This document shows positions 1 through 64,000 of a stretch of DNA of 64,000 nucleotides, one piece after another. Positions within the stretch are counted from its first letter, which is position 1; each line of letters starts with the position of its first letter. The notes under the pieces were generated by a model. That model was not told where the DNA came from. It saw only the letters and a list, made by a program, of their open reading frames with translations, and did no database searches. Origin of the DNA: a virus; the IMG/VR virus record IMGVR_UViG_3300035670_000026, positions 1-64,000 of that record. One strand, written 5' to 3'. The translations under genes were made by a program, and so were the position numbers.

Positions 1-225
1 AGGATGATGTTTTTATTGTCTATAAAATATATTGATGTGATTGTGCCATTTGCATCGAATGCCGAGCTTGAATCACATATACACGCTATAAAACCGAAAT
101 ATATGGTAATTGGTGATGATTACCGCGGGCGCGATATTATTGGTTCTCAATTTATTGAAGAAATTGTTTATATTACACGAGATGGTAAATCTACTAGCGC
201 ATTGGTGGATCGTATATACGGATAG
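1..225 (+). CDS. Cytidylyltransferase-like protein, C-terminal fragment (cut by window start)
   Basis: The reading frame is open from the first base, so the gene begins upstream of the window and only about 74 C-terminal residues are visible. The segment YMVIGDDYRG followed by an ITRDGKSTSALVDRIYG tail matches the end of the cytidylyltransferase-like nucleotidyltransferase family (glycerol-3-phosphate cytidylyltransferase, RfaE/HldE C-terminal domain), where a late G-x-D-Y/W element and an S-T-S/T-x-(L/I) element contact the nucleotide. The substrate cannot be told from this fragment. It ends 127 bp before the next gene, which has its own promoter. The ATG at position 4 is in frame but lies inside the fold, so it is unlikely to be the start. 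Confidence 0.7.
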   Translation, partial: RMMFLLSIKYIDVIVPFASNAELESHIHAIKPKYMVIGDDYRGRDIIGSQFIEEIVYITRDGKSTSALVDRIYG

Positions 226-290
226 ATGTATTTTGGTTAGTTAAGAAAAGTCTGCGCGCTAAAAGTTTTTTAAAGATTTCTGCGAAAGGA

Positions 291-323
291 TTTGGAATCC
301 CGAAATCCGGTTCGTATATTCAC
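291..323 (+). promoter_or_regulatory. Bacteroidetes-type promoter
   Basis: TTTGG at 291-295, a 19-nt spacer, then TATATTCAC from 315. This fits the known Bacteroidetes sigma consensus (TTTG, about 19 nt, TAnnTTTG). It lies 29 nt before the RadA-like gene, with an A-rich leader ending AAAGGTTATG. Confidence 0.75.
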
Positions 324-351
324 GGCATAGAAATAAGAAATAATAAAGGTT

Positions 352-1164
352 ATGCAAAACGTAGAAATTAAAAATGTAAGTGTTGTAAAAAGAGGTCGTC
401 CTGCTAAACAAAGTGTAAATATTGAATTTGATTCTAGCTCTATTAAGCTTTTTAGGGGCAATGAATTAAGTTTTAGTGATGAATTATTTAAACCAATGAG
501 TGTTGGTAATGAGCTTGATGTTATTCTTTCTACTGAAGGAGGTTTAATGCCTGGTACTAATATGATGTTAGCTGGAGGACCTGGTTCTGGTAAATCAACA
601 ATTGTACTTGATATGCTTTCTAAGCTTACTCTTCAAGGTTTGAAGGTTTTATTTGTTAGTGGTGAGATGGATGAGATTGCTCATTACAAATACTGCAAAC
701 GTATGCCTAATTTTGCTTGTGTTCAAACATTGTTTTTAAAAAACTATTCTGAGAATGTTAAAGAAACACTTGAGCATGTTTTTAATGAAGGTTATGATGT
801 AATTGCAATCGATTCAATTGCTGAAGTACTTGAAATGTATAAAGATGCTTACCGCACAACTGAAAGCGCTGCAGAATTTTGGTTTTTAAACTTACAAGAT
901 CAACATAAAAAAGGAGGTAATTCTAAGAATTACTATACTACATTTATTAATATTCAACAAATGACTAAAGCTGGTGATTTTGCTGGTTCGAATCGTTTGA
1001 AGCATATGGTTGATGCTTTTTGTCATGTTGAGCGTTCAAAAGATGGTTTAGAGCGTTCATTGTATTTTAGCAAAAACCGTGATTGTGATAAAGATTTTAA
1101 AGTGTTCTTTTCAATCTACAACGGAGGTGTACATTACGCTTACGAAATGGAAAAACAAGATTAA
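352..1164 (+). CDS. RadA/RecA-family P-loop ATPase
   Basis: A 270-residue protein with a RecA-type ATPase core: Walker A GGPGSGKST at residues 75-83, a FVSGEMDE segment near 101-108 of the kind found in RadA/Sms and KaiC-like proteins, and Walker B DVIAIDSI around 149-156. A late YFSKNRD segment resembles the KNRFG motif of RadA. The zinc finger and Lon-like domain of bacterial RadA are absent, so it is a bare ATPase core. A role in recombination-dependent replication or as a helicase-like motor is inferred from the family. The start follows a host-type promoter and an AAAGGTT leader, which is shared with the promoter-proximal genes at 2013 and 3119. Confidence 0.8.
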   Translation: MQNVEIKNVSVVKRGRPAKQSVNIEFDSSSIKLFRGNELSFSDELFKPMSVGNELDVILSTEGGLMPGTNMMLAGGPGSGKSTIVLDMLSKLTLQGLKVLFVSGEMDEIAHYKYCKRMPNFACVQTLFLKNYSENVKETLEHVFNEGYDVIAIDSIAEVLEMYKDAYRTTESAAEFWFLNLQDQHKKGGNSKNYYTTFINIQQMTKAGDFAGSNRLKHMVDAFCHVERSKDGLERSLYFSKNRDCDKDFKVFFSIYNGGVHYAYEMEKQD

Positions 1165-1179
1165 TTAAATTTATAATAT

Positions 1180-1941
1180 ATGAAATCCAAATTCATTCCA
1201 GTAAACAACGACTTAAACAAAGCAAAAGCATTTGCTAACACTCTTGATCCTGAGTACATCAAAAAAGTTCAGCGTATCAAGCAAAAAGAGTTTTATATTC
1301 CTACTATTGATGTAGTTCAAAAACTTCAAAAGGAAGGATGGATGATTAATGGAGTTGATGAACAACGTAGTAAGAAAAATCGTAAGATTTCAAGTAACTA
1401 TGTTCAAATGACTCATCCTGATTTTGCTATTAAAAATAAACAAGGTAAAGATGAAGCATATTCATCAATTACTATTTCTAATAGCTGTTCAGGTAATCAA
1501 CCACTTCAAATGAGTTTAGGAGCTTATCGAATGGTATGTTCTAATGGTTTAGTTCGATTTGATGAACATGCTGAAAATGAGAAAATCAAACATATTGAAA
1601 TCAACTATAGAGATTTAGATCGTTTTGTACATAACATGAATAATAAAGCTCAAGAAGTTATTGCTCAACTTAATACTTGGAAAGAGCAAAATTTAACTGC
1701 TGAACAAATTAAACAATTCGCATATAACGCAGCTAAATTACGTTTCAACGAAACCGATGAAAACTTTGATCCAAACGCATTAATACGCGTAAATCGCGTA
1801 GAAGACGAAGATAATGACGTATGGACTGTATTTAATCGTATTCAAGAAAATTTAACTCATGATGTTAAAGATAAACAAGCTGATATTTGGTTAAATCAAC
1901 AGTTGTTTGATTTAGCAAATAGAGAATTAGTTTACGCATAA
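1180..1941 (+). CDS. DUF932 family phage protein
   Basis: A 253-residue soluble protein. The segment LGAYRMVCSNGLV around residues 109-121 is the hallmark of the DUF932 (phage/plasmid-like TIGR03299) family; the rest is helical and charged. The biochemical role of the family is not established; members occur on phages and plasmids beside replication genes. The gene follows the RadA-like ATPase after 15 bp and is probably co-transcribed from its promoter. Confidence 0.75.
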   Translation: MKSKFIPVNNDLNKAKAFANTLDPEYIKKVQRIKQKEFYIPTIDVVQKLQKEGWMINGVDEQRSKKNRKISSNYVQMTHPDFAIKNKQGKDEAYSSITISNSCSGNQPLQMSLGAYRMVCSNGLVRFDEHAENEKIKHIEINYRDLDRFVHNMNNKAQEVIAQLNTWKEQNLTAEQIKQFAYNAAKLRFNETDENFDPNALIRVNRVEDEDNDVWTVFNRIQENLTHDVKDKQADIWLNQQLFDLANRELVYA

Positions 1942-1960
1942 AAAGAAAATTACGAAGGGA

Positions 1961-1993
1961 TTTGGCTTTGTCAGATCCCTTTCGTATATTTAC
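1961..1993 (+). promoter_or_regulatory. Bacteroidetes-type promoter
   Basis: TTTGG at 1961-1965, 19-nt spacer, TATATTTAC from 1985. It drives the esterase gene that starts 20 nt downstream and fixes that start, because an earlier in-frame ATG at 1962 lies inside the promoter. Confidence 0.75.
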
Positions 1994-2012
1994 GTATAAA
2001 GAAATTAAGGTT

Positions 2013-2495
2013 ATGAAAAAAATATTGTATTTACACGGTTTAGAAAGTTCTAACATTTGTAGTAAAGTTGACTTTATGCGTGAACATGCTAATGTGTTAG
2101 CTCCTTCAATTGATTATAATAAATCAAACATTGAGGAAGAACTCATGTATATGGTTGAGTCATTCCAACCTGATTTGATTATTGGTTCTTCGATGGGTGG
2201 CCATGTTGGTTTAATGTTAGCTAATTATTATAATATTGATGTTATTGTTTTCAACCCAGCTATTCACTCACGTTCATTTGATCCTGCTTTAGAAAAATTA
2301 GCAGCTAAAGAACCTAATTTTAATTTTCAACCAGTAGTTATTTTAGGTATGGAAGATGATGTTATTAATCCTTTAATTACTAGAGAAATTCTTGATGATG
2401 CTTTATTTTATTGTGATATTGAAGAGATTGAAGATTTAGGTCACCGTATTCCATTTCAAGTGTTTGTTGATATTTATAACAAATACGTAAAATAA
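2013..2495 (+). CDS. YqiA/UPF0227-like alpha/beta-hydrolase esterase
   Basis: A 160-residue alpha/beta hydrolase. It opens with the strand and oxyanion turn ILYLHGLESS (residues 4-13), has the nucleophile elbow GSSMG at 58-62 (Ser60), an acid candidate in GMEDD (112-116) and a late His144 in DLGHR, giving a complete catalytic triad. Length and order match the small YqiA/UPF0227 esterases. The natural substrate is unknown. The start at 2013 is preferred over an in-frame ATG 51 nt upstream, because the upstream one overlaps the promoter and adds residues unlike the family. Its stop overlaps the next start (TAATG). Confidence 0.8.
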   Translation: MKKILYLHGLESSNICSKVDFMREHANVLAPSIDYNKSNIEEELMYMVESFQPDLIIGSSMGGHVGLMLANYYNIDVIVFNPAIHSRSFDPALEKLAAKEPNFNFQPVVILGMEDDVINPLITREILDDALFYCDIEEIEDLGHRIPFQVFVDIYNKYVK

Positions 2496-3055
2496 TGTCT
2501 TTCGATTATAAAGCTTACCTAAAAAATAACCCATTGTTAGAGGAATTACCTAAAGGACAGTGGATTGACCTTGATAAAAAAGAAACCGAAGAATATTCTG
2601 ATGATATTTTTGGATTAATTGACACAGCATATGCGTCAATTGGCGGTAATCTAAATTATAAAAACGCAAGTGACGTAACAGGTGCGGAAGGTGATGCCGA
2701 TTATGAAGTAATCGATATAGACGGTGATCCTGAACCAGATGCTGTGCTTGTTTCTAAAAGAAAAGAAGCCGGAAATAAATTAACTGCTTTAGGTCACGAT
2801 GGAAGCTCCGATGCCAAATCAAAATCACTTAATAAACAAGCAGATATGCTTAAACAACCCGGTAATTATATTGAAGTTTCTGGTCGTATTAAAGATATTC
2901 TTTTAGGTAAAGGTGTTCCTGTAGTTACAGATAAATCCACTATTGAAAAAGTAATGGGTAATAAAGCTATTGATATCCAAGATGATGGTTCTTATACTCG
3001 CTATATTGGTGGAAAGCAAACCCAAAAAATCCTTCTTGGAAAACCTTTAGCATAA
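2495..3055 (+). CDS. Conserved phage protein, unknown function
   Basis: A 186-residue protein translationally coupled to the esterase by a one-base overlap. It has an acidic middle part with YEVIDIDGDPEPDAVLV (about 70-86), a GHDGSSDAKSK segment and a C-terminal YTRYIGG...KILLGKP block. I recall this pattern (D-x-D-x-D-P-x-D-A, then GHDGS, then YxRxIGG) from T4-like marine phage proteins sometimes labelled acetyltransferase-like, but I see no clear acetyl-CoA site. The N-terminus is a short charged helix. Function is left open. Confidence 0.7.
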   Translation: MSFDYKAYLKNNPLLEELPKGQWIDLDKKETEEYSDDIFGLIDTAYASIGGNLNYKNASDVTGAEGDADYEVIDIDGDPEPDAVLVSKRKEAGNKLTALGHDGSSDAKSKSLNKQADMLKQPGNYIEVSGRIKDILLGKGVPVVTDKSTIEKVMGNKAIDIQDDGSYTRYIGGKQTQKILLGKPLA

Positions 3056-3057
3056 AA

Positions 3058-3090
3058 TTTGGAGGAGCGAAATTTCGTTCGTATATTTAC
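3058..3090 (+). promoter_or_regulatory. Bacteroidetes-type promoter
   Basis: TTTGG at 3058-3062, 19-nt spacer, TATATTTAC from 3082. It is followed by an A-rich leader ending AAAGGTTATG at the 3119 gene. Confidence 0.75.
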
Positions 3091-3118
3091 CATGTAATAA
3101 GAAATAAAAATAAAGGTT

Positions 3119-3430
3119 ATGATTAAGATGTGTATTAAAACAGTAGAAAATTTGGTTGAAGAATTTAATACTGGTCAAATTTCAGAAGAAAATTTTTATA
3201 AAGCACTCCAAAACACCGCTAAAATGGGTTTGGATAATGTTCGTCAACACAAGATTTGGAATATGAAGGATGAACTTCGTCCTGGTAATATGGTTTTTGT
3301 TGATCATAAGCGAGTTGCTGGTCGTCAATTCCGAGTTAAAGAAGTTAAGCGTGTAAAAGTAATTGTTGTTAATCCTAATAATGAGCATGAAAGTTTTATT
3401 GTTCCACTTAGTTTAGTTAAAAAAGCGTAA
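3119..3430 (+). CDS. Small unknown protein with SH3-like C-terminal half
   Basis: 103 residues. The N-terminal half is helical. The C-terminal half (about residues 53-100, from RPGNMVFVDHKRVAG) alternates short beta strands with turns and ends in IVPLSLVKKA, as in small SH3/KOW-like barrels. No catalytic motif is seen. It is the first of three small genes in a tight row behind a host-type promoter, so early expression is likely. Function unknown. Confidence 0.65.
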   Translation: MIKMCIKTVENLVEEFNTGQISEENFYKALQNTAKMGLDNVRQHKIWNMKDELRPGNMVFVDHKRVAGRQFRVKEVKRVKVIVVNPNNEHESFIVPLSLVKKA

Positions 3431-3432
3431 TT

Positions 3433-3627
3433 ATGAGTTTTAAACAATCTCTACTAGATGCAATCGAAGATAATCAAATGGAAATGGTTATGCCTTCTCG
3501 AGAATATAAAGAAGGTGAAATCGTATGGATGAAAGGTTATACTCAAGCACTTAAAGATATGCTTGAAGATTACGATAATGACATCGAAGACGCTATTCAA
3601 AAATCACTAACATTTTCACTTAATTAA
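3433..3627 (+). CDS. Small acidic protein, unknown
   Basis: 64 residues, acidic and mostly helical, starting 2 bp after the previous stop and followed 1 bp later by the next gene. The tight spacing and shared promoter argue that it is translated. No motif recognised. Confidence 0.55.
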   Translation: MSFKQSLLDAIEDNQMEMVMPSREYKEGEIVWMKGYTQALKDMLEDYDNDIEDAIQKSLTFSLN

Positions 3628-3628
3628 T

Positions 3629-3859
3629 ATGGAAGATTTTATCTCACAAAACGAATTCCAATTAGAAATGTCTGCAATTAAAGAAGCAAAAATTAATGCT
3701 GACTGTGACCATATTTTGACTGAAGCTGATCGTTATGGTCTTCAGTTGGAGGTAGTTTGGTCTGCTTTTAAACATAAAGAAGATTTTCCAACTGCTTCTT
3801 TTCTTGAATGCCTACAAGTAGGTGCAAAAGATTGGGATGTTATAACTAAGTTTGGATAA
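3629..3859 (+). CDS. Small unknown protein
   Basis: 76 residues, helical, with a single tryptophan-rich turn near VVWSAFKHKEDFP. Last gene of the early three-gene unit before the RNA island. No recognisable family. Confidence 0.55.
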   Translation: MEDFISQNEFQLEMSAIKEAKINADCDHILTEADRYGLQLEVVWSAFKHKEDFPTASFLECLQVGAKDWDVITKFG

Positions 3860-3876
3860 TAAAAAAAAAGGTTATA

Positions 3877-3884
3877 TATTTATA
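3877..3884 (+). promoter_or_regulatory. TATTTATA late-type motif
   Basis: Octamer inside the inverted repeat GTTATATA-TT-TATATAAC, 10 nt before tRNA-Leu(TAA). Candidate gp55-dependent promoter core. Confidence 0.45.
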
Positions 3885-3893
3885 TAACAGAAA

Positions 3894-3980
3894 TACCGCC
3901 TTGGTGAAATAGGTAGACACGAGGGACTTAAAATCCCTTGGGCAGTGATGCTCGTGCCGGTTCGATTCCGGCAGGCGGTA
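3894..3980 (+). tRNA. tRNA-Leu(TAA)
   Basis: Acceptor TACCGCC/GGCGGTA pairs fully. Anticodon stem AGGGA/TCCCT holds loop CTTAAAA (anticodon TAA). It has the long variable arm of leucine tRNAs and a normal T-arm with GGTTCGATTCC. CCA is not encoded. Confidence 0.95.
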
Positions 3981-3987
3981 CAAAGAT

Positions 3988-3999
3988 TGTTCTTTAAAA
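3988..3999 (+). promoter_or_regulatory. boxA-like element
   Basis: TGTTCTTTAAAA just upstream of tRNA-Arg. It resembles the rrn boxA (TGCTCTTTAACA) bound by NusB/S10 for antitermination. Confidence 0.5.
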
Positions 4000-4002
4000 T
4001 AT

Positions 4003-4076
4003 GGTTCGGTAGCTCAGCTGGATAGAGCAACAGCCTTCTAAGCTGTGGGTCACAGGTTCGAATCCTGTTCGAATCA
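4003..4076 (+). tRNA. tRNA-Arg(TCT)
   Basis: Acceptor GGTTCGG with TCGAATC (two G-U pairs); anticodon loop CTTCTAA (TCT); T-arm CACAGGTTCGAATCCTGT. No encoded CCA. Confidence 0.93.
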
Positions 4077-4081
4077 CTAAA

Positions 4082-4155
4082 GCGCTTATAGCTCAGTTGG
4101 TTAGAGCATCCGACTCATAATCGGCAGGTCCTAGGTTCAAGCCCTAGTAGGCGCA
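4082..4155 (+). tRNA. tRNA with CAT anticodon (Met or Ile2)
   Basis: Acceptor GCGCTTA/TAGGCGC; anticodon stem CCGA/TCGG with loop CTCATAA. The sequence alone does not separate elongator Met from a lysidine-modified Ile(CAT). Since the island also has Ile(GAT) and Ile(TAT), Met is favoured. Confidence 0.9.
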
Positions 4156-4161
4156 CCTAAA

Positions 4162-4193
4162 TTTGGAGATATAAAATATTTATATTATATTAC
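4162..4193 (+). promoter_or_regulatory. Bacteroidetes-type promoter of the first structured RNA
   Basis: TTTGG at 4162-4166, 19-nt spacer, TATATTAC at 4186. It is followed at once by a boxA-like element, then a structured non-coding stretch. Confidence 0.6.
4177..4184 (+). promoter_or_regulatory. TATTTATA motif inside a promoter spacer
   Basis: The octamer lies within the spacer of the host-type promoter, so early and late recognition could overlap here. Confidence 0.35.
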
Positions 4194-4200
4194 CATTATA

Positions 4201-4213
4201 GTTCTTTGAAAAT
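4201..4213 (+). promoter_or_regulatory. boxA-like element
   Basis: GTTCTTTGAAAAT, 8 nt after the promoter core and before the structured RNA. This is the arrangement seen in rRNA leaders. Confidence 0.5.
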
Positions 4214-4230
4214 ATTAAATACCCAAAAGT

Positions 4231-4559
4231 GCCCCGATAGGATAACCTTTTTGCAATAACCTGCTGAAATTGCATTAACGGAGAGGTTCGCAAGCAGGTG
4301 AGGGTTCCCATTGGATATGAAAGTCTGGTGAGAAATAGGTTGGTTTAGTTCCCGTTATGTTTTTAGTAACATTATCGGGGCCGCTAAAAACGAGCGGAAG
4401 TTAAATTCAAAGTATTAAAGCAAAGTCAACACAATAGCTTTGTTCTCACAGCTTATTAGTAATACACGTCGGGAGGTGTAGCTAGTAAGGGAAAACGAAT
4501 AGGACGTCGGGTTCTAATCGCCAGATAGAAATATCATATTGCCGTGCTTAGAAATAAGC
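4231..4559 (+). ncRNA. Structured non-coding RNA, two domains
   Basis: No credible reading frame. Domain 1 is closed by a perfect 9-bp helix, GCCCCGATA (4231-4239) with TATCGGGGC (4373-4381), and contains ACCTGCT (4259-4265) with AGCAGGT (4293-4299). A hairpin CCGCT/AGCGG (4381-4397) follows. Domain 2 has CTTATTAG/CTAGTAAG enclosing TACAC/GTGTA, then two GAAA-tetraloop hairpins: GATA-GAAA-TATC (4524-4535) and GCTTA-GAAA-TAAGC (4546-4559). It ends 7 nt before a tRNA and has its own promoter and boxA. No family was recognised; it is not an evident tmRNA or RNase P RNA. Confidence 0.6.
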
Positions 4560-4565
4560 CAAAAT

Positions 4566-4636
4566 TGACGGTTCGTCTAACGGCAGGACGCTTGGCCCCG
4601 ACCCAAGAAATGTAGGTTCGATCCCTACACCGTTAA
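4566..4636 (+). tRNA. Atypical tRNA, apparent CCG anticodon (Arg?)
   Basis: Acceptor TGACGGT/ACCGTTA, D-stem GTCT/GGAC and T-arm GTAGG-TTCGATC-CCTAC are good. The anticodon stem CTTGG/CCAAG holds the loop CCCCGAC, read as CCG, but base 33 is C instead of the near-universal U. Body features resemble Gln/Glu-type phage tRNAs. Isotype and decoding ability are therefore uncertain. No encoded CCA. Confidence 0.65.
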
Positions 4637-4666
4637 CAAAGTTAGCTACAGACTTAAATGTGGAAT

Positions 4667-4751
4667 GGAAGATTGGCAGAGTGGTCGATCGCGGCAGTCT
4701 TGAAAACTGTTGTACCGCAAGGTACCGTAGGTTCGAATCCTACATCTTCCG
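4667..4751 (+). tRNA. tRNA-Ser(TGA)
   Basis: Acceptor GGAAGAT/ATCTTCC, discriminator G, anticodon loop CTTGAAA (TGA), long variable arm GTACCGCAAGGTAC, T-arm GTAGGTTCGAATCCTAC. Confidence 0.95.
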
Positions 4752-4773
4752 CTAAACTTAAAAATAAATAAAC

Positions 4774-5031
4774 ATGAATGAAGTTACAGTTACAGTACTG
4801 CCACATCCAGTGACAATGTTCTTTATAGGAGCAATGCTATTAGGTATAGTTTTACTGTTAATCGAATTTTCCAAAACCCGTCGTGAGGTTCGGGAAACTA
4901 AAAAAGAATTTAATACTATGAATAAACATATCATTGATGTTAAATCCTACACAGAAAAATCAATTCAAGAAGTTTCTCGTAAAGTAGATTCAAGAATCGA
5001 CAAAGCGCTTGGAAATTTAAAAAAAGATTGA
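4774..5031 (+). CDS. Small membrane protein with coiled-coil tail
   Basis: 85 residues: a short N-terminal segment, one transmembrane helix (about residues 13-30, VTMFFIGAMLLGIVLLLI), then a charged helical tail with heptad-like spacing. The topology suggests an inner-membrane anchor with a cytoplasmic coiled coil. It sits between tRNA-Ser and a lipoprotein gene, an odd place for a protein gene and often where phages keep host-interaction genes. Function unknown. Confidence 0.65.
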   Translation: MNEVTVTVLPHPVTMFFIGAMLLGIVLLLIEFSKTRREVRETKKEFNTMNKHIIDVKSYTEKSIQEVSRKVDSRIDKALGNLKKD

Positions 5032-5033
5032 TA

Positions 5034-5041
5034 TATTTATA
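5034..5041 (+). promoter_or_regulatory. TATTTATA late-type motif
   Basis: Octamer within ATATATTTATATAAC, 27 nt before the lipoprotein start. Confidence 0.5.
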
Positions 5042-5068
5042 TAACACAATTAATAATTAAAAACAAAG

Positions 5069-5230
5069 ATGAAAAAAACCTTTTTCGCACTTGTAGCAAT
5101 TGCTACCCTTGCTTCATGTACTAATAATACCGAAGCCACTTTAACTGATTCAACTTCGTGTGATACATGTGTTGTTGATTCAACTGTAGTTGATACGCTA
5201 TGTGTTGACACTACAGTAGTAGCCGAGTAA
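5069..5230 (+). CDS. Small phage lipoprotein
   Basis: 53 residues: MKK, a hydrophobic stretch (FFALVAIATLA), then the lipobox LASC with the cysteine at about residue 17, so a lipidated secreted protein is predicted. The mature part is about 37 residues, rich in Thr, Val and Asp, with near-repeats VDST/VDTL/VDTT and a C-x-x-C pair. Phage lipoproteins of this size often act in superinfection exclusion at the envelope; that is an inference only. It is preceded by a late-type motif and followed directly by tRNA-Thr. Confidence 0.8.
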   Translation: MKKTFFALVAIATLASCTNNTEATLTDSTSCDTCVVDSTVVDTLCVDTTVVAE

Positions 5231-5242
5231 TCGGCTTAAAAT

Positions 5243-5315
5243 GCCCGCGTAGCTCAATAGGTAGAGCAATTGATTTGTAATCAATAGGTTGTAGGTTCGA
5301 TTCCTATCGCTGGCT
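5243..5315 (+). tRNA. tRNA-Thr(TGT)
   Basis: Anticodon loop TTTGTAA (TGT) on stem ATTGA/TCAAT; normal D- and T-arms. The acceptor GCCCGCG/CGCTGGC carries one C-U mismatch at its fourth pair. Confidence 0.9.
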
Positions 5316-5323
5316 CAAAAAAA

Positions 5324-5335
5324 TGTTCTTTAACA
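5324..5335 (+). promoter_or_regulatory. boxA-like element
   Basis: TGTTCTTTAACA, one base from the E. coli rrn boxA TGCTCTTTAACA, in the 24-nt spacer between tRNA-Thr and tRNA-Gly. Confidence 0.6.
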
Positions 5336-5339
5336 TAAT

Positions 5340-5412
5340 GCGGTAGTAGCTCAGTTGGTAGAGCATGACCTTGCCAAGGTCAGGGTCGCTGGTTCGAACC
5401 CAGTTTGCCGCT
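5340..5412 (+). tRNA. tRNA-Gly(GCC)
   Basis: Acceptor GCGGTAG/TTGCCGC with G-U pairs; anticodon stem TGACC/GGTCA with loop TTGCCAA (GCC). No CCA. Confidence 0.93.
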
Positions 5413-5417
5413 CAAAT

Positions 5418-5489
5418 GCGAATATCGTATAATGGTTATTACTCCTTCCTTCCAAGTAGGAGATGTCGGTTCGATTCCGGCTATTCGCT
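5418..5489 (+). tRNA. tRNA-Gly(TCC)
   Basis: Acceptor GCGAATA/TATTCGC; anticodon loop CTTCCAA (TCC), with one mismatch in the anticodon stem; T-arm GTCGGTTCGATTCCGGC. Confidence 0.9.
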
Positions 5490-5520
5490 CAAAAAGCTTT
5501 TTAAAATTTTTTTAAAATAG

Positions 5521-5553
5521 CTTGGATGTTTGAAATTTCGTTCGTATATTTAC
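5521..5553 (+). promoter_or_regulatory. Bacteroidetes-type promoter of the large RNA
   Basis: CTTGG at 5521-5525, 19-nt spacer, TATATTTAC at 5545. It is followed by a boxA-like element and then the long structured non-coding region. Confidence 0.75.
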
Positions 5554-5577
5554 GGTATAGAAATTGAAAAACAAAAC

Positions 5578-5589
5578 GTTCTTTAAATT
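5578..5589 (+). promoter_or_regulatory. boxA-like element
   Basis: GTTCTTTAAATT directly before the first helix of the large RNA. Confidence 0.5.
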
Positions 5590-5594
5590 ATTGA

Positions 5595-6475
5595 AATATC
5601 CATTCAACGCAAGTTGATAAAAGATATTGGCCGTCTATGGTCGTTAAATAAACCTCGAAAGGGGGATAAAGTGAATTACATGACAAAGTAGTTTGCGGCT
5701 TCGAAAGGAGCTCGAGTAGACAAGCGAGATATCATTTAGTCTAAAGTAGTGAGGGTAACTCCGTAGCGAAACGATTGAATGACCTAGCGATGTGGGTCGT
5801 TAGGTTGAGTCCGGAAGGACAATAAGAATAACTCGTAGAATATATGTAAGAAGTATTTCCATCCAGATTTACAATTGCGTTATTCAATATCAGAGGGTAC
5901 TTAAAGCCGAAAGGCATGTAAATGTACAGGTGGTGCTGTTATTTACCTTGACCTTAGTCTACCAAGACATGAGTCATGAAGTAATCTTAAAGTATGGAGG
6001 TAGGGATATCTCAGAGAGTAGTTTAGTATTTTCTCGCTCAAAAGGTGAGAAAGCTAGGTTGGTAAGCCACTACTTTCAATCATCCACGTCAAAAACTTTG
6101 CTATTTGGAATGCAAATTCAAAACTAACAAAGCAAAAGTGCTTACCAGTCACGGACGAAAGATGCCTACATAGTAGTGAGTTGTTCACTGCCACTAGAGG
6201 TTGCAAGCCAATAGTGATTCGTTTGAAAAATTTGTAACCTCGGCAGGGGTTTATCAGACCGCAAGTTTGAACAGATAGAGTATAGCGAGAGTAGTCCAAT
6301 ACAAGTGACTTAAAGAGTGGTTCACTTAAATAACCGGCATTGTTAGGATACAAGTCAAAAGCTTGTGGATAAGAAGGGAATAAATAATCCGACAAAAGAT
6401 CTAACATATAAACGTATAATCTCAGCGTTTTAAAAATTTACGCAAGTTGGACATTTTAGAGGATCGTTTCCTCTA
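5595..6475 (+). ncRNA. Large ornate structured RNA (GOLLD/ROOL-like candidate)
   Basis: About 880 nt with no convincing gene on either strand and dense base-pairing. Examples: AATATC (5595) with GATATT (5623) enclosing TCAAC-GCAA-GTTGA; CCTC-GAAA-GGGG (5653); GCTTC-GAAA-GGAGC (5698); CCTAGCGA with TCGTTAGG; GTCC-GGAA-GGAC; GAATAAC (5826) with GTTATTC (5879); GCC-GAAA-GGC (5906); GAGGTTGCAA (6197) with TTGTAACCTC (6232); AAGTGA (6303) with TCACTT (6322); ACAAG/CTTGT (6350-6366); and a final TAGAGGA/TCCTCTA hairpin (6457-6475). Size, GNRA loops, own promoter and location in a phage tRNA island match the known GOLLD and ROOL RNA classes. Membership is inferred, and a new class is possible. Confidence 0.7.
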
Positions 6476-6499
6476 TTGCGACAAAAATAAAATTTAACA

Positions 6500-6507
6500 T
6501 ATTTATA
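6500..6507 (+). promoter_or_regulatory. TATTTATA late-type motif
   Basis: Within ACATATTTATAATAAAC, 26 nt before a possible 28-codon gene. Confidence 0.45.
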
Positions 6508-6533
6508 ATAAACATTTTTTAAATTCGATAACA

Positions 6534-6620
6534 ATGACACGCCATAGTATATATAACCTTCAAATGAACATTTGGTTTGCACCAGTGAAGGAGGATACCT
6601 TGCCGTGCTTTGTTGTATAA
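6534..6620 (+). CDS. Possible 28-residue peptide
   Basis: A short frame starting MTRHSIYNLQ and ending DTLPCFVV. Its support is positional only: a late-type motif lies 26 nt upstream and a strong terminator begins 32 nt after its stop. The stretch could equally be an untranslated late transcript or the tail of the large RNA unit. No similarity recognised. Confidence 0.25.
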   Translation: MTRHSIYNLQMNIWFAPVKEDTLPCFVV

Positions 6621-6652
6621 TGTGAAAATAAAAAACACTATGAAAAACAAAG

Positions 6653-6681
6653 CCCGGCCCTAAAAAGCCGGGTTTTTTTTT
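6653..6681 (+). terminator. Rho-independent terminator
   Basis: CCCGGC (6653-6658), 8-nt loop, GCCGGG (6667-6672), followed by nine T. It ends the large-RNA transcription unit just before a boxA-like element and tRNA-Lys. Confidence 0.9.
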
Positions 6682-6683
6682 GA

Positions 6684-6699
6684 GTTCTTTGACATGTTG
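6684..6699 (+). promoter_or_regulatory. boxA-like element
   Basis: GTTCTTTGACATGTTG, close to the leader sequence upstream of 16S rRNA in many Bacteroidetes. It lies between a terminator and tRNA-Lys, so it may mark readthrough or an unseen promoter. Confidence 0.6.
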
Positions 6700-6709
6700 G
6701 AAAAAAGAC

Positions 6710-6784
6710 GACCTCATAGCTCAATTGGTTTAGAGCACTATACTTTTAATATAGGGGTTTCGAGTTCGAGTCTCGATGGGGTCA
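6710..6784 (+). tRNA. tRNA-Lys(TTT)
   Basis: Acceptor GACCTCA/TGGGGTC; anticodon stem CTATA/TATAG with loop CTTTTAA (TTT); T-arm CGAGTTCGAGTCTCG. Confidence 0.94.
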
Positions 6785-6808
6785 CAAAAAAATCGTAGCG
6801 TACCGAAA

Positions 6809-6864
6809 GGGAAAAAGATGATTTAGCCAATCATCACAGGTTAAGCGATATCCTGTAATTTCCC
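6809..6864 (+). ncRNA. Spacer RNA with three-way-junction fold, overlapping tRNA-Val 5' end
   Basis: GGGAAA (6809) pairs with TTTCCC (6859-6864) and encloses two perfect hairpins: GATGATT-TAGCC-AATCATC (6817-6835) and ACAGG/CCTGT (6836-6856). The closing helix uses the first three bases of tRNA-Val, so the fold competes with the tRNA acceptor stem. It lies between tRNA-Lys and tRNA-Val. Role unknown. Confidence 0.5.
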
Positions 6865-6934
6865 ACCTTAGCTCAGTTGGTAGAGCGCTTGCCTTACATG
6901 CAAGATGTCGCTGGTTCGAGTCCAGCAGGAGGGA
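6862..6934 (+). tRNA. tRNA-Val(TAC)
   Basis: Acceptor CCCACCT/AGGAGGG with one A-A mismatch; anticodon stem CTTGC/GCAAG with loop CTTACAT (TAC); strong T-arm CTGGTTCGAGTCCAG. Confidence 0.92.
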
Positions 6935-6941
6935 CAAAAAT

Positions 6942-7023
6942 GCCAGTATCGCATAGCGGCAATTGCAGCTGACTGTAAATCAGCTCCCTTACGGGTTCGG
7001 AGGTTCGAGTCCTTCTGCTGGCA
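6942..7023 (+). tRNA. tRNA-Tyr(GTA)
   Basis: Acceptor GCCAGTA/TGCTGGC; anticodon loop CTGTAAA (GTA); long variable arm CCCTTACGGG as in bacterial tyrosine tRNAs; T-arm GGAGGTTCGAGTCCTT. Confidence 0.93.
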
Positions 7024-7033
7024 CAAATAAAAT

Positions 7034-7106
7034 GGATAGGTAGCTCAGTTGGTAGAGCGTCGGCCTGAAGAGCCGAGCGTCGGGGGTTCAAATCCCTCTC
7101 TGTCCA
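7034..7106 (+). tRNA. tRNA-Phe(GAA)
   Basis: Acceptor GGATAGG/TCTGTCC; anticodon stem TCGGC/GCCGA with loop CTGAAGA (GAA); T-arm GGGGGTTCAAATCCCTC. Confidence 0.94.
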
Positions 7107-7112
7107 CAATAT

Positions 7113-7186
7113 GGAGATATAGCTCAGTTGGTTAGAGCACTTGCCTGATACGCAGGGGGTCATAGGTTCGAGTCCTATTTTCTCCA
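7113..7186 (+). tRNA. tRNA-Ile(GAT)
   Basis: Acceptor GGAGATA/TTTCTCC with one mismatch; anticodon loop CTGATAC (GAT); T-arm ATAGGTTCGAGTCCTAT. Confidence 0.93.
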
Positions 7187-7192
7187 CTTAAT

Positions 7193-7265
7193 AGTGATAT
7201 AGCTCAATGGTGAGAGCAGATGCCTTATACGCATCAGGTTACGAGTTCGAGTCTCGTTATCACTA
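7193..7265 (+). tRNA. tRNA-Ile(TAT)
   Basis: Acceptor AGTGATA/TATCACT; anticodon stem GATGC/GCATC with loop CTTATAC (TAT). Bacteria normally read AUA with a lysidine-modified CAT tRNA, so a direct UAU isoacceptor is unusual and would let the phage read its AUA codons without TilS. Confidence 0.92.
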
Positions 7266-7270
7266 CAATT

Positions 7271-7354
7271 GGAAGGTAAAGCAACCAGGGTGTTGTCACC
7301 GCCTGCTAAGCGAGTGGTACTTTCGAGTATGAATTTCGATTATTCTGCCTTCCG
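7271..7354 (+). tRNA. tRNA-Ser(GCT)
   Basis: Acceptor GGAAGGT/GCCTTCC, discriminator G, anticodon loop CTGCTAA (GCT), long variable arm TACTTTCGAGTA. The T-loop is TTCGATT on an AT-rich stem, and the anticodon stem has one C-A mismatch, so it is a slightly degenerate but plausible serine tRNA. Confidence 0.82.
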
Positions 7355-7379
7355 CTAAAATTTAAAAACTATGTAAAAA

Positions 7380-7387
7380 TATTTATA
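7380..7387 (+). promoter_or_regulatory. TATTTATA late-type motif
   Basis: Within AAATATTTATAAAA, 11 nt before the DUF458 gene. Confidence 0.5.
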
Positions 7388-7398
7388 AAAAAACAGCT

Positions 7399-7851
7399 AT
7401 GCAATTCAAGACTCTCCGAAACAGAAAAGACATTGATCTGGTTGAATACGTTCGGGACTACATCAATGAAAATCCACAAGTTGAAATCCTTATAGGATGC
7501 GACTCACAAAACCATATAGACACTACAGTATATGCTACAGTGGTTGCTCTATACAAACCACAAGCTGGTGCCCATGTTCTTTTCTGTAAAGAGGTTACTC
7601 AAACAGAAAAAGTTCGTCAAGTTAGATTGATGAATGAAGTTTGGAAATCAATTGAAGTTGCCGAATTACTAAAAAATTCAGGTTTACCAAGAGCAAAATA
7701 TATCGATATTGACCTTAACCCAGATAAAAGATTTAAATCAAATGAAGTTCTAAGAGCAGCAGTTGGTTTAGTTGAAGGAATGGGTTACAGCGTTAGATAT
7801 AAATCATTAGGTGCATTAGTAACTACAGCGGCTGATGCATTGGTAAAATAA
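7399..7851 (+). CDS. DUF458 (YkuK-like) RNase H-fold protein
   Basis: 150 residues. The segment ILIGCDSQNH (about 31-40), a mid-protein RLMNEVWKSIEVAELL helix and IDIDLNPDKRFKSNEVLRAAVG match DUF458/YkuK, a family predicted to have an RNase H-like (RuvC-type) fold. Candidate acidic residues are Asp in GCDS, Glu in MNEVW and Asp in DIDLNP. The family's role is uncertain; processing or cleavage of structured nucleic acid is plausible. Notably it sits alone inside the tRNA and structured-RNA island, a suggestive but unproven location for an RNA-processing nuclease. It has its own late-type motif. Confidence 0.78.
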   Translation: MQFKTLRNRKDIDLVEYVRDYINENPQVEILIGCDSQNHIDTTVYATVVALYKPQAGAHVLFCKEVTQTEKVRQVRLMNEVWKSIEVAELLKNSGLPRAKYIDIDLNPDKRFKSNEVLRAAVGLVEGMGYSVRYKSLGALVTTAADALVK

Positions 7852-7855
7852 TCAA

Positions 7856-7929
7856 GGTCCCTTAGCTCAACGGATTAGAGCACTTCGCTACGGACGAAGG
7901 GGTTAGGAGTTCGAATCTCTTAGGGACTA
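7856..7929 (+). tRNA. tRNA-Arg(ACG)
   Basis: Acceptor GGTCCCT/AGGGACT; anticodon stem CTTCG/CGAAG with loop CTACGGA (ACG). A34 needs host TadA to make inosine. Starts 4 nt after the DUF458 stop. Confidence 0.93.
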
Positions 7930-7934
7930 CAAAT

Positions 7935-8005
7935 GGTCCTATGTCCGATTGGCAAGGTGAAGCTCTGCAAAAGCTTTTATGTTGGTTCAAATCCAACTAG
8001 GACCT
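7935..8005 (+). tRNA. tRNA-Cys(GCA)
   Basis: Acceptor GGTCCTA/TAGGACC with discriminator T (usual for Cys); anticodon stem AAGCT/AGCTT with loop CTGCAAA (GCA). Confidence 0.93.
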
Positions 8006-8011
8006 CAATAC

Positions 8012-8082
8012 ATGGGTGTGGTGAAATGGTATCATTACGGTCTCCAAAACCGCAGTTCAGGGTTCGAATCCTTGCACCCGTG
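8012..8082 (+). tRNA. tRNA-Trp(CCA)
   Basis: Acceptor ATGGGTG/CACCCGT with discriminator G; anticodon loop CTCCAAA (CCA); T-arm CAGGGTTCGAATCCTTG. It is followed by CCA in the genome, the only clear case in the island. Confidence 0.92.
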
Positions 8083-8093
8083 CCAACTATCCG

Positions 8094-8125
8094 ATGTGTT
8101 TACCGAGCTAGGTCGGTTTTAACAT
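8094..8125 (+). ncRNA. Short hairpin spacer RNA before tRNA-His
   Basis: ATGT (8094-8097) pairs with ACAT (8122-8125), enclosing ACCGA-GCTAGG-TCGGT (8102-8117) and a TTTT run. The 3' base abuts the G-1 of tRNA-His. It could also work as a weak terminator. Confidence 0.4.
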
Positions 8126-8199
8126 GGTGGATATAGCTCAATCGGGAGAGCGTTGGTTTGTGGAACCAAAGGTAGTGGGATCGAAACCCACTATTCACC
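8126..8199 (+). tRNA. tRNA-His(GTG)
   Basis: Acceptor GTGGATA/TATTCAC plus the histidine-specific G-1 opposite discriminator C; anticodon stem TTGGT/ACCAA with loop TTGTGGA (GTG). Confidence 0.94.
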
Positions 8200-8218
8200 C
8201 AAAAAATTTCACCAAAAA

Positions 8219-8251
8219 TTTGGAGAAGTAAAAGATTAGTCGTACATTTAC
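8219..8251 (+). promoter_or_regulatory. Bacteroidetes-type promoter of the second tRNA unit
   Basis: TTTGG at 8219-8223, 19-nt spacer, TACATTTAC at 8243. It drives the unit from tRNA-Leu(TAG) to tRNA-Pro. Confidence 0.75.
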
Positions 8252-8272
8252 GACATAGAATTAAGAACAAGT

Positions 8273-8284
8273 TGTTCTTTGACG
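8273..8284 (+). promoter_or_regulatory. boxA-like element
   Basis: TGTTCTTTGACG, followed by TATTGGAAAAAA as in Bacteroidetes rRNA leaders. It lies between the promoter and tRNA-Leu(TAG). Confidence 0.6.
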
Positions 8285-8297
8285 TATTGGAAAAAAT

Positions 8298-8379
8298 GCC
8301 TTGGTGGTGGAAATGGTAGACACAGCGGTCTTAGAAACCGTAGCTTTATCGCTTGCGAGTTCGAGTCTCGCCCGAGGTA
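8298..8379 (+). tRNA. tRNA-Leu(TAG)
   Basis: Acceptor GCCTTGG/CCGAGGT; anticodon stem CGGT/ACCG with loop CTTAGAA (TAG); long variable arm; T-arm CGAGTTCGAGTCTCG. Confidence 0.93.
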
Positions 8380-8382
8380 CAA

Positions 8383-8582
8383 ATGAAACACTTCCTACAG
8401 AAGACAGATTAGCACTGTTGAAAGGAACCTTGGCTTACGGGAGTAATTACCATAGTAAGTTACAAAATGACCCAAGGTACTCTGTGATGGACCCTGCTCT
8501 GTGGTGCACTCATAACAGGTGGACAGTAAACTATGTCCAGTCAAATCCACAACTACGGTGAGCGTAGAGGAAGCAGTTTCAT
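8383..8582 (+). ncRNA. Spacer RNA (about 200 nt) closed by an interrupted long helix
   Basis: It fills the whole gap between tRNA-Leu and tRNA-Asn. Terminal helix: ATGAAAC (8383-8389) and CTTCC (8391-8395) pair with GTTTCAT (8576-8582) and GGAAG (8569-8573). Inside are ACCTTGG/CCAAGGT (8427-8433 with 8472-8478) stacked on CTTAC/GTAAG (8434-8438 with 8455-8459), and TGGACA/TGTCCA (8520-8539). An 86-codon frame here overlaps tRNA-Leu and is not credible. Function unknown; the outer helix suggests release by tRNA processing. Confidence 0.6.
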
Positions 8583-8586
8583 ATTC

Positions 8587-8658
8587 GTCTTGGTAGCTCA
8601 GTGGTAGAGCTAGCGGCTGTTAACCGCTCGGCCGGAGGTTCGAATCCTCCCCAGGACG
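8587..8658 (+). tRNA. tRNA-Asn(GTT)
   Basis: Acceptor GTCTTGG/CCAGGAC with discriminator G; anticodon stem AGCGG/CCGCT with loop CTGTTAA (GTT). Confidence 0.94.
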
Positions 8659-8666
8659 CAAAAAAT

Positions 8667-8738
8667 GGCCCGTTCGTCTATCGGTTAGGACACCAGGTTT
8701 TCAACCTGTAAAGACGAGTTCGACTCTCGTACGGGCTA
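8667..8738 (+). tRNA. tRNA-Glu(TTC)
   Basis: Acceptor GGCCCGT/ACGGGCT; anticodon loop TTTTCAA (TTC); D-arm GTCTATCGGTTAGGAC typical of Glu; T-arm ACGAGTTCGACTCTCGT. Confidence 0.93.
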
Positions 8739-8741
8739 CAA

Positions 8742-8837
8742 AAATTATATCCTTAGGTACCCATACAGCGGTGAGATGGGCTAAGTTAGATACAATTCCT
8801 CGGAGCTGGGAGTAGAATGCCTAATGTGATATGATTT
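8742..8837 (+). ncRNA. Spacer RNA (about 96 nt) between tRNA-Glu and tRNA-Met
   Basis: AAATTATATC (8742-8751) pairs with GATATGATTT (8828-8837), 10 bp with one G-U. Inside, CTTAG/CTAAG (8752-8756 with 8781-8785) stacks on CCCAT/ATGGG (8760-8764 with 8776-8780). No reading frame. The two ends lie 3 and 10 nt from the flanking tRNAs. Confidence 0.6.
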
Positions 8838-8847
8838 AAAAATAAAT

Positions 8848-8922
8848 TGCGGGGAACTAGAGCTGGTGCACTGACGAGTCTCATAAGCTCGGACTAGGTG
8901 GGTTCGATTCCCTCCCCCGCAA
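8848..8922 (+). tRNA. tRNA with CAT anticodon (Met, possibly initiator-like)
   Basis: Acceptor TGCGGGG/CCCCGCA; anticodon stem CGAGT/GCTCG with loop CTCATAA. The acceptor and 3' end resemble bacterial initiator tRNA, but the 1-72 position is a T-A pair rather than the initiator C-A mismatch, and the anticodon stem lacks three G-C pairs. Elongator Met or Ile2 remain possible. Confidence 0.88.
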
Positions 8923-8928
8923 CTATAT

Positions 8929-8999
8929 TTTCCTCTCGTCTAATGGCAGGACAAGTGGTTTTGAGCCACTGAATCGGAGTTCGAATCTCTGGGGGAAAA
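8929..8999 (+). tRNA. tRNA-Gln(TTG)
   Basis: Acceptor TTTCCTC/GGGGAAA; anticodon stem AGTGG/CCACT with loop TTTTGAG (TTG); D-arm GTCTAATGGCAGGAC. Confidence 0.93.
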
Positions 9000-9004
9000 C
9001 AATT

Positions 9005-9077
9005 GGGGTTGTAGCTCAACTGGCTGAGCGCTTCCTTTGCAAGGAAGAGGATGAGGGTTCGAATCCCTTCTGCTCCA
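9005..9077 (+). tRNA. tRNA-Ala(TGC)
   Basis: Acceptor GGGGTTG/CTGCTCC with one mismatch; anticodon stem CTTCC/GGAAG with loop TTTGCAA (TGC); T-arm AGGGTTCGAATCCCT. Confidence 0.93.
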
Positions 9078-9080
9078 CAA

Positions 9081-9157
9081 TTGGTAAGTTCCTCACACCT
9101 AGGGTTAGTGAATAATTTAAAGGAGGCATGTAAATACACAAGGTTACAACTTACCAA
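9081..9157 (+). ncRNA. Spacer RNA (77 nt) between tRNA-Ala and tRNA-Asp
   Basis: A perfect 10-bp terminal helix, TTGGTAAGTT (9081-9090) with AACTTACCAA (9148-9157), encloses CCTC/GAGG (9091-9094 with 9123-9126) and a small ACCTAGGGT hairpin. The domain begins 3 nt after tRNA-Ala and ends 4 nt before tRNA-Asp. No reading frame. Confidence 0.65.
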
Positions 9158-9161
9158 ATTC

Positions 9162-9233
9162 GGTCCATTGGTGTAATGGCTAACATGCAGCACTGTCTAT
9201 GCTGCGCTACGAGTTCGATTCTCGTATGGACCG
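9162..9233 (+). tRNA. tRNA-Asp(GTC)
   Basis: Acceptor GGTCCAT/ATGGACC with discriminator G; anticodon stem CAGCA/TGCTG with loop CTGTCTA (GTC). Confidence 0.94.
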
Positions 9234-9235
9234 CT

Positions 9236-9362
9236 AAAGAAAAAGTAGTGAAGCTGTAATTGAGAAGTAGAGTGTATTAATTGCTGAAAAAGGGTTTATA
9301 GTAAGTAGGCGTCACTCATTGCACTCAATCAGAAACCCTGAAAGACCCGAAGCTTTTTCTTT
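9236..9362 (+). ncRNA. Spacer RNA (127 nt) between tRNA-Asp and tRNA-Pro
   Basis: A perfect 10-bp terminal helix, AAAGAAAAAG (9236-9245) with CTTTTTCTTT (9353-9362), encloses AGGGTTT/AAACCCT (9291-9297 with 9333-9339) and further short complements (ATTGAG/CTCAAT). It begins 2 nt after tRNA-Asp and ends 3 nt before tRNA-Pro. No reading frame. Confidence 0.62.
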
Positions 9363-9365
9363 TCT

Positions 9366-9438
9366 CGGGAAGTAGATCAGTTGGTAGATCGCCTGGTTTG
9401 GGACCAGGAGGCCGCAGGTTCGAGTCCTGTCTTCCCGA
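9366..9438 (+). tRNA. tRNA-Pro(TGG)
   Basis: Acceptor CGGGAAG/CTTCCCG; anticodon stem CCTGG/CCAGG with loop TTTGGGA (TGG). Last tRNA of the island. Confidence 0.94.
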
Positions 9439-9474
9439 CAATAATTTTTCCAATATGTCTTTGTAATTGGTTAA

Positions 9475-9482
9475 TATTTATA
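9475..9482 (+). promoter_or_regulatory. TATTTATA late-type motif of the lysis cassette
   Basis: Within TTAATATTTATAATAAA, 18 nt before the first holin-like gene. Confidence 0.6.
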
Positions 9483-9500
9483 ATAAAAAAACCAATTATT

Positions 9501-9671
9501 ATGAAAAATATAACTAAAGAACAATTTTTAGGTATTGTTAGACATACCTTAACTTTCGTAGGTGGTATTTTACTTACTCAAGGTATAATTGATGCTTCGC
9601 TTTTAGGTGAAGTTTCTGGTGCTATTGTAACATTAGCTGGTGCTATTTGGTCTGTAGTAAGTAAAAAATAA
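9501..9671 (+). CDS. Holin-like small membrane protein
   Basis: 56 residues: a short charged N-terminus (MKNITKEQFLGIVRH), a hydrophobic stretch LTFVGGILLTQGIIDASLL and a second one GAIVTLAGAIWSVV ending in SKK. Two short membrane helices, small size and position directly before a second small membrane protein and an amidase fit a class II-type holin. The ATG at 9501 is chosen because it follows the late-type motif; an earlier in-frame ATG lies inside tRNA-Pro. Its stop overlaps the next start. Confidence 0.72.
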   Translation: MKNITKEQFLGIVRHTLTFVGGILLTQGIIDASLLGEVSGAIVTLAGAIWSVVSKK

Positions 9672-9886
9672 TGAAAGATTTTATAGTTAAAATGTTTTCC
9701 AATAATGAAGGTACTTCTTCTAAAAGAGTACTTGGAGCTATTGGATTACTTTCTATGATAGTATTTATGTTTTTACACCCTACTAGTGATATAGCTGTTG
9801 AAACTGTTGGTTATGTTACTATAGCTTATGGTGTAGGAACAGTAGTTGAAAAATTTGCTAAAAAAGGTACTAATCCTGAAATATAA
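9671..9886 (+). CDS. Second holin/antiholin-like membrane protein
   Basis: 71 residues with a basic N-terminus and two hydrophobic segments (about 21-38 VLGAIGLLSMIVFMFLHP, and 43-59 VETVGYVTIAYGVGTVV). Coupled by one-base overlaps to both neighbours. Probably the partner membrane protein of the lysis cassette; which of the two forms the hole cannot be told. Confidence 0.65.
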   Translation: MKDFIVKMFSNNEGTSSKRVLGAIGLLSMIVFMFLHPTSDIAVETVGYVTIAYGVGTVVEKFAKKGTNPEI

Positions 9887-10545
9887 TGTCTATACCAAAA
9901 ACAACATTAGTTGAGTTTCCTGAAAATCAGTATTATAAAACTCAATTTAAAAAAAATCAAATTTATTTACACCATACTGCGGGAAATGCTGATGCAAAAA
10001 ATGTTTTTCATGGATGGAAAAGTGATAAAGGAAGAATAGGAACTTGTGTCTCTATATCAGGTAAAGGTAAAAATACGATTGATGGAGAAATAATACAAGG
10101 TTTTTCATCTAAATTTTGGGCTTATCATTTAGGTGTTAAAACTAAACATTTTCAAGCTATGAAATTACCTTATAAAGAGTTAGATAAATTTTCTATAGGT
10201 ATTGAAATTTGTAATTGGGGACAATTAACTTTAAAAGATGGTAAATTTTATAATTATGTAAATCGTGAAGTTCTAGCTAGTGAAGTTTATGAATTATCTA
10301 TACCACATAGAGGATACAAGTATTACCATAATTACACTGATGCTCAAATTGAATCTACAAGACAACTTTTAGTTTATTGGGGTAAATTATATAATATTCC
10401 TTTAATATATAATGAAGATATTTTTGGTTTAACTCCAAGAGCATTTAAAGGAGAAGCAGGAATATTTACACATAATTCAGTTCGACCTGATAAAGTAGAT
10501 ATATATCCTCATCCTAAATTAATTGAAATGTTAAAATCGTTATAA
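9886..10545 (+). CDS. Endolysin, N-acetylmuramoyl-L-alanine amidase (Amidase_2)
   Basis: 219 residues. Amidase_2 signature: IYLHHTAGN (27-34, zinc ligand His29 or His30), FSIGIEICNWG (102-112, Glu107), and FTHNSVRPDKVDIYPHP (195-210) with His196 and Asp205 as remaining zinc/catalytic residues. No signal peptide, so export would depend on the upstream holin-like proteins. It cleaves the amide bond between muramic acid and the peptide stem of peptidoglycan at the end of infection. Confidence 0.9.
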   Translation: MSIPKTTLVEFPENQYYKTQFKKNQIYLHHTAGNADAKNVFHGWKSDKGRIGTCVSISGKGKNTIDGEIIQGFSSKFWAYHLGVKTKHFQAMKLPYKELDKFSIGIEICNWGQLTLKDGKFYNYVNREVLASEVYELSIPHRGYKYYHNYTDAQIESTRQLLVYWGKLYNIPLIYNEDIFGLTPRAFKGEAGIFTHNSVRPDKVDIYPHPKLIEMLKSL

Positions 10546-10611
10546 ACGCATATATTAATTTTAAACATTTAGACGCGGGGTATTGTGAATGCCTCGCGTC
10601 TTGCGTTTATA
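10541..10611 (+). terminator. Long imperfect hairpin after the lysis cassette
   Basis: TATAAACGCA (10541-10550) pairs perfectly with TGCGTTTATA (10602-10611), and inside it AGACGCGGGG (10571-10580) pairs with CCTCGCGTCT (10592-10601), 20 bp in all. The outer arm overlaps the amidase stop codon. No T-run follows, so it may end transcription weakly, protect mRNA 3' ends or be a processing site. Confidence 0.5.
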
Positions 10612-10637
10612 TGCGCTATAAAAACGTTCTACGCACA

Positions 10638-10645
10638 TATTTATA
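10638..10645 (+). promoter_or_regulatory. TATTTATA late-type motif
   Basis: Within ACATATTTATACAT, only 3 nt before the GTG start of the next gene. Confidence 0.5.
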
Positions 10646-10648
10646 CAT

Positions 10649-11086
10649 GTGGATATAAACAAAATATTTGGATTATTTAATAATGATGAACCTGAATCTT
10701 TGCAAGAAAAAGCAAGGATAGCAGATGAATTGTTAAATTATAAAGAGCATCCTTTATTCTGGGTAGGTATGTTTAAAAAACTTATTCATAATCATAAAAA
10801 TTTTAATCACCAAATACTTGGTTTTTTTAGTAAAATGGATGAGGAATTAGATTTATATGATGTTGAACAAGCCGGAGAATTTGTAACTTACAATAGAGCT
10901 TGGCATTGGATTTCAAAAGTAGATATTCAAGATAGGAAATGTCAAGATGCTATCATACATTACACCGACGAATTCCTAGAAACCTACTTAAAATTTACTA
11001 TTTCATACTTCCAGGAATTTGAAGAATATGAAAAATGTGCGCATTTGAAAAATATTTTAGACTTAGTTCAAAGTCTTTTAAAGTAA
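10649..11086 (+). CDS. Helical protein of unknown function (GTG start)
   Basis: 145 residues, almost all helical and charged, starting MDINKIFGLF. The start is GTG; the nearby ATG at 10647 runs into a stop after two codons. No catalytic motif. The late-type motif directly upstream suggests late expression. Function unknown. Confidence 0.65.
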   Translation: MDINKIFGLFNNDEPESLQEKARIADELLNYKEHPLFWVGMFKKLIHNHKNFNHQILGFFSKMDEELDLYDVEQAGEFVTYNRAWHWISKVDIQDRKCQDAIIHYTDEFLETYLKFTISYFQEFEEYEKCAHLKNILDLVQSLLK

Positions 11087-11087
11087 A

Positions 11088-11120
11088 CTTGGAGATACTA
11101 ATTCCATATCGTATATTGGA
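11088..11120 (+). promoter_or_regulatory. Bacteroidetes-type promoter
   Basis: CTTGG at 11088-11092, 19-nt spacer, TATATTGGAAAT at 11112. It drives the unit that contains the HD hydrolase and gp55. Confidence 0.6.
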
Positions 11121-11152
11121 AATACGGGAAAAAAAGAAAATAAAAGAATGTT

Positions 11153-11350
11153 ATGAAAAACAGAGAGATTATAATGAGAAGGTTAGAGCGAGCCGAGGGG
11201 GAAATTGAGAAAATATATTTCTTCCTAAATCGTGGAGGTTCAAGAGAACAGGTAGAAGAGGTACTTATTACCCTTCGTGAATCTATAGATGATGCTAAAT
11301 CATTTATACAACAAGAACCTCTAGGTCCGGGAGAAATTAACCAATATTAA
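11153..11350 (+). CDS. Small helical protein, unknown
   Basis: 65 residues, predicted as two helices rich in Arg and Glu. First gene behind a host-type promoter and 3 bp before the HD hydrolase gene. No known family recognised. Confidence 0.6.
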   Translation: MKNREIIMRRLERAEGEIEKIYFFLNRGGSREQVEEVLITLRESIDDAKSFIQQEPLGPGEINQY

Positions 11351-11353
11351 GTT

Positions 11354-12139
11354 ATGCAACTAACAGCAGAACAAATTCACCAAAATTGGGTAGATTTTAT
11401 TGGTTTCATTGATGACCATATTTCTGAACCACGTAAAACAGCTCTTAAAGCATTTTACGAAAAATATGAGGATCGTATCATTTTGATGCCTGCGGCTCAT
11501 AAAAAAGAATATCATAATGCTTTCCCTGGAGGATATGTAGAGCATGTAAATCGTGTTGTAACTTGTGCTATTCACCTTCACAAATTATGGGGACAAATGG
11601 GAGCAGATTTAACTACATTTACTAAAGAAGAACTTATATTTTCGGCTCTGAACCATGATTTAGGTAAAATGGGTTCTGAAACTGAAGAATCATATATCCC
11701 CCAGACTGATAATTGGAGACGTGAAAAATTAGGTGAAGACTATATGTTTAATACTAAAGTACCATTTGCTTCTGTTCCTGATCGTGGTCTATTTTTACTC
11801 CAGGCACATGATATTAAATACACTTTTAATGAAATGGTTGCCATCCAGACTCATGATGGTTTATATGATGATGCAAATAAGAAATACCTTATGACTTATA
11901 TGCCAGAACAAAAACCTCGTACTTCTCTTCCTTTTATAGTACATCAGGCAGATTTAATGGCTGCTCGTATTGAGTTTGAACGTGAATGGTTACCTAAATT
12001 GAATGGTAACGTGGAGACCAAAAAGACAAGTTTTACATTAGAGGCAAATAAAAAACAACCTTCAAAAGATAGTAAACAAACAAAAGCATTAGGTTCACTA
12101 AAAAATGAAGGTCTTAAAAATCTATTGGATAATTTATGA
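11354..12139 (+). CDS. HD-domain metal-dependent phosphohydrolase
   Basis: 261 residues. HD-type ligand set: His64 in GGYVEHVNRV, the HD pair in ALNHDLGKMG (His101-Asp102), His167 in IQTHDGLY, and Asp200 in HQADLMAAR. This order is the HD superfamily pattern of nucleotide phosphohydrolases. The substrate is unknown; similar proteins occur in T4-like marine phages. The last 40 residues are a Lys-rich tail. Its stop overlaps the next start by ATGA. Confidence 0.85.
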   Translation: MQLTAEQIHQNWVDFIGFIDDHISEPRKTALKAFYEKYEDRIILMPAAHKKEYHNAFPGGYVEHVNRVVTCAIHLHKLWGQMGADLTTFTKEELIFSALNHDLGKMGSETEESYIPQTDNWRREKLGEDYMFNTKVPFASVPDRGLFLLQAHDIKYTFNEMVAIQTHDGLYDDANKKYLMTYMPEQKPRTSLPFIVHQADLMAARIEFEREWLPKLNGNVETKKTSFTLEANKKQPSKDSKQTKALGSLKNEGLKNLLDNL

Positions 12140-12417
12140 TAGTACTAGTAATAATTTTAAGTATATTGGTCGTGATCTTGGGATACACGACCTTTAACCT
12201 CCTACGTAAAAACGAGAAACAAGAGGATATCCTTTCAGGATATATGGCTTATTTAAATAAAGTTTCCCAAACTATTGAAGCCGCAGATAAAAAAATGCAA
12301 GAAGTAGATGTAAAAGGTAGCTTTAAATCAGATGATGAGGTAGGATTTTTCTTTCAACAAATACAAAGTATTCAAACTATTTTAAACTCCTTCATCATTA
12401 AAAATGTTGAAAAATAA
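12136..12417 (+). CDS. Small single-pass membrane protein
   Basis: 93 residues: an N-terminal transmembrane helix (2-22, IVLVIILSILVVILGYTTFNL), then a charged helical cytoplasmic or periplasmic part. Overlaps the HD gene by 4 nt and the gp55 gene by one base. Function unknown. Confidence 0.65.
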   Translation: MIVLVIILSILVVILGYTTFNLLRKNEKQEDILSGYMAYLNKVSQTIEAADKKMQEVDVKGSFKSDDEVGFFFQQIQSIQTILNSFIIKNVEK

Positions 12418-13124
12418 TGGAGACTATAGTAAAAAAGAAAAAAAAAGGGGTACAATACTTTACCCAAGATACTGAAAATGCTATAGTATTATATAATAAT
12501 ACACTTGATCCTGAAGAAAGAAGTAATATCTATCGAGAAAGAATTCATTATGGTTTTTTTAAATTAACCGAAAATATTATTCATACCTTCAAATTTTACT
12601 ATACAGAAGTAGATAATATTGAAGATTTACAACATGAAGTAATTACATTTCTTCTTTCTAAAATTCACCTTTATGATCAATCTAAGGGAGCAAAAGCATA
12701 TTCTTACTTTGGAACAATTGCAAAACGCTATTTAATCCTTTCAAACCAAAAAAATTACAAAAAGCGTGTTGATACCGCTCCTATTGAAATTTTAGAGGAA
12801 GATGAAAATCATTCATATACCATAGATGATAGTCCGTATAATGAACGTTTATCTAAGTATATAGACAAATTTACAGAACATTGTACGCAACATATATTTG
12901 AAATATTCCCTAAAGAATATGACGCTCAAATAGCAGATGCTATTTTAGAATTATTTCGTAAACGAGAACATTTAGATATTTTTAATAAAAAAGCACTTTA
13001 TATTTATATCCGTGAACAAGTTGATGTAAAAACTCCAAAAATTACTAAAATAGCAAATCAACTTTATAGCATATTTAAAGAAAACTATATTTTTTATTTG
13101 GAAAACGGATATACAAATTTTTAG
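12417..13124 (+). CDS. 55: Late-transcription sigma factor, T4 gp55-like
   Basis: 235 residues. The central part, about 68-110 (IEDLQHEVITFLLSKIHLYD, then GAKAYSYFGTIAKRYLI), has the sigma region 2 pattern conserved among gp55 proteins of T4-like phages: a helix that binds the RNA polymerase coiled coil and an aromatic-rich segment for promoter melting. The protein lacks a region 4, as T4 gp55 does. In T4 it directs host polymerase to TATAAATA late promoters with gp33 and the gp45 clamp. Here the candidate element is TATTTATA, found upstream of late genes including the next one. Confidence 0.8.
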   Translation: METIVKKKKKGVQYFTQDTENAIVLYNNTLDPEERSNIYRERIHYGFFKLTENIIHTFKFYYTEVDNIEDLQHEVITFLLSKIHLYDQSKGAKAYSYFGTIAKRYLILSNQKNYKKRVDTAPIEILEEDENHSYTIDDSPYNERLSKYIDKFTEHCTQHIFEIFPKEYDAQIADAILELFRKREHLDIFNKKALYIYIREQVDVKTPKITKIANQLYSIFKENYIFYLENGYTNF

Positions 13125-13130
13125 TTTCAA

Positions 13131-13138
13131 TATTTATA
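13131..13138 (+). promoter_or_regulatory. TATTTATA late-type motif of the baseplate block
   Basis: Within CAATATTTATAAGAAA, 19 nt before the first gene of the baseplate operon. Confidence 0.6.
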
Positions 13139-13157
13139 AGAAACTAATTGTATATTT

Positions 13158-13493
13158 ATGTCACAATTTGATAATATAATCTTTGGTAAGAAAAAATTTT
13201 CCGATGTTTTAGAAGAAATTTATAACAACCAAAAGAAAAAAGACCAACAAGTAACAGCTTTAATCTCAGAGCTAAAACCCCTTATTTCTGATATTGGGGA
13301 CGCTACTTTAGTAGTTCCTTTAATTAAGGAATATATGGAAATTAGCGTTAAAAATGATGATATTTTAATTAAGATGGCTGCTTTAGCTCAACGTGCTATG
13401 CAAACTCAAACAGCAGATGGTGCTTTAACTATTTCTGATGAAGAAAAAGAGCAATTACTTTCGGCAATGAATGAATTAAAAGGAGAAAAATAA
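13158..13493 (+). CDS. Helical protein heading the baseplate operon, unknown
   Basis: 111 residues, helical, with alternating charged and hydrophobic patches. It overlaps the spike gene by one base (TAATG). Position suggests a baseplate, tail-assembly or late-transcription helper protein, but no motif supports a choice. Confidence 0.6.
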   Translation: MSQFDNIIFGKKKFSDVLEEIYNNQKKKDQQVTALISELKPLISDIGDATLVVPLIKEYMEISVKNDDILIKMAALAQRAMQTQTADGALTISDEEKEQLLSAMNELKGEK

Positions 13494-14728
13494 TGGCTAC
13501 AAGATATGGCTTTGCTTCAGTTAACCAGAATTTAAATCCAAATTTAAATAATGGTTTTGGTGTTCAACAAGCCATTGAACAAGCTGGTTTAATCAAAGCT
13601 GTTAGAGTATTAAGTATTATTTTAGATGAATCTCATCCTCGATTTGAAGAATTAGGTGAATGGAATGGTTTAGGTATTATTGAATATGAAGATGTAATTA
13701 ATCCATTACCTTCTCCTTCACTCCCAATAGCTAGACCTTTAATGGGAAATTCTAAAAATTTTCCATTAGTAAATGAAATAGTATACATAATATTTTTTCC
13801 AAGTACTAATATTGATACTGTTTCTTCTAATGGTACTGAATATTATATTGATATAGTTTCTTTATGGAACCATCCTCATCATAATGCTTACCCTACTGCT
13901 CCTAATGAATTACCTCCTTCACAACAAAAGGATTATGTACAAACGGAAACAGGTAATGTTAGAAGAATTACAGACCAATCAACAGAAATATTTTTAGGTA
14001 AAACCTTTAAAGAACGTTCTAATATTCACCCACTTTTACCTTTTGAAGGTGATATAATTTATGAAGGAAGATGGGGAAATAGTATAAGAATTGGTTCAAC
14101 TGTACCTAACACACCAAACAATTGGTCAACAACAGGTTCATCTGGAGATCCAATTTTTATTATTAGAAACGGACAAGGTAAACAAAGTGAAGAAGGATGG
14201 ATACCAACTGTAGAAGATATTAACAATGATGATTCTTCTATTTATGCTACAAGTACCCAAAAAATACCTTTAAAAGCATCAAGTACTAATTATTTCAGTT
14301 ATAAAAACAATGCTCCACAAACTCCAGATCAATATGCTGGAAAGCAAATTATTGTAAATTCTGGTCGTTTAGTATTTAATACTACACAAGATCATTTATT
14401 ATTAAGTTCTGCTAAAACTATAAATTTAAATGCTGTTGAAGGAGTTAATATTGATTCTCAAACAGTAGTAGTACAATCTGGAAACATTTATTTAGGTTCT
14501 AAAAATGCTACTGAACCTTTATTATTAGGTAACCAAACAGTTACACTGCTAAACCAATTAATATCAAATCTTTCAGCATTCGCTCAAATTTGTAGTACAT
14601 TAGTTTCAACACCCCCAGGGACTCCAATTGCTCCTTTAAATGTAGCAGCTGTTCAATTAGTAGGTTCTTTAAATGCTGTTCAAGCTAATTTAAATAACTT
14701 AAAATCAAAATATAATTATACAGTATAA
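13493..14728 (+). CDS. Baseplate hub spike protein, gp5-like (no lysozyme domain)
   Basis: 411 residues. An N-terminal OB-like region contains PFEGDIIYEGRWGNSIRIGS (about 182-201), typical of gp5/VgrG-type hubs. The part from about 290 to 350 (RLVFNTTQDHLLLSSAKTIN, then further V-x-I/L short repeats) is the repetitive beta-strand pattern of a trimeric spike. The lysozyme domain of T4 gp5 is absent. It would form the membrane-piercing needle under the baseplate hub. Tightly packed with its neighbours. Confidence 0.72.
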   Translation: MATRYGFASVNQNLNPNLNNGFGVQQAIEQAGLIKAVRVLSIILDESHPRFEELGEWNGLGIIEYEDVINPLPSPSLPIARPLMGNSKNFPLVNEIVYIIFFPSTNIDTVSSNGTEYYIDIVSLWNHPHHNAYPTAPNELPPSQQKDYVQTETGNVRRITDQSTEIFLGKTFKERSNIHPLLPFEGDIIYEGRWGNSIRIGSTVPNTPNNWSTTGSSGDPIFIIRNGQGKQSEEGWIPTVEDINNDDSSIYATSTQKIPLKASSTNYFSYKNNAPQTPDQYAGKQIIVNSGRLVFNTTQDHLLLSSAKTINLNAVEGVNIDSQTVVVQSGNIYLGSKNATEPLLLGNQTVTLLNQLISNLSAFAQICSTLVSTPPGTPIAPLNVAAVQLVGSLNAVQANLNNLKSKYNYTV

Positions 14729-15663
14729 TGGCTACTCCTATTGAACAAGAACAAATTAGACAAGAAGAATTAGCAGCTGCTGAAAAACAATCTGCTCAAG
14801 CTAATCAAAAAACTGTAGATGTTAATTTAATACAAGGTGCTACCCCTGATGATCAAAAACCAAAAGGAACAGCTAAATTGCCTTCTTTATTATTTGCCTT
14901 AGGATCACAAATCCCTCAAATTATACAGCCATCTTTACAAAATTTAATAAATCAATATATACAGAATGTAGATGTTTGTCCAAATGAGATAGTATTAGCT
15001 GAGTTAATAGTTCAAAGAAATAATATTGTTCAATCACTTAATAATATAGGTACAAGAATAAACCAATTAGGAACCTCAATTTCAGGAGTATCAACATTTT
15101 TAAATACAACATTAGGTATAATAACAGCTATAGACATTGCTTCTGTAGTAATTTCAACAGCAGCAAAAGTAGTTCCCCTTATACCAGGTGCTGTTCCTGC
15201 TGCTTTAAATGATTTACAAACTTTAATTAGAAAAGTTACTTTTGATCAATTAGGTAATTCTAAATTATCTAAACTTCAAGGTGTGATTAGCAGTTCTGCT
15301 TTAGTTATATCCATTATAGGAACGTATATTTTAACAGCAAAAGCTATTTTGGATATAATCGATGCTTATATTAAAAAATGTAATAAATTAGCTAATTTAG
15401 ACCCAACTTCTAAAATTATAAATGATATAGCTGATGCTCAGTTACAAGCCCAGCAAACTTTAAACCAAACAACATACCAGGGTTTTATTATAGAAATTGA
15501 AGAAGTACCTTATACTCCAACTGTAATAAGAAGAAGAGCAGTTGGTAAAACTCAACAAGGTATTCCTTTAATTCAAACAGAATTATCCTTTACTACAGAT
15601 AATCAAACATTAATTAATGAACTTAAGCTAATAATTGACAGAGATAATTTAAAAGCTTATTAA
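14728..15663 (+). CDS. Hydrophobic baseplate-region protein, unknown
   Basis: 311 residues. After an Ala/Gln-rich charged N-terminus there are two long hydrophobic regions, about 127-158 (LNTTLGIITAIDIASVVIST and onward) and 190-212 (SSALVISIIGTYILTAKAIL), and a soluble beta-rich C-terminus. Membrane-interacting hub or tape-measure-associated proteins have this look. It follows the spike gene with a one-base overlap, which supports a tail-tip role. No family recognised. Confidence 0.6.
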   Translation: MATPIEQEQIRQEELAAAEKQSAQANQKTVDVNLIQGATPDDQKPKGTAKLPSLLFALGSQIPQIIQPSLQNLINQYIQNVDVCPNEIVLAELIVQRNNIVQSLNNIGTRINQLGTSISGVSTFLNTTLGIITAIDIASVVISTAAKVVPLIPGAVPAALNDLQTLIRKVTFDQLGNSKLSKLQGVISSSALVISIIGTYILTAKAILDIIDAYIKKCNKLANLDPTSKIINDIADAQLQAQQTLNQTTYQGFIIEIEEVPYTPTVIRRRAVGKTQQGIPLIQTELSFTTDNQTLINELKLIIDRDNLKAY

Positions 15664-15669
15664 TTTTAA

Positions 15670-15677
15670 TATTTATA
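15670..15677 (+). promoter_or_regulatory. TATTTATA late-type motif
   Basis: Within TTAATATTTATAAAC, 4 nt before the start codon of the next gene. Confidence 0.55.
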
Positions 15678-15681
15678 AACA

Positions 15682-16026
15682 ATGAAAACTACAGAACTTA
15701 AAAATCTAATTAAAGAAGCTGTAAAAGAAGCTATCCAAGAGGAATTAAAAGAAATCCTTTTGGAAGCAGTTCGTGCTCCTAAAACAATTGTACAAGAATC
15801 TTTAAGAGATACGTATGCTCAACCCCACATTGAATCACCTAAAAAATTAACAGTTGCTGAAAGACAAGCAATGTTTGGTGGTATTTTGGGTGAAATGCAA
15901 AATGGTGGAGCCGCAACTTCACAATATGCAGGAAATTTCCAACCCCAATCAGTAGATACTATTAATGGAGCTTTACCTGAAGGAAATGTTGGTTTAGATC
16001 AAATAATGGCTTTAATGAATAAGTAA
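15682..16026 (+). CDS. Small protein with capsid-targeting-like N-terminus
   Basis: 114 residues. The first 30 are an amphipathic helix (KNLIKEAVKEAIQEELKEIL) with several I/L-x-Glu sites; the rest is Gln/Gly/Asn-rich and probably loosely folded. The start resembles many proteins of the 30-45 kb block and T4 internal proteins. It lies between the hub protein and gp25, which also fits a small baseplate component. Confidence 0.6.
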   Translation: MKTTELKNLIKEAVKEAIQEELKEILLEAVRAPKTIVQESLRDTYAQPHIESPKKLTVAERQAMFGGILGEMQNGGAATSQYAGNFQPQSVDTINGALPEGNVGLDQIMALMNK

Positions 16027-16433
16027 TGGCATTTGGAGCAAAAAGAATATATCCTATAGATACCAAACCAGGAACAGGTGTTGGTGTTGCTATTCCCTTT
16101 AATGCTCCTGGTGTATTTAAAACAACTTATACTACAAGAGAAGCTACTAAATCTAATTTAATTAATTTCTTTTTAACTAATAAAGGAGAAATATATTTAA
16201 ATCCTACATTTGGTGGAGGTTTAAGAGCATTTTTATTCCAACAAATTACAGAAGGAAATACAGAAGATCTTAAACAAGATATTCAACAACAATTAGGTTT
16301 ATATTTTCCTCAAGTGGTAGTAGAATCTCTAAACATAGATTCATATCCTGATATAAACCAAATTAATATTGTATTAAAATATAATATAGCAGATACTGGA
16401 CTTAACGATACTATAGAAATAGCATTTACATAA
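16026..16433 (+). CDS. 25: Baseplate wedge protein gp25 (GPW/gp25 family)
   Basis: 135 residues. The GPW_gp25 fold is indicated by the segment from TKSNLINFFLTNKGEIYLNP (about 42-61) through FGGGLRAFLFQQI and a C-terminal beta segment INIVLKYNIADT. The R-x-L-x-x-x-L-F core and NP-x-F-G-x-x-L/R motif are typical. gp25 joins the wedge to the sheath start. One-base overlaps tie it to the gene before and to gp6 after. Confidence 0.88.
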   Translation: MAFGAKRIYPIDTKPGTGVGVAIPFNAPGVFKTTYTTREATKSNLINFFLTNKGEIYLNPTFGGGLRAFLFQQITEGNTEDLKQDIQQQLGLYFPQVVVESLNIDSYPDINQINIVLKYNIADTGLNDTIEIAFT

Positions 16434-18295
16434 TGGCAACTAAAAGAAAAAATATTCAATACATTAATAGAGATTTTAGTGAAATAAGAGCAAGTCTTAT
16501 TGACTATGCTAAAACCTATTTCCCTACAACCTATAATGATTTTACTCCAGCATCACCAGGTATGATGTTTATGGAGATGGCGGCTTATGTAGGTGATGTA
16601 TTATCTTTTTATCTTGATAATCAAATACAAGAAACATATTTACAATATGCTCGCCAAACAAATAATTTATATGAGTTAGCTTACATGTTTGGTTATAAAC
16701 CAAATGTAACTCAAGTTGCTACAACTTATATTGATTTTTACCAACAAGTTCCATCAAAACTTTCAGGATCAACTTATATTCCTGATTTTGATTATTCTTT
16801 ATTTATTCCTCAAAACGCAAGAATTCAATCTACTCTTAATCCTAATACATCTTTTCTAGTAGAAGACCCAGTAGATTTTTCAGTATCAAGTTCAGGCGAT
16901 CCTACAGAAGTAACTATTTTTTCAGTAGCAGGTAGTAACCCTCAATATTTTTTATTAAAGAAAACACGTAAAGCAATATCAGCTGATTTAGGTACTACTA
17001 CATTTACTTTTGGTGCACCTCAACAATTTTCAACAGTAACTATCAATGATGATAGAATTATAGGAATTCAAGATATATTCGATTCTGATAGTAATGAATG
17101 GTATGAAGTAGATTATCTAGCTCAAGAATGTATTTATAAATCAATAAAAAATACAAATCCAAATTCACCTAATCTTTTACAGTATGAGGGTGATACCCCT
17201 TATCTTCTTCAATTAGAACAGGTTCAAAGAAGATTCATTACCAGATTTATAGATTCAGGGTCTTTACAAATACAATTTGGAGCAGGTACGGCAGCTGATA
17301 CAGACGAAACTATTATCCCTAATCCTGATAATGTAGGTTTAGGTTTACCTTTTGAACAAGCTAAATTAACAACTGCTTTTTCCCCATCTAATTTTATATT
17401 TACAAAAACGTATGGTATTGCTCCTTCACAAACAACATTAACTGTAAGATATTTAACTGGTGGTGGAGTAAGTTCAAACGTCCCAGCAAATGATTTAACA
17501 ACATTAATAGGAACTAATACTCAATTCTTAAATTCAAATCTAAACTCAGTAACAGCTCAAACAGTGTTTAATTCCTTAGCAGTTACAAACCCAGAAGCAG
17601 CTGATGGTGGTGGAGACGGAGATACAATAGAGGAAATTAGACAAAATGCTTCTGCAAATTTTGCAACTCAATTACGTAACGTAACACAAGATGATTATTT
17701 AGTAAGAGCACTTTCAATGCCTGCTAAATATGGGGTTGTATCAAAAGCATATATTGAACCAACAAAAGCAGTATCATTATCGGCTGGTCAATCTAATTCC
17801 GTATTAGACTTATATATATTGTCTTATAACGTGAACAATCAATTAACCACAGCGTCTACTGCTTTAAAACAAAATTTAACTACATATTTATCTCAATATA
17901 GAATGGTTAATGATGCTGTTGCTATTAAGGATGCATTTATTATTAATATTGGAGTAAATTTTGACATCATTGTACTCCCAGAATTTAATAGTAATCAAGT
18001 ATTATTTGATTGTATATCAGCTTTAAAAGATTACTTTAGAATAGATAATTGGCAAATTAATCAACCAATTATATTAAGAGATATTTATATTCTTTTAGAT
18101 AGAATAACCGGAGTTCAAACAGTAAAAAATATATCAATTTCAAATTTGACAGGAACTAATTTAGGATATTCAGTATATTTTTATGATATAAACGCAGCAA
18201 CAATTTCAAATGTGATTTATCCTTCACTTGATCCTTCAATATTTGAAGTCAAATTTCCAAATACAGATATTCAAGGTAGAGTAGTAAACTTATAA
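16433..18295 (+). CDS. 6: Baseplate wedge protein gp6-like
   Basis: 620 residues, close to T4 gp6 (660). The N-terminal part INRDFSEIRASLIDYAKTYF, then FTPASPGMMFMEMAAYVGDV and QARQTNNLYELAYMFGYKP-like sequence, is highly characteristic of gp6/J-type wedge proteins. A mid-protein DTIEEIRQNASANFATQLRN and DYLVRALSMP match the conserved gp6 core. It forms the wedge ring with gp25 and gp53-type partners. Immediate neighbour of gp25, as expected. Confidence 0.88.
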   Translation: MATKRKNIQYINRDFSEIRASLIDYAKTYFPTTYNDFTPASPGMMFMEMAAYVGDVLSFYLDNQIQETYLQYARQTNNLYELAYMFGYKPNVTQVATTYIDFYQQVPSKLSGSTYIPDFDYSLFIPQNARIQSTLNPNTSFLVEDPVDFSVSSSGDPTEVTIFSVAGSNPQYFLLKKTRKAISADLGTTTFTFGAPQQFSTVTINDDRIIGIQDIFDSDSNEWYEVDYLAQECIYKSIKNTNPNSPNLLQYEGDTPYLLQLEQVQRRFITRFIDSGSLQIQFGAGTAADTDETIIPNPDNVGLGLPFEQAKLTTAFSPSNFIFTKTYGIAPSQTTLTVRYLTGGGVSSNVPANDLTTLIGTNTQFLNSNLNSVTAQTVFNSLAVTNPEAADGGGDGDTIEEIRQNASANFATQLRNVTQDDYLVRALSMPAKYGVVSKAYIEPTKAVSLSAGQSNSVLDLYILSYNVNNQLTTASTALKQNLTTYLSQYRMVNDAVAIKDAFIINIGVNFDIIVLPEFNSNQVLFDCISALKDYFRIDNWQINQPIILRDIYILLDRITGVQTVKNISISNLTGTNLGYSVYFYDINAATISNVIYPSLDPSIFEVKFPNTDIQGRVVNL

Positions 18296-18300
18296 TAAAA

Positions 18301-19488
18301 ATGGCAGTATATAAAATTTTCCCAGAAAAAGACGCTACATTATATTCTCTATTCCCTAACATGAATACGGGATTAGATGAGATTATAGAGGCAACTGAAA
18401 CTTCTTTTGCATATTCAGACCCAAATCCTCAAACAAGCCGTTTTGTTATTAATTTCTCCGAAACTGAAATTGATGATTTATTAGATAATAAATTAAAAAT
18501 AACAGAAGGAGCTATTAGTTCATCAAAATTTTTAGATAACAATTATTGGAAAGTTAATTTACAATGTTTTATTGCTACTTCTACTGGGTTACAATCTAAT
18601 ACTACAGTTGAATGTTATCCAATTTCAGGAGCTTGGGATATGGGTACTGGTAGATATTTAGATGATCCTATTGCTACTAATGGTACAAGTTGGATTTGGA
18701 GAGATTATTCTGGATCTGCTAAATGGGCTATTGGTCCTACTTATGGTTCTAACGCAACAGCTTCTTATAACACAACTTATGCTGTCGCTGGAGGTGGTAA
18801 CTGGTTTACAGGTTCCGCTCAACCTTGGTTTAATTCCGATACTTATCCAATAACATCATCAGTAACTTTTGGATTTTTTAATACTAAAGATTTAAATTTA
18901 AACGTTACAAATATTATTAGAGCTCGTTCTACAGGAGCTATATCTCCAGATGGATTTATTATTAAACAAGAAGTTGAATTTATTGATAATAAAGATGTTC
19001 AACCTGAATTAAAATGGTTCTCTAGAGATACTCACACAATTTATCCTCCTGCTTTACAATTTAGTTGGAGAGATTTTGTATTTAATACTGGTTCATCTAC
19101 TCAAACTATCCAAAATACCCTTCCAGTTACAGTAACATTAGCTCAAAACCCAGGAACTTTTTATCCTCAAAGTTATAATAGATTTAGAGTGAATATTCGC
19201 CCTGAATATCCTATTCAGTTATGGACTACAAGTTCAGTCTATACAAATAATTATTATTTACCAACTGCATCTTATTGGGCTATTAAAGATTTAGATACTA
19301 ATGAAATGGTAGTGGATTTTGATACTCAATTTACTCAAATTAGTGCTGATGCTACTTCAAGTTATTTTGATGTTTGGATGAATGGTTTAGAACCTGAAAG
19401 ATATTACGCTATTTTAATTAAATCTGAAATAGCAGAAACAACTCAAGTATTTGATGATCAATATTACTTTAAAGTAATTAACGGATAA
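18301..19488 (+). CDS. Baseplate/tail structural protein with DNRLRE-like N-terminus
   Basis: 395 residues, beta-rich, with many aromatic and Ser/Thr residues. The first 200 residues (KIFPEKDATLYSLFP, later WKVNLQCFIATSTGLQSNTT and VECYPISGAWDMGTG) resemble DNRLRE-type carbohydrate-binding or fibre modules. The C-terminal third resembles an Ig-like domain (NPGTFYPQSYNRFRVNIRPEY). Position after gp6 suggests a wedge component (gp8-like place) or an adaptor for fibres. The assignment to a specific T4 protein is not supported by sequence. Confidence 0.62.
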   Translation: MAVYKIFPEKDATLYSLFPNMNTGLDEIIEATETSFAYSDPNPQTSRFVINFSETEIDDLLDNKLKITEGAISSSKFLDNNYWKVNLQCFIATSTGLQSNTTVECYPISGAWDMGTGRYLDDPIATNGTSWIWRDYSGSAKWAIGPTYGSNATASYNTTYAVAGGGNWFTGSAQPWFNSDTYPITSSVTFGFFNTKDLNLNVTNIIRARSTGAISPDGFIIKQEVEFIDNKDVQPELKWFSRDTHTIYPPALQFSWRDFVFNTGSSTQTIQNTLPVTVTLAQNPGTFYPQSYNRFRVNIRPEYPIQLWTTSSVYTNNYYLPTASYWAIKDLDTNEMVVDFDTQFTQISADATSSYFDVWMNGLEPERYYAILIKSEIAETTQVFDDQYYFKVING

Positions 19489-19847
19489 TGGCTGAACAAA
19501 TAAATTTAAATAAAACCGCTTACGCTAAAACTCAATATGAAAGGGTTATTGATACTTCTTTTACTCAATTAGTTGAGCCAACTCCTGTTTCACCATTATC
19601 TATTCCCTCAATTTCGGTAGCCGATTTCTTTATCAATTACCAAGAAATTTTTTATCAAATACCTAAACTTGGAGATATAAATTCTCATGAGTATCTTATT
19701 AAAACTTCTCAAGCATATATCGGAAGTAGTCAAGCAGATAATGATACTATACAAGCATTAATTGACGAGATTACTCAATTAAGACAAGAAAATGTTGATT
19801 TACAACAACAATTAATTAGTACACAAACCACAGGAAACATTATATAA
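19488..19847 (+). CDS. Small baseplate-block protein with C-terminal coiled coil
   Basis: 119 residues: an N-terminal extended part, a middle helix, and a C-terminal heptad segment (IDEITQLRQENVDLQQQLIS). One-base overlaps with both neighbours. Probably a baseplate accessory or trimerising protein; no family recognised. Confidence 0.6.
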   Translation: MAEQINLNKTAYAKTQYERVIDTSFTQLVEPTPVSPLSIPSISVADFFINYQEIFYQIPKLGDINSHEYLIKTSQAYIGSSQADNDTIQALIDEITQLRQENVDLQQQLISTQTTGNII

Positions 19848-22800
19848 TGTCTGAAATAGTTAACATAATCCCTATCAACCCAACTAATTTTGAGTTACAG
19901 GAATATTCTGTAGATGATACTTCTCTCATTACAAATGTTGAGGTTCAAACATCATTCAACCCATCTACAGATAAAATAGAATATTTTGTTTATGATTTAA
20001 ATCAAAATCTTCTTTATAGTAATGTTAATGGGTATAGAGGTTACAGTTTAATAGATAATAATTTAGTTTTAGATCCGGAAACAGACCTAAAAAATTCAGG
20101 ATTTACTGAAGGACAATATAATACATTATATAATTTTGTTAGTCCAAAATTAGCATCTAGTCCTTTATTTCCTTATTTTATATCTCAAATTAGTACTGAT
20201 AGAACAGAGATAAGATTAGATACTACTTCAATCCCAAATGAACTAGTAATTACTTCTTCTTTAGAATTAACTACTAATATACAAAATTCAACCGGAAGTT
20301 ACTATGATTTTTATTTAGATTTTGGTGATAATCAACTTGTAATTGCTAATAATATTTTATTAGATACTTCAAGTATTGATAATCCAACAGTATTAATTAA
20401 ATTATATGAAGCTTTACCAATCCAATTTGATATAAATTCTCAAGTTTGGGTTGTAACACAAGTTGCGAATCCTGTAGCATACAATATTAATATTACTCAA
20501 ATATTTGATTTAGTTGATGAAACTATTAAATTAAAGGGACCTAATTTAAATATTAGTATTAAGGATCAAATTAATAATTCAACAGATTATAGTAATTTAT
20601 CTCAATTAGATTCAACTAACCAATCACAAGGTTCAGGAAGCTTACAGTACCAATTAAACAGTATGCTTGCTCAAACAGGTGTTGAGATAAATGTTGATTA
20701 TTCTGATTATACTAATTTTATTCACTTCTCCTCAGCTCAAACTCGCTTAGAGAATTTTTATTATAAATTAGCTTTAATTGAAACATATCAAGCTAGTTCT
20801 AGTATTGCGGTTGCTGCTCCTACAAACTATTATGTTTCCTCTAGTAATATAATTTGGCAAGCTAAAATTAATGAAATTATTACGGGATTTGATGATTATG
20901 AATATTACCTTTACTTTGATTCAGGTTCAACATCTTGGCCCAAAACAAATACAACACCACCTTATATAAATGATACTACAACTTCGGTTGCTGGTTTAGC
21001 GTGGTTTGCTTCTCAATCTTTAGTAGCAGAAGAATATGATTTAGAAAATAATAATGCTCTTACTAAAGCAATTCCAGGATACCTTTTAGATGATCCTGAA
21101 AATACCCAATATGAGTTATTTATAGAAATGATTGGTCAATATTTTGATACAGTATTTTTATATACTCAAGATGTTACCAACAAATATAATGCTGATAACC
21201 GTGTAAATTATGGTGTATCAAAAGATGTAGTTGCTGATATATTAAGAGATATGGGTATTAAAATATACCAAAACAACTTCTCTACAAACGATTTATACTC
21301 AGCACTTTTAGGATTTACACCCTCAGGCAGTTTATATAATTTACCTTATACGACGGGCTCATTGCCAACTCCTACGGGATATGAATATATAAACACGTAT
21401 ATAACCTCATCAGCTACGGGTTCATTGGTACCGACCGAAGACATAAATGCTGAAATATATAAACGTATTTATTCAAATTTACCATATCTTTTAAAGAAAA
21501 AAGGTACTACAGCAGGGTTAAAAGCTCTTGTTACTCTTTATGGTATTCCCGATACTATTTTACAAGTAAATGAATTTGGTGGTCAAAATAAGCTTGATGA
21601 AAATGACTATGATCTTTGGTTTGACCAATTTAATTATGCGTTTGATACTCAAGGTACTAATTATGTATCTTCTTCATTTGTATCTAATAATTCTTGGTCA
21701 CCACCAGATGGTATTCCTGCTTCTGTAGAATTTAGATTTAAAACTAGAGGATTACCTACTAGTTCTTTATATTATTCTCAAAGTTTATGGTCAACAGATG
21801 AGGGATCCTTATTACAATTAAGATATACAGGATCAGGATTAACAAGTGGATCATACTCAGGTTCAATACCTAATCCATATAATCAATTTGCATTATTAGA
21901 ATTAATTCCGGATACTACTGATCTTACTACATCCGCAAGTTTATATTTACCATTCTTTGATGGAGAATGGTGGTCTGTATTAATTAACCGATCAGCTAGT
22001 AATTTTACTTTATATGCTGGTAATAAAAATTATTTAGGAACAGATGCTAATTATACATCTTATTTAGAATCATCTTCGATAACAGGATATGCAATACCAT
22101 GGACTCAAGCTCTTATAGCTTATCTAGGTTCAGGATCATTTGGACAAATATTCTCAGGTTCATTTCAAGAATATAGATTCTACAGTGAACCATTAACTAC
22201 AGAACCATTTAGAGATTATGTAATGTATCCTTATTCGATTGATTCGAATGGAGTAAATACATCACCAGATACTTTAATATTCAGAGCATCTTTAGGAGGC
22301 GAATTATACACTAGTTCAGTATCAATACATCCTAAAATTACAGGATCTTGGGTTACAACACAATCATTTACTAGTGATAGTAATTTTAGTTTTAACTCTA
22401 CTCCTATATTTGTTAACAACAGAGAATTAGTTTACCCAAATCAGTTCCCTGCAGGTATTAAAAACAGAGTATCTAATAAAATTAGACAACAAAACGAAGT
22501 TTTACCATATAGCGGAAGTAAAGAAACAAATTTACCACAAAATACAGCTCTATCTCCATTCATTTCAGTACAACAAGATGTACCTGAAAGTGGTTCATAT
22601 ACTCCAAACATTGATTATGTTGAGGTAGCATTTTCCCCTCAAAATGAAATTAATAATGATATTGCGGGTCAATTAGGATATTTTAATATTGGAGAATATA
22701 TTGGTGACCCTCGTTTAGTATCTTCCTCAGCAGAAACATATCCTGCTTTAGATGCTTTGAGAGATTATTATTTTGAAAAATACACAGAAAATTATAACAT

Positions 22801-24823
22801 TTGGGATTATATAAGACTTATTAAATATTTTGATAACTCTTTATTTAAAATGATTCAAGATTTTGTTCCTGCGAGAACAAACCTTGCTTCTGGTGTTGTA
22901 ATTAAACAAACAACTTTAGAAAGAAATAAATATCCTGTTCCACAACTTGATACTTACACAACTTCTTCTTATTATAGTGGTAGTGGATGGGATACACCAA
23001 CAGCAACCCAAGATATTTTATTTACGGGTTCTATAGAAATGTATACAACAACAGGTTCTACAGGAGGTACAACACCTGACTTAGTTCCTGATTATGCTTT
23101 TAGAGCTGTAACATCGAGTGATGGTCAAACATATTTAGCTGAATACGGTACTCCTTTAAACCCAATGTTAAACTTAACCCAAAGTTGGTTAGGTAGTACA
23201 CCTTCTATAAGCGGTTCAGTACCATTTACTCAAAGCACAGCTATTGAATTTTTTAATGGTGAATTTAGTGGTTCAAATTTAGTAGTAACTGATGGTGAGT
23301 TAAATAATTGTAATGTAGAAATAATTGAAGTTTATACTACTGCTTCTCTTTTTACAGGTGTAAATCCTAACACAGCAACTAATTTTTATTTTACTGATTA
23401 TGATTTAAATTTTGATAAAACTTATTATTTTTCATTTACAGTAACTGAGACAAATGGTTTTGCTCCTGGATTTTTAAGATTATTAAACGCTGGTAGACCT
23501 ACAGATATTCTGTATAATAGTCCCCAAATAGCTGCTGGAGGTACTTTAATAGTAGAATATTTACAATTAAATGGAATTATTTCTCCTCTTACTTTTTTTG
23601 CAGCAGGACCATCTGCTATAAGCTTTGATATTACTAACTTTACTATTTATGAAGCTTACATTGAACCCGATTGTTTAGTAATAGAAAATAATGCTGTTAT
23701 AGGAAGACCAAACGCTAAATTATTTGATGTTGATTTTTCTTCAAATGCCATTACAGCAGTAAACGAACAAAATATTATAAGTGCTTCTAGAGGCACAGGT
23801 AGTGCTACACCAGCATCGGTACCTGAATCAAACTACACTATGCTAAGAAGTGCTAATCCAAGATATTTTGGAAGTGAAAATACTTCTCCTGCTATTAATG
23901 TAGGAACAGGAAGTACTTTACCTGCAGTTGAACAACTTGGAAAATTTGCTTTAGTATATAAAGGAGCCGAAAGATCAGATAATTTAGTTCCAAATAATAC
24001 ATTATTATTTAATATTACTGTTGGGGTAGATGAAAATAGTAATATATATCAACCACAAACTTCAAGTGTTTATGAATGGAGTTCTAAAAACTTATTCGGA
24101 AAAGATAATATTATTAAAATTACAGTACAAAATTCAGCATCTGTATCTCAAACAACATTAACTGCTCTTCAAGGAGAACAAACAGTTTTCTCACTTTTTG
24201 AATTCCCAAATTCTTACTTAACCACAACCTCAGCCTCAGCATACAATATATTTGAATATCCAAATGCTATTACTGGATCTATATATTTAGCAGTTAATAC
24301 TACCTTTGGATTTTCAGCCATTGTTAACGCTCCTTATTGGGCCACATCTTCATTCAGTCCTTTTGTTATAACATCATCAACAACGGGTGGTGCATTAGGA
24401 GAATATTTAAATTTAGCAATATCAGGAGCTGATATAGTTCAATATGGTGCTAGTACATCTCCACCACAAAGAGCAGGATTAAATGATCCTATAGATGGTA
24501 TTCTTCCAAGAGTAGGAGATATATTTTATCACCCTAATGTTTTAACTCCATTTACAGTAACTTCTGTAGGAGTTAATGGGGGAGCTTTTGAAGTAGGATT
24601 CGACCAAGCAATTCCTGTAGGTAGTGATACTGCGGCTGAATTAAATAAATTTATATTTATAAGAAACTACCAAAACTTAAATAGAATTAGTATATATTCT
24701 GATATTACAGATGTAACCCCACAAGTAGGATCAGGAGTTATATTTACTCAAAAAGAAACACAAACATTTATTGATAATTTTAGTACAATAACATCAAACC
24801 TTATATCGAAAAATTTACTTTAA
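19847..24823 (+). CDS. Giant baseplate wedge/fibre protein (gpI-like plus LamG-like domains)
   Basis: 1658 residues, the longest gene here. Around residues 536-580, EIYKRIYSNLPYLLKKKGTT followed by AGLKALVTLYGIPDTILQVN matches the core of tail protein I / gp7-type wedge proteins (R-x-x-x-x-N-L-P-x-L-L-K-x-K-G-T). Residues about 625-795 have the pattern of a concanavalin/LamG-like jelly roll (VEFRFKTRGL, DGEWWSVLINRS, FQEYRFYSEPL). The rest is beta-rich, Ser/Thr-rich repeats with AGSGS-like turns. It likely combines T4 gp7 (wedge) with receptor-binding or decoration modules. Late in the baseplate operon; followed by a late-type motif. Confidence 0.7.
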   Translation: MSEIVNIIPINPTNFELQEYSVDDTSLITNVEVQTSFNPSTDKIEYFVYDLNQNLLYSNVNGYRGYSLIDNNLVLDPETDLKNSGFTEGQYNTLYNFVSPKLASSPLFPYFISQISTDRTEIRLDTTSIPNELVITSSLELTTNIQNSTGSYYDFYLDFGDNQLVIANNILLDTSSIDNPTVLIKLYEALPIQFDINSQVWVVTQVANPVAYNINITQIFDLVDETIKLKGPNLNISIKDQINNSTDYSNLSQLDSTNQSQGSGSLQYQLNSMLAQTGVEINVDYSDYTNFIHFSSAQTRLENFYYKLALIETYQASSSIAVAAPTNYYVSSSNIIWQAKINEIITGFDDYEYYLYFDSGSTSWPKTNTTPPYINDTTTSVAGLAWFASQSLVAEEYDLENNNALTKAIPGYLLDDPENTQYELFIEMIGQYFDTVFLYTQDVTNKYNADNRVNYGVSKDVVADILRDMGIKIYQNNFSTNDLYSALLGFTPSGSLYNLPYTTGSLPTPTGYEYINTYITSSATGSLVPTEDINAEIYKRIYSNLPYLLKKKGTTAGLKALVTLYGIPDTILQVNEFGGQNKLDENDYDLWFDQFNYAFDTQGTNYVSSSFVSNNSWSPPDGIPASVEFRFKTRGLPTSSLYYSQSLWSTDEGSLLQLRYTGSGLTSGSYSGSIPNPYNQFALLELIPDTTDLTTSASLYLPFFDGEWWSVLINRSASNFTLYAGNKNYLGTDANYTSYLESSSITGYAIPWTQALIAYLGSGSFGQIFSGSFQEYRFYSEPLTTEPFRDYVMYPYSIDSNGVNTSPDTLIFRASLGGELYTSSVSIHPKITGSWVTTQSFTSDSNFSFNSTPIFVNNRELVYPNQFPAGIKNRVSNKIRQQNEVLPYSGSKETNLPQNTALSPFISVQQDVPESGSYTPNIDYVEVAFSPQNEINNDIAGQLGYFNIGEYIGDPRLVSSSAETYPALDALRDYYFEKYTENYNIWDYIRLIKYFDNSLFKMIQDFVPARTNLASGVVIKQTTLERNKYPVPQLDTYTTSSYYSGSGWDTPTATQDILFTGSIEMYTTTGSTGGTTPDLVPDYAFRAVTSSDGQTYLAEYGTPLNPMLNLTQSWLGSTPSISGSVPFTQSTAIEFFNGEFSGSNLVVTDGELNNCNVEIIEVYTTASLFTGVNPNTATNFYFTDYDLNFDKTYYFSFTVTETNGFAPGFLRLLNAGRPTDILYNSPQIAAGGTLIVEYLQLNGIISPLTFFAAGPSAISFDITNFTIYEAYIEPDCLVIENNAVIGRPNAKLFDVDFSSNAITAVNEQNIISASRGTGSATPASVPESNYTMLRSANPRYFGSENTSPAINVGTGSTLPAVEQLGKFALVYKGAERSDNLVPNNTLLFNITVGVDENSNIYQPQTSSVYEWSSKNLFGKDNIIKITVQNSASVSQTTLTALQGEQTVFSLFEFPNSYLTTTSASAYNIFEYPNAITGSIYLAVNTTFGFSAIVNAPYWATSSFSPFVITSSTTGGALGEYLNLAISGADIVQYGASTSPPQRAGLNDPIDGILPRVGDIFYHPNVLTPFTVTSVGVNGGAFEVGFDQAIPVGSDTAAELNKFIFIRNYQNLNRISIYSDITDVTPQVGSGVIFTQKETQTFIDNFSTITSNLISKNLL

Positions 24824-24825
24824 CA

Positions 24826-24833
24826 TATTTATA
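24826..24833 (+). promoter_or_regulatory. TATTTATA late-type motif
   Basis: Within AACATATTTATAACATA, 21 nt before the next gene. Confidence 0.55.
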
Positions 24834-24854
24834 ACATATAACAAAAAATAAAAC

Positions 24855-25517
24855 ATGGGATATTTAAATAACTCAGTAGTAACAGTAGATGCAATTTTAA
24901 CCGATACCGGTCGTCAATTAATGGCACAAAATGAGGGTCAATTTAGAATTACCCAATTTGCCTTAGCTGACGACGAAATTGATTATACACTTTATAATCC
25001 AAACCACCCATCAGGTTCTGCATACTATGGTCAAGCAATTCAAAACATGCCTTTGTTGGAGGCCTTTCCTCAATCAACACAGGTAATGAAATATAAATTA
25101 GTTACTTTACCTCGTGGAACAGCTAAAATGCCAATTCTTGATTTAGGTTATAGTGCTATTATTATTAAACAAGGGGCTTCATTAGCAATTACACCCCAAA
25201 CATTAAATTACTTAGGTGGTAACACATTCGAAACAGCTGGATACACAGCAACAATTTCTGATGTTCGTTTATTTAGTACATTTGAAGGTGTAGGTATCGA
25301 TACCCCAGCAGTTCAAGCTCTTAATTTAGCCAATACAACTCAAACATTAGGTACCTCAGTATCAAAAACAGTAGTAGGTACTACAATTAACTTAAGAGCA
25401 ACTACAGTTAATACATTATTCGGTTCAAATACTCAATTACAAGCTACATTAACTGTAGAAGGTAGAGACTCCGGAGCTCGTTTAACTATTCCCGTAACAG
25501 TAACAAAAGTATCTTAA
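24855..25517 (+). CDS. Conserved virion protein, unknown
   Basis: 220 residues. It opens MGYLNNSVVTVDAILTDTGR, followed by QLMAQNEGQFRITQFALADD; this N-terminal pattern (L-T-D-x-G-R-x-x-M, then F-x-I-x-x-F-A-L-A-D-D-E-I-D-Y) recurs in structural proteins next to tail fibres in T4-like marine phages. The second half is a beta-rich Ig-like module ending LTIPVTVTKVS. Probably part of the tail-fibre attachment apparatus. Confidence 0.65.
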   Translation: MGYLNNSVVTVDAILTDTGRQLMAQNEGQFRITQFALADDEIDYTLYNPNHPSGSAYYGQAIQNMPLLEAFPQSTQVMKYKLVTLPRGTAKMPILDLGYSAIIIKQGASLAITPQTLNYLGGNTFETAGYTATISDVRLFSTFEGVGIDTPAVQALNLANTTQTLGTSVSKTVVGTTINLRATTVNTLFGSNTQLQATLTVEGRDSGARLTIPVTVTKVS

Positions 25518-25527
25518 TATATAGACT

Positions 25528-26589
25528 ATGTCATTTACAAGATTAGAAGCAGACGATTTTGTGGTAAGTACAGATGCAGTGTCATCAACCTTATTCTCAA
25601 ATGATGCTCCCTCATTAACAACAGCATTCACCTCCTCAGCCCAACAAGCGGGTTCATCAGGAGATTTTTATTTAAATGTATTTAATACTGCTGCTACTTC
25701 TTCAATTCAATTTGCAATTGCCTATGGAAATTCCGCAGGTAGTGGTAGTGCAGTTTATAACGCTGCTGTTGATGGAAAAACACCTACATCAACCGTTTAT
25801 GGACAATGGCAAGATTTAGTGATTGGAGATGAAAATACAAACTTTACTTTTGGAGCTATTACTTCTTCTGAATTTTTTGCTATGACTTTTGAAAGAGCTA
25901 GATATAAAGATGCTTTATTCTTAGGTTCACTTTCATTAACATTATCTGGTTCATCAGGTTCAATTACTTTAACAGATAATAGTAATTATGTAACATCAGT
26001 CCAATTTACTGAAGCTGGAAGAGTATTCCAATTAATTACTGGTTCATTTGGTACTAGAGCAACTATTACCTCAAGAAATACTACAGATGGTTATTCAGCT
26101 AACTCAGGATCTTATGGTTGGTTACTACCAGACATTGGAGCTATTATTTTAAACCCCCTAGCATTAGCGGATTTTGCAACAAGTGGTGGTATTGGATTGA
26201 GCTATAGTGGCTCAGCATTTTCAGGTTCAGCTAATTATATTAGTACTACAAATGCTAATTCATCATTGTTTAGAGCAATTAGTGGTTCAATTGTAGCTGC
26301 AGGTACTACTAACGATTTTTATATTAATTCACAAGAATCTATTACTTCAGATTTTATCTTTGTAAGACCTAGAAGCTCAGCTTATAACTACTCAGAAAAC
26401 CCATCGTTTATTTCTGGTTCAACTGGTGAAGTATTATATAGTGATTTTATTAATAACCCACAGACTTATATTACAACTATAGGCCTTTATAATGATACAA
26501 ATCAATTGTTAGCTGTAGCTAAATTATCAAGACCTTTACCAAAAGATTTTACAACAGAAGCTTTAATTAGAATTAAGCTAGATTTCTAA
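25528..26589 (+). CDS. Tail-fibre/receptor-associated protein, paralogue A
   Basis: 353 residues, Ser/Gly/Thr-rich and beta-rich. Its last 55 residues (SGSTGEVLYSDFINNPQTYI, TTIGLYNDTNQLLAVAKLSR, then PLP) are clearly similar to the end of the following gene. The N-terminal parts (TRLEADDFVVSTDAVSST) and middles differ, as in fibre genes that keep an attachment domain and vary the rest. Follows the previous gene after 10 bp. Confidence 0.65.
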   Translation: MSFTRLEADDFVVSTDAVSSTLFSNDAPSLTTAFTSSAQQAGSSGDFYLNVFNTAATSSIQFAIAYGNSAGSGSAVYNAAVDGKTPTSTVYGQWQDLVIGDENTNFTFGAITSSEFFAMTFERARYKDALFLGSLSLTLSGSSGSITLTDNSNYVTSVQFTEAGRVFQLITGSFGTRATITSRNTTDGYSANSGSYGWLLPDIGAIILNPLALADFATSGGIGLSYSGSAFSGSANYISTTNANSSLFRAISGSIVAAGTTNDFYINSQESITSDFIFVRPRSSAYNYSENPSFISGSTGEVLYSDFINNPQTYITTIGLYNDTNQLLAVAKLSRPLPKDFTTEALIRIKLDF

Positions 26590-26594
26590 AATGA

Positions 26595-27566
26595 ATGAGC
26601 GCATACAAACAATTTCTAGCAGCAGATATTACGGTTATACCGTTTGAAGTAAATAAGTCATTCTCTTATAAAGGAAATGAACTTACTACTTCTGATGTTA
26701 GTATTGATAGATATTTAGGTTTAAATACAAGTTCATTATTTAACCCTGCTACTGATCCTACAACCGGTACAGTATATACTCAATACCAAAGATTAGTATA
26801 TGATTCTATTAAAGAATTATATTATTCAAATTATTTAAGTTCTAGTTACGGAAGTCCTGCAACTACACAAAGTTTAGTACCTGGAAACAATGTCGAGGGA
26901 AATGCATTTGTAGGGCCTACTGATTCAAGTGGAAGATATTTTAATTATAATCAAACAACATTAACCTTTGAGAAATTTTTTCCTACGGGTGCGAATGATA
27001 TAATAGGAGTAATATCTATTCCTTCAAGACTTTATGGAAATTATATTCAACCTAAATCATTTGTTTGGTCTGGAATTAGTGGTTCAATTTATGATGATGG
27101 GGAAGGAAACTTAATTTATTCATCTTCAGGTGAAATTTGTGGTCAAATATTTTATCCTCATGGAATTGCTATAATTACAAGTGATTCAAACCCAGGTTTA
27201 GATGGTTATGGATTTGCTACTTATGGTACTTCATCTTATGGTGTGGGGGATACAGCTGTTATAGAAGCATTTGTTACATCATCAAATGTAACTTGTTCAT
27301 TTTCATCTTCTCTTACAATTTATGAAACTCAATATAAATGTACTGCTAGAGAAAATGAATTTAATTTTAGTTTAAACCCCTCAGCAGTTTCCAGTTCAAC
27401 AGGAGAAGTTTATCCATTTATGACAGGTTCTTATTTTGAACCTTATGTTACAACAGTTGGACTTTACAACGAAAATCAACAACTACTAGCGGTAGGAAAA
27501 TTATCCCAACCTCTCCCTCTTTCATCTACAACAGATACAACAATACTTATAAACATAGATAGATAA
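26595..27566 (+). CDS. Tail-fibre/receptor-associated protein, paralogue B
   Basis: 323 residues, a diverged relative of the preceding protein: both end with a T-(T/V)-(I/V)-G-L-Y-N-(D/E)-x-(N/Q)-Q-L-L-A-V-(A/G)-K-L-S-(R/Q)-P-L-P stretch. The start at 26595 (MSAYKQFLAADITVIPFEVN) is in frame; an ATG at 26591 is in another frame. The N-terminus SAYKQFLAADI-x-V-x-P-F resembles virion proteins of marine T4-like phages. Confidence 0.65.
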   Translation: MSAYKQFLAADITVIPFEVNKSFSYKGNELTTSDVSIDRYLGLNTSSLFNPATDPTTGTVYTQYQRLVYDSIKELYYSNYLSSSYGSPATTQSLVPGNNVEGNAFVGPTDSSGRYFNYNQTTLTFEKFFPTGANDIIGVISIPSRLYGNYIQPKSFVWSGISGSIYDDGEGNLIYSSSGEICGQIFYPHGIAIITSDSNPGLDGYGFATYGTSSYGVGDTAVIEAFVTSSNVTCSFSSSLTIYETQYKCTARENEFNFSLNPSAVSSSTGEVYPFMTGSYFEPYVTTVGLYNENQQLLAVGKLSQPLPLSSTTDTTILINIDR

Positions 27567-27570
27567 TATT

Positions 27571-28218
27571 ATGGCGACTTTAAATAATTCAAATATTGTA
27601 AATGGTAATATAATTGAACCAAATGATTTACTTCAATTATATGACGCTTTTAATTACGCCGGAGCATCTACAAAATACGATGTTACTTTAAGTGGTAGTC
27701 TAACAGGAAATGCAACAACAGCAACTACTGCTACTACAGCAACTTCAGCTTCAAATATCACAACAGCTACAACAAGTTCTGGTGTATATTATCCTGTAGT
27801 TGTTAGTGGGGTTGGAACTAAACCTCCAAAATTACTTTCTAATTTTGAATTATCTGGAAGTGTACTAAATAATATCACAGCATCCCGTGCTATTACAGCA
27901 TCATATGCTAATAATTCAATAGTAAGCCAAGTAAATTCTCAGGAATATGATAATGGAGGTATTGTAACTGGTGATTTTAAATTTATTGCTGGTAAAGCAT
28001 TTATGTCCTCAGGTAATGCTACTAGTAGTGCATTTCCTACTTTAACAGGAAAAACATTAGGTATAGATGCTTGGATTACAGCAAATTATCAAATAGGAGC
28101 AATAGCTAATGATATATTAATGATAACAGATATTACTCCAACAGGAGAAATTTTATTTGATGGTTTTGCAGGAAACCCAGCTTCAGCAGAAATAATATTT
28201 ACAGGTATATACATTTAA
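27571..28218 (+). CDS. Tail-fibre-like protein with low-complexity linker
   Basis: 215 residues. N-terminal attachment-like sequence (NIVNGNIIEPNDLLQLYDAF), an Ala/Thr repeat linker (about 50-65, ATTATTATTATSASN) and a C-terminal compact domain. The pattern NG-x-x-I-x-x-x-D-L-x-Q is frequent in phage fibre N-termini, and the ASRAITASYAN segment also fits fibre shafts. Last gene of the tail-fibre block. Confidence 0.62.
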   Translation: MATLNNSNIVNGNIIEPNDLLQLYDAFNYAGASTKYDVTLSGSLTGNATTATTATTATSASNITTATTSSGVYYPVVVSGVGTKPPKLLSNFELSGSVLNNITASRAITASYANNSIVSQVNSQEYDNGGIVTGDFKFIAGKAFMSSGNATSSAFPTLTGKTLGIDAWITANYQIGAIANDILMITDITPTGEILFDGFAGNPASAEIIFTGIYI

Positions 28219-28234
28219 TAAAAAAAAACAATTT

Positions 28235-28696
28235 ATGAAAAATTGGTTATATAAAAATAAGGAGGTTATCTCTATGGAGAATTTACCTCAAAATGCTTTT
28301 GGTTTTATATACGTAACTACACATATACCAAGTGGGATATCGTATATTGGGAAAAAAGCGTTATATCATAACGTTAAACGCAAATTAACAAAAAAAGAAT
28401 TAGCAGAGCAAACCGGCAGAGGTCGCAAACCAACAACTCAAGTTGTTCAAAAAGAAAGCGACTGGAAAACATATTTCGGTTCGGCTAAACCAATTCAAGA
28501 ACTAATCAAATCTGGTAAGCAAGACGAATTAAAACGAGAAATTCTACAAGTAGTCGACAATAAAAAATTGTTAACTTATTATGAGTGTAAATATCTTTTT
28601 ATGATGGGTGTTTTAGAACATCCCGAACTTTATTTTAATGACAATATTTTGGGAAAATTTTTCTCACGTGACTTTGGTTCTCCAAAAGAGGATTAG
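28235..28696 (+). CDS. GIY-YIG-like putative nuclease
   Basis: 153 residues. GFIYVTTHIPSGISYIGKKA (about 22-41) carries the two GIY-YIG elements, followed by a Lys/Arg-rich region and ESDWKTYFGS, then a Glu in LLTYYECKYLF. Related phage proteins are annotated as putative GIY-YIG endonucleases. The first ATG is chosen because the family usually has a short W-x-Y-x-x-K-E leader before GFIY. An internal ATG at 28274 has an AAGGAGG 8 nt upstream, which here also encodes residues. Possible roles are DNA repair or host DNA degradation. Confidence 0.7.
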   Translation: MKNWLYKNKEVISMENLPQNAFGFIYVTTHIPSGISYIGKKALYHNVKRKLTKKELAEQTGRGRKPTTQVVQKESDWKTYFGSAKPIQELIKSGKQDELKREILQVVDNKKLLTYYECKYLFMMGVLEHPELYFNDNILGKFFSRDFGSPKED

Positions 28697-28708
28697 TACA
28701 TTGTCGTT

Positions 28709-29638
28709 ATGATAAATCAATCTTTAGTATCACTGGCTAACTCTGTACTTGGTACAGGTAAAGCAACAGCAAGAGGTAACTATGCTTACCACTGCCCGTT
28801 GTGTCACCATCCAAAGCCAAAACTAGAGATTAATATGACCGAAAATACTAAAGGCGAAAACGCTTGGCATTGTTGGGTTTGTGATAAAAAAGGTAAAAAA
28901 TTATATCAATTATTTAAAGCAGTAGAAGTTTCACCTGAAATAATGGCTGAATTAAAAGCTATTGTGAAATATACTGGACCTGAAACAGACGTTAAAATTG
29001 AAGAAAAACTTAAATTGCCTAAAGAATTTCAACCCTTAACTAATATCCAAAAATCAAATATTATTGGAAGGCATGCTTTAGCATATTTAAAATCTCGAGG
29101 TATTACAGAAGAAGATATACTTAAATATGGTATTGGATACTGTGAAACAGGTCGTTATGCTAACATGGTTATTATACCATCCTACGATGTTAAAGGAAAT
29201 ATAAACTACTTTACAGGAAGATCGTTTGAGAAAGAACCATCTGTAAAATATAGAAACCCAACAGTATCTCGTGATATTATTCCATTTGAATTGTTTATCA
29301 ATTGGGATTTACCTTTAATATTGTGTGAGGGTCCATTCGATGCTATTGCTATTAAACGAAACGTTATACCACTTTTAGGTAAAAATATACAATCAAATTT
29401 AATGAAGAAGATTGTTATGTCTTCTGTTGAAAAAATATACATTGCTCTTGACCGTGATGCCCAAAAACAGGCATTAGATTTCTGTGAAAAACTTATGAAT
29501 GAAGGTAAAGAAGTATATTTAGTAGACATGAGAGATAAAGATCCAAGTGAAATGGGGTTCGCTGGCTTCACTAATCTTATACAAGAAACTTACCCCTTAA
29601 CCTTCTCAGGTTTACTTGAGAAAAAACTTTTCCTATGA
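28709..29638 (+). CDS. 61: DNA primase, T4 gp61-like
   Basis: 309 residues. N-terminal zinc-binding domain with Cys29, Cys32, Cys55 and Cys58 (CPLC and CWVC), then a TOPRIM domain: Glu207 in LILCEGPFDAIAI (204-215) and the acidic pair in IALDRDAQ (245-252). This is the DnaG-type primase arrangement. It makes RNA primers for lagging-strand synthesis; the partner helicase is not in the window. Overlaps the next gene by four bases. Confidence 0.88.
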   Translation: MINQSLVSLANSVLGTGKATARGNYAYHCPLCHHPKPKLEINMTENTKGENAWHCWVCDKKGKKLYQLFKAVEVSPEIMAELKAIVKYTGPETDVKIEEKLKLPKEFQPLTNIQKSNIIGRHALAYLKSRGITEEDILKYGIGYCETGRYANMVIIPSYDVKGNINYFTGRSFEKEPSVKYRNPTVSRDIIPFELFINWDLPLILCEGPFDAIAIKRNVIPLLGKNIQSNLMKKIVMSSVEKIYIALDRDAQKQALDFCEKLMNEGKEVYLVDMRDKDPSEMGFAGFTNLIQETYPLTFSGLLEKKLFL

Positions 29639-30408
29639 AAAAAAGAAACATTAAACATGTTAACAATCGAATCCTAGAAATTTCAGAAGATTCTAAACAA
29701 ATTACCCTTCCTGATTCAAGATACTATAGACGAAATGGAGAATATTATCCATCCATTACCCACGTTTTAGGTTCTTATCCTAAAGGTAAACATTTTGAGG
29801 AATGGCTTAAAAACATGGGTCGCTCAGCAGACTATATTGTTAAAAAAGCAGCTGAAGATGGAACTAAAGTTCATGAAATGATTGAAGATTATTTAGAAGG
29901 TAAAGAAATGAACTTTTTAAATCAATATGGTAATCCACAATATGATCCTTTTATTTGGCAAATGTTTTTACGTTTTGTTGATTTTTGGGAAACTTGTAAA
30001 CCTGAATTAATTGATCAAGAAATTCATCTTTATTCTGATGAACTTAAGGTAGCAGGTACAACAGATTTAGTTTGTAAAATTAATAATGAATTATGGATTA
30101 TTGATCATAAAACTTCAAACCACATCCAGACTACTTATGAATTACAAGCGGCAGTTTATGCTCATTGTTATGAGGAATGTTTTGGTGTTAAACCTGATAA
30201 GACTGGTATTTTATGGTTAAAATCTTCTAAACGTAAAGGTTCAAAAGATAAAATGCAAGGTAAAGGATGGGAAATGATTTTACCATCTCGCACACAGGAA
30301 GAAAATATTGAAATTTTTAAAACAGTAAAACGTTTATTTGATTTGGAAAATCCAAATGAGGCACCAGTCTTTACTGAATTTAAAACGCAAGTAAAAAGAG
30401 AAATATAA
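29635..30408 (+). CDS. RecB-like PD-(D/E)XK exonuclease
   Basis: 257 residues. Motifs of the Cas4/RecB-type PD-(D/E)XK family in order: GTKVH (76-80), GTTDLVC with Asp144, IIDHKTS with Asp157 and Lys159, and QAAVYAHCY (171-179, the Q-x-x-x-Y motif). Predicted single-strand or double-strand DNA exonuclease acting in replication or recombination, next to the primase. Confidence 0.85.
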   Translation: MKKRNIKHVNNRILEISEDSKQITLPDSRYYRRNGEYYPSITHVLGSYPKGKHFEEWLKNMGRSADYIVKKAAEDGTKVHEMIEDYLEGKEMNFLNQYGNPQYDPFIWQMFLRFVDFWETCKPELIDQEIHLYSDELKVAGTTDLVCKINNELWIIDHKTSNHIQTTYELQAAVYAHCYEECFGVKPDKTGILWLKSSKRKGSKDKMQGKGWEMILPSRTQEENIEIFKTVKRLFDLENPNEAPVFTEFKTQVKREI

Positions 30409-30429
30409 TATTTATGACAAACCCTATCT

Positions 30430-31191
30430 ATGATTGGACTGATATCAATTTTAAAAGAAATTCAAGGCAAGCCAAAAGCAATTTTCATGGCAGGCCCTGC
30501 TGGTTCAGGTAAATCATTTATTTCTAAACAATTAGTACCTTCTAATTTTCAAACTATTAATGTAGATGATACCTATGAGGAATTACTTAAAACCTCAGGT
30601 ATTGGAATGAAGTTAGCTAAAATGTCGCCTGATGAATTAAAAAAAGCAGGTGAGTTAATGGGCCAAGCAAGAAAAACTACAGATATTAAATATAAAGAAG
30701 CATTAAAAAATGCTAACAATATTTTAATTGATAGTGTAGGAGGTTCCTCTAAAACCTTACTTAAGAAAAAACAAGAATTAGAAGACTTAGGTTACGATAC
30801 GGCAATGATAATGACTTATGTATCGCCTATTACCTCATTAGAACGTAATATGAAGCGAGATAGATCATTATTGCCGAGTATTGTGATTCGTTCTTGGCGC
30901 GACGTAAATAAAAATATAGACGTATATAAACAAGCATTTGGAAATAATTTTACAATAGTAGATTTAAATCCGGAAGATGCTAATAAGGAATTTGATGAAG
31001 AATTTATTTATAAAACTTACATTGAACCCTTAGGACAGGTAGGTAAAGAAAAATCACCTGAGGAATTAAAAAAATCTAAAGCAGAATCAGAACAAATATA
31101 TTCAGATATTAAACAATCTCTTAAATCACAACCTGATTTTGATACTAAAGAGCAAGCAAAAATAAAAATCACTAACTTTATACAATCATGA
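30430..31191 (+). CDS. P-loop kinase (zeta-toxin/AAA-type), possibly head cargo
   Basis: 253 residues. Walker A GPAGSGKS at 22-29 after the strand KAIFMA, a later NILIDSVGG (about 97-105) as Walker B, and an arginine-bearing segment ERNMKRDRSLLP. The fold matches zeta-toxin/T4 Pnk-type nucleoside or sugar kinases; the substrate is unknown. The N-terminus (MIGLISILKEIQGK) looks like a T4 capsid-targeting sequence with an L-x-E site at 8-10. First gene of a long run with such starts. Overlaps the next gene by 4 nt. Confidence 0.75.
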   Translation: MIGLISILKEIQGKPKAIFMAGPAGSGKSFISKQLVPSNFQTINVDDTYEELLKTSGIGMKLAKMSPDELKKAGELMGQARKTTDIKYKEALKNANNILIDSVGGSSKTLLKKKQELEDLGYDTAMIMTYVSPITSLERNMKRDRSLLPSIVIRSWRDVNKNIDVYKQAFGNNFTIVDLNPEDANKEFDEEFIYKTYIEPLGQVGKEKSPEELKKSKAESEQIYSDIKQSLKSQPDFDTKEQAKIKITNFIQS

Positions 31192-31586
31192 AATTAACCG
31201 ACTTATTAAACGAAGTAGAAAAAGAAGAAAAATCCGTTAAAGAAATGACTCCTGTTGTTGAAGCAGAAAGCATTCCTGTAGATGAGATTGGTAAATTCTT
31301 TATAGTTGAAAAACCAACCAAAGATTCAGAAATGGAAGACGTAGTATACGAATTAACGCTTCCTGAATTTGCTCTTCAAATTAAAGGTGGTTTAGAAATT
31401 AAAAATATTTTAGGTGTTTATAAACAAAAATCTGATGCTAATAGAGCTGGAACTGAAGCTATGAAAGCATATCAAGACACCCTTAAGGAAATGGAAGATG
31501 CTATGGAAGCTTTCCGTGCCGCTAAAAAAGATATTAAAGAGAAAAAAGCAGTTGCTAAAGAAAAAATTCAAAAACTTAAACAGTAA
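31188..31586 (+). CDS. Unknown protein with capsid-targeting-like N-terminus
   Basis: 132 residues. MKLTDLLNEVEKEE has an L-x-E site at residues 7-9. A middle beta-rich part (FFIVEKPTKDSEMEDVVYEL) is followed by a long charged C-terminal coiled-coil-like helix rich in Lys, Glu and Ala. No family recognised. One-base overlap with the following gene. Confidence 0.62.
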   Translation: MKLTDLLNEVEKEEKSVKEMTPVVEAESIPVDEIGKFFIVEKPTKDSEMEDVVYELTLPEFALQIKGGLEIKNILGVYKQKSDANRAGTEAMKAYQDTLKEMEDAMEAFRAAKKDIKEKKAVAKEKIQKLKQ

Positions 31587-33265
31587 TGAACTCCCTTACC
31601 AAAGTCTTATTAGAAGATGTTTTGGAGGCGGAGAAAAAGAAAGTAACCGCTATTTATGGAGGTGGATTTAAACCACCTACCAAAGGACATTATAATGTTG
31701 TACAAAAAGCAGCTGAGCAAAACCCTGAAATTGATGATTTTATCATTTTTGTGGGTGGGGGCGAGCGTGATGGTATTACTCAAGGTGAATCTATCCAGGT
31801 TTGGGAATTATATAAAAAATATCTTCCATTAAAAGTAAGGATTGAACCGGCAAAAGCACCAATAGGTGATATCTTAAAATATGCAAAAGAACACCCGGAT
31901 GAAGAAATACTTTGGGTAATAGGTGCTCGCGAAAATAATCCTGAAGATTTTGCAGATATTGCTTCTAGAACAAGAACAATAAATAAATATCCAAATTTAG
32001 AATTACGAGTTATTCAAACAGCAGGTGGTGTTAGTGGTACCGCTACTCGTAAAGCAATTAAAGATAATAATAAAGAACAATTCTTTCACCTCATTCCCGA
32101 TATTCCTGAAAAAGAACAAGTTTGGGACATTGTGTCTCCTGTTATTAAAGAAGGTTTTATGGGAGATATAAAATCTAAATTTAATAAATTTATATCTGCT
32201 ATTAAACAAGAAAACCAAGAAACTAAAGAGGTAGTTGGTTTATTGATTAAATCTGCTCAAGGTAAAATAGAATTAACAGATAAGGATAAAGAATATATAG
32301 GCAACCAATTAAAAGATGTTTTAAAATTAATTGGTTTAACGGCAATTGCTACTTTGCCTGGTGGGTTTATTGCTGCTGCTTTAATTAAATTATTTAAGGC
32401 CGAAGCATTAGTTACTCCATCTACTTTTGTAAATGAAGCAGATCCTAAAAAAGGAACAGGCAAAAAACCAAAAGGATCAGGCCGTAGATTATACACAGAT
32501 GAAGACCCAAAAGATACAGTAGGTATTTCTTTTAAAACAAAAGAAGATATTGTTGATACTTTAAATAAAAAATCATTTAAAGCTAAATCACATGCTCGTC
32601 AATCACAAATTATTAATTTAATACATCAACGAGTAAGAGCCGCTTATGGTAAAGCAAAAGATCCTGAGGTAAAAGCTCGTTTAAAAAGAGGATTAGATTA
32701 TATTGAATCACGTAAAGAGGCATCTAAAGAAAAAACTCAACGTTTAAAAAATTTAAAAGAGATAGTAACAAATACAGAAGTTATTTGTGATAATTGTGGT
32801 TGGAAATGGGATAAAGAAGATGGTGGAGATGATTTATATGTTTGTCATAAATGTGGACATGATAATACTCCAACTTCTTTAAAAGAAGGTTGGAATTTGC
32901 AAGATGCTTTTGTATCTTTATCAAAATTCATGATGGTTAATGGGATGAATATCACCCCATTACCTAAAATTAAAACTATACCAGATGATAAAGAAAATGC
33001 ATCTAATCTTTTAGGTAAAACGGCTTATTATAATCCAACCGAAAAGTCTATTACTTTGTTTACAATGGATAGACACCCAAAAGATATATTGCGTTCATTT
33101 GCTCACGAAATGGTTCATCATGAACAAAATTTAGAAGGAAAATTAAATAATATTAACACAACCAATACAAACGAGAACGGAGATTTGCCTGAAGTTGAAA
33201 GTGAAGCATACGAAAAAGGAAATATAATGTTGCGCAATTGGGAAGATTCAATTAAAAATGTATAA
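31586..33265 (+). CDS. Multidomain nucleotidyltransferase / DUF5824-like / zinc-ribbon / HExxH protein
   Basis: 559 residues made of distinct parts. Residues 20-165 are a cytidylyltransferase-like nucleotidyltransferase: GGFKPPTKGHY at 26-36 (HxGH-like) and VSGTATRKAI at 149-158 (ISSTxxR-like). Residues about 284-385 match a basic phage domain I recall as DUF5824 (KKGTGKKPKGSGRRLYTDED, then a helical R/K-rich part). A zinc ribbon follows (Cys401, Cys404, Cys420, Cys423). The C-terminus has HEMVHHEQ (507-514), a zinc-metallopeptidase-type HExxH. The N-terminus carries L-x-E sites, and FVNEA at 281-285 could be cut between domains. Substrate and peptidase activity are inferred only. Confidence 0.75.
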   Translation: MNSLTKVLLEDVLEAEKKKVTAIYGGGFKPPTKGHYNVVQKAAEQNPEIDDFIIFVGGGERDGITQGESIQVWELYKKYLPLKVRIEPAKAPIGDILKYAKEHPDEEILWVIGARENNPEDFADIASRTRTINKYPNLELRVIQTAGGVSGTATRKAIKDNNKEQFFHLIPDIPEKEQVWDIVSPVIKEGFMGDIKSKFNKFISAIKQENQETKEVVGLLIKSAQGKIELTDKDKEYIGNQLKDVLKLIGLTAIATLPGGFIAAALIKLFKAEALVTPSTFVNEADPKKGTGKKPKGSGRRLYTDEDPKDTVGISFKTKEDIVDTLNKKSFKAKSHARQSQIINLIHQRVRAAYGKAKDPEVKARLKRGLDYIESRKEASKEKTQRLKNLKEIVTNTEVICDNCGWKWDKEDGGDDLYVCHKCGHDNTPTSLKEGWNLQDAFVSLSKFMMVNGMNITPLPKIKTIPDDKENASNLLGKTAYYNPTEKSITLFTMDRHPKDILRSFAHEMVHHEQNLEGKLNNINTTNTNENGDLPEVESEAYEKGNIMLRNWEDSIKNV

Positions 33266-33791
33266 ACTAACCGATTTATATAAACAACTTAAAGAGGAAA
33301 CAACTGAAGATCCTCAATCACAATATAAAATTTATTGTGATATGGACGGTGTTTTAACTGACTTTGATAAACGTTTTGAACAATTTGGAGGTATGCCTCC
33401 TCAACAATTTGAAAAAGAAAAAGGTAAAGAACAATTCTGGAACCTTATTGATAAGCAAATAGGTGTTAAATTCTGGGCAGGGATGCCTTGGATGTCTGAT
33501 GGTAAAGAGTTGTGGAATCATATTAAACAATATAACCCAACTTTATTATCTGCTCCTTCACGTGAAAATGAATCGCGTTTAGGTAAACGTGTTTGGGTTA
33601 AAAATAACATTCCGGGTACTCCTTTAATTTTAGCAGCAGCTGAAAAAAAGAAAAATTATGCTCGAAAAAATGCAATACTTATTGACGACAGAGTATCCAA
33701 TATTAACGACTGGAATACAGCCGGAGGTATTGGAATTCTTCATACATCAACAACATCAACATTAGAAAAATTAGCAAAATATGGCCTTTAG
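33258..33791 (+). CDS. HAD-superfamily phosphatase (5'-nucleotidase-like)
   Basis: 177 residues. HAD motif I IYCDMDGVLTDF (25-36) with catalytic Asp28 and Asp30, motif II SAPS (about 98-101), and motif IV ILIDDRVSNI with the acidic pair. Compact size and C2-cap-less layout resemble deoxy-5'-nucleotidase-type HADs. The N-terminus MYKLTDLYKQLKEETTE fits the capsid-targeting-like group with an L-K-E site. It overlaps the previous gene by 8 nt. Confidence 0.82.
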   Translation: MYKLTDLYKQLKEETTEDPQSQYKIYCDMDGVLTDFDKRFEQFGGMPPQQFEKEKGKEQFWNLIDKQIGVKFWAGMPWMSDGKELWNHIKQYNPTLLSAPSRENESRLGKRVWVKNNIPGTPLILAAAEKKKNYARKNAILIDDRVSNINDWNTAGGIGILHTSTTSTLEKLAKYGL

Positions 33792-34104
33792 AAGAGTAGT
33801 AATTAGCGGAGAAAAAGTACAAGATACAAAAACAGATCTTGAAAACTTCCTTTCAAATAAAATATTCAAAACCAATTATCCAGGTATGAAAACTAAACTT
33901 ATAGTTTCACCAGTTAAAAATGATACTATTGTAATTGATTTGAATGGTGACGGTGCTGATACAGTAGCTAAAAAAGTTAAAGATATTGGACAAAAATATA
34001 AAATGAAAGCTGTTATCAAGCTTGAAAAACCAATGTCTGCTGTTAAAGAAGTTAAAGTTACAAAAACAAAATTAATTGAAATTATTAAAAATTTCAACAA
34101 ATAA
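33781..34104 (+). CDS. Small unknown protein
   Basis: 107 residues, basic, with a beta-alpha pattern (TKLIVSPVKNDTIVIDLNGD) that could be a ferredoxin-like fold. It overlaps the HAD gene by 11 nt and the next gene by one base. Here the LIEIIKNF helix is at the C-terminus. Function unknown. Confidence 0.62.
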   Translation: MAFRRVVISGEKVQDTKTDLENFLSNKIFKTNYPGMKTKLIVSPVKNDTIVIDLNGDGADTVAKKVKDIGQKYKMKAVIKLEKPMSAVKEVKVTKTKLIEIIKNFNK

Positions 34105-34676
34105 TGAATAACAATTCAGTTTTAAAAAAAGAGTTCAAACATAGAGATGTAGAACGTCTCCGTAATCTTGTCACGGGCAAGTACGGAGAAAAAACTACTA
34201 TGGGAACTGGTTATACAAAAGCAAAAGAATTTCACGATGAAGGCGATATTTGGGAAGAAGATGGTCGCACATGGACAATTAAAAATGGCGTAAAACAAAA
34301 TATTACAAAATTGGATAAGGCAAAAGAAGGTATTGTTTTACCTATTTTTTGTCCTTCTTGTTCTCGTACTATGAAACCTCATTTAGATAAAAGATGGTTT
34401 GTAATGTATGGACATTGCTTTGATTGTCAAGTAGATTTTGAACACGATCTTAGAAAACAAGGTAAACTTCAAGAATTTGAAAAACAAGTAACTAACCAAC
34501 ACTTAGAAGGAATGACTAAAGACTTTGAAGTTTGGTTTGATGAATTAATAAACGAAAAAAACCAATTTATCACTGAAAATGGTGATGTTGAAAAGTGGGA
34601 TGGTTCTGGGAAGGAACAGTTATTGAAATATAAACAAGAAGCACTAGAATATCTTAAAACACAGATTAAAGAATAA
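34104..34676 (+). CDS. Conserved phage zinc-binding protein
   Basis: 190 residues. A segment GDIWEEDGRTWTIKNGVKQN (about 48-67) precedes a zinc-ribbon pair CPSC (about 84-87) and CFDC (108-111), then a helical C-terminus. I recall this combination from many T4-like phage genomes, where its role is unknown. The basic N-terminus and zinc ribbon suggest nucleic-acid or protein binding. Confidence 0.7.
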   Translation: MNNNSVLKKEFKHRDVERLRNLVTGKYGEKTTMGTGYTKAKEFHDEGDIWEEDGRTWTIKNGVKQNITKLDKAKEGIVLPIFCPSCSRTMKPHLDKRWFVMYGHCFDCQVDFEHDLRKQGKLQEFEKQVTNQHLEGMTKDFEVWFDELINEKNQFITENGDVEKWDGSGKEQLLKYKQEALEYLKTQIKE

Positions 34677-35299
34677 TGGAAACTACTTTAATGATGGCCA
34701 CAACTATTATCGTTGCCCTAATTACAGCTGTAATTGGTCCCGCAGTATTAGAATGGGTTAGAGCAAAACTGAAAAAAACAGAAATTGAAGATAAAAAATC
34801 CCCAATAGATGAAGCCATTCATTTAAATACTCTAGTTGATGAACAATTAGATATTATAATAGAAGAACTAGGAGCTGATAGAGTGTGGGTAGCCCAATTT
34901 CATAATGGAGGACATTTTTATCCCACAGGCAAATCCATCCAGAAATTTTCTATATTTTATGAAAAAGTAGCTCCTGGGGCTGTTACTATCCAACATACAT
35001 TTCAAAATGTCCCTTGTTCATTATTCCCAAAAGCATTAGCTCAACTTTATAAAGAAGGTGAATTATCAATTCCAACATACGAGGAAGAAGATTACGATTT
35101 AACAGGCGTTTCATCACCATATGGTACTAAATCGTTTTATATGATTGCATTAGATGATTTACGTGACCATTTTATTGGTGTATTATCTATCGCTTATAAC
35201 AGAGAACATAAATTATCCAAAGAAGAATGGATATTTATACGACAGAAAGCAGGCGTTATTGGCACTTTGCTTGACGAGTACTTAAATAATAAAAAATGA
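34676..35299 (+). CDS. Membrane-anchored GAF-like domain protein
   Basis: 207 residues. One transmembrane helix (about 4-25, TLMMATTIIVALITAVIGPA), a charged linker, then a domain starting LGADRVWVAQFHNGGHFYPT (65-84) and ending in GVLSIAYNREHKLSKEEWIF. This beta-alpha-beta pattern with V-x-V-x-x-F-x-N-G near the start and G-V-L-x-I late is GAF-like, a ligand-sensing fold. No output domain. It sits in the head-cargo-like block, though a membrane anchor argues it acts in the cell envelope. Confidence 0.65.
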   Translation: METTLMMATTIIVALITAVIGPAVLEWVRAKLKKTEIEDKKSPIDEAIHLNTLVDEQLDIIIEELGADRVWVAQFHNGGHFYPTGKSIQKFSIFYEKVAPGAVTIQHTFQNVPCSLFPKALAQLYKEGELSIPTYEEEDYDLTGVSSPYGTKSFYMIALDDLRDHFIGVLSIAYNREHKLSKEEWIFIRQKAGVIGTLLDEYLNNKK

Positions 35300-35514
35300 A
35301 ATTTAGATTAGGACCTTTAGAAAATGCTAGAACCTTTTATTCACCAAAAGGTAATACAACTGTAGTTAGGGACACGGTTGTAAATCAAACTCCACCCCCC
35401 CAACCCGAAACTTTACCCGAACCAGAAATTGAGGTTGTAATGAGTGGTGAACCAACATTAGAAATCTTAGCAGAAGAAACTCCTGCTCCTAAAAATATAA
35501 AATCTAAAAAATGA
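35296..35514 (+). CDS. Small Pro/Glu-rich protein, unknown
   Basis: 72 residues, low complexity: a proline run (TPPPQPETLPEPEIE) and a basic tail KNIKSKK. Overlaps both neighbours by 4 nt, which supports translation. Probably unstructured. Confidence 0.55.
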   Translation: MKFRLGPLENARTFYSPKGNTTVVRDTVVNQTPPPQPETLPEPEIEVVMSGEPTLEILAEETPAPKNIKSKK

Positions 35515-36866
35515 AAGACTTAAAGAAAATACAAGAATTTTTCTCTAATCCTTTAGAAGAAGAAAAATCATTCACAGACTATTCAAATAATGAGCTTTTA
35601 GCATACTATAAAAATACTAAAGATCCTAAAGCAAAGGGAGAATTAAATAAACGTGCTGAAAAAATTAAAGCTTTAACTAGAACAGATGTTAATGAAGCTG
35701 GGACAGGTGTTGATATGGCTAAAAAGCAATTAGATGCTTTAGGTGTTAAATATGAAATGTCAAAAACTGATAAAGTTAGACCATTCAAAGTAATTCACAA
35801 ACCAGTTAATAAATCAGATGAATTTTATGATAAATTTGAAGATATTGTTGATTTATTTAACTTAAAAGGTGTTGTAAAATCAGAAGCAGGATATGATTAT
35901 TCTTCATTTAAAGAATCAGTAAACGAACAAGCTGATCATGTATCTCCAATGGTGGTGAAAGCTTACAAAGAATACCTCCAAGCTAAAAAAGATGGGGATG
36001 GAGAAAAAGCATATCGCTACTATTCTAAAAAACTAAATAACACATACTCTACCAGAGCAGATAGAGATGCTATTGAAGCTATCTTAAAAAAGAAATATGG
36101 TAGTGCTTTTGACATTAAAGAATCAGTAAACGAACAAGAAGAAGATGCCGTTGATACAATTACAATGGATATTCCTTTATTCCTTCGTATGTTAGAATAT
36201 GCTAGAGAAGATGCTCAAAAAGACCTAGATTTACATGATGTTACCGAAAAAGCAAATAAATTAGGTAAAGAAAGAGGTATCTTATCTATGGAAGATTATG
36301 AAGAAATTGTAGGTGCTGCTGAAGAAATTGATGAAGCAGAATTAACCGAAGCTTATGTTCCTTCAAACATTAAAGACTTTGCTAAAAGAAAAGGTGTATC
36401 TTCTTTAGTTAATAAAGTAGCTGGTTGGGCTGAAAAAGTAGGTAAAAGAATTACTGGTGGAACTGCCATTGGATATAATTATTCCACTCTTATTTTAGAT
36501 ATGGAATACCAAGGTTCAGAAATTCGTATTAATACAGATAATGATACAATTGAGTTGTATGGTGAACCTGTTAGAAGTTTTAATGATTTTCAACGTGTAT
36601 ATATTGATGGGCAAGATGATAATATAGAAGAAAATGTTGCTCCTAATCACGATGGAAAAGCAGCACCTTATGGTTCTGGATACAAACCTTTAGAAGAAAA
36701 AATTGCTAAAGCATTAGACCAAATTAACGAAGAATTATGTCCCGCTGGTAAAGCATACATTAAAAGAAGATTAGCTGCTGGTGAAAAATCATCTGCTTAT
36801 CTTTCAGGCCGTGCCGTTAAAGTATGTAAAGGACAAATGTCTGGTACCTCTAAAAAGAAAAAATAA
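35511..36866 (+). CDS. Repetitive putative head-cargo protein with repeated (I/F)KESVNEQ sites
   Basis: 451 residues. Two near-identical cut-site-like segments, SFKESVNEQADHV (about 133-145) and DIKESVNEQEEDAV (about 201-214), separate different helical regions; LPLEE-like and LTEA sites occur as well. The last 40 residues (LCPAGKAYIKRRLAAGEKSS, then AYLSGRAVKVCKGQMSG) form a basic Cys-containing tail. The layout suggests a polyprotein cut by the prohead protease at V-N-E. No enzymatic motif. One-base overlap with the next gene. Confidence 0.65.
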   Translation: MKDLKKIQEFFSNPLEEEKSFTDYSNNELLAYYKNTKDPKAKGELNKRAEKIKALTRTDVNEAGTGVDMAKKQLDALGVKYEMSKTDKVRPFKVIHKPVNKSDEFYDKFEDIVDLFNLKGVVKSEAGYDYSSFKESVNEQADHVSPMVVKAYKEYLQAKKDGDGEKAYRYYSKKLNNTYSTRADRDAIEAILKKKYGSAFDIKESVNEQEEDAVDTITMDIPLFLRMLEYAREDAQKDLDLHDVTEKANKLGKERGILSMEDYEEIVGAAEEIDEAELTEAYVPSNIKDFAKRKGVSSLVNKVAGWAEKVGKRITGGTAIGYNYSTLILDMEYQGSEIRINTDNDTIELYGEPVRSFNDFQRVYIDGQDDNIEENVAPNHDGKAAPYGSGYKPLEEKIAKALDQINEELCPAGKAYIKRRLAAGEKSSAYLSGRAVKVCKGQMSGTSKKKK

Positions 36867-37156
36867 TGGACATTAATAGACTACAAGAAATAATTTCCGA
36901 ATCTTTACGTGACTGGTTTAAAAAAGAAGACTGGGTGCGCATTGATACTCAAGGTAATATTACTGGTCCTTGTGGTACTATGAAAAAAGGTGATGCTACA
37001 ACTCGTTGTTTGCCTCGTAAAAAAGCTCAATCATTATCTAAAGCTGAAAGAGCTAAAACTGCTCGTAAAAAAGCCGCTGGTTCTCGTAAAGGAAAACAAT
37101 TTGTAAAAAACACAAAAAAAGCAGAATACAAAAAAGGTACATACCAGAAAAAATAA
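36866..37156 (+). CDS. Very basic small phage protein
   Basis: 96 residues. An N-terminal helix MDINRLQEIISESLRDWF with an I-S-E site precedes WVRIDTQGNITGPCGTM, CLPRKKAQSLSKAER and a Lys/Arg-rich tail. This W-V-R-I-x-x-x-G-x-I-x-G-P-C-G-T, then C-L-P-x-x-K-A pattern is a conserved small phage family of unknown role. The strong positive charge fits DNA binding inside the head. Confidence 0.72.
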   Translation: MDINRLQEIISESLRDWFKKEDWVRIDTQGNITGPCGTMKKGDATTRCLPRKKAQSLSKAERAKTARKKAAGSRKGKQFVKNTKKAEYKKGTYQKK

Positions 37157-37158
37157 CA

Positions 37159-37166
37159 TATTTATA
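37159..37166 (+). promoter_or_regulatory. TATTTATA late-type motif
   Basis: Within AACATATTTATAACATA, 16 nt before the 754-residue protein gene. Confidence 0.55.
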
Positions 37167-37182
37167 ACATATACTTAATAAA

Positions 37183-39447
37183 ATGGCAAAATTTGACTTT
37201 AAAAAAGCAATCCTAGAAAATAAAGCTACCTTTTTTGGTTCATTAAACGAAGGTCAATTTTCTTGGTTTACTCAAGATACAGATCAACAAATTGGATCAG
37301 AACCAGAAAATACTCTTCCTTTTGTTTACATGCACGATAATAAAGGCAATAAATGGTTAGAAAAAAATTATGATGGATATGGTGAATTTGGTGGTAAAGA
37401 TTACTATGAATTACTAGACCAAATGAATGGTGGTGATGGTGATAGAAGTAGAGGTATTGATTTAGCTTTTGATAAAGAAGCTGTTGCTACTGGTAAAATA
37501 TTATTTCCAGCACTAACTGTTAGTGCAACATTACCTTCATACCATAGTTTTAATGAAGAACCAAAAAATGACCCAAACCAATCTTGGTATACTCCTGAAG
37601 AGGATGATTTTTATGATCAAAATGATGAAGAGGAATATGGATATGATGAGGATTATGACGAAGAAGAATTAGATGAAGCAGAATTGCCTGTTTTAACTGC
37701 TGATCAAGTTAAAATGATTGCTCAACAAGTAGCAGATAAATTTTCTGCAACAGATGATTTAGATATTAAATTTTTAACCACCCCAGGTTCAGTTGAAGCT
37801 GACCCTAAAGGAGCAGGATTTGATCTTGATACAATTGCAGGACCAAACACCCCCGGTGACGATTGGAAAGATGAAAATGGATTTACTATTGACAATTATT
37901 TAGGTAAATACGCTGGTGGTTCTTATTATATTAAACCTGAAGGCGGTAAACATAAGATTTATAACGCCGCAGCACAGAATGCTTATATTGGACACGTTAC
38001 TCCTCAAGGTGAGGTAGTATTTGAAATTCCTGGTTTCGAAGGAACTATAGATCAATTAAACTTTCTTGAAGAAGAAAAACCAAAAACAAAAATGAAAAAA
38101 TCAGAATTAAAAGAACTTATTAAGTCATCTATCATGAACGAAGTGTATCTTGATATTGACAACATGGAAGATGCTCCTGAATCAGAAGTTGATTTCTTAG
38201 CAGAAGTTGATGCTATTTTAGCTGAAGCTGATAAAGTAAAAGAAGGTGTATGGTCAGTAGTACCCGCTCGTATCCCTGAATTTATTAAGGCCATTGAAAA
38301 TATCAAAGAAGAATACCACGGTATTGTAGGTAGTGATGATGTATACAATGGGTTAGATGCTGCCATTTCAGCTGCAGAAGAATTATTAATGAATACTGCA
38401 GAAATTAACGAAGCAGACGAAGAAGTAGCAGTAGATGATACTGAAGTAGCAGTTGATGGTGAAGAAAATATTAATGTTGATACAACAATAGAAGTTGATC
38501 CTAATGTAAAAGCAGTTCAAGATTCATTAACACAAGCTCAAGCAGCTGCTCAAAAATTAGGTGATCCTAAATTAACAGATCAAATCGGTAATACAATTAC
38601 ATTCTTTACTCGTGCACACGTTGTAGATAAAGGTGCTGTAGCTGAAGAATTAAATGAAGTAAAATCACTCTTATTTTCGTTTGATTACAATACAGATGAA
38701 GATGATGTGGACTACATCCAAGGTTTATTAAAAGATGCTAGAGTTAATGCGATTGCGCAACCTGGTCTTGAATCAGGCGAAATGATAGTTAAAGCAAAAA
38801 ATGAAGTTGAATTGCGTAAAGCTAAAAAAGTAATCCAAGCAAATGGATTTAAAATCTATAAATCAGTAGAGGAAGGTAAAGAAATGGTAAATGAAGATTT
38901 AGCATCAGCTCTTACAGCGCTTATAATTTCTATAATAGCCATCCCAGCTTTACCAATAACTGGAGCATTATTAATGGGATTAATTGACTATCTATTTAAT
39001 GACTTACCTGATCAAAGAGCTGAAGCAAAATCATTAAGATCATACAAGGGACCTGATAAGCAAGAAAAAGTTTTAGCTTTAGCTAAAGAAATTGAAGCTA
39101 AATTATCCCCAGGTAAAAAGAGATACTTAAAAACATTAGTTAATCGTATTGGTGCTTCTAAACTTGAAGACAAAGCTAGAGAATACCGCGAATTAGATAG
39201 ATATGCTTCATCCGAAAAATCTCGAATGGATCGTGGATTAAATGAAAATCTAAAAACTGATATTGAATCTGCTCTAGAAGATCTTCCTATTCCAACCAAT
39301 ATGGAAGAAGATAAAAAAGAATATTACAAAGATGCTGAATCAGATGATGCGGCACATATTAACGCATTAGAAAAAGACATGAAAGATGATAAAAAATCAT
39401 CAATGAATGAAGTTATGTTTCCAATGTTAAAAAGAATTTTAAAATAA
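37183..39447 (+). CDS. Large acidic putative head-cargo polyprotein
   Basis: 754 residues, strongly acidic. Residues around 295-310 read KTKMKKSELKELIKSSIMNE, an internal copy of the capsid-targeting-like helix, so the protein looks like two or more units joined. Cut-site-like I/L/M/V-x-E elements occur at SLNEGQ (near the N-terminus), ELDEAE, IMNEVY, ILAEAD, EINEAD, ELNEVK, MVNEDL, GLNENL and SMNEVM. One hydrophobic segment (about 575-595, LTALIISIIAIPALPITGAL) could cross or touch a membrane. No enzymatic motif. It has its own late-type motif. Confidence 0.65.
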   Translation: MAKFDFKKAILENKATFFGSLNEGQFSWFTQDTDQQIGSEPENTLPFVYMHDNKGNKWLEKNYDGYGEFGGKDYYELLDQMNGGDGDRSRGIDLAFDKEAVATGKILFPALTVSATLPSYHSFNEEPKNDPNQSWYTPEEDDFYDQNDEEEYGYDEDYDEEELDEAELPVLTADQVKMIAQQVADKFSATDDLDIKFLTTPGSVEADPKGAGFDLDTIAGPNTPGDDWKDENGFTIDNYLGKYAGGSYYIKPEGGKHKIYNAAAQNAYIGHVTPQGEVVFEIPGFEGTIDQLNFLEEEKPKTKMKKSELKELIKSSIMNEVYLDIDNMEDAPESEVDFLAEVDAILAEADKVKEGVWSVVPARIPEFIKAIENIKEEYHGIVGSDDVYNGLDAAISAAEELLMNTAEINEADEEVAVDDTEVAVDGEENINVDTTIEVDPNVKAVQDSLTQAQAAAQKLGDPKLTDQIGNTITFFTRAHVVDKGAVAEELNEVKSLLFSFDYNTDEDDVDYIQGLLKDARVNAIAQPGLESGEMIVKAKNEVELRKAKKVIQANGFKIYKSVEEGKEMVNEDLASALTALIISIIAIPALPITGALLMGLIDYLFNDLPDQRAEAKSLRSYKGPDKQEKVLALAKEIEAKLSPGKKRYLKTLVNRIGASKLEDKAREYRELDRYASSEKSRMDRGLNENLKTDIESALEDLPIPTNMEEDKKEYYKDAESDDAAHINALEKDMKDDKKSSMNEVMFPMLKRILK

Positions 39448-39453
39448 AAGTAT

Positions 39454-39624
39454 ATGAACACACAAGAAATTTTCGAAAAAATTGAAGCTTTATATGAATT
39501 ATTCAAAGCAGAACATGCTGGAAAATCAAAAGCCGCTCATGGTCGCGCTCGCAAAGCATTAGGTGAAATCAAAAAATTGGTAGCCGAATACAGAAAAGCG
39601 TCAATCGATGAAGATAAAAAGTAA
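39454..39624 (+). CDS. Histone H1-like protein Hc1
   Basis: 56 residues. The sequence MNTQEIFEKIEALYELFKAE, then SKAAHGRARKALGEIKKLVA and EYRKASIDEDKK, follows the Hc1/histone H1-like proteins of Flavobacteria and Chlamydia: an N-terminal helix, a K-A-A-x-x-R-A-R-K-A-L core and a basic tail. It would bind and compact DNA. It lies in the putative head-cargo block and overlaps the next gene by 17 nt. Short but very convincing by pattern. A role in packaged DNA or in the host nucleoid is open. Confidence 0.82.
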   Translation: MNTQEIFEKIEALYELFKAEHAGKSKAAHGRARKALGEIKKLVAEYRKASIDEDKK

Positions 39625-40966
39625 TTTAACTGAAAAGAAGCTTACTAAAGCTGAATTAGAGGCAAGAGAAAAAGTAATTAAAGACTTAAAAAAAAATAAG
39701 TCTGCTCTTGTTAAACGCTACGGCAAAGATGCTGAAGCAGTTATGTATGGACGTGCAACAAATATAGCTAAAAAAATGGCAGAATCAGAAAATAAAAATC
39801 GCATTAAAGAGCTTGTTAAAAAATCTCTTATGCAGGAAGCCGACATCGAAGTAGATGCCGATAGATATGAAGGTGAACAAGAACTAAGTCAAGCATCTGC
39901 TATGTTGGATGATTTAGAAACCAAATTAAACAACCATGATTGGTTTTATATGATGGCTGATGACAATAGAGCTTACACTTCTGGTTCAGCTAAAGAAAGA
40001 GAAATTCGTGATTTAATTTCTAAACTAGAATCTATGGGTTATGGAAAAGAAGCAAAAGATATGTACAATGAAAAAGAACCATATTCAAAAGCTTTTGGTC
40101 GTGATTCTAAATTAAAAGAAGCTAAAGGTAAAGATATGGATAAAGATGGCGATATCGATTCAGACGATTACTTAGCTGCCCGCGATGCTGCTATTAAAAA
40201 GGCAAAAGGCGAAATAAAAGAAGATTGGGGTAGTTCAGATCAATCTATTATGAACCAAGGAATTCATAAAGATTTAGGTAATCCTACAGAATTTCCTTCT
40301 CCATTTGATCCTAAATTTGAATCAGCAGTTGAATCAGCTGTAGATTTTTATTGGGATGAATGGCCTGAATATAGAACAGATAGAGATGGTCTTATAAATC
40401 ATGCTAAAAAACTTTACTACAGAGCTTATTTTCCTGAAAAATTTGAAGGATTTATGAAAATGTTTGGTGAAAGTTTAAATGAAGATATCGATTTAGGTCA
40501 CCAAGATAATGAACCACATATGATTAAAGGCGAATTATACCATATAGGTAAATACGCTATGAAGTTATATGCTATTATGGAAGAATTAGAAGAAGCAGGT
40601 GGTGAATATGACCTTCCAGCTTGGTGGCAGTCAAAAATTACTACTGCTAAAAATATGATGTCAAGTGCTAAACATTATCTTGATTTCGAATTAAAAGAAC
40701 CAGCAATTGATGCAGCCGTTGATGCTTTAACAGGTGAAGAACCTCATATGGGTGAACCAATGATGGAAGCAGAAATTAGTGCTGAAGAAAAATTAGCAGG
40801 TAAAATTGCTAAAGCACTTAAGGATATAGCTAATAAAGATGCTTCTGATCAAAGTAACCTTAAACAAGCTAGAACAGCTTTAAATAAAGGTAATATTGAA
40901 GCTGCTAAAAAAATTGCAAAACCTTATATAGCTGAAAAATTAGCTAAGCAATTAAAATCTAAATAA
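39608..40966 (+). CDS. Putative head-cargo protein with multiple cut-site-like motifs
   Basis: 452 residues. The N-terminal KLTKAELEAREKVIKDLKKN, then LVKRYGKDAEAVMYGRATNI, is a domain seen in phage virion proteins. Cut-site-like elements occur at KMAESE, LMQEAD, KLKEAK, EIKEDW, SLNEDI and MMEAEI. The stretch DMDKDGDIDSDDY resembles a calcium-binding dockerin/EF-hand loop. The rest is helical and charged. Overlaps the histone-like gene and, by one base, the next gene. Confidence 0.65.
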   Translation: MKIKSNLTEKKLTKAELEAREKVIKDLKKNKSALVKRYGKDAEAVMYGRATNIAKKMAESENKNRIKELVKKSLMQEADIEVDADRYEGEQELSQASAMLDDLETKLNNHDWFYMMADDNRAYTSGSAKEREIRDLISKLESMGYGKEAKDMYNEKEPYSKAFGRDSKLKEAKGKDMDKDGDIDSDDYLAARDAAIKKAKGEIKEDWGSSDQSIMNQGIHKDLGNPTEFPSPFDPKFESAVESAVDFYWDEWPEYRTDRDGLINHAKKLYYRAYFPEKFEGFMKMFGESLNEDIDLGHQDNEPHMIKGELYHIGKYAMKLYAIMEELEEAGGEYDLPAWWQSKITTAKNMMSSAKHYLDFELKEPAIDAAVDALTGEEPHMGEPMMEAEISAEEKLAGKIAKALKDIANKDASDQSNLKQARTALNKGNIEAAKKIAKPYIAEKLAKQLKSK

Positions 40967-41445
40967 TGAAAAAAAGCGAATTAAGAGATAAAATTAAAAT
41001 GCTTGTACAAAAAACGTACAAAGCTAAGACCATTGATTTAGATAAAGGTGGTGAAGTTACTCTTGACGCTGAAAAATTTCCTGTTTTAACAAAATTTCCT
41101 AAACTAAAAAAAGTAATCGTAGATCTATTAACAGATCAATACGAAGTTTTTATGACCAATATTGAGTGGGTAGCACCACGACCAACAACTTTCCGAATTA
41201 TACTTGGTAACGATGAAAACTTTTTGTTGATTTATACCGATAGAAGCTGGATTGCTCAGGTTGAAGGTAAAAAGTATTATTTGTTAAACCTCGGCGAAGA
41301 AGAGCAAGCAGCCGAATCTATTTCAAGATTATTAGCATATGGCCAAAAAACAGAAACCAGCACCGAAACCAGCTCAGAAGCCGGTTCCGAAGAAACAGGG
41401 CAAGAAGAAGTAACAGCTTCCTCTGAAGAAGAAACTACAACTTAA
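40966..41445 (+). CDS. Unknown protein with capsid-targeting-like start and acidic Ser/Thr tail
   Basis: 159 residues. MKKSELRDKIKMLVQ is an amphipathic helix like those of the neighbours; residues about 50-125 are a compact alpha/beta part (WVAPRPTTFRIILGNDENFL); the last 35 are Glu/Ser/Thr-rich and unstructured. No family recognised. Two bases separate it from the next gene. Confidence 0.62.
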   Translation: MKKSELRDKIKMLVQKTYKAKTIDLDKGGEVTLDAEKFPVLTKFPKLKKVIVDLLTDQYEVFMTNIEWVAPRPTTFRIILGNDENFLLIYTDRSWIAQVEGKKYYLLNLGEEEQAAESISRLLAYGQKTETSTETSSEAGSEETGQEEVTASSEEETTT

Positions 41446-41447
41446 TT

Positions 41448-42566
41448 ATGAATATATTTGATAAACTTATCAAAGAAATTTCTTATAAATTTCCAAAAGG
41501 ATATCTTGACATCGATGATGCTCAAGATGTTCTTTTTTTCCAATCAATATTAGAGTCAATAGGTATTGAACTTTATAATTCTATTTTAATTAACGAAGCT
41601 GCCGAAGATATCAAAAATGAACTTATTGATGCGGGTTATACTCCTGAAGACATTATTGTAAAAAGTAGTAAACAAATTCGTTTATTAACTAAAGGAAATG
41701 AACGTAAATCTACAATGGATAAATTGTTAAAAGATTTAGAAGGTTCACGTTACGATATAAATTTTAAAGGTTCATCCTTAGGTGCTATCATAGCAGATGA
41801 TGGGACAGCAATTATTGTTAAACCAAAAGAAAGACAAGGTGGTTTATCTGCTGGTTTAGATAATGAACAAATGCTTGTAGATAGCATAAACCAATATACC
41901 CAAGATGACCCAATCAACATCAGATTTAAAGGAATAAATAAATCTGTATCTTACAATGATGTTGCTTCAGCTAAATCTGTAGGTGCAGATACAGCAGGTG
42001 GTAAAAAAGCAGATGTTCAATTATTAGATAAAAGTGGTAGTGTTATAGCAAATATTTCTCTTAAAAAAGCAAACGCTGAAATGTGGGAAAGTGCTGATAG
42101 ACGTTATAAAAATTTAATGCTTAAATTATCTGAAAAACTTTTAGATAGCCCATTTCCAAATGTTGCTTTAAGAACAACAGATAAAAAAGATATATATCGT
42201 TTATATAACCCAGCAACCGGAACAGATTTAGGAGGTCTTGTAATTACAGATTTACCAGACAATGAAAATGAATCTATTGTATTTGGTACTGATAATCCAA
42301 AAACAATAGTTATCAAACATACTTTCCAACCTTCAGATTTTAGCTTTAATAAATCTATACTAACAATAGATTCAGGTACTATTTTTACTGATTTAAAAGA
42401 TATTGAAGGAACAAAATACGAACCTATATTAGTAATTAGACACGATGTAACTCGTACTGCAACTAATGGTTTACGTCCTATTGTTTATAATGCTTCTCAT
42501 GCTTATAAAGACGGTAAATTAGCTGGGGGGAGAACAGAGTTAACTTATAATGAAGCAATAAAATAA
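41448..42566 (+). CDS. Putative PD-(D/E)XK-like nuclease with capsid-targeting-like start
   Basis: 372 residues. It opens MNIFDKLIKEISYKF, with an I-K-E site. A central region GADTAGGKKADVQLLDKSGS, then VIANISLKKANAEMWESADR contains the spacing D-x(11-13)-S-x-K typical of restriction-like nuclease cores (Asp in KADV, Lys in SLKK). This pattern is known in phage proteins; nuclease activity is an inference. If packaged, it could act on host DNA at injection. Confidence 0.62.
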   Translation: MNIFDKLIKEISYKFPKGYLDIDDAQDVLFFQSILESIGIELYNSILINEAAEDIKNELIDAGYTPEDIIVKSSKQIRLLTKGNERKSTMDKLLKDLEGSRYDINFKGSSLGAIIADDGTAIIVKPKERQGGLSAGLDNEQMLVDSINQYTQDDPINIRFKGINKSVSYNDVASAKSVGADTAGGKKADVQLLDKSGSVIANISLKKANAEMWESADRRYKNLMLKLSEKLLDSPFPNVALRTTDKKDIYRLYNPATGTDLGGLVITDLPDNENESIVFGTDNPKTIVIKHTFQPSDFSFNKSILTIDSGTIFTDLKDIEGTKYEPILVIRHDVTRTATNGLRPIVYNASHAYKDGKLAGGRTELTYNEAIK

Positions 42567-42568
42567 AA

Positions 42569-42576
42569 TATTTATA
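42569..42576 (+). promoter_or_regulatory. TATTTATA late-type motif
   Basis: Within AAAATATTTATAAATATG, only 3 nt before the next start codon, so an mRNA starting downstream of it would be leaderless. Confidence 0.5.
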
Positions 42577-42579
42577 AAT

Positions 42580-43227
42580 ATGTGTGGCTGCGGATGTAAT
42601 ACTTGTGATACTAAAAAATCTGTGCTTATGCTTAATGAAAGTATAGCACCGCGTGGGATATTGTCTGAAGGTCTTAAATACCATATAGACAATAATAGAC
42701 CGCTTACTGAACAGACTTATCGTGCTGGTTCATCAAACTATTTTAACTTGTGGGCTGAAGCTCGCTCATTTTATTCTCGTGAAATTATTGAAGTTACAAA
42801 CGAGGATGATTTAGCTATCTTAACCGAAACCAATTTAGGTGAATATGGTACATTAGAAGATGGTACTCGTGTTCCTTTAGATTTTATTATGGAAGATGTT
42901 TATCTTGATTTAAATGAAAATTTAGATGAAGCTAAAAAATCACAAAAGAAAGATCCACCAATTGGAAAACCAATGCGTGATTCATCAGGTGGTAAAGCTT
43001 ATAAAGTATACGTTCGCGATCCTAAAACCAAGAAAATTAAAACAGTACGTTTTGGTTCAGGTGGTTTAAAAGCTAAAATCAATAATCCTAAAGCACGTCA
43101 AGCATTTGCTAAACGCCATAAGTGTTCAACACGTAATGATAAAACAAAAGCTTCTTACTGGTCTTGTCGCTTGCCTCGTTACGCTAAATTGTTAGGATTA
43201 AAATCATCTTTTTCAGGATTTTGGTAA
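42580..43227 (+). CDS. Cys-rich N-terminus, basic phage domain protein
   Basis: 215 residues. It begins with a striking cysteine cluster MCGCGCNTCDTKK, followed by LNES and LSEG sites. The C-terminal 90 residues (KPMRDSSGGKAYKVYVRDPK, then FAKRHKCSTRNDKTKASYWS and CRLPRYAKLLGL) are a basic domain I recall from structural or core proteins of T4-like marine phages. Possibly DNA-binding inside the head. Its stop overlaps the next start. Confidence 0.68.
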   Translation: MCGCGCNTCDTKKSVLMLNESIAPRGILSEGLKYHIDNNRPLTEQTYRAGSSNYFNLWAEARSFYSREIIEVTNEDDLAILTETNLGEYGTLEDGTRVPLDFIMEDVYLDLNENLDEAKKSQKKDPPIGKPMRDSSGGKAYKVYVRDPKTKKIKTVRFGSGGLKAKINNPKARQAFAKRHKCSTRNDKTKASYWSCRLPRYAKLLGLKSSFSGFW

Positions 43228-43556
43228 TGATAAAATTATTAAATATATTAAATGAAGCAAAAAAAGTAAAAGAAACTTTTGAAAATTTTGCTGAAAAAAG
43301 AGGCGAGGGTGCTGCTAAAATAGCTAAAACCGCAGAGGAAAAAGGTGGTTTAGCACTTTTAACTTGGCATCATTTTAAAGTTAAAGCTCCCTATTATAAA
43401 AAAGCAACTGAAGGTAAATTTGATAAAGAAGCTGCCAAAAAAGAATTTGAGAATACATTAAAAAGTATTTCATTAAACATGACTCCAATTGAATTTCAAA
43501 GAGAGGTTGGTCGTTTAGAGGTACTAGGTGAATTATTAATTAGAGATAAAAAATAA
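43227..43556 (+). CDS. Small helical protein with capsid-targeting-like start
   Basis: 109 residues starting MIKLLNILNEAKKVKETF with an L-N-E site at 8-10, then basic helices. The ATG at 43227 overlaps the previous stop (TAATG) and is preferred over an upstream TTG. Length and pattern recall T4 internal proteins. No family recognised. Confidence 0.62.
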   Translation: MIKLLNILNEAKKVKETFENFAEKRGEGAAKIAKTAEEKGGLALLTWHHFKVKAPYYKKATEGKFDKEAAKKEFENTLKSISLNMTPIEFQREVGRLEVLGELLIRDKK

Positions 43557-43559
43557 ATT

Positions 43560-43997
43560 ATGAATACATTTGATTTAAGAAGATATTTAGTTGAAGGTAA
43601 ATTATATGAAGCAGCAATGGCTTGTCCTTTACCTACTCAAGATTTAGAACTAAACACCAAAAATAGAGACTCAGCTATCAAAGCAGATTATATTAAATAT
43701 GGTCCTTTAAATGTTGATGAACCTGGAGATTTTTGGGACGAATTAGCTGAACACTGGGATACAACAGTTGAAGCAGCTAAACAATCACTTTGTGCAAATT
43801 GCGCTGCTTTTGATATTTCTCCTAGAATGGATGATTGTATGCCCGGTCCTTTATCTGATGAAGATGGAAGATTAGGATATTGCTGGATGCATAGTTTTAA
43901 ATGCCATTCAGCCCGTACTTGTAGAACATGGGCTAAAGGTGGTCCTATTGTAAAAGATACTATTTCTTACGAGTGGCAAGAACGTAAAGGAGAATGA
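43560..43997 (+). CDS. Cys-rich conserved phage protein with cut-site-like N-terminus
   Basis: 145 residues. MNTFDLRRYLVEGKLYEA carries an L-V-E site and resembles the start of the gene at 44251. The C-terminal part has a cysteine pattern CANCAAFD, C, GYCWMHSFKCHSARTCRTW, suggesting a metal or iron-sulphur centre. This Cys pattern is found in other marine T4-like phages; I recall it labelled high-potential iron-sulphur-like, without proof. Confidence 0.65.
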   Translation: MNTFDLRRYLVEGKLYEAAMACPLPTQDLELNTKNRDSAIKADYIKYGPLNVDEPGDFWDELAEHWDTTVEAAKQSLCANCAAFDISPRMDDCMPGPLSDEDGRLGYCWMHSFKCHSARTCRTWAKGGPIVKDTISYEWQERKGE

Positions 43998-44254
43998 AAC
44001 CCTATAAAGACATAGAAGTTAATAACAAGTATGTTATTAGAGAATTTAGCGAAAACATTGACCCAATAGAGTTAATGTGGCATCGCGATGATGAAGATAG
44101 AACAGTTGAAATAATTGGTAAAACTGATTGGCAACTTCAATTAGATAATCAATTACCAACTTCTATAAATCAACCTATATTTATACCTCGACACGAGTGG
44201 CATCGCGTTATTAAAGGAACAGGTACACTTACATTAAAGATACACAAATCATGA
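43994..44254 (+). CDS. Small cupin-like protein
   Basis: 86 residues, a single small beta-barrel. WHRDDEDRTVEIIGKTDWQL and IFIPRHEWHRVIKGTGTLTL carry the cupin-type histidines (H-R-D, then P-R-H-x-W-H). Cupins of this size bind metals and small ligands. It overlaps both neighbours by 4 nt. Substrate unknown. Confidence 0.7.
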   Translation: MKPYKDIEVNNKYVIREFSENIDPIELMWHRDDEDRTVEIIGKTDWQLQLDNQLPTSINQPIFIPRHEWHRVIKGTGTLTLKIHKS

Positions 44255-44862
44255 AATCAATAGATACATTTGATTTAAGAAAATTTATAACTGAAGGACA
44301 GTTAGAAAAAAACTTACAAGAAGTTGATATTAACTTAGATGATAAAGAACAATCCGTAGTTGATGATGTAAAAGACGAAATGTCTGATATATTAAAAACT
44401 ATGGATACTGAATTAGCTAAAGCATCTGAATCTACCAATGAAGGTTTATTAACTGTAGCTAGTATTGCTATTGCATTACCTGCTATTATGGGACTAATTG
44501 CTAAATTTGGTAAAGCAGCGGGTAATATGGTTAATAAAGTTTTAGGTAAAAAACCAACAGACCAAGATGCTTATCAACAATGGATGACTAAATTAGGTCA
44601 TATTGCTGATGAATTACATCATTTGTATATGGCTCCAATTGAATCAATTGTTAAAAAATTTGTTAAAGATCCTGTAAAAGCTAAAAACGTATCAAGTGGT
44701 ATTTTTCACGTAATTGTAGCAACATTTTTAATAGCATCAGGAGCAACAGCCGTAAAAGCTTTACAATCTAAAAACTTATCTTTAGCAACTTTAGAAGGCG
44801 CTTTAAGTGCTATTAAAGGGGGAGAATTAAAACAATTTATCTCAGGACTAATTAGAGTTTAA
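44251..44862 (+). CDS. Putative head-cargo protein with hydrophobic helices
   Basis: 203 residues. TFDLRKFITEGQLEKN near the N-terminus matches TFDLRRYLVEGKLYEA of the gene at 43560, with an I-T-E site. Two hydrophobic stretches (about 64-84 LLTVASIAIALPAIMGLIAK; 150-170 GIFHVIVATFLIASGATAV) could insert in a membrane after injection. No family recognised. Confidence 0.62.
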   Translation: MKSIDTFDLRKFITEGQLEKNLQEVDINLDDKEQSVVDDVKDEMSDILKTMDTELAKASESTNEGLLTVASIAIALPAIMGLIAKFGKAAGNMVNKVLGKKPTDQDAYQQWMTKLGHIADELHHLYMAPIESIVKKFVKDPVKAKNVSSGIFHVIVATFLIASGATAVKALQSKNLSLATLEGALSAIKGGELKQFISGLIRV

Positions 44863-44870
44863 TTTTATAA

Positions 44871-44878
44871 TATTTATA
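44871..44878 (+). promoter_or_regulatory. TATTTATA late-type motif
   Basis: Within ATAATATTTATAAATAA, 17 nt before the next gene. Confidence 0.55.
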
Positions 44879-44895
44879 AATAAACACTATAACAG

Positions 44896-45375
44896 ATGGC
44901 TCAACAATTTTACCATATAGCATGTTTAAACGAAACCCAAGCAGATTCATTAGGTCGCGGATTTATTTCGGCGTCTTTAGGAAATACTTCTGGTTTTAAA
45001 GCAGTAGCTATAGAAGATGCTTCCTTTCCAGAGTGGCAAATAGCAAATGTTATAACTTATGGTGTTGCTACACCTTTATCAGCCATCCAAAAATTATTTG
45101 ATCTTTCAGGATACGTTCAAGCACCGTTTGTTGCTATTATGCCCATATTTAGTAGCTCAGGTGCCAAATTAACATCTTGTAGATTGTACCAATTTGAAGA
45201 CCAAAATGATTTTTTAACCAATGGTTGGAAAATACCAGCAATAGATGGTAATCCAATTCAACCTTCAAAAGCACCTTTTGTAGATATTCCACAAGGAGTT
45301 TCTACTATTTCGGCAAATGGAGGTTTATTATATTTTTACGACACCAACTTTTCACAAAACTCAATTTTAAGTTAA
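44896..45375 (+). CDS. Small virion-like protein, unknown
   Basis: 159 residues, beta-rich, no charge clusters. YHIACLNETQADSLGRGFIS at the start has a counterpart in the shorter gene that follows (YHIGSFDQAVVDAM), so the two may be distant paralogues. The composition is like minor virion proteins. It begins a two-gene unit that ends at a strong terminator. Confidence 0.6.
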   Translation: MAQQFYHIACLNETQADSLGRGFISASLGNTSGFKAVAIEDASFPEWQIANVITYGVATPLSAIQKLFDLSGYVQAPFVAIMPIFSSSGAKLTSCRLYQFEDQNDFLTNGWKIPAIDGNPIQPSKAPFVDIPQGVSTISANGGLLYFYDTNFSQNSILS

Positions 45376-45381
45376 TAAATT

Positions 45382-45792
45382 ATGCCATCATATCATATAG
45401 GATCATTTGACCAAGCAGTAGTAGATGCTATGCCCCCAAGCGGAAAAATAGTAGCAATTCAAAATAATCCAAATAATAATAATAAATGTGTTGCTTATGA
45501 TGATACTGATTTTAATAATTTTGGAGTTAGTAAGGCTAAAACTCAACAAGTATTCCCACTTGCTGCTACAGTATACTGGACTGTAATGCCATATAATAAT
45601 GAAGGAGTATGTTTATATTGTTCATTCCCAACATTATCAGATCTTCTAAACAATGCTCAATTTACCCCAGATTTAGGTGGTGGAGCTATAGGAGGAGGCA
45701 CATTTGGTACAGTAGATGATGTAGCGATTTATTTATCAAATATAGGGGGAATGTTAATTATACCAACAGGTATTCCTTATGTAGGACCTTAA
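45382..45792 (+). CDS. Small virion-like protein, possible paralogue of the previous gene
   Basis: 136 residues, Asn/Gly-rich, beta-type. Starts MPSYHIGSFDQAVVDAM, comparable to the preceding protein. The motif GGGAIGGGTFGTVDD is a flexible loop. No family recognised. Confidence 0.6.
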   Translation: MPSYHIGSFDQAVVDAMPPSGKIVAIQNNPNNNNKCVAYDDTDFNNFGVSKAKTQQVFPLAATVYWTVMPYNNEGVCLYCSFPTLSDLLNNAQFTPDLGGGAIGGGTFGTVDDVAIYLSNIGGMLIIPTGIPYVGP

Positions 45793-45853
45793 TAATTGAA
45801 TAACTTACAGACGGATTCATAGCCCGTCGCTTTAATAAAAATTTTTAGAGAGC

Positions 45854-45884
45854 TGTGGCCTCCAATTTGGAGGCCACATTTTTT
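45854..45884 (+). terminator. Strong Rho-independent terminator
   Basis: TGTGGCCTCC (45854-45863), loop AATTT, GGAGGCCACA (45869-45878), then TTTTTTG. The 3' arm overlaps the promoter of the next unit. Confidence 0.92.
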
Positions 45885-45898
45885 GTTTGTATATTTAA
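45866..45898 (+). promoter_or_regulatory. Bacteroidetes-type promoter overlapping a terminator
   Basis: TTTGG at 45866-45870 lies in the terminator hairpin; 19-nt spacer; TATATTTAA at 45890. It drives the FAD oxidoreductase unit, 19 nt before the start. Confidence 0.65.
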
Positions 45899-45916
45899 AT
45901 GTTAAACTTGTAATAA

Positions 45917-47278
45917 ATGAAGAGAATTGTAATTGTAGGAGCTGGAGTTGCAGGAGTAAATGCAGCAACTAAACTTGTAGATAATGGTTATCCTGGAGAA
46001 CTAATCACAATCATTGATATGGGAAAAGATCCATACCAACGCAAACCAGAAGAAGTAATGACTGGTTTCCTAGGTGCAGGTGGTTGGTCTGATGGTAAAC
46101 TAACTTATCACACAGCAATTGGAGGACAATTATCAAAGTATTGTGGTGAAGAAAAAGCAATGGAATTGATGGATCAAGTAATTACCAATTTCAAACGTTT
46201 TCATCCTAAACCTGAAGAAGTACAATGTTCAAATCCTGTCGAAGAACCTGAATTTATTAAACCATATTTTGGTTTACGTTTATTTCCAGTATGGCACGTT
46301 GGAACAGATTATCTATCTGAAATTGCTAAAAATTGGTACGATTATTTAGTATCTAAAGGTGTACAATTTATTTGGGAAACTAAAGTATATGCTATTGATT
46401 TTGAGAATTGTAGAGTATTAGCTAATTCATTAATAGAAAAATTAGAATACGAACGCAGATACGATGAATTAATTTTTGCAGTAGGTAAATCAGGTATCGA
46501 TTTTGCTCAAGAATTAGCCCAAGAATATAAACTTCCCGACGAACCTAAATCAGTTCAGATTGGTGTACGTTTTGAAGCCCCACAAAAACACTTCCAAAAG
46601 TTGATTGACATCAGCTATGACTTTAAGTTGTATCGTAAGTTTGAAGATAAAGGTGTTTCGCTTCGCTCATTCTGTACAAATAACAATGCTGCTTATGTTG
46701 CTGTAGAGGAAACCTATGGAGATCACAGTTACAATGGTCACGCTAAAAAAGACGAAGCATATAGAAATAATATGACTAACTTTGGTATCTTGATGGAAAT
46801 TAATGGTATTGAAGATCCATTTACTTGGTCACGTGAAGTAGTAAATAAAGTACAAGCAAACGGAACTGGTTTGTATTATAGTCCATCTCGTAAACCATCT
46901 ACTACCTCTGAAGGTAATAATGTAACTTCAACTCAAATTAGTTTAGATACACTTGTTCATGTTGTAGAACCTGCAATGGGTGGTTATTTTAAATATGTAA
47001 TGGATTTTATTATGGATATGAAAAAAGTATTCCCAACACTTCAAGATGATTGGGGTATGTATATTCCTGAAGTAAAATATTTGTCACCTGAGGTTAAAGT
47101 AGATTATAATAATTTAGCATTAGCTGATTATTCAAATGTACATTTTGTGGGTGATGCTTTGAGTGCTCGAGGTATTACAGTATCAGGAGCACAAGCGATT
47201 TATGTTGTTGAATCTATGCTTGGAGAATGGAAAAAACATGTGTATCTTTTAGATCAAGGAACAGGAGATTTATTTTAA
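45917..47278 (+). CDS. FAD-dependent oxidoreductase
   Basis: 453 residues. N-terminal dinucleotide-binding motif IVIVGAGVAGVNAA (4-17), an ATG-like segment DELIFAVGKSG in the middle, and the C-terminal FAD motif VHFVGDALSARGITVSGAQA. This is the layout of the uncharacterised FAD-dependent dehydrogenase family COG2509 and relatives. The substrate is unknown; flavoproteins of this kind are rare in phages. First gene of a metabolic unit behind a host-type promoter, so probably expressed early. Confidence 0.85.
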   Translation: MKRIVIVGAGVAGVNAATKLVDNGYPGELITIIDMGKDPYQRKPEEVMTGFLGAGGWSDGKLTYHTAIGGQLSKYCGEEKAMELMDQVITNFKRFHPKPEEVQCSNPVEEPEFIKPYFGLRLFPVWHVGTDYLSEIAKNWYDYLVSKGVQFIWETKVYAIDFENCRVLANSLIEKLEYERRYDELIFAVGKSGIDFAQELAQEYKLPDEPKSVQIGVRFEAPQKHFQKLIDISYDFKLYRKFEDKGVSLRSFCTNNNAAYVAVEETYGDHSYNGHAKKDEAYRNNMTNFGILMEINGIEDPFTWSREVVNKVQANGTGLYYSPSRKPSTTSEGNNVTSTQISLDTLVHVVEPAMGGYFKYVMDFIMDMKKVFPTLQDDWGMYIPEVKYLSPEVKVDYNNLALADYSNVHFVGDALSARGITVSGAQAIYVVESMLGEWKKHVYLLDQGTGDLF

Positions 47279-47283
47279 AAATT

Positions 47284-47535
47284 ATGGAAAATCATAAATA
47301 CACCCCCGCAAAAAAACTTATTAAAGCTGATGGTACTATCGCTTATGTATTTGACAATAAACTTCACAATTGGGAAGGTCCAGCATTAATTCCAGAAGGT
47401 GATATGCGTAAACGTGAATACTATCTTAATGGTATTCAACTTACAGAAGATGGTTGGAAAGAAGCTCGTAAAAATAGAGAAGGATTGCCTTGGTATAAAC
47501 AAGCTTCATCAAAAGGAGGCACAAACAGATTTTAA
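47284..47535 (+). CDS. Small conserved phage protein
   Basis: 83 residues. NKLHNWEGPALIPEG followed by REYYLNGIQLTEDGWKEARK has the H-(x)-W/E-x-G-P-A, then Y-Y-x-N-G-x-x-L pattern of small MORN-like phage proteins. The ATG at 47284 is chosen; a start further upstream would overlap the oxidoreductase end. Function unknown. Confidence 0.65.
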   Translation: MENHKYTPAKKLIKADGTIAYVFDNKLHNWEGPALIPEGDMRKREYYLNGIQLTEDGWKEARKNREGLPWYKQASSKGGTNRF

Positions 47536-47536
47536 A

Positions 47537-47920
47537 ATGGGACACAAATATGAACCAATACCCCGTAAGGGAGATACATACAAAAAAGCTTGGGGACATG
47601 AGCTTTGGATTGTTAACGATGATGAATATTGTGGTAAACTTCTAGTGTTTAATAAAGATAAAAAATTTTCTATGCATTATCATTTGATTAAAAAAGAATC
47701 ATGGTATGTTGCTGAAGGGGAATTTGAATATAGTTGGTTAAACACAGAAACAGCTTCCCACGAATCAACTGTGATTTGTCAAGGAGATGTTGTAGATTTA
47801 GAACGTGGACAACCTCATCAATTAAGAGCACTTACAGAAGGAGCTACAATTTTTGAAGTATCAACCAAACATTACGAAGAAGATAGTTATAGAGTACTAC
47901 CAGGATCATCACAATTATGA
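47537..47920 (+). CDS. Cupin (mannose-6-phosphate isomerase-type) protein
   Basis: 127 residues. FSMHYHLIKKESWYVAEGEF carries the cupin motif 1 (H-x-H, E, then G), and DLERGQPHQLRALTEGATIF motif 2 (P-H-Q), giving a full metal site. The family includes sugar isomerases and small-ligand sensors. The start at 47537 follows the previous stop by 1 nt. It overlaps the next kinase gene by 4 nt. Confidence 0.78.
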   Translation: MGHKYEPIPRKGDTYKKAWGHELWIVNDDEYCGKLLVFNKDKKFSMHYHLIKKESWYVAEGEFEYSWLNTETASHESTVICQGDVVDLERGQPHQLRALTEGATIFEVSTKHYEEDSYRVLPGSSQL

Positions 47921-48447
47921 AAATAGGTTTTTGCGGAACAATGTCAGTAGGTAAAACAACGCTTGTTAATGCGTTGAAAGAATTACCTGAATTTAAAGAT
48001 TATACATTTAGAACAGAACGTTCAAAGTATTTAATGGAATTAGGCATTCCTTTGAATACTGATTCAACATTAAAAGGTCAATGTATATTTCTAGCTGAAC
48101 GAGCTAGTGAATTAATGTGTGAAAATATTATTACAGATAGAACTGTAATTGATATTATTGCATTTACTAAAGCAGCTAAATCAATTGATTACCATGAAGC
48201 TGAAGATTTTATTGCTTTAGCCACACGTTTACTCCCCGAATATGATTATTTATTTTATGTTTCACCTGAAGGAGTAGACATAGAAGACAATGGGGTTCGT
48301 GAAACTGATCAAGAGTACCGCGAACTGATCGACTTTATTATAAAACATCAATTAAAGACACATAAGTGGAAGATTAAAAATTTAGTAAATATTAAAGGTT
48401 CTACTGAAGAACGTATTACACAGGTGAAATCTGTCCTTTCTTTATAA
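47917..48447 (+). CDS. NadR-like P-loop kinase / ATPase
   Basis: 176 residues. Walker A GTMSVGKTT (6-14) directly after the first strand, then FRTERSKYLMELGIPLN, ITDRTVIDIIAFT (Walker B-like) and LFYVSPEGVDIEDNGVRETD. This matches the AAA_28/NadR kinase-type fold, usually a nucleoside or nicotinamide-riboside kinase. The NadR adenylyltransferase half is absent. It is the last gene before a late-type motif. Confidence 0.75.
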   Translation: MKIGFCGTMSVGKTTLVNALKELPEFKDYTFRTERSKYLMELGIPLNTDSTLKGQCIFLAERASELMCENIITDRTVIDIIAFTKAAKSIDYHEAEDFIALATRLLPEYDYLFYVSPEGVDIEDNGVRETDQEYRELIDFIIKHQLKTHKWKIKNLVNIKGSTEERITQVKSVLSL

Positions 48448-48455
48448 TATTTATA
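48448..48455 (+). promoter_or_regulatory. TATTTATA late-type motif
   Basis: Within TATAATATTTATATCC, 14 nt before the next gene. Confidence 0.55.
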
Positions 48456-48469
48456 TCCAAAATACTGCA

Positions 48470-48871
48470 ATGAAAAAATCAGAAGCTAAAGAATATATTA
48501 AAGAACTTATTATTTCTGAATTAACAGAAGTTGATACCGATAAAACTCGTGGTACTGTAGTAATGCCTAAAGCAGCTAACCCACAAGATATTAAAAAAAT
48601 GACTGATCAAGGTGTTGATGTAGAATTAAAAGAAGAAGAAGAAGATATTGAACCAACTGCAAAAGATATTGCAGCTAATGCTTCAATTGCTAAACTACAA
48701 TCTAAGTATAGTGAAGTAGTTAAACAAATGAAATCAGTAGTAAATAAGTACAAATCAGCTGAAGGTACTGAAAGACAAAAATATGTTGATCAATTAAAAG
48801 GTTTAACTAAGCTTAAAAAAGAATTAGAAGCTATGATTAATCCTTCTCTTGATGACGAAGATCAAGATTAA
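48470..48871 (+). CDS. Small helical protein with capsid-targeting-like start
   Basis: 133 residues. MKKSEAKEYIKELIISELTE is an amphipathic helix with I-S-E and L-T-E sites; the remainder is charged helix with a C-terminal DDEDQD. It belongs to the same N-terminal group as the 30-45 kb block and stands at the head of the head-morphogenesis operon. No family recognised. Confidence 0.62.
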   Translation: MKKSEAKEYIKELIISELTEVDTDKTRGTVVMPKAANPQDIKKMTDQGVDVELKEEEEDIEPTAKDIAANASIAKLQSKYSEVVKQMKSVVNKYKSAEGTERQKYVDQLKGLTKLKKELEAMINPSLDDEDQD

Positions 48872-48874
48872 TTT

Positions 48875-49456
48875 ATGGATTTAAAAAAGGTTTTTAACAA
48901 TTTTCAAACAATACTAATAGTAGTATTAGTAATAATCATATTTTTAATGCGTGAATGTAGTGGAGGAAAATCCTCTACTACTCCTCGTATTGAACGAGAT
49001 ACAGTAATTGAATATGTTACTGTAACTAAGGAAACAAAAGTATACGTTCCTAAAATTAAAACTATAGTTAAAACTCGTATTGATAGTTTCTTAACACCTA
49101 TTGATACAACAGCTATTTTAGCTGATTATTATGCTGAAAAGTATTATGATGATGAACAAGAATTAGATAGTTTATATTTAGTAATTTTAGATACAGTAAC
49201 TCAAAATTCAATTACAGGAAGACAAATTAAATATACTTTAAAATATCCTATCAAAACAATTACAGTTAAAGAATATATTAACCAACGAGAATTATATTAT
49301 GGTGTAGGTTTAGATATTTCTACTCTTAATTATTTTGGAGGAGAACTATTTTACAGAACTAAAAAATCACAGGGATACGGCCTAAGTATTGGACTTAATA
49401 ATAAACTCCAACCAGTTGTAATGGGTCGTATGTACTGGAAATTAGGTAAAAAATGA
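48875..49456 (+). CDS. Membrane-anchored protein with beta-rich C-terminus (spanin candidate)
   Basis: 193 residues. One transmembrane helix near the N-terminus (about 10-27, QTILIVVLVIIIFLMREC), a periplasmic extended part rich in Thr, Val and Lys, and a C-terminal stretch with repeated amphipathic strands (YYGVGLDISTLNYFGGELFY, then YGLSIGLNNKLQPVV) ending in aromatic residues. The topology is compatible with a unimolecular spanin or envelope fusion protein, but no spanin motif is visible. It overlaps the terminase start by 4 nt. Confidence 0.55.
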   Translation: MDLKKVFNNFQTILIVVLVIIIFLMRECSGGKSSTTPRIERDTVIEYVTVTKETKVYVPKIKTIVKTRIDSFLTPIDTTAILADYYAEKYYDDEQELDSLYLVILDTVTQNSITGRQIKYTLKYPIKTITVKEYINQRELYYGVGLDISTLNYFGGELFYRTKKSQGYGLSIGLNNKLQPVVMGRMYWKLGKK

Positions 49457-51021
49457 GCCAACCCGATTTAAGAAACATAATTCGTGAAGAATATTTAAAG
49501 TGTGCCCAAGATCCGGCTCACTTTATGAAAAAATACTGTCACATTCAACATCCTCAACGTGGCCGAGTATTATTTAATCTATATCCATTCCAAGAAAAAA
49601 CATTACGTTTATTTAGAGATAATCCATATTCAATTGTATTAAAATCTCGTCAATTAGGTATATCAACATTAGCTGCAGGTTATTCTTTATGGTTAATGTT
49701 GTTTCATAAAGATAAAAACGTACTTTGTATTGCAACTAAGCAAGAAACTGCTAAAAACATGGTTACAAAGGTTAAGTTTATGTTTGATAACTTACCTTCT
49801 TGGCTTAAAATCTCAGCAGACGAACATAATAAATTAACATTAAGACTAAGTAACGGATCACAAATCAAAGCTACCTCAGCAAGTAGTGATGCTGGTCGAT
49901 CAGAAGCAGTATCTTTACTAATTGTCGATGAGGCAGCGTTTATTGAACAAATTGGTGAGATTTGGGCTTCAGCTCAACAAACACTAGCAACTGGTGGTGG
50001 AGCAATAGTACTTTCAACTCCATATGGAACTGGAAACTGGTTTCATAAGACATGGGTATCAGCAGAATCAGCAGAAAATGATTTTTTACCTATCAAGTTA
50101 CCTTGGTATGTACACCCTGAAAGAGATGAATCTTGGAGAAAAAGACAAGATGAATTACTTGGTGACCCTAGATTAGCAGCACAAGAATGTGATTGTGATT
50201 TTAGTACATCTGGTGATGTAGTATTTTACCCTGAATGGGTTGAATTTTTAAAACAAACAACAATTAAAGATCCATTAGAGCGAAGAGGTACTGATCAAAA
50301 TTTATGGGTATGGGAACCAGCAGACTATACACGTGAATATATAGTAGTAGCTGACGTAGCCAGAGGTGATGGTAAAGACTCTTCCGCTTGTCATGTAATT
50401 GATATAGCAACTAATACACAAGTTGCTGAGTATAAAGGACAGCTTTCACCTAAAGAATATGGTTATTTTTTAGTAGGTTTAGCTTCCGAATATAATAATG
50501 CAATGCTAGTAGTAGAAAATGCCTCAATTGGTTGGGCAACACTAGATGCTATTATTGAAAGAAATTATCGTAACCTTTACCATTCACCAAAATCTGATCA
50601 ATTAACCGCAGATTCCTATTTAAGGGTATTTGAAGGAAATTCAGATATGACTCCTGGTTTTACAATGTCTTTGAGAACAAGACCATTAGTTATAAATAAA
50701 TTTAGAGAGTATGTTGGTGATCGTTCTGTAACAATTCGTTCAAAAAGATTGTTAGAAGAAATGAAAGTGTTTATTTGGAAAAACGGACGACCAGAAGCAC
50801 AATCAGGTTATAATGATGATTTAGTAATGTCTTTTGGTATAGCAATGTTTTTAAGAGATACTTCACTGAAATTCCAACAACAATCTCATGATATGACTCG
50901 AGCTACACTTGGTAATATGAGTAAAAGTACGTATGTTGGTGCTTACAACCCCAATGCTCCTAAAAATCCATATCAAATAAAAACAGATGGTGGATTTGAG
51001 GATATAAAATGGTTGTTATAA
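49453..51021 (+). CDS. 17: Terminase large subunit, gp17-like
   Basis: 522 residues. The ATPase domain has a Walker A-like KSRQLGIST (64-72) and Walker B LLIVDEAAF (155-163) with Asp159-Glu160. The C-terminal RNase H-fold nuclease begins at YIVVADVARGDGKD (about 296-309) and continues with ENASIGWATLDAI. This is the headful packaging motor that cuts and pumps concatemeric DNA through the portal encoded next. Confidence 0.94.
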   Translation: MSQPDLRNIIREEYLKCAQDPAHFMKKYCHIQHPQRGRVLFNLYPFQEKTLRLFRDNPYSIVLKSRQLGISTLAAGYSLWLMLFHKDKNVLCIATKQETAKNMVTKVKFMFDNLPSWLKISADEHNKLTLRLSNGSQIKATSASSDAGRSEAVSLLIVDEAAFIEQIGEIWASAQQTLATGGGAIVLSTPYGTGNWFHKTWVSAESAENDFLPIKLPWYVHPERDESWRKRQDELLGDPRLAAQECDCDFSTSGDVVFYPEWVEFLKQTTIKDPLERRGTDQNLWVWEPADYTREYIVVADVARGDGKDSSACHVIDIATNTQVAEYKGQLSPKEYGYFLVGLASEYNNAMLVVENASIGWATLDAIIERNYRNLYHSPKSDQLTADSYLRVFEGNSDMTPGFTMSLRTRPLVINKFREYVGDRSVTIRSKRLLEEMKVFIWKNGRPEAQSGYNDDLVMSFGIAMFLRDTSLKFQQQSHDMTRATLGNMSKSTYVGAYNPNAPKNPYQIKTDGGFEDIKWLL

Positions 51022-51029
51022 TATTTATA
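51022..51029 (+). promoter_or_regulatory. TATTTATA late-type motif
   Basis: Within TATAATATTTATACATA, 20 nt before the portal gene. Confidence 0.55.
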
Positions 51030-51049
51030 CATATATAATTAAATAAAAG

Positions 51050-52948
51050 ATGGCAGATACTAGTTTATTCACCCGATTACAACGACTGTTTTCAACAGAC
51101 GTTATTATTAGAAATGTGGGTGGCAACGAATTAAAAGTAATGGATGTTGATTCAATTCAACGTTCAGGTGATATAGCCACTAATTCATTAATGGATAGAT
51201 ATAATCGCTTATACTCTCCAGCATCAACTTCATTGTTGGGAGCCCAGTTAAATATTAACTGGCAGTATATGAGAACAATGGTATATTCAGATTATGATAA
51301 CATGGATTATGATGCTATTATTGCCTCTGCTCTTGATATTATTTCTGATGAAAGTACCTTAAAGAATGATATGGGAGAGGTACTTCATATTAAATCTAAT
51401 AATGAAGATATTCAACAAGTTTTATACAATTTATTTTATGATGTACTAAACATCGAGTTTAATTTATGGTCTTGGATTCGCCAAATGTGTAAGTACGGAG
51501 ACTTTTTCTTAAAAATGGAAATTGCTGAAAAATTTGGTGTTTATAATGTAATTCCTTATACTGCTTTCCATATTGAAAGACAAGAAAACTACGATAGAGA
51601 ACACCCAAATGCTGTAAGATTTAGATACTCCCCAGAAGGTATTTATGCTGGTGGTTCTGGTTATTATGGTGTTCCTAATACTTTTGATAGAGATAAAGAA
51701 AATGGCATTTATTTTGATAATTATGAAATGGCTCATTTTAGATTATTAACTGATGTTAATTATCTCCCTTATGGTCGTTCATATCTGGAACCCGCTCGTC
51801 GTATTTTTAAACAATATGCTTTAATGGAAGATGCTATGTTAATTCATAGAATTTCTCGTAGTCCAGACCGTCGTATTTTTTATATTAATGTTGGTTCTAT
51901 TCCCCCAAACGAGGTAGAAAATTTCATGCAGAAGACAATTTCTACAATGAAACGTACTCCATTAATGGATAGTCAAACTGGTGAATATAATCTAAAATAT
52001 AATCAACAAAACTTATTAGAAGATTTTTACATTCCTATTCGTGGAAATGACACATCAACTAAAATCGAAACTACTCCAGGTTTACAATATGATGGTATTC
52101 AAGATGTTACTTATTTAAGAGATAAATTATTTGCTGCCCTTAAGGTGCCTAAAGCATTTATGGGTTATGAAAAAGATTTAACTGGTAAAGCAACATTAGC
52201 GGCCGAAGATATTCGTTTTGCTCGCACAATTGACCGTATACAACGCATTGTCCTATCAGAATTATATAAGATCGCATTAGTTCACTTATATTCGCAAGGT
52301 TACACTGGAGAAGAATTAACTAATTTTGAATTAGATTTAACAGGTCCTTCAATCATCTATGATCAGGAAAAAATTGCATTGTTAACTCAAAAAGTAGATT
52401 TAGCTCAAAAGATTATGGAAACTAAATTGTTACCAACAGACTGGATTTACGATAATATTTTCAATTTCAGCCAAGATGAATTTGATGAATACAGAGATTT
52501 ATTAGCTGAAGACCAAAAACGTGCTTTTAGATACAAACAATTAGAAGAAGAAGGTAATGATCCTAAAGTAACAGGTCGTTCATATGGTACACCACATGAT
52601 TTAGCATCTTTATATGGTAAAGGAAGAATGTATTCTGAACCAGAAAACGTTCCTGTAGGATATGGGGATGATTTGAAAATGGGTCGTCCTGAAGAAAAAT
52701 CTACTAACCGTAATACTCAAAATGATAATTTTGGCAAAGACAGATTAGGTGCAAGAGGAATGAAAAAAGATGATAATGAATCAGATTCAATCCGCCCTCA
52801 ATATAAAGGTGATTCACCTTTAGCACTTGAAGCAAAGCAAGTTTATCTTAAAAATAAAACATTAATTGAAAATGTCGTAAAGAAAATTTCATTTAATGAA
52901 GATAAACCGAAAGATTCATTGTTAGATGAAAGTCAAATAAGGGAGTAA
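51050..52948 (+). CDS. 20: Portal vertex protein, gp20-like
   Basis: 632 residues. Conserved T4-like portal features: NWQYMRTMVYSDYDNMDYDA near residues 67-86, SALDIISDESTL at about 91-102, the MEDAMLIHRISRSPDRRIFY core and FAALKVPKAFMGYEKDLTGK. Forms the dodecameric DNA entry ring and nucleates prohead assembly. The C-terminal tail is acidic. Lies between terminase and protease genes, as in T4. Confidence 0.94.
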   Translation: MADTSLFTRLQRLFSTDVIIRNVGGNELKVMDVDSIQRSGDIATNSLMDRYNRLYSPASTSLLGAQLNINWQYMRTMVYSDYDNMDYDAIIASALDIISDESTLKNDMGEVLHIKSNNEDIQQVLYNLFYDVLNIEFNLWSWIRQMCKYGDFFLKMEIAEKFGVYNVIPYTAFHIERQENYDREHPNAVRFRYSPEGIYAGGSGYYGVPNTFDRDKENGIYFDNYEMAHFRLLTDVNYLPYGRSYLEPARRIFKQYALMEDAMLIHRISRSPDRRIFYINVGSIPPNEVENFMQKTISTMKRTPLMDSQTGEYNLKYNQQNLLEDFYIPIRGNDTSTKIETTPGLQYDGIQDVTYLRDKLFAALKVPKAFMGYEKDLTGKATLAAEDIRFARTIDRIQRIVLSELYKIALVHLYSQGYTGEELTNFELDLTGPSIIYDQEKIALLTQKVDLAQKIMETKLLPTDWIYDNIFNFSQDEFDEYRDLLAEDQKRAFRYKQLEEEGNDPKVTGRSYGTPHDLASLYGKGRMYSEPENVPVGYGDDLKMGRPEEKSTNRNTQNDNFGKDRLGARGMKKDDNESDSIRPQYKGDSPLALEAKQVYLKNKTLIENVVKKISFNEDKPKDSLLDESQIRE

Positions 52949-52959
52949 GAATCTCTATA

Positions 52960-52967
52960 TATTTATA
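52960..52967 (+). promoter_or_regulatory. TATTTATA late-type motif
   Basis: Within ATATATTTATAATAAAA, 15 nt before the next gene. Confidence 0.55.
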
Positions 52968-52982
52968 ATAAAACCTATAGGA

Positions 52983-53840
52983 ATGAATATTAAACATTCT
53001 AAGTATAAGAATACTGGAATTCTATTTGAATTGCTTGTTAGACAAATCACTGCTGATACATTGTCTGGCAAGGATTCAAAGGCAACGAGTATTCTAAAAA
53101 AATACTTTGTTAAAACAGAATTAGGAAGAGAATATAAATTATATGAAACTCTATCCAAACATAAAAATTTAACCGAGGGTAAAGCAGAAGTTGTAATCAA
53201 TTCAGTTATCGAATCGTCTAAAAACCTAAATAGAGGTACATTAAAAAGACAAAAATATAACTTAATTAAAGAAATTTCAAATTATTATAATTTAGAAGAG
53301 TTTTTTAAAACTAAATTACCTAATTATAAAATACACGCTGCTTTATATACTTTAGTTGAAATTTATAACAGTGAAAATTTATCTAATCCTGATCAAATTA
53401 TTTCAAACAAAATTGCTATTTTAGAAAGTTTAACAACTAAACAAGTTAATAAGCAAAAAGTTGAAAATGATTTATTAACAGAATTTCAATCATATGATAA
53501 GGATTTACGTATTTTAACCTATAAAGTTTTATTAGAAAAATTTAATGGTAAATACGAATCGCTAAACGATAATCAAAAATCAGTTTTAAAAGAATTTATT
53601 AATTCAGTTGACTCAACTCCAAAATTAAAAGAATTTTACAATACTAAAATTGGAGAAATTAAAGAGGAAATAAATAAGTTAGCCAAAACAGTTACTAATA
53701 AAGCAATTCAAATAAAATTGAATGAAGTAGCTAATTTACTTTCTCCATTAGGTAAAACAGTAAATGTTGGGGATGATGAATTAGTAAATTTGTTACAATA
53801 TTATGCATTATTAGAAGAACTTGTTAAATCAAATGGCTAA
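52983..53840 (+). CDS. Conserved head-region helical protein, unknown
   Basis: 285 residues, almost all helical and Lys/Glu-rich, starting MNIKHSKYKNTGILFELLVR. This N-terminus (K-N-T-G-I-L-F-E-L-L-V-R-Q-I-T) is conserved in T4-like marine phages in the portal-to-protease interval, where its role has not been defined; a head-assembly helper is plausible. It overlaps the next gene by 8 nt. Confidence 0.7.
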   Translation: MNIKHSKYKNTGILFELLVRQITADTLSGKDSKATSILKKYFVKTELGREYKLYETLSKHKNLTEGKAEVVINSVIESSKNLNRGTLKRQKYNLIKEISNYYNLEEFFKTKLPNYKIHAALYTLVEIYNSENLSNPDQIISNKIAILESLTTKQVNKQKVENDLLTEFQSYDKDLRILTYKVLLEKFNGKYESLNDNQKSVLKEFINSVDSTPKLKEFYNTKIGEIKEEINKLAKTVTNKAIQIKLNEVANLLSPLGKTVNVGDDELVNLLQYYALLEELVKSNG

Positions 53841-54687
53841 TTTTAAATACAAATTAAAAGAACTAGAAGTTGGTGATGTAGAATATGGTAAAGGTACCAA
53901 ATCTACAGTTACTGATATTGATCCTGAAACAGGTAGAATTACATGGAATATTGAAGATGCTCCTGATTTTAGTTCTGTATTTAAAAATTTAAAGAAAGCT
54001 AAAGAATTTATGGATACTTTAGCTCGCAGTAAAGATGTTCGTGGTGATTCAACAATGTTAAAAATCCAACAAGATTTAACTAAAATATTTAATGAATTAC
54101 GCACTCATGTAAGAAAAAATTATCCTGATGAATATACTAGGATTAAAATGATAGCAGAAGATAATACTATTGCTTCTAATTCAGGATTTATTTCAGGTGG
54201 AGAAGGTGAAAATCATACAGGTCCTTCCCCTCGTAAATCAACATATGGAGCTTATACACAAGCTGGATATAAAAAAGTAAATGAAGGTCCGGGCGCAACA
54301 TTAGGTCCTGGTCCTAAAGCAGGTCCTGAAGGTGTAACAGATAATGTTTATGTTAAAGACTTTAAATACAAATTAGTTAATCAAAAAGAACTAAATAAAA
54401 AAGCTAAAGGTATTGAAGTTAAACGAGTAATGGAAGTAACAGATATTGAAAATTTCCTTAATGATATAAACATTACAGACCCTGATAAAAGAAAATTTAT
54501 CATAGATAGATTAGAAGGATTTGATACATTAGAAGAAAAATTAAATGCTTTAATCCCTTTACTACAATCAGCAAAACATGAAACTATGGATTATTACAGA
54601 GCAAATCCAAATTCATTTGCTGTAGTATACGGAACAGATTTAGCAAATGATTATTTAAACGATTTAATAGATTTATTTAAAAAATAA
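53833..54687 (+). CDS. Head-region protein with a gp23-like maturation site
   Basis: 284 residues. Helical N-terminal part; then at 107-128 MIAEDNTIASNSGFISGGEG, strikingly similar to the cleavage region of the major capsid protein (VTENNTISSNSSFVSNGQGE). This suggests processing after I-A-E by the prohead protease. A Gly/Pro-rich linker leads to a C-terminal helical domain. The ATG at 53833 is chosen because an upstream TTG is less likely. Probably an internal core or capsid-associated protein. Confidence 0.7.
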   Translation: MANFKYKLKELEVGDVEYGKGTKSTVTDIDPETGRITWNIEDAPDFSSVFKNLKKAKEFMDTLARSKDVRGDSTMLKIQQDLTKIFNELRTHVRKNYPDEYTRIKMIAEDNTIASNSGFISGGEGENHTGPSPRKSTYGAYTQAGYKKVNEGPGATLGPGPKAGPEGVTDNVYVKDFKYKLVNQKELNKKAKGIEVKRVMEVTDIENFLNDINITDPDKRKFIIDRLEGFDTLEEKLNALIPLLQSAKHETMDYYRANPNSFAVVYGTDLANDYLNDLIDLFKK

Positions 54688-54694
54688 TAATAAT

Positions 54695-54922
54695 ATGGCA
54701 AATATACCAGCAAACGCACTTGGAGTAGTAACCACAACATCTGTAACAGGCAGTTTTGCCGGTTTTACAGTAGTATCAGGTTCAGCTACTATTACAGGTT
54801 TAAAAGATGCTAATAATGTAGAATTAGCAGCTACAGATTGGGTTATACCAGCAGGATTTACTATCCCTATCTATGTAACTAGCGCTTCTCTTTCATCAGG
54901 AGCAATAATGCTTTACCCTTAA
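54695..54922 (+). CDS. Small beta-rich virion protein (decoration-like)
   Basis: 75 residues, uncharged, Ala/Thr/Ser-rich, with alternating strands (TSVTGSFAGFTVVSGSATIT). Size and composition resemble small head-decoration proteins, but there is no signature. It sits inside the head operon, 7 bp after the previous gene. Confidence 0.58.
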   Translation: MANIPANALGVVTTTSVTGSFAGFTVVSGSATITGLKDANNVELAATDWVIPAGFTIPIYVTSASLSSGAIMLYP

Positions 54923-54930
54923 TATTTATA
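54923..54930 (+). promoter_or_regulatory. TATTTATA late-type motif
   Basis: Within TTAATATTTATAACAAATG, 4 nt before a start codon. Confidence 0.5.
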
Positions 54931-54934
54931 ACAA

Positions 54935-55543
54935 ATGAAAACACTACAACAAGAATATCAACTTATAAAAGAGGGAAAAGGTAATAAAGACCATTTCCTT
55001 AAAATGGCTAGAAATATGTTTCCTGAATATATTGCTCATGGAAATGATTTTAATGCTGCTGTATCTATTTTAAAAAGTAAAAGTCTTTTAAGTGAAGCAG
55101 TAGGTGGTGTAGTAACTTTATCAACTCAACCTAACTGGTTTAAAATCTTTAATGATAATATTGCTGAAGCAGTAGGTGTTAAAGATAAAAAAGAGTATGG
55201 TGATCAAAATACATTTGAAAAAATTGATAAAGATGTAGCTAAAGATTTAGCAAATCAATTTGATAATAATAACCCTAAAAATATTGATAACCTTTATGGT
55301 CAATCATTTTTATTAGGTTATTTAACAGAAATGGGTGATCCTAAAAATGCTAAAAAAACAGTTGATGAATTAAAAGATATTGTAGCTAAAAACATGGCTA
55401 AAGATATCAATTACTACCATACAAATGCTTCATTCGGTGTTAAAGGAATTGGATACACTAAAGATTCAGTTGGAATGGGTGAACCTAAAGCACTAAAAGG
55501 AAAATATAAATCAAGTGGCTACGGCGATTTAGATAAAAAATAA
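54935..55543 (+). CDS. Conserved head-region protein with capsid-targeting-like start
   Basis: 202 residues. MKTLQQEYQLIKEGKGNKDH is close in form to the start of T4 internal protein III (M-K-T-Y-Q-E-F-I-A-E-A), with an I-K-E site. FLKMARNMFPEYIAHGNDFN and the C-terminal GYGDLDKK are conserved in marine T4-like phages. Likely packaged in the prohead core. Located beside the protease gene. Confidence 0.66.
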   Translation: MKTLQQEYQLIKEGKGNKDHFLKMARNMFPEYIAHGNDFNAAVSILKSKSLLSEAVGGVVTLSTQPNWFKIFNDNIAEAVGVKDKKEYGDQNTFEKIDKDVAKDLANQFDNNNPKNIDNLYGQSFLLGYLTEMGDPKNAKKTVDELKDIVAKNMAKDINYYHTNASFGVKGIGYTKDSVGMGEPKALKGKYKSSGYGDLDKK

Positions 55544-55546
55544 TTC

Positions 55547-56152
55547 ATGAAACAAGTATTAATTGAAACAATTCCGTTTTCAGTTGCTCCCATACAACTA
55601 ACTGAAGGTTTAAAAGCACCTTCTGGTAATCCTTTAGTTGAAGGAATACTTGCTACAGCTGAAGTTAAAAACGGAAACGGAAGATATTATCCTAGAGAAT
55701 TATGGGATAGAGAAATTAGTAAGTATACTGAAATTGTTAAAGAAAATAGAGCAACAGGTGAATTAGATCACCCTGATTCTTCAATTATTAACCTTAAAAA
55801 CGTATCACATATTATTAGAGATATTTGGTGGGACGGAGATAAGGTAATGGGTAAGTTAGAAATTTTACCTACCGTTTCTGGTAATATTTTAAAAGCATTA
55901 ATCGAAAACAATGTAACAGTAGGTGTATCATCTCGTGGTATGGGTTCATTAAAACAAATTGGTGAAACCTTAGAAGTACAAGATGATTTTGAATTACTTT
56001 GCTGGGATTTTGTTTCAACTCCTTCTAATCCAGGTTCATATATGCATTTGGTAAAAGAAGGTAAAGAATATATTGAAAAAGACGATTTTGCAAAAGTAAA
56101 TTCTATATTAACAGAAATACTTTGCGCTAATGGGACTTGTCCCGTTTTCTAA
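55547..56152 (+). CDS. 21: Prohead core protease, gp21-like
   Basis: 201 residues, near the T4 length. Serine-protease signature of the herpesvirus-assemblin-like phage proteases: His75 in GELDHPD, Ser128/Ser129 in VGVSSRGMGSL, and a late aspartate in CWDFVSTPSNPG. The N-terminal LTEGL could be a self-processing site (I/L-x-E). Cleaves scaffold, capsid protein and internal proteins during maturation. Precedes scaffold and capsid genes. Confidence 0.92.
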   Translation: MKQVLIETIPFSVAPIQLTEGLKAPSGNPLVEGILATAEVKNGNGRYYPRELWDREISKYTEIVKENRATGELDHPDSSIINLKNVSHIIRDIWWDGDKVMGKLEILPTVSGNILKALIENNVTVGVSSRGMGSLKQIGETLEVQDDFELLCWDFVSTPSNPGSYMHLVKEGKEYIEKDDFAKVNSILTEILCANGTCPVF

Positions 56153-56183
56153 GACGCCTGCTACCTTAGGCATTTTAAACCGT

Positions 56184-56226
56184 ACCCGTAAGCATACCAT
56201 AAGAACTGCTTGCGGGTCTTTTTTTT
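56184..56226 (+). terminator. Rho-independent terminator after gp21
   Basis: ACCCGTAAGCA (56184-56194) pairs with TGCTTGCGGGT (56207-56217), 11 bp, followed by CTTTTTTTTCC. It separates the protease unit from scaffold and capsid genes. Confidence 0.92.
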
Positions 56227-56273
56227 CCACAATAGGCGACTTTAAAAAATTTTCATATATGTATATTCGTAAT

Positions 56274-56295
56274 ATGCGATTTTCTTATATCGCAT
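56274..56295 (+). promoter_or_regulatory. Hairpin in the scaffold-capsid leader
   Basis: ATGCGAT (56274-56280) pairs with ATCGCAT (56289-56295); a TAATAAATTTTATTA palindrome follows at 56301. The 56227-56374 leader of the capsid operon holds no gene and no TATTTATA motif; these elements may carry its expression signal. Confidence 0.4.
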
Positions 56296-56374
56296 CACGC
56301 TAATAAATTTTATTACGCTTCGACAATCGTCACTAATAAGCGTATTTCCAACATTTAATTTGAGGACAAAAAGT

Positions 56375-57535
56375 ATGAACAGAGATCTGCTAAAAGAAGC
56401 AATCGCTGATGCAAAAGCTGTTAAAGAAACTGCTATTGCAAATGCAAAAGCTGCTTTGGAAGAAGCGTTTACTCCCTATTTGAAAGAAAAGTTAGCTGCA
56501 AAGTTAGCTGAAATGGATGATATGGAAGAAGCCGAAATCGAAGAAGCTAAAAAAGAAGAGAAAGACATGAAGGAAGGTTACGACATGGACGAATCTTATG
56601 AAATGGAAGAAGCCAATGACAAAAAAGGGTACGAAGGCCAAATGGGCAAGAAAAAATTAGGTACCAAAGAAATGTCAGAAGCTAATGAAATGGAAGAAGG
56701 TAAAGACCTTGACGAAATGGACCTTGATGAACTTCTTAGAGAACTTGATGATATGGAAGAAGGAAAAAAAGAAGACGTAATGGAAGGTGAAGATGACCTC
56801 ATCAACGATCCCAAAGGACCTACAGCACATGGTAATGTTGCTGAAGAGGAAGAAATGGAAATGGGTGAAGAAGATGAAGAAATCGATCTTGAAAATATGT
56901 CTGAAGATGACCTAAAATCATTCATCGAATCAGTAATCGCTGATATGGTAGCCGCTGGGGAACTAGAAGGCGAAGTTAAAGGCGAAGAAGGTGAAGAAGA
57001 AGAAGTTGAAGCTTCTGAAGAAGAAGAAGTAAACATTGACGAATTGGTAGCCGAGTTAGAGGAAAGAAAAAAGTACGGTGGTAATAAAGGAGACGTTCCT
57101 GCTGCTAAACGTGGTGACAAAAAAGACACTGCTGAAGAAGAAGGCGTTGAAGACTACAAGAAAAAAGTTAAAGAAATGAAACATGAACTTGAAGAAGCTT
57201 ATGCCGCTCTTGAAACTGTAAAATCTGACCTTAATGAAGTTAATTTGTTAAATGCTAAATTACTTTACACTAACAAAATCTTTAGAGCTAAAAACTTAAC
57301 TGAATCACAGAAAGTAAAAGTATTGGAAGCTTTTGATAAAGCAACCACAGTAAAAGAAACTAAATTAGTCTACGAAACATTATCAGGTGAAGTTAAAACA
57401 ACTAAATCTCCGGTAACTGAATCTATGATTGGTGGTGCTTCTAAAGCTGCAGGTGTTGCTCTAACAAAGAAACCAATTCTAGAAGTTAACGATCAATTTG
57501 CTAGATGGCAAACGTTAGCCGGTATTAAAAAATAA
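56375..57535 (+). CDS. 22: Prohead scaffold protein, gp22-like
   Basis: 386 residues, extremely Glu/Asp-rich with long coiled-coil-like helices, as expected of a T4-type core scaffold. It starts MNRDLLKEAIADAKAVKETA, with L-K-E sites; more V/L/M-x-E sites occur throughout, for degradation by gp21. The C-terminus (QFARWQTLAGIKK) is compact and may bind the capsid protein. The ATG at 56375 is chosen over a possible upstream TTG. Direct neighbour of the capsid gene. Confidence 0.88.
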   Translation: MNRDLLKEAIADAKAVKETAIANAKAALEEAFTPYLKEKLAAKLAEMDDMEEAEIEEAKKEEKDMKEGYDMDESYEMEEANDKKGYEGQMGKKKLGTKEMSEANEMEEGKDLDEMDLDELLRELDDMEEGKKEDVMEGEDDLINDPKGPTAHGNVAEEEEMEMGEEDEEIDLENMSEDDLKSFIESVIADMVAAGELEGEVKGEEGEEEEVEASEEEEVNIDELVAELEERKKYGGNKGDVPAAKRGDKKDTAEEEGVEDYKKKVKEMKHELEEAYAALETVKSDLNEVNLLNAKLLYTNKIFRAKNLTESQKVKVLEAFDKATTVKETKLVYETLSGEVKTTKSPVTESMIGGASKAAGVALTKKPILEVNDQFARWQTLAGIKK

Positions 57536-57569
57536 TTTAAACCAAATTTAAAAAACAAAAACAAAAAAA

Positions 57570-59330
57570 ATGTCACAAGTACAACAATTACTCGAAAGCG
57601 CAGCTGGCTCATGGAAGTCACTTCAGAGCGACGCTGCAAGATTATCTGGAAAGTGGACCAAAACAGGTCTTCTTGAAGGTCTTGGCGAGGTTGAAAAAAA
57701 TAACATGTCTATCTTGTTAGAAAACCAAGCTAAACAATTAGTAACTGAAAATAATACTATCTCTTCTAACTCATCATTCGTTTCTAACGGACAAGGTGAG
57801 AACTGGGCTGGTATTGCTCTTCCTTTGGTACGTAAAGTATTCGGTACTATCGTAGCAAAAGAATTCGTTTCAGTTCAACCAATGAACATGCCATCAGGTC
57901 TTGTGTTCTTCTTAGATTTCCAATACGGAAACAATAAGACACCATTTACTGCTGGTTCTTCTTTGTATGGTAACAGAAACACTGCTTCTCAATTCCCATT
58001 CTCTACTCCAGCTGCTGAAGGTGGTTTATATGGTGGTCCAGAAGGTCGTTTCACTTACGCTACTAACCAATTCTCAGGTTCAACTACATTAACCGGTTCA
58101 ATCGGTGGTGGTGCTGCTCCAACAGCTGCTGCTGGTGTTGCTGTAGTTACTTCAGCTTCATGGGCTGACTTAAACTTTGATTCTGCTTACTCAGCTTCTG
58201 TTGTTGCTGGTGAAATTTACGAAATCTTAGTTCCTACAGCTTCTACTTTATTACCATCATTTGACCAAGATGCAGTTCGTGGTTTCGTTGGTTCAGGTTC
58301 ACTTGCTAGTGGTATCTTTGCTCCAGCAGGTTTGTTACCAGCATTTACAAACTACAACTACACTAACAACACAATTGCTTTCTATTACACTGCTTCTGCA
58401 GCTGCAACTGCCGCTCAATTGTCAGGTTCAATAACGTTCTTCTACGAAAAAGCTGGTTCACAAGATGGTATTCCTTCCTTCTCAGGTGGTAATAACTTCA
58501 GCGGATCTGGTCGTGGTGATTTCGAAGCTTCAGGTTCTTTCTCAGTACCTAACGCTGCGTCTGCTACTCAAATCGTTATCCCAGAGATCAACGTTAGAAT
58601 GCAATCTCAAGCCATCACTGCTAAAACCAAGAAATTGAAGGCAGTATGGACTCCTGAATTTGCTCAAGACTTGGCTGCTTACCAGAACATCGACGCTGAA
58701 GCTGAATTGACTAACATTATGAGTGAGTACATTTCAATGGAAATTGATTTGGAAATCTTAGACATGTTGATCGAAGATGCTGCTGCTGCTACTGAGTACT
58801 GGTCAGCTATTAACAACCAAGTTTATAGCAACGGTGCTTTTGCTGCTAACTCTTCAGCTTTCTTTAACACTCAAGGTCAGTGGTTCCAAACTTTAGGTAC
58901 TAAAATCCAAAAAGTATCTAACAAGATCCACCAGTTAACTTTGAGAGGTGGTGCTAACTTCTTAGTAACTTCTCCTACAATCGCTACTATCCTTGAGTCA
59001 ATCCCAGGATTTGCTTCTACTAACAACGGTGAAGCTGATCAAATGGAATACGCTTTCGGTGTACAGAAAGTTGGTTCAGTAAATGGTCGTTACAAAGTTT
59101 ACAAAAACCCTTACATGACTGAAAACTTGATCCTTATGGGTTACAGAGGTTCTCAGTTCTTGGAAACTGGTGCTGTATTCGCTCCTTACATTCCGTTGAT
59201 CATGACTCCTCTAGTGTACGATCCTGATACCTTCACTCCACGTAAAGGTTTATTGACTCGTTACGCTAAGAAGATGTTACGTCCTGAATTCTATGGTAAG
59301 ATTTACATCAATGGTTTAAATACCATTTAA
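57570..59330 (+). CDS. 23: Major capsid protein, gp23-like
   Basis: 586 residues, HK97-fold T4-type capsid protein. Conserved landmarks: VSVQPMNMPSGLVFFLDFQY, KTKKLKAVWTPEFAQDLAAY, EYISMEIDLEILDMLI and the C-terminal TRYAKKMLRPEFYGKIYING. The predicted cleavage is after Glu60 (QLVTE, then NNTISSNS), close to T4 Glu65. An inserted Ser/Gly/Ala-rich region (about 150-340) enlarges the protein relative to T4. Many C-ending codons (AAC, TTC, ATC) set it apart from its AT-ending neighbours and suggest very high expression. Confidence 0.95.
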   Translation: MSQVQQLLESAAGSWKSLQSDAARLSGKWTKTGLLEGLGEVEKNNMSILLENQAKQLVTENNTISSNSSFVSNGQGENWAGIALPLVRKVFGTIVAKEFVSVQPMNMPSGLVFFLDFQYGNNKTPFTAGSSLYGNRNTASQFPFSTPAAEGGLYGGPEGRFTYATNQFSGSTTLTGSIGGGAAPTAAAGVAVVTSASWADLNFDSAYSASVVAGEIYEILVPTASTLLPSFDQDAVRGFVGSGSLASGIFAPAGLLPAFTNYNYTNNTIAFYYTASAAATAAQLSGSITFFYEKAGSQDGIPSFSGGNNFSGSGRGDFEASGSFSVPNAASATQIVIPEINVRMQSQAITAKTKKLKAVWTPEFAQDLAAYQNIDAEAELTNIMSEYISMEIDLEILDMLIEDAAAATEYWSAINNQVYSNGAFAANSSAFFNTQGQWFQTLGTKIQKVSNKIHQLTLRGGANFLVTSPTIATILESIPGFASTNNGEADQMEYAFGVQKVGSVNGRYKVYKNPYMTENLILMGYRGSQFLETGAVFAPYIPLIMTPLVYDPDTFTPRKGLLTRYAKKMLRPEFYGKIYINGLNTI

Positions 59331-59363
59331 TCTAAAGTAGACTAGGATAACTTTTCGAAATGA

Positions 59364-59391
59364 GAACCCCGCGCAAGCGGGGTTCTTTTTT
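59364..59391 (+). terminator. Rho-independent terminator after the capsid gene
   Basis: GAACCCCGC (59364-59372), GCAA loop, GCGGGGTTC (59377-59385), then TTTTTT. A GNRA-capped 9-bp stem. Confidence 0.95.
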
Positions 59392-59393
59392 CA

Positions 59394-59401
59394 TATTTAT
59401 A
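59394..59401 (+). promoter_or_regulatory. TATTTATA late-type motif
   Basis: Within TCATATTTATAACAAATG, directly after the terminator and 4 nt before the next start codon. Confidence 0.55.
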
Positions 59402-59405
59402 ACAA

Positions 59406-59858
59406 ATGAATAATTTAACAGCATTTAATTATAATCTAAACACTTCAACTTCTGGAGCTGTAGAAGATGGTAACGTATCATATGCTACTGCGTCGTATAT
59501 TGAATCTGGCTCATTTGGATTAACATGGGGATATGAAGTTTGTGCTATTAGTGGTTATACGTTTATAAGCGATTCATATACACAAAATTATTCACCTACA
59601 TCATCTGCTACCCCTATATTTTATGTCACGGCTACTACAAAATCGGTTGATGTTTTAGATACTATAAATAGATTACACGATAGAATCACTCAAACTCCAT
59701 TTACATATATTAATACCGCTTTAAATTGGATTAGTGGTAGCGACAAATATATTACTTTATATACTTGTAGTATTTACGATTACCCAGCAGATTTATTACA
59801 AGAAGACGGAAACTATTTATTACAAGAAGATACATCAAATATTAAGTTAGAATTTTAA
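59406..59858 (+). CDS. Virion-like protein, unknown
   Basis: 150 residues, beta-rich, Ser/Thr/Tyr-rich, with a helix DVLDTINRLHDRITQTPF. It ends with near repeats DLLQEDGNYLLQEDTSNI. Its place right after the capsid gene suggests a head or neck accessory protein. No family recognised. Confidence 0.6.
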   Translation: MNNLTAFNYNLNTSTSGAVEDGNVSYATASYIESGSFGLTWGYEVCAISGYTFISDSYTQNYSPTSSATPIFYVTATTKSVDVLDTINRLHDRITQTPFTYINTALNWISGSDKYITLYTCSIYDYPADLLQEDGNYLLQEDTSNIKLEF

Positions 59859-59860
59859 TC

Positions 59861-60505
59861 ATGCCAAATTTACCTATATCCCAATTACCCTCAGCATCCG
59901 CACTATCACCAGATAATGTATTTGCTGTTGTTCAAAATGGTACAACAAAACAATCTCCTTATAGTTTTATTTTGTATGCTCCTACAAATAACTACGGACT
60001 ATTTAATCAAACAAGCTCAAGCCCACCAGTAACAGGAGTTGCTCCTTTCTCAGGTAGTTTAATTGATGGGGGTATTGGAACATTATCTATCCCAGCTAAT
60101 GGATTTATTAAAGGAGATGCTTTTCAAGCTACTTTATCTGGAATAATAAGTGCTGAAAATAATAAAACTCTTGAAATTACTATTAAAGCAGGTAGTGCAA
60201 TTTTAACAGACACTGGAATTATTTCTATGCCTGGAATTAGTACTAAAAATTGGAGAATGGATATAGATTTTTCTATTAATGAAATAGGAGGAGCCGGAAC
60301 AGCAGAAGTATCTACAGCAGGAACTATTACTTTTAGAAAAGATGCATCTGGAGAAGTATTAACTGAAATTTTTAGTACAATTAATAATACAACTTTTGAT
60401 ACTACAACAACAAATACATTAGAAATTATTGCTGAATGGGGTAATTCTCCATCAGCTGCTAGTTCTATTTATACTCAAAACTTTACTTTATTAAAAGTTT
60501 ACTAA
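59861..60505 (+). CDS. Fibre-like virion protein
   Basis: 214 residues. The N-terminus PNLPISQLPSASALSPDNVF, followed by AVVQNGTTKQSPY, is the L-P-I-S-x-L-P-x-x-x-x-L, then V-V-Q-x-G-x-T-x-K/Q pattern typical of phage fibre and appendage proteins. The rest is a beta-sandwich-like domain ending in FTLLKVY. Possibly a head or collar fibre. Confidence 0.65.
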   Translation: MPNLPISQLPSASALSPDNVFAVVQNGTTKQSPYSFILYAPTNNYGLFNQTSSSPPVTGVAPFSGSLIDGGIGTLSIPANGFIKGDAFQATLSGIISAENNKTLEITIKAGSAILTDTGIISMPGISTKNWRMDIDFSINEIGGAGTAEVSTAGTITFRKDASGEVLTEIFSTINNTTFDTTTTNTLEIIAEWGNSPSAASSIYTQNFTLLKVY

Positions 60506-60535
60506 TTTTTTAGTAGTTTTTTTACTTATAGGTAT

Positions 60536-60557
60536 TTCTACTATATGTATAGTAGAA
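60536..60557 (+). repeat. Perfect inverted repeat in an intergenic leader
   Basis: TTCTACTATA-TG-TATAGTAGAA, a perfect 10-bp inverted repeat with a 2-base centre, 27 nt before the DDAH-like gene. A regulator-binding site or a promoter operator is more likely than a hairpin with so small a loop. Confidence 0.6.
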
Positions 60558-60584
60558 TATAAAGTTTAACTAACGTTTTAAAAA

Positions 60585-61499
60585 ATGAAAGAGACCCCAA
60601 GTCAGTTACATCTACAAAGTTATGTGATGAATTTTCCCTTTACCTTATCAACCTCAGATCCAAATAATATTTGGATGCAGGAATTATCAGATGAGGAACT
60701 AGCTGTTAATAAACCTAAAGCATATAAACAATTTATGGATCTTTATAGCTTTATGGCCAGTAATTCTCTAACGTATTTGCTTCCATCAGAAGGAAACTAT
60801 CAGGATCAGGTGTATGTTGCTAATTTAGGTATTTATTTACCACATATAACCGATGAAAATCACATTATTTTATCTAACTTCACATCAGATCCTCGTAAAG
60901 GAGAAGAACTAGTAGGCGAAAAGTTTTTCACCCAAATGGGTTATAAAACGGCTATTTCTCCTTATAAATGGGAAGGTGAAGCTGACTTGAAATATCTTTA
61001 TGATAATGTTTACATTGGAGGTTATGGTATTCGTTCAAATATTAAAACATATGAGTGGATGGAAAAAAATTATGATATGAATATTATTAAGGTTGCTATG
61101 ACCGATGAATATTTGTATCATTTGGATTGTTCTATTTTTGCACTAAACCCAGAACAAACTTTAATATGTACTGAATTATTTGATCCTGAAGAAATAGCTG
61201 AAATTGAAAAACACACTGAAATTATTGATGTAGATATTGAAGATGCTTTAGGTGGAATGACAAATTCAGTTCGTATGGGTAATATGGTTTTATGTGCTTC
61301 TAATATTTCTGAGATGAAAAAAACTCACGAGTATTATGAAGGTGAAAAACATAAAATAGCTTCATTAGAAAAAATTTGTTCAGACGCTGGTATGGAACCT
61401 GTAATATTTAATCTTTCAGAATTTATGAAATCAGGTGCTATGTTAAGCTGTATGGTAATGCATTTAAACAGAATCGATCACAATAGAACCTTACTGTAA
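60585..61499 (+). CDS. DDAH/arginine-deiminase-like amidino-enzyme
   Basis: 304 residues of the guanidino-modifying enzyme superfamily. Landmarks: QDQVYVANLGI (73-83, Asp74), EGEAD with Glu132, YHLDCSIFAL with His179, and a late nucleophile Cys289 in SGAMLSCMVMHL. This order (D, E, H, C) is that of dimethylargininases and arginine deiminases. Substrate unknown; such an enzyme hydrolyses or transfers amidino groups. The DDAH, PSD-like and PhoH genes follow in a row with tiny overlaps, so they are one operon. Confidence 0.78.
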   Translation: MKETPSQLHLQSYVMNFPFTLSTSDPNNIWMQELSDEELAVNKPKAYKQFMDLYSFMASNSLTYLLPSEGNYQDQVYVANLGIYLPHITDENHIILSNFTSDPRKGEELVGEKFFTQMGYKTAISPYKWEGEADLKYLYDNVYIGGYGIRSNIKTYEWMEKNYDMNIIKVAMTDEYLYHLDCSIFALNPEQTLICTELFDPEEIAEIEKHTEIIDVDIEDALGGMTNSVRMGNMVLCASNISEMKKTHEYYEGEKHKIASLEKICSDAGMEPVIFNLSEFMKSGAMLSCMVMHLNRIDHNRTLL

Positions 61500-62245
61500 T
61501 GGCACAAACACTTCAAGATTGGCTAAACGGTGAGGTAAAACAATTACAAAAACTTCCCGTAGGCGAGTTATCTAATACATTTTTCTTTAGAGACCCAATT
61601 CGCCCAATGTATATTGACCATGAGCATTTTTATTCACCCGCTGATGGTACAATTTTGTATCAAAAATACGTTCAAGATCCTACTTCACCTATAATTGAAA
61701 TTAAAGGTATAGATTATACATTACAAGATGTATTAGGTGATGATGAATACAATAAACCATCGTTAGTTATCGGTATATTTATGTCATTTTACGACGTTCA
61801 CATCAACCGCATACCCTATGGTGGAATATTAAAATACAAACCACTAGACGTTATAGAATCAACCAACAAACCAATGTTAGCGGTTGAAAAAGATATTCTA
61901 AATAAAATTGTTAATCCTAACAATATGGAATATCTTAAACATAACGAGAGAATGTGGAATCAAATTTACTCACCCTCTTTAGATTACACTTATTACCTTG
62001 TTCAAATTGCAGATGAGGATGTAAATGTAATTGCTCACTTCACAAATTCACAAAACGATACATTTGCTCAAAATGAAAGATTTTCTTTAATAAGATGGGG
62101 GTCGCAAGTCGATCTAGTACTCCCGTTAGATGAACGATTCGATTTTGACCTTGTTTTAGATAACCACATGCATGTAAATGCTGGATTAGACAAACTAGTT
62201 AAAATTAATTTTAAAGACCATGAACCAACAAAATCACGAAGATGA
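61499..62245 (+). CDS. Phosphatidylserine decarboxylase-like protein
   Basis: 248 residues. FYSPADGTILY (44-54, Asp49), GIFMSFYDVHINRIPYGGIL (92-111, His101) and IRWGSQVDLVLP (198-209, Gly201-Ser202) line up with the PSD family in order. In PSD enzymes the chain self-cleaves before the serine of LGST to form a pyruvoyl group; here the motif is WGSQ, keeping Gly-Ser. No membrane anchor is visible. It may decarboxylate a phosphatidylserine-like or amino-acid substrate. One-base overlap with the previous gene. Confidence 0.75.
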   Translation: MAQTLQDWLNGEVKQLQKLPVGELSNTFFFRDPIRPMYIDHEHFYSPADGTILYQKYVQDPTSPIIEIKGIDYTLQDVLGDDEYNKPSLVIGIFMSFYDVHINRIPYGGILKYKPLDVIESTNKPMLAVEKDILNKIVNPNNMEYLKHNERMWNQIYSPSLDYTYYLVQIADEDVNVIAHFTNSQNDTFAQNERFSLIRWGSQVDLVLPLDERFDFDLVLDNHMHVNAGLDKLVKINFKDHEPTKSRR

Positions 62246-62954
62246 GATCTTCAAAGAAAAAAGAAAACCAAAAAATCCAATTAGATTTAAAATACAACTA
62301 AACGAAGAGCAAAAAGAAGCAAAAGCAAAAATTTTAGATAATACAGTTACATTGTTAGCTGGAGCAGCGGGTTCTGGTAAAACATTGTTAGCATGTCAAA
62401 TAGGTCTTGAAAGATTATTTATGAGAGAAGTTGACAAAGTAATTATTACTCGCCCAACTGTTTCAAAAGAAGAAATTGGATTTCTACCAGGTGATTTAAG
62501 AGAAAAAATGGATCCTTGGGTACAACCAATTTATCAAAACATGTATCTTCTTTATGATAAAGATAAAATAGAAAAACATATTCAAGCTGGTGATATAGAA
62601 ATTGTACCTGTATCATTTATGCGAGGAAGAACATTTGTAAATTCTATTGTAATTGTTGACGAGGCACAAAACGTTACACACGAACAAATGGAAATGATTG
62701 TAACTCGTATTGGTAAAGGATCTAAAATGATTATTTGTGGTGATGACCATCAAGTAGATTTAAAACAAAAACGTGATTCTGGATTTAAATTCTTATATAC
62801 GGCAGCTAAAAAAATTAAAGGATTAGCAGGTATTACTTTAAAACAAAATCACAGAGACGATATTGTAGAATCCTTAATTGATCTTTATAACGAAGAATAC
62901 GAATACAGACAAAACATAGGAACATCAGGTAGCTCAGGAAATTCTCGTAAATAG
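62220..62954 (+). CDS. phoH: PhoH-like P-loop ATPase
   Basis: 244 residues. Walker A LAGAAGSGKTLLA (46-58), the PhoH-specific ITRPTVSKEEIGFLPGDLRE, Walker B SIVIVDEAQNVTHEQM and IICGDDHQVDL. Widespread in marine T4-like phages; the biochemical role is uncertain (RNA-associated ATPase or helicase). It overlaps the PSD-like gene by 26 nt in another frame. Confidence 0.93.
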   Translation: MNQQNHEDEIFKEKRKPKNPIRFKIQLNEEQKEAKAKILDNTVTLLAGAAGSGKTLLACQIGLERLFMREVDKVIITRPTVSKEEIGFLPGDLREKMDPWVQPIYQNMYLLYDKDKIEKHIQAGDIEIVPVSFMRGRTFVNSIVIVDEAQNVTHEQMEMIVTRIGKGSKMIICGDDHQVDLKQKRDSGFKFLYTAAKKIKGLAGITLKQNHRDDIVESLIDLYNEEYEYRQNIGTSGSSGNSRK

Positions 62955-62975
62955 TAAGGAACCCTAGCTTTTTAA

Positions 62976-62983
62976 TATTTATA
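62976..62983 (+). promoter_or_regulatory. TATTTATA late-type motif
   Basis: Within TTAATATTTATATCC, 12 nt before the next gene. Confidence 0.55.
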
Positions 62984-62995
62984 TCCAAAAAGCGA

Positions 62996-63421
62996 ATGGC
63001 AACTCTTACTACACAAATTTACGAAATTTTAACGCTTGATGGAAACGATGTTGGATCATCCCAAATCCAAACTATTAACGGCATAAACTATGTAGATAAT
63101 AGAGTTTTAAGCGTACCTACAGGGTCGGTAACTACTATATTTTCAATGGATGCTACTCCAGGTGCTGGTACTTTTGTAACCAGCAGTATTAAATACATTA
63201 GAGTATCTAATATTAGTACAGTTAATGCCCCAATTCAACTTGTTGTATCCTCTTCAACTGAAGCAATGAGCTATTTTGTAACAACAGGTAGTTCATATAT
63301 GTTATCAACAAGTAAAATGACAGGTAGTGTAGGAGGATTATTATTTGACGATATTAAATCAGTTAAAGTTGAACCTTCTGGTAGTGCAGCAACTTTAGAA
63401 TATTATATAGCAACAACTTAA
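62996..63421 (+). CDS. Small virion-like protein, unknown
   Basis: 141 residues, beta-rich, Ser/Thr-rich, no charge clusters, starting MATLTTQIYEILTLDGNDVG. Typical composition of minor structural proteins. It starts a late unit that continues with the next gene. No family recognised. Confidence 0.6.
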   Translation: MATLTTQIYEILTLDGNDVGSSQIQTINGINYVDNRVLSVPTGSVTTIFSMDATPGAGTFVTSSIKYIRVSNISTVNAPIQLVVSSSTEAMSYFVTTGSSYMLSTSKMTGSVGGLLFDDIKSVKVEPSGSAATLEYYIATT

Positions 63422-63427
63422 TAAATT

Positions 63428-64000
63428 ATGGCATCTACAGTAATTCCAATTTGGCCCGGTTCAGCATCTTTTGCTCAAGTATCTGCTTCTTATTATGGAA
63501 CAGGTACGTGGCCACCTCCTACTCCATTTGGGTTTTATGATAGCGATCCTGAATTTAAAACCGATGCCAATAAAGTATCTAATTTTTGTGCTTTACACTT
63601 AGGTTATCCTATTGAAAATGTAGAATTACAAGAAATTAACTTCTTTGCTGCTTTTGAAGAAGCAGTAACTGTATATGGAAACGAATTATATGCTTTTCAA
63701 TTAAGAGATAACTACTTATCTTTAGAAGGAGCTTCTGATAGAATTGATGTTAATAATTCAATTTTCACTCCTTCAATGGATACTATTGTTAGATTGTCTC
63801 AACAGTATGGTGAAGAAGCAGGAGTTGGTGGTAATGTAACTTGGTATAAAGGCCAATTAACTTTAGTCCCCGGTCAACAAAGATACGATTTAACTAAATG
63901 GGCTGAAGATTTAGGAATTACAGGTGGTATTGAAATTAAAAACGTTTGGTATCAACCACCCCCTGCTGTTTCTCAAATGTATTCTTCTTATTTAATAGGA
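63428..64000 (+). CDS. Virion protein, N-terminal part (cut by window end)
   Basis: 191 residues are visible and the frame is open to the end of the window. It begins MASTVIPIWPGSASFAQVSA; then a segment FEEAVTVYGNELYAFQLRDN, then VTWYKGQLTLVPGQQRYDLT. The F-x-x-A-V-x-x-Y-x-N and KGQLTLVPGQQRYDL elements occur in neck or head-completion proteins of marine T4-like phages. A gp13/gp14-like neck role is possible but unproven. Confidence 0.6.
   Translation, partial: MASTVIPIWPGSASFAQVSASYYGTGTWPPPTPFGFYDSDPEFKTDANKVSNFCALHLGYPIENVELQEINFFAAFEEAVTVYGNELYAFQLRDNYLSLEGASDRIDVNNSIFTPSMDTIVRLSQQYGEEAGVGGNVTWYKGQLTLVPGQQRYDLTKWAEDLGITGGIEIKNVWYQPPPAVSQMYSSYLIG

Follow-up and report, generated by a model that had tools for sequence, protein, structure and literature searches.

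The question raised by this locus is which RNA is specified by a long stretch of viral DNA that lies in a tRNA island and has no plausible gene, and what such an RNA might do during infection. The initial annotation placed a large structured non-coding RNA at positions 5595-6475 of the window (the whole stretch of 64,000 nt analysed here), named GOLLD as the first candidate family, and allowed for a divergent member or a new class. The tRNA island itself was recovered with ARAGORN: 26 tRNAs lie between positions 3895 and 9439, without exception on the + strand.

We scanned the window with all 4227 Rfam families. The sole non-tRNA match was GOLLD (RF02032) at 6014-6428 (+), which covered the full model, positions 1-416, with 273.9 bits (E 4.8e-77) against a gathering score of 150 bits. 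ROOL, the other family whose model had been proposed as a check, stayed below its own Rfam threshold in the window. The first candidate family was thus the right one, and we conclude that 5596-6432 (+) is a structured GOLLD RNA of about 840 nt and of the two-domain kind. The size of the RNA and its tRNA-island context are shared with ROOL, which is likewise a large phage RNA linked to tRNAs and forms a cage in published work, and the 5′ half of our RNA lies outside the Rfam model. These points could favour membership of ROOL or of a new large RNA class; but ROOL differs in sequence and fold, and GOLLD alone passed its cut-off, with its model matched from end to end, so that we regard such an assignment as almost certainly wrong. 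The same match excludes a new class. The word "divergent" holds for the 5′ half only, which is absent from the Rfam model and yet common to a large group of relatives.

No evidence for protein coding was obtained. The longest open reading frame within the RNA has 65 aa in the sense direction and 117 aa in the antisense direction, and antisense stop-free runs in the relatives have a median of 76 aa as compared with 72 aa in shuffled sequences. Since these runs are no longer than expected by chance, a coding explanation was ruled out, as the annotation had proposed. The RNA folds with an energy of -234.5 kcal/mol, a value that none of 20 shuffled sequences reached (z = -4.3); a folding energy no better than that of shuffled sequence had been named beforehand as an argument against the RNA.

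To collect relatives, viral contigs were scanned with two patterns, located in the 3′ and the 5′ half respectively, and an HMM search followed. This yielded 146 full-length relatives with 62-93% identity to the window RNA, 100 of which are less than 93% identical to each other. The alignment comprised 98 of these 100, without the long RNA L097 and the short RNA L052. The consensus fold consists of 210 pairs in 41 helices. Standard pairs occupy 95.2% of cells, compared with 75.4% after shuffling and 39-43% when one strand was slid; the slid-strand comparison is partly favoured because the structure was drawn from the same alignment, and the stronger evidence is the count of two-sided changes, which were found in 168 of the 210 pairs with contributions from both halves of the RNA. 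On each of five measures, none of 500 shuffles scored as high. Covariation in homologues, also named in advance as a check, and the many strong helices of the annotation are thereby borne out. The same applies to its GNRA loops: the GAAA loop at 5657-5660 is conserved in 98/98 sequences and the GGAA loop at 5813-5816 in 97/98.

Conservation sets the ends of the RNA at about 5596 and 6432 (+), so the coordinates of the annotation were correct as to the structured stretch and not as to its ends. Its last hairpin, at about 6441-6480 (+), in which CGCAA...UUGCG encloses UAGAGGA/UCCUCUA, is lineage-specific and was kept only in the closest relatives (L033, L016, L034, L086 and L002). The conserved block is divided into a 5′ domain (5596-6013), which lies outside the Rfam model and contains consensus helices 2-23 (columns 83-657), and a 3′ domain (6014-6428), which corresponds to the model and contains helices 24-41; nearly all helices of both domains show two-sided changes. 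The most variable part of the RNA is an A-rich linker inside the 3′ region (6088-6131), which is 31-58 nt long in relatives with about 49% A and 77% A+T. Some other GOLLDs carry a tRNA in the linker, whereas here the linker is short and without one, and a search for tRNAs inside the RNA predicted none in any of the 146 relatives. ACGCAAGTTG, a 10-mer close to the 5′ end of the RNA (5606-5615), recurs just past its 3′ end at 6441-6450 (both +). Two of the relatives are longer, with 1026 nt (L097:2398-3423) and 914 nt (L172:2093-3006), mainly owing to a longer 5′-domain stretch at the place of window positions 5696-5710.

Rfam models only the 3′ half of GOLLD, whereas the 146 relatives define a 5′ domain as well; the full 416-position model, the tRNA-island setting and the conserved 3′ domain are common to both. 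GOLLDs beyond the 146, including Mycobacterium loci, share only the 3′ domain with the window RNA, save for copies cut by contig ends, and the 5′ half of the window group had no counterpart in the mycobacterial and other GOLLDs compared. GOLLD has likewise been described as consisting of a conserved 3′ region and a variable 5′ region (PMC12286853). Mycobacterial GOLLD (L091-L093; PMC6582537) resembles ours in that its 3′ domain passes the Rfam cut-off and it lies within a tRNA cluster; it differs in having no match to the 5′ half of the window group and no boxA with the motifs tried. Among sequenced genomes the Mycobacterium loci were the only pattern matches that proved to be real GOLLD. Those in the Bacteroidota and other genomes searched (Sphingobacterium, Algoriphagus, Balneolaceae and Desulfurobacterium) arose by chance and contained no Rfam GOLLD, and plasmids searched for this RNA gave no match. 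Two huge phages (642 and 635 kb) carry GOLLD as well.

Contacts beyond the consensus helices were sought by a covariation scan with background correction; the contacts retained all scored higher than any of 1000 shuffles, and pairing was complete (98/98 rows) or nearly so for each. The GUG of a hairpin loop in the 5′ domain (5792-5794) pairs with the CAC just before the linker in the 3′ domain (6085-6087). All three pairs are formed in 98/98 sequences with 53 two-sided changes, and 0/1000 shuffles were as high. As judged from covariation, this contact links the two domains, either within one chain or between chains. The GC of AAAGCAAAA at 6132-6133, which is J13/15 by position, pairs with nucleotides 6203-6204 of the P20 loop (98/98 paired; GC 92/UA 6 and CG 58/GC 36/AU 4; 0/1000 shuffles). 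By position this is the L20-J13/15 contact, which forms the intermolecular bridge B7 in the solved cage (PMC12286853), and its putative between-chain nature is taken from that work. A pseudoknot between AUGCC (6162-6166) and GGCAU (6336-6340) is paired in 99.8% of cells with 109 two-sided changes. Nucleotide 6370 also covaries with 6419, a pair whose position corresponds to a contact of loop L27, the last one.

Two further hairpins correspond by position to bridges formed by the L21 loops. L21a (6237-6250, bridge B8) has the loop GGCA with a self-complementary GC at 6243-6244. The centre of this loop is self-complementary (GC, CG, AU or GU) in 97/97 scorable relatives, even though the GC and UCGA types switch, and this matches the requirement of the published self-kissing bridge B8. 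L21b (6255-6269, bridge B9) has the loop CGCAA; GC is kept there in nearly all rows and hence leaves no covariation by which to judge self-pairing. The loop types of L21a and L21b are exchanged in the window RNA and its close relatives L033 and L016 with respect to sister RNAs such as L086 and L002. The two types tend to change together: on the 3′-domain tree they did so in 3/5 independent pairs and never in the opposite sense (p 0.25), and on the 5′-domain tree in 6.3/8 independent pairs (median p 0.03). Avoidance of matching types has exceptions in L031, which has the same type in both loops, and in L064. Given the few independent events and these exceptions, we treat the avoidance as a lead; the pattern provides a testable rule for cage assembly.

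The GOLLDs with solved structures are hollow cages. A close precedent is env-38 GOLLD, an RNA of 833 nt (PMC12286853, PMC12248019) solved by cryo-EM as a 14-mer that forms a closed hollow multimer (PMC12286853); bridges B1, B6 and B10 of GOLLD are A-minor contacts. The window RNA is of nearly equal length, has a 5′ region of about 420 nt and a linker at nearly the same position, and has B7 and the self-pairing L21a loops in place; env-38 also adjoins a Met-tRNA, like many relatives of the window RNA. The two differ in that the L21a/L21b types are exchanged in the window clade relative to its own sisters, and the putative likeness of their 5′-domain types is one of length and contacts. For another GOLLD, env46 with 744 nt, the listed copy number is 6 (PMC12248019), so that 14 copies should not be assumed for the window RNA. 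The short relative L052 has 742 nt, near the length of env46.

Expression signals were analyzed upstream and downstream of the RNA. A Bacteroidota-type promoter-like element, TTTG-N12-TATATTTA, is present at 5529-5552 (+), in keeping with the host-type promoter claimed by the annotation. TAnnTTTG was found in the 80 nt preceding boxA in 70 of 110 relatives, as compared with 8.8 expected, and its usual distance from boxA is about 35 nt. The copy in the window ends in TTTA and departs from TAnnTTTG by one base, and a generic scan of the window for TTTG-N18-TAnnTTTG showed no excess over chance, so the promoter call rests on the comparison of relatives. The four copies of the promoter-like motif TTCGTATATTTAC fall within the first 5.6 kb: one belongs to the RNA (5541), and the others (311, 1981 and 3078; all +) precede protein genes.

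The boxA-like element GTTCTTTAAATTATTG lies at 5578-5593 (+), in what is probably a transcribed leader. It upholds the boxA claim of the annotation: 128/133 relatives carry a boxA-like motif in the 200 nt upstream of the RNA core, when the rate elsewhere in the same loci predicts 0.08 per 200 nt (about 8%), and the strict form GTTCTTTGA was found in 93/133 relatives against 1.15 expected. The motif GTTCTTTRA is held in common with ribosomal leaders: among Bacteroidota-related genomes it was present in all 16S leaders that could be read (7/7), and five had a further copy in the region that follows 16S; the first three genomes tried yielded no 16S. Unlike the boxA leader of Bacteroidota rrn operons, the motif here precedes a phage non-coding RNA. 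Before most other GOLLD groups boxA was not found with the motifs tried, so the element is not supported as a feature of all GOLLDs. A link between boxA and GOLLD was not found in the literature consulted: the main structure paper is silent on boxA, and PMC7567579 uses antitermination for a satellite protein unrelated to GOLLD. As a clear GOLLD, the RNA is ordinary in its identity. What exceeds the literature found is chiefly its boxA link, together with the interdomain contact and the group defined by its 5′ domain.

At the 3′ side, the terminator that was expected to follow the RNA does exist, but the clear one (a 10-pair GC-rich stem and a T run) is located farther downstream, at 6649-6676 (+). 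All 335 of the 335 tRNAs near the RNA in relatives are on the same strand as the RNA, and in 31 of the 61 relatives that have a downstream tRNA it starts 11-50 nt past the last conserved loop. This spacing suggests that RNase P may set the 3′ end of the RNA.

The record is a 149.8-kb viral contig that encodes a head protein of the T4 gp23 kind, whose nearest relatives, in Flavobacterium phages of the genus Immutovirus, are 65.5% identical to it across 75% of its length. The nearest capsid relatives and the promoter type make a Bacteroidota host likely; the source is probably a T4-like myovirus with a Flavobacterium-like host of that phylum, and the large GOLLD group to which the window RNA belongs is probably one of Bacteroidota phages.

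Overall, we consider it probable that the window RNA, the GOLLD of a T4-like phage, is started at a host promoter, is antiterminated through boxA and self-assembles into a multimeric cage. Host RNA polymerase would start at the Bacteroidota-type promoter, and the leader boxA would recruit the host rRNA antitermination factors (a leader of this type is expected to bind NusB/NusE and to resist Rho), by which a long untranslated RNA could be made fast and whole. Such rRNA-like, antiterminated transcription, suggested by the leader motif, could account for how an RNA of this kind is made in quantity. The transcript would then fold into 5′ and 3′ domains joined by the covarying loop-linker contact, and the L20-J13/15 kissing pair and the self-pairing L21 loops would connect copies to give a closed hollow multimer like that of env-38; self-assembly in this phage would follow by analogy with the solved structure. 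What the cage might do is speculative: one tentative idea is that it holds or shields something during infection, such as its own A-rich linker together with cargo (tRNAs, other cellular RNA or protein). Equally conjectural is a more general proposal, that Bacteroidota phages make cage RNAs in the manner of rRNA, a host-type boxA engaging the rRNA antitermination machinery, and that L21a/L21b constitute a recognition code at the seam whose types avoid matching and change together. If this were true, the code would let chains join in register, and the cages of different phages may not mix.

Several other explanations were considered. The boxA could be a mere part of the layout of tRNA operons and unlinked to the RNA itself, and indeed four more boxA-like sites are located just before tRNAs (3989, 5325, 6684 and 8274, all +; together with 5578, the island has 5 of the 10 matches in the window, preceding tRNA groups or the RNA). 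Nevertheless, boxA stands at a short distance before the RNA and was kept in 24/27 relatives with no tRNA within 2 kb, which makes this explanation improbable.

The RNA could also be a GOLLD by descent that functions as a monomer or in a small complex, perhaps by binding ribosomes or tRNAs, and forms the cage only in vitro. The strong tRNA linkage fits such a role, PMC12286853 mentions pull-downs in which GOLLD bound ribosomes, and an in-cell cage was not found in the literature consulted. Against it, the contacts that are intermolecular in the cage are under selection: B7 covaries and is paired throughout, and L21a stays self-complementary across type switches. Moreover, published GOLLD multimers persist at low nanomolar concentration (PMC12286853). 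On this evidence monomeric action appears unlikely, though less so than a relic or selfish passenger of tRNA islands that gives no benefit to the phage. A GOLLD is reported to accumulate in lytic growth, yet to be dispensable for phage production in one Lactobacillus brevis prophage (PMC7567579), and GOLLD is absent from the record of the Immutovirus relative. Its dispensability and this absence would agree with a passenger; they also point to an accessory role. The compensatory changes described above indicate strong structural selection over diverged RNAs, and we give the idea of a passenger little credence. The cage-forming reading can be pursued further in this group, as 146 sequences with one common 5′ domain open the intermolecular contacts to covariation and mutation tests.

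Other genes were noted in or beside the tRNA island. Those for a small membrane protein (4774-5031), a small lipoprotein-like protein (5069-5230) and an amidase (PF01510; 9671-10545), all on the + strand, are a possible lysis cluster; in phage ICP1 an abundant ncRNA of about 800 nt is also found at the lysis cluster (PMC7567579). A gene for an RNase H-like protein (PF04308) is located inside the island at 7399-7851 (+). In the phage carrying the short GOLLD, two group I intron matches were found in the tRNA island (L052:4731-5338).

Follow-up and report, generated by a model that had tools for sequence, protein, structure and literature searches.

The window analyzed here is a 64,000-nucleotide stretch forming part of a 149,817-base virus record. 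ARAGORN, which misses some tRNAs, placed 26 tRNA genes at 3895-9439 of the window, in agreement with the positions implied by a preliminary description. The promoter-like motifs, together with relatives in Cellulophaga and Flavobacterium, may point to a host among the Bacteroidota. When compared with named phages by megablast, the region gave only short matches, all in tRNA genes. The features are as follows.

6014-6428, plus strand: GOLLD RNA (RF02032, conserved 3′ part) in the same tRNA array; cmscan, 273.9 bits.
8094-8125, plus strand: small hairpin in the tRNA-Trp/tRNA-His gap; recurs in the related loci L097 and L098.
8127-9439, plus strand: punctuating tRNA genes for His, Leu, Asn, Glu, Met, Gln, Ala, Asp and Pro; ARAGORN.
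8219-8250, plus strand: putative promoter-like element TTTGGA...TACATTTA upstream of tRNA-Leu; pattern match.
8273-8285, plus strand: boxA-like GTTCTTTGACG, one of six in 3990-8275, a putative antitermination signal; pattern match.
8383-8582, plus strand: structured RNA of ~200 nt between tRNA-Leu and tRNA-Asn, closing helix 8383-8389/8576-8582; covariation and tRNA contexts.
8483-8545, plus strand: freshwater-1 core (RF02979) inside 8383-8582; cmscan.
8742-8837, plus strand: structured RNA family C between tRNA-Glu and tRNA-Met, closing helix 8742-8751/8828-8837; p=0.005.
9081-9157, plus strand: structured RNA family B (new, 77 nt) between tRNA-Ala and tRNA-Asp, closing helix 9081-9090/9148-9157; p=0.001.
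9236-9362, plus strand: structured RNA family A (new, not in Rfam) between tRNA-Asp and tRNA-Pro; homologues, alignment, covariance model R1, p=0.002.

The non-tRNA Rfam matches in the array and its relatives were GOLLD, freshwater-1 and tmRNA, the last also encoded on the related-phage contigs L013, L116, L130, L146, L162, L163 and L166; in cultured relatives, the matches were a group I intron and tRNAs. The domains 8094-8125, 8742-8837, 9081-9157 and 9236-9362 had no Rfam match in a search of 3850-9480 at E up to 1. A boxA-like GTTCTTTRA occurs six times, 5′ of tRNA or GOLLD blocks, at 3990, 4202, 5326, 5579, 6685 and 8275, and these motifs suggest antitermination of long RNA transcripts. 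The 408-nt gap between tRNA-Met and tRNA-Arg (4158-4565) looks structured (CCCCGATA ... TATCGGGG) and has almost no relatives among the loci fetched.

For each gap, we scored the best contiguous helix joining its two ends, permitted at most 12 nt from both, against dinucleotide-preserving shuffles. Four of the five domains previously proposed were significant at exactly the coordinates claimed: 9081-9157 (TTGGTAAGTT/AACTTACCAA, p=0.001), 9236-9362 (AAAGAAAAAGT/GCTTTTTCTTT, p=0.002), 8742-8837 (AAATTATATC/GATATGATTT, p=0.005) and 8383-8582 (ATGAAAC/GTTTCAT, p=0.02). The terminal helix proposed for 8094-8125 was not significant (p=0.27-0.43 in the shuffle tests); this segment consists of a 5-bp hairpin (ACCGA/TCGGT) and a weak 4-bp outer helix, and the hairpin recurs in L097 and also, at another tRNA junction and with one compensated pair, in L098. 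The claim that nearly every longer gap is filled in this way has an exception in 8201-8297, where no closing helix was seen (p=0.47) and the promoter-like TTTGGA..TACATTTA is followed by a boxA-like GTTCTTTGA. The gap family of the promoter-like element at 8219-8250 displayed no RNA covariation in the alignment fold (z=0).

Among these RNAs, family A is widespread. Its closing helix P1 pairs 9236-9246 with 9352-9362, P2 pairs 9254-9256 and 9259-9264 with 9324-9332, and P4 pairs 9281-9285 with 9304-9308 around the loop GAAAAAGGGUUNNUAGUA. A pseudoknot between 9292-9296 and 9334-9338 (GGGUU/AACCC) is predicted, whose pairs hardly vary and lie beyond proof by covariation. In an alignment of 56 sequences, 94.6% of cells were paired, compared with 79.5% after shuffling and 38-57% after sliding; 21 of 30 pairs were doubly changed, including 11/11 in the closing helix, a P1 share that is inflated because the rows were picked for having a closing helix, whereas P2 and P4 played no part in the choice. 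Among loci found by the internal motif alone, the closing helix was present in 61 of 81 non-redundant cases, compared with 11% of swapped ends. Some pattern matches have no helix; several of these look permuted or otherwise rearranged by eye, and the others may be chance matches. The unpaired GAAAAAGGGUUNNUAGUA and AACCC are invariant across phages of different phyla.

Homologues of family A were found at ~60 distinct IMG/VR loci and in many cultured phages. The internal motif matched 93 IMG/VR stretches and two Flavobacteriales MAG contigs, and the full architecture is present on the Flavobacteriales MAG contig L261. The window copy scores 140.8 bits with R1, and this model, built without the cultured-phage copies, recovers them at E values of 1e-12 to 5e-6. 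A blastn search with the copy from a Klebsiella phage returned 64 named phage records, mostly unannotated under the match. tRNAs flank family A in Erwinia phages Hena1 and pEa_SNUABM_55, in Klebsiella phage KP13-26, and in two E. coli phages, G2469 and the Mosigvirus mogra, with tRNA-Met and tRNA-Arg as the neighbors in mogra. The distance from CCA to P1 is 4-6 nt in cultured enterobacterial phages. No single gene is linked to the standalone copies; a T-run directly follows P1 in L182 and L231, and likewise in L257, where the copy stands after a tRNA, while promoter-like sequence lies just 5′ of the RNA in L182 and L218. In Klebsiella phage VLCpiM5b (L276, 591-895), family A is inserted in a group I intron (RF00028, 69.8 bits) that splits the DNA polymerase gene. 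By eye, an apparently circularly permuted form, with the P4 hairpin first and P1 closed by a loop, also occurs outside tRNA arrays in Cellulophaga phages and several IMG/VR contigs (L272, L273, L194, L202, L205, L234 and L254); the R1 scores of these forms are weak (E about 1e-3 for the two Cellulophaga copies).

Homologues of family B, retrieved with CACCTAGGGTTAGTG, lie between Thr>Gly, Glu>Ile, Phe>Glu and other tRNA pairs. In an alignment of 18 sequences, double changes occurred at 17/17 pairs tested, with a covariation of 0.666 compared with 0.236 after shuffling, and the closing helix was present in 20 of 27 loci compared with 12% of swaps. Family C (8742-8837), whose core has homologues in RNAs that other phages carry in their Gly>Gln slot, had double changes at 5 of 19 pairs and is less well supported than the other families.

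The freshwater-1 core in the window scored 70.6 bits in cmscan, just under the gathering score of 72 (E=2.4e-15), and the homologues L166 (84.7) and L162 (73.8) exceeded that score. The 8383-8582 domain is homologous to the passing L166, aligning with it over 189 nt at 83% with joint covariation. Because the core lies inside the domain and its relatives are above threshold, we regard 8383-8582 as an extended freshwater-1 RNA. In an alignment of eight sequences, from which the structure itself was derived, 97.3% of cells were paired compared with 83.7% after shuffling and 33-43% after sliding, and 29 of 50 pairs were doubly changed. The 62-nt RF02979 model covers only the core of this domain and its relatives, whereas the RNA described here measures ~200 nt and has a covarying closing helix beside the tRNAs, with a tRNA within reach in 109 of 117 pattern loci. 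RNAs of the freshwater-1 type occupy 23 tRNA contexts, and the closing helix was found in 35 of 44 distinct gaps compared with 17% of swaps. Among named phages, blastn gave no match to 8381-8586, and we found no paper on freshwater-1 in the open-access literature.

Closing helices were in clear excess among related phages. Contigs collected via two neighboring proteins and one conserved DNA stretch yielded 1600 tRNA-tRNA gaps, of which a non-redundant set of 375, each 35-350 nt long, was compared with a control made by exchanging 3′ ends among unrelated gaps. A closing-helix score of at least 16 was reached by 100 of the 375 gaps compared with 6.4 expected, a ~15-fold excess; only about a quarter of the gaps tested thus pass the strict helix test. 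At p<=0.02, there were 92 gaps from 49 sequence families compared with 7.5 expected, and 12 of the 36 gaps from three cultured phages had p<=0.05 compared with 1.8 expected. The alignment-fold z was -3.4 or lower for most of the 26 testable gap families, a count that varies with the blastn thresholds. The 5′ arm mostly starts 0-2 nt past the upstream tRNA and the 3′ arm mostly stops 4-5 nt before the next one; where the helix was not significant, arm offsets were scattered. Plain tRNA-tRNA spacing in the arrays is likewise most often 4-5 nt, and most tRNA neighbors stand 4-7 nt apart. The cassette is thus placed as if between the end of one tRNA and the normal leader of the next. These tight arm offsets and the covarying helices bear out the proposal of an organized array of structured RNAs set flush between tRNAs, and the compensatory changes in terminal helices that the preliminary description had suggested looking for are present in the alignments of related phages.

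The cassettes also differ between slots and between phages. Near-identical phages can differ by an entire cassette, their Asp>Ser slot spanning 131 nt in L006 and L016 but 8 nt in L007; the Leu>Asn slot holds 5 nt or any of several different RNAs, and the Ala>Asp slot holds 7, 83, 119 or 220 nt. At the blastn thresholds used, 35 of the 90 gap families with more than one member occur in at least two tRNA contexts. Comparison by eye of empty and filled sites revealed no evident target-site duplication, and the arms differ widely in sequence between copies yet stay complementary. Some gaps contain two domains, or tRNAs missed by ARAGORN.

Overall, we favor as the probable explanation that the domains are independent phage RNA genes lodged in the tRNA array, cut out at the tRNA ends and acting in trans. 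The recurrence of these RNAs between various tRNA pairs in many phages, cultured ones included, makes them look like genuine small-RNA genes, which probably exploit tRNA maturation for their excision. The presence of family A in cultured-phage arrays, in a group I intron and standalone with a terminator argues for discrete RNA genes. Several unrelated families of phage non-coding RNA genes would share the tRNA array as a common transcription and processing track, and a single long antiterminated transcript would be cut at the mature tRNA ends, by RNase Z or a 3′-maturation nuclease on the side of the upstream tRNA and by RNase P on the side of the downstream tRNA. Each RNA would be freed with both ends inside P1, which would then shield them. 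RNase P and RNase Z take these roles in tRNA maturation generally. According to a review, RNase P cuts transcripts of several tRNAs apart and also acts on other RNAs (PMC11143913). Release by tRNA-processing enzymes fits the arm offsets and the standalone ends; the ends of family A are the same whether set by a terminator or by flanking tRNAs, which indirectly supports excision at the tRNA ends. Cuts at tRNAs may not always be enough, given the two domains or missed tRNAs in some gaps, and the 4-6 nt between CCA and P1 in enterobacterial phages make trimming or an RNase E-type cut likely there. Transcription, cutting, stability and action in trans of the domains are what we infer from these arrangements.

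That unpaired loops are conserved favors action through a folded surface. The freed RNAs would work in trans via such conserved surfaces and not by pairing with messages; for 9236-9362, the surface would be a pseudoknot whose loop is invariant. The cassettes would be exchanged among slots and phages by recombination between tRNA genes. A role of the RNAs in host takeover or counter-defence is a guess.

The closing helices abut the tRNAs, and their sequence varies freely while pairing is retained; both would also be expected if the domains were structured spacers, insulators that stop neighboring tRNAs from misfolding and present them to the enzymes, with the excised piece having no job. We consider this unlikely because the unpaired internal motifs of family A are invariant across phyla, the same family stands alone with a terminator and in a group I intron, and the short plain spacing suffices for most tRNA neighbors. 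The T-run after P1 in a few standalone copies is terminator-like, and boxA-like motifs recur in the array, so the domains might instead be cis-acting elements of transcription control, namely terminators, antiterminators or processing delays. However, the copies in arrays mostly have no T-run and are followed by more tRNAs, and the standalone copies are unconnected to any one gene; hence, we regard cis control as a distinctly poor prospect.

The finding of one element in many tRNA contexts, cleanly present or absent, is what mobile MITE-like DNA elements would produce, with the closing helix as their terminal inverted repeats. However, it is the complementarity of the arms and not their sequence that is conserved between copies, the internal helices covary, and no target-site duplication was evident, making this origin very improbable. 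Such inverted-repeat transposons were rejected, as no conserved terminal repeat sequence was found. The domains occupy tRNA slots and might be read as decayed tRNA genes or tRNA-like remnants; however, a search at E up to 1 found no match to a tRNA model inside the five gaps, and the conserved folds with covariation are not those of tRNAs, so that this origin is scarcely credible.

The preliminary description knew of no described system like this one, a view that several precedents fail to support: T4 RNAs C and D, the GOLLD RNA in the array, and the freshwater-1 core inside 8383-8582. In E. coli, spacer RNAs of tRNA operons are released from the tRNA precursor, between or after tRNAs, and serve as sRNA sponges. 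Such sponges act by base pairing, whereas the folds of the RNAs described here are deeply conserved. T4 RNAs C and D (rnaC and rnaD, species 1 and 2; 139 and 119 nt) are, like the window domains, structured non-tRNA RNAs within a phage tRNA cluster, but they sit at its end and not between tRNAs, and no closing helix is evident in their folds. R1, which represents the 9236-9362 family only, finds nothing in the T4 rnaC/rnaD region (L266), and we saw no homology of this family to either RNA. Both have been described as small regulatory RNAs that are expressed late and whose function is yet unknown, and RNA C has been validated by Northern blot (PMC9697503). They are a precedent for tRNA clusters giving rise to stable RNAs other than tRNAs. 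GOLLD and ROOL are phage RNAs of unknown function often found near tRNA islands (PMC12286853), but they are far larger single families that form nanocages and not sets of small interchangeable units. Group I introns (RF00028) are linked to family A by the one copy inside the VLCpiM5b intron; family A itself has no intron core and normally lies outside introns.

We found no paper on inter-tRNA RNA cassettes in the literature searched. Given T4 RNAs C and D, GOLLD and ROOL, the kind is already known, and what appears new is the scale, the interchangeable helix-closed cassettes, the extended form of freshwater-1, and at least two new RNA families. If our reading is true, the unexplained long spacers of phage tRNA arrays would become a discoverable catalogue of RNA genes, it would become clear how one phage can express many small RNAs with no promoter and terminator for each, and the old puzzle of the stable RNAs C and D of T4 would gain a wider context. 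Phages propagated on E. coli K-12 carry family A, which puts the question within reach of a direct test. We tentatively speculate, with more doubt than conviction, that tRNA arrays are general RNA islands, in which many unrelated compact trans-acting RNAs are traded across bacterial phyla as helix-closed cassettes, matured by host tRNA enzymes, and used along with the phage tRNAs against host defence or for takeover of the host machinery.

The array also holds an RNase H-like gene (PF04308, DUF458/YkuK type) at 7399-7851, which might be a candidate participant in processing. Among 87 related contigs with this gene, tRNAs lie within 300 nt on both sides in 39 and on one side in 38; the contigs were partly gathered via the gene, which biases its presence and, less so, its position. 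Immediately 5′ of it, a conserved stretch with GGAAGG...CCTTCC ends (7267-7398) has 79-95% identity in relatives.

Follow-up and report, generated by a model that had tools for sequence, protein, structure and literature searches.

The block of genes between positions 30430 and 44862 of the window (a 64,000-nucleotide stretch of the IMG/VR virus record IMGVR_UViG_3300035670_000026, from a phage of 150 kb) is probably, with a likelihood that we put at about 0.8 from the sequences, for the most part a cargo cassette of a T4-type myovirus, in which interchangeable tags would target proteins to the prohead core, the S77 protease would cut them, and the cargo would be injected. In the proposed mechanism, the cargo proteins would bear one of at least four swappable, amphipathic N-terminal capsid-targeting tags of about 10 to 18 residues with (I/L/V)xE at the end. 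The tags would bind the prohead core, and in one class they would do so as copies of the peptide with which the scaffold ends; after assembly of the shell, S77 would cut behind the Glu, freeing the cargo while the tag is discarded; fused cargo would be divided into single effectors through cuts at its internal (I/L/V)xE sites; and the mature proteins would be ejected into the host along with the DNA. The tags, their swapping, their co-occurrence with S77, the scaffold identity and the junction sites are features of the sequences themselves, from which we infer core binding, cleavage, packaging and injection of the tagged proteins. Head targeting and processing of the T4 type, greatly expanded, is the likely function. 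The initial annotation had proposed T4-type targeting with gp21-type cutting, and this part is strongly supported by sequence (shared and swapped tags, scaffold identity, S77, LVTE in the major capsid protein (MCP), and the register of T4 IPIII), whereas the possible nuclease that it listed among the cargo is not.

The open reading frames and motifs quoted in that annotation were all found at their positions: LLNEV (31188), LKEE (33258), IISES (36866), LIKEI (41448), ILNEA (43227), LVEG (43560), ITEG (44251) and LIKEG (54935). It had counted at least ten block proteins with an N-terminal (I/L/V)xE; we found the motif within the first 20 residues of 14 of the 19 block ORFs, compared with 41 of the 153 other ORFs of this phage (p = 9e-5). 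Within the first 15 residues the figures were 12/19 and 26/153 (p = 4.5e-5), and for a stricter hydrophobic-(I/L/V)-x-E they were 9/19 and 9/153 (p = 9e-6). Internal 20-residue windows contain the motif at equal rates in block proteins (25.2%) and other proteins (24.5%), and thus the excess is specific to the N-termini; since 25% of any 20-residue windows have the bare motif, about 5 of the 14 matches are expected by chance, and the bare motif was rejected as sufficient evidence. Tag HMMs trained without this genome recognised 6 of the 19 block N-termini and 5 of the 153 others (p = 2.7e-4). A tag on every block gene was not found: ORFs 33781, 34104 and 35296 have no N-terminal motif, ORF 34676 has it first at residue 26, and ORF 40966 has a class B-like N-terminus without xxE. 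The motifs reported for the head-operon proteins at 48470, 54935, 55547 and 56375 were also seen.

Comparison with 240 related viral contigs revealed four N-terminal tag families on unrelated proteins, NFDLKKYLxE (class A), MKKSELKxLIKEE (class B), FKRMQKLAGIITE (class C) and MIKLxDILKE (class D). N-termini common to proteins with unrelated bodies were found in 554 cluster pairs, as compared with 44 and 41 in control segments. Matches to the tag HMMs lie at the N-terminus in 69 of 70 cases for class A, 206 of 211 for class D and 123 of 144 for class B (0 to 3 matches in shuffled proteins); class B is the least specific, as its HMM also matches the N-terminus of the terminase (49453) and of 15682, a gene among baseplate genes. 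In a blind scan of IMG/VR, MIKLxDILKE was N-terminal in 130 of the 131 matches obtained, ahead of at least 60 distinct cargoes, few of which had a clear annotation among those looked at; a scrambled control peptide gave 6 matches. Among 39 class D tags from 27 body clusters, I2, L4, I/L7, L8 and E10 are nearly invariant, the terminal Glu being present in 38. Near-identical cargo carries different tags across phages, and some orthologues have none; the protein at 44251, for example, bears class C in a relative with 88% identity and class B in Flavobacterium phage vB_FspM_immuto (Immutovirus; hereafter immuto). Tag density was 3.3 per 21 genes in cargo-region loci and 0.5 per 20 genes near the MCP, a contrast that arises partly by construction, because the former loci were fetched through cargo homology. 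The members of an 80-sequence alignment were likewise chosen by their tags.

Table 1. Features of the block and of the head operon; a slash marks the predicted cut behind Glu
Coordinates	Strand	Feature	N-terminus or site	Matches and relatives
30430..31191	+	P-loop kinase (Zeta-toxin-like)	Class D-type tag MIGLISILKE/I; 6.6 bits, held-out HMM	Pfam Zeta_toxin 5.7e-9; relatives with class D, class A or no tag
31188..31586	+	Small protein	Class D tag MKLTDLLNE/V, 11.7 bits	Relatives with class D or B
31586..33265	+	Putative cargo polyprotein: N-terminal helix, NMNAT/CoaD-like nucleotidyltransferase, further modules, C-terminal HExxH metallopeptidase-like module	xxE at residues 10/14, 189, 284, 392, 434	Foldseek best match NadD, 1.2e-6
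33258..33791	+	HAD 5'-deoxyribonucleotidase (NT5C-like)	Behind YKLTDLYKQLKE/E	phrog_2643 2.2e-30 from residue 21; homologue in L157 with MIKLLDILKE tag
35511..36866	+	Multi-module protein	MKDLKKIQEFFSNPLEE; numerous VNE/INE sites within the protein	
36866..37156	+	Small basic protein	Behind INRLQEIISE/S	Fused behind second tagged module in L070 and L047
37183..39447	+	Acidic multi-site protein	Weak class A start FDFKKAILE/N; internal class B tag at residue 304	
39608..40966	+	Multi-site protein		
40966..41445	+	Domain with class B-like start	MKKSELRDKIK; no clear cleavage site	Homologous domain C-terminal in 841-aa immuto gp079, preceded by a class B-like tag
41448..42566	+	Candidate effector	Behind IFDKLIKE/I; second site LINE/A at residue 50	phrog_12709 5e-33
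42580..43227	+	Protein with LMLNE/S	LMLNE/S	Same body behind class B tags in relatives, e.g. MDLKKLIKEAL
43227..43556	+	Conserved small protein	Class D tag MIKLLNILNE/A, 20.5 bits held-out	70 homologues
43560..43997	+	Cys-rich protein	Class A tag MNTFDLRRYLVE/G, 30.3 bits held-out	Relatives with class D tag
44251..44862	+	Hydrophobic helical protein	Class A tag DTFDLRKFITE/G, 29.5 bits held-out	
48470..48871	+	Acidic protein	Class B tag MKKSEAKEYIKELIISELTE/V	
54935..55543	+	Conserved head-operon protein	TLQQEYQLIKE/GKG	60 homologues, start similar in those listed
55547..56152	+	S77 prohead protease (gp21 homologue)		PF03420 4.3e-31; phrog_207 1.7e-56
56375..57535	+	Scaffold in gp22 position, flanked by protease and MCP	C-terminus PILE/VNDQFARWQTLAGIKK (peptide of class C)	
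57570..59330	+	Major capsid protein gp23	Predicted cleavage NQAKQLVTE60/N	phrog_138 5e-71

The class C tag is identical in sequence comparison to the C-terminal peptide of the scaffold, which ends PILEVNDQFARWQTLAGIKK. RMQKLAGI is the C-terminus of this gp22-position scaffold, 7 residues past a conserved xxE site, and in the blind scan it was found at the C-terminus 65 times, at the N-terminus 14 times and internally once (scrambled control, 2 matches); in bacterial genomes there were 42 scattered matches, mostly in short frames or internal, two of which are scaffold-like C-termini. The predicted cleavage site of the MCP has E in 51 of 51 distinct relatives, with L/I and V/I ahead of it. Of the contigs that two tag peptides retrieved, all 17 with a length of at least 91 kb encode S77, as against 3 of 12 random contigs of 66 to 343 kb (p = 2e-5). 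The tags might instead be assembly or docking peptides that hold scaffold components in the prohead core, the proteins being mainly degraded in maturation and not delivered. In favour of this, the same class C peptide ends the scaffold, and the proteins at 31188, 37183, 39608 and 35511 are acidic or xxE-rich, like core proteins. However, enzymes with conserved folds and no obvious role in the core (kinase, nucleotidyltransferase, HAD, Acb1-like, exonuclease and thioesterase) are among the tagged cargo, and one tag is common to about 60 unrelated bodies; we regard this explanation as unlikely.

Delivery of the tagged proteins would also extend to fused cargo. Where domains that bear a tag as stand-alone proteins are found fused, (I/L/V)xE sites lie at the joins, which suggests cargo polyproteins. 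Among 287 homologous module starts in fused proteins, 151 have the motif within 3 residues (46 +/- 6 expected) in a test on tagged subjects, which replaced a first junction test (881/2951, 704 expected) contaminated by contig-edge truncations. The P1 identity of 1.00 at these junctions arises by construction, the informative features being P2 (N, 4.6-fold) and the low upstream identity. Several distinct effector domains occur in one polypeptide in the 31586 protein and in L417, a tagged kinase-nucleotidase fusion whose junction has no (I/L/V)xE, so that the rule is not followed by every fusion. The xxE sites of the 31586 protein fall in five low-confidence linkers of its predicted structure, and the module after site 284 has a tagged stand-alone homologue. 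In its HExxH...ExE module, H507, E508, H511, H512, E538 and E540 are invariant, and this embedded metallopeptidase, instead of S77, might release the fused cargo, as such processing has been proposed for polyvalent proteins (PMC5512222). The junctions, though, have gp21-type (I/L/V)xE matching the tag ends of stand-alone relatives, and self-release seems unlikely. It is still less probable that the tags serve as a common leader of another kind, for instance an amphipathic helix that binds membranes, a translation leader or a stability tag: they are short and amphipathic, and the N-termini of two proteins were modelled as helices, but such a leader leaves unexplained the nearly invariant terminal Glu of class D, the copy of the scaffold C-terminus at a fixed distance from xxE, and the co-occurrence with S77. 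Chance, or ordinary amphipathic N-terminal helices bearing a motif too short to have meaning, can hardly be the answer, as, common though the bare motif is, the shared-tag statistics and scrambled-peptide controls contradict it.

For the kinase, nucleotidyltransferase and HAD phosphatase proposed in the block, domain, fold and family matches are given in Table 1. The proposed nuclease was not confirmed: the AF2 model of the 41448 protein is good (pLDDT 86, with a break at 43-49), yet it has no significant PDB match by fold (best E 0.45), and the invariant E140, D189 and K206 in a PD-(D/E)XK-like arrangement are a lead only. Tagged genes were also found outside the block, at 108583 (an Acb1-like phosphoesterase) and 143213; these, the shared tag families and the likely cargo polyproteins are additions to the initial annotation.

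T4 IPI, IPII, IPIII and Alt, which are otherwise unrelated, each start with a propeptide of about 10 residues, as we predict for the tagged proteins here; a cognate S77 protease (gp21 in T4) and an (I/L)xE cleavage motif are common to both systems, and T4 Alt is an injected enzyme. The bodies of the T4 internal proteins vary among themselves. Here, by contrast, there are at least four tag sequences without detectable T4 similarity, far more cargo families, one tag that copies the scaffold C-terminus, and fused cargo with apparent internal cut sites. In the targeting sequence of T4 IPIII, residues 4/7 target and residues 8/10 allow cutting (PMC9026906), and class D has the same length and register (M-I-K-L4-x-D-I7-L8-K-E10). 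An E-to-D change in IPIII prevents the cut while targeting persists. T4 IPI-III, Alt and gp24 gave no meaningful score with the tag HMMs, so that the match is one of register only, and neither Pfam nor PHROG detected the T4 IP family in the block proteins; we therefore claim that the system works like that of T4, not that it is homologous to it. In SPN3US and phiKZ, many ejected head proteins have N-terminal propeptides that are cut after Glu by a gp21-related protease, at AxE and SxE instead of (I/L/V)xE, and the account of those phages describes no set of tags exchanged among dozens of unrelated bodies (PMC5694885). Polyvalent proteins are likewise multi-domain effectors, thought to be packaged and injected, with release by embedded peptidases proposed (PMC5512222), and an HExxH metallopeptidase-like module is present here; in our case, however, the junctions bear sites of the prohead-protease type, and the modules are found as stand-alone proteins behind targeting tags as well. 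The proposed cutting of cargo polyproteins inside the capsid is comparable to viral Gag-Pol processing.

When the complete tags of classes A and C were searched against 50,697 phage records, immuto was the only phage matched. It has a syntenic cassette between the exonuclease and the terminase; the HMMs recognise tags of classes A, B and C in it, one start resembles class D, and S77 and the C-terminal scaffold peptide are present as well. Domains that the window encodes as separate proteins form fusions in immuto, and vice versa. Its tagged gene products include gp095, gp094, gp092, gp083, gp080, gp077 and gp076, and gp088, gp084 and gp079 are its putative polyproteins. We found no virion proteomics in the literature, and the one paper located on its host, LMO8, mentions neither immuto nor mass spectrometry. 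Since this isolate, which infects Flavobacterium sp. LMO8, has the same cassette, the claim is directly testable.

On balance, we lean towards the view that a large clade of T4-type aquatic phages uses modular delivery, with swappable tags, a scaffold mimic, dozens of enzyme families, polyproteins that the head protease would cut into effectors inside the capsid, and an Acb1-like anti-CBASS phosphoesterase that would enter the host together with the DNA. If this is true, the short tags would allow head-delivered effectors to be recognised from sequence in uncultured phages, a feature of T4 would be extended to a large aquatic phage group, and targeting through copying of the scaffold end would be suggested. 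Furthermore, cargo polyproteins cut by a head protease would be established, and concrete predictions would follow for early counter-defence, delivery of an Acb1-like enzyme by the virion being one example.

A motif of the form (I/L/V)xE had been noticed at the starts of proteins in the block at 30430-44862, and this N-terminal excess was borne out: the motif lies within the first 20 residues in 14 of 19 block ORFs versus 41 of 153 other ORFs (p=9e-5), and, directly preceded by a hydrophobic residue, within the first 15 residues in 9 of 19 versus 9 of 153 (p=9e-6). Internal windows of the block proteins showed no enrichment (25.2% vs 24.5%). Chance may account for about five of the 14 motifs, and an N-terminal motif is missing from several block genes.

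ORFs were called in the genome of the window phage, Flavobacterium phage vB_FspM_immuto (immuto), one Microcystis phage and 240 IMG/VR loci, and the 3,505 proteins were clustered by residues 41 onward (body clusters). Different body clusters had an N-terminal 36-residue segment in common 554 times (score at least 50); the corresponding counts were 44 with residues 37-72 and 41 with the last 36 residues. The N-terminal segments in common, here called tags, sort into four classes: A, NFDLKKYLxE(N/G); B, MKKSELKxLIKEE; C, FKRMQKLAGIITE; and D, MIKLxDILKE. In an alignment of 80 tagged proteins from different clusters, chosen for their tags, only the initial Met, one Leu and one Glu were near-invariant. 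HMMs trained without the window genome matched at N-termini in 69 of 70 (A), 206 of 211 (D) and 123 of 144 (B) cases, with 0-3 matches on shuffled sequences. They marked 30430, 31188, 40966, 43227, 43560, 44251, 48470 and, weakly, 37183, as well as two genes of the same genome beyond the window, 108583 and 143213. The latter (143213-143743) encodes a class A-tagged protein of 176 aa, KADNFDSSKWLVENKITTQSRLNE, distant from the head genes. The class B HMM also matched the terminase and 15682, which look like exceptions. The large terminase starts DLRNIIREEY, its relatives start similarly, and the match is probably a false positive; alternatively, this start could be a docking helix. The small protein at 15682-16026, among baseplate genes, starts MKTTELKNLIKEAVKEAIQEE, a class B-like start that immuto has at the same place too; this is a coiled-coil protein or else a protein with an unexpected tag. 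A longer N-terminal module, of the type DKILxEWSFRCxxGxxDxNN, heads different proteins (window 41448-42566, L054 17259, L025 17336 and L083 8187) and is possibly a fifth, larger tag.

In a blind scan of IMG/VR, 130 of 131 occurrences of MIKLxDILKE were N-terminal, ahead of 60 distinct cargoes; the scrambled peptide gave 6 matches versus at least 120. RMQKLAGI was found at the C-terminus 65 times, the N-terminus 14 times and internally once (scrambled, 2 matches). The gp21-type S77 protease was present in 17 of 17 tag-bearing contigs of at least 91 kb versus 3 of 12 control contigs (66-343 kb, chosen by an arbitrary 14-mer; p=2e-5). Among 50,697 phage records, immuto was the sole match to the class A and class C queries.

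In immuto, whose MCP is the closest to that of the window among phage records (65% identity), a syntenic cassette lies between the exonuclease and terminase genes. The window, one part of a virus record of 149,817 bp, has a T4-like head gene order. It also carries a cluster of 26 tRNA genes at 3895-9439.

Head genes of the window and a tagged gene beyond it
Feature	Position	Evidence
Terminase, large	49453-51021	
Portal	51050	
S77 prohead protease	55547	PF03420 4e-31; phrog_207 1.7e-56
Scaffold-position protein	56375	
gp23-type MCP	57570-59330	
Acb1-like 2H phosphoesterase, class C tag	G000 (window phage genome) 108583-109146 (L004 4583-5146), beyond window	phrog_755 (phage 'RNA ligase' family) 8.5e-11; Pfam Acb1 1.3e-5, just under cut-off

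In the window and its relatives, the gene directly upstream of the MCP, in the gp22 position, has a product that ends in the class C peptide (ARWQTLAGIKK in the window). Among 90 distinct scaffold ends, 65 have the Glu of (I/L/V/M)xE exactly 7 residues ahead of this peptide; cutting would thus remove the peptide from scaffold and cargo alike. The MCP site NQAKQ(L/I)(V/I)xE occurs in 51 of 51 distinct relatives, and the predicted cut in the window MCP, E60, is close to the length of the T4 propeptide (65 residues). A head-operon protein (53833-54687) contains EDNTIASNSGFISGGEGENHTG, which resembles the MCP segment directly after the predicted cut, ENNTISSNSSFVSNGQGENWAG (50 pairs; 9.9 of 22 matching within genomes vs 7.1 across genomes); it may be a further head protein that shares the mature N-terminal arm of the MCP. 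In T4 IPIII, targeting needs no more than the first 10 residues, in which positions 4 and 7 direct targeting and positions 8 and 10 processing; the protease has the motif (L/I)xE (PMC9026906). Class D has hydrophobic residues at 4, 7 and 8, an acidic residue at 6 and Glu at 10; the register matches the T4 starts (IPIII, MKTYQEFIAE; gp24, MAKINELLRE), with homology below detection.

Tags are swapped over nearly the same bodies. The 44251 body, with class A, has an 88% identical counterpart with class C in L053 and one with class B in immuto; the 43560 body bears class A in the window phage but class D in other genomes; kinase relatives have a class D tag, a class A tag or none; and the L437 relative of 108583 bears class D. 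Thus, judged from the sequences, the tags are modules and no part of the cargo folds.

Three enzymes proposed as cargo in the initial annotation were recovered: a Zeta-like P-loop kinase (30430), an NMNAT/CoaD-like nucleotidyltransferase (N-terminal part of 31586, Foldseek 1.2e-6, with a HExxH module at the C-terminal end) and an NT5C-like HAD (33258). The possible nuclease, 41448, is unproven, since the fold search gave no significant match. Tagged proteins in relatives include an RNase T-type exonuclease, a thioesterase, kinases and weakly ADP-ribosyltransferase-like proteins. T4 57B is Acb1, and 108583 retains both of its HxT motifs; with the tag, this likeness suggests a virion-delivered anti-CBASS activity.

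Certain domains that one phage encodes as separate tagged genes occur as fusions in another, which suggests cargo polyproteins; for example, the 40966 domain forms the C-terminus of immuto gp079 (841 aa), where a class B-like tag is retained internally. When stand-alone tag/cargo boundaries were mapped onto fused relatives, (I/L/V)xE lay at most 3 residues away in 151 of 287, versus 46+/-6 expected at random positions in the same proteins. Upstream residues at the junctions are just 9-17% identical and Asn is 4.6-fold enriched at P2, so the site is retained and the old tag is not. The xxE sites of 31586 (10/14, 189, 284, 392 and 434) fall inside low-confidence breaks of its AF2 model (9-14, 186-195, 274-315, 389-398 and 429-436). 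The tagged kinase-nucleotidase fusion of L417 has no (I/L/V)xE at its junction.

No previous account of such a tag system was found in the literature searched, which lay mostly outside subscription papers and bioRxiv. With the tags, their modularity, their association with S77 and scaffold, and the junction sites established, the best reading of the block is a greatly enlarged T4-type targeting and processing system, whose tagged proteins would be bound, cut, packaged and injected.
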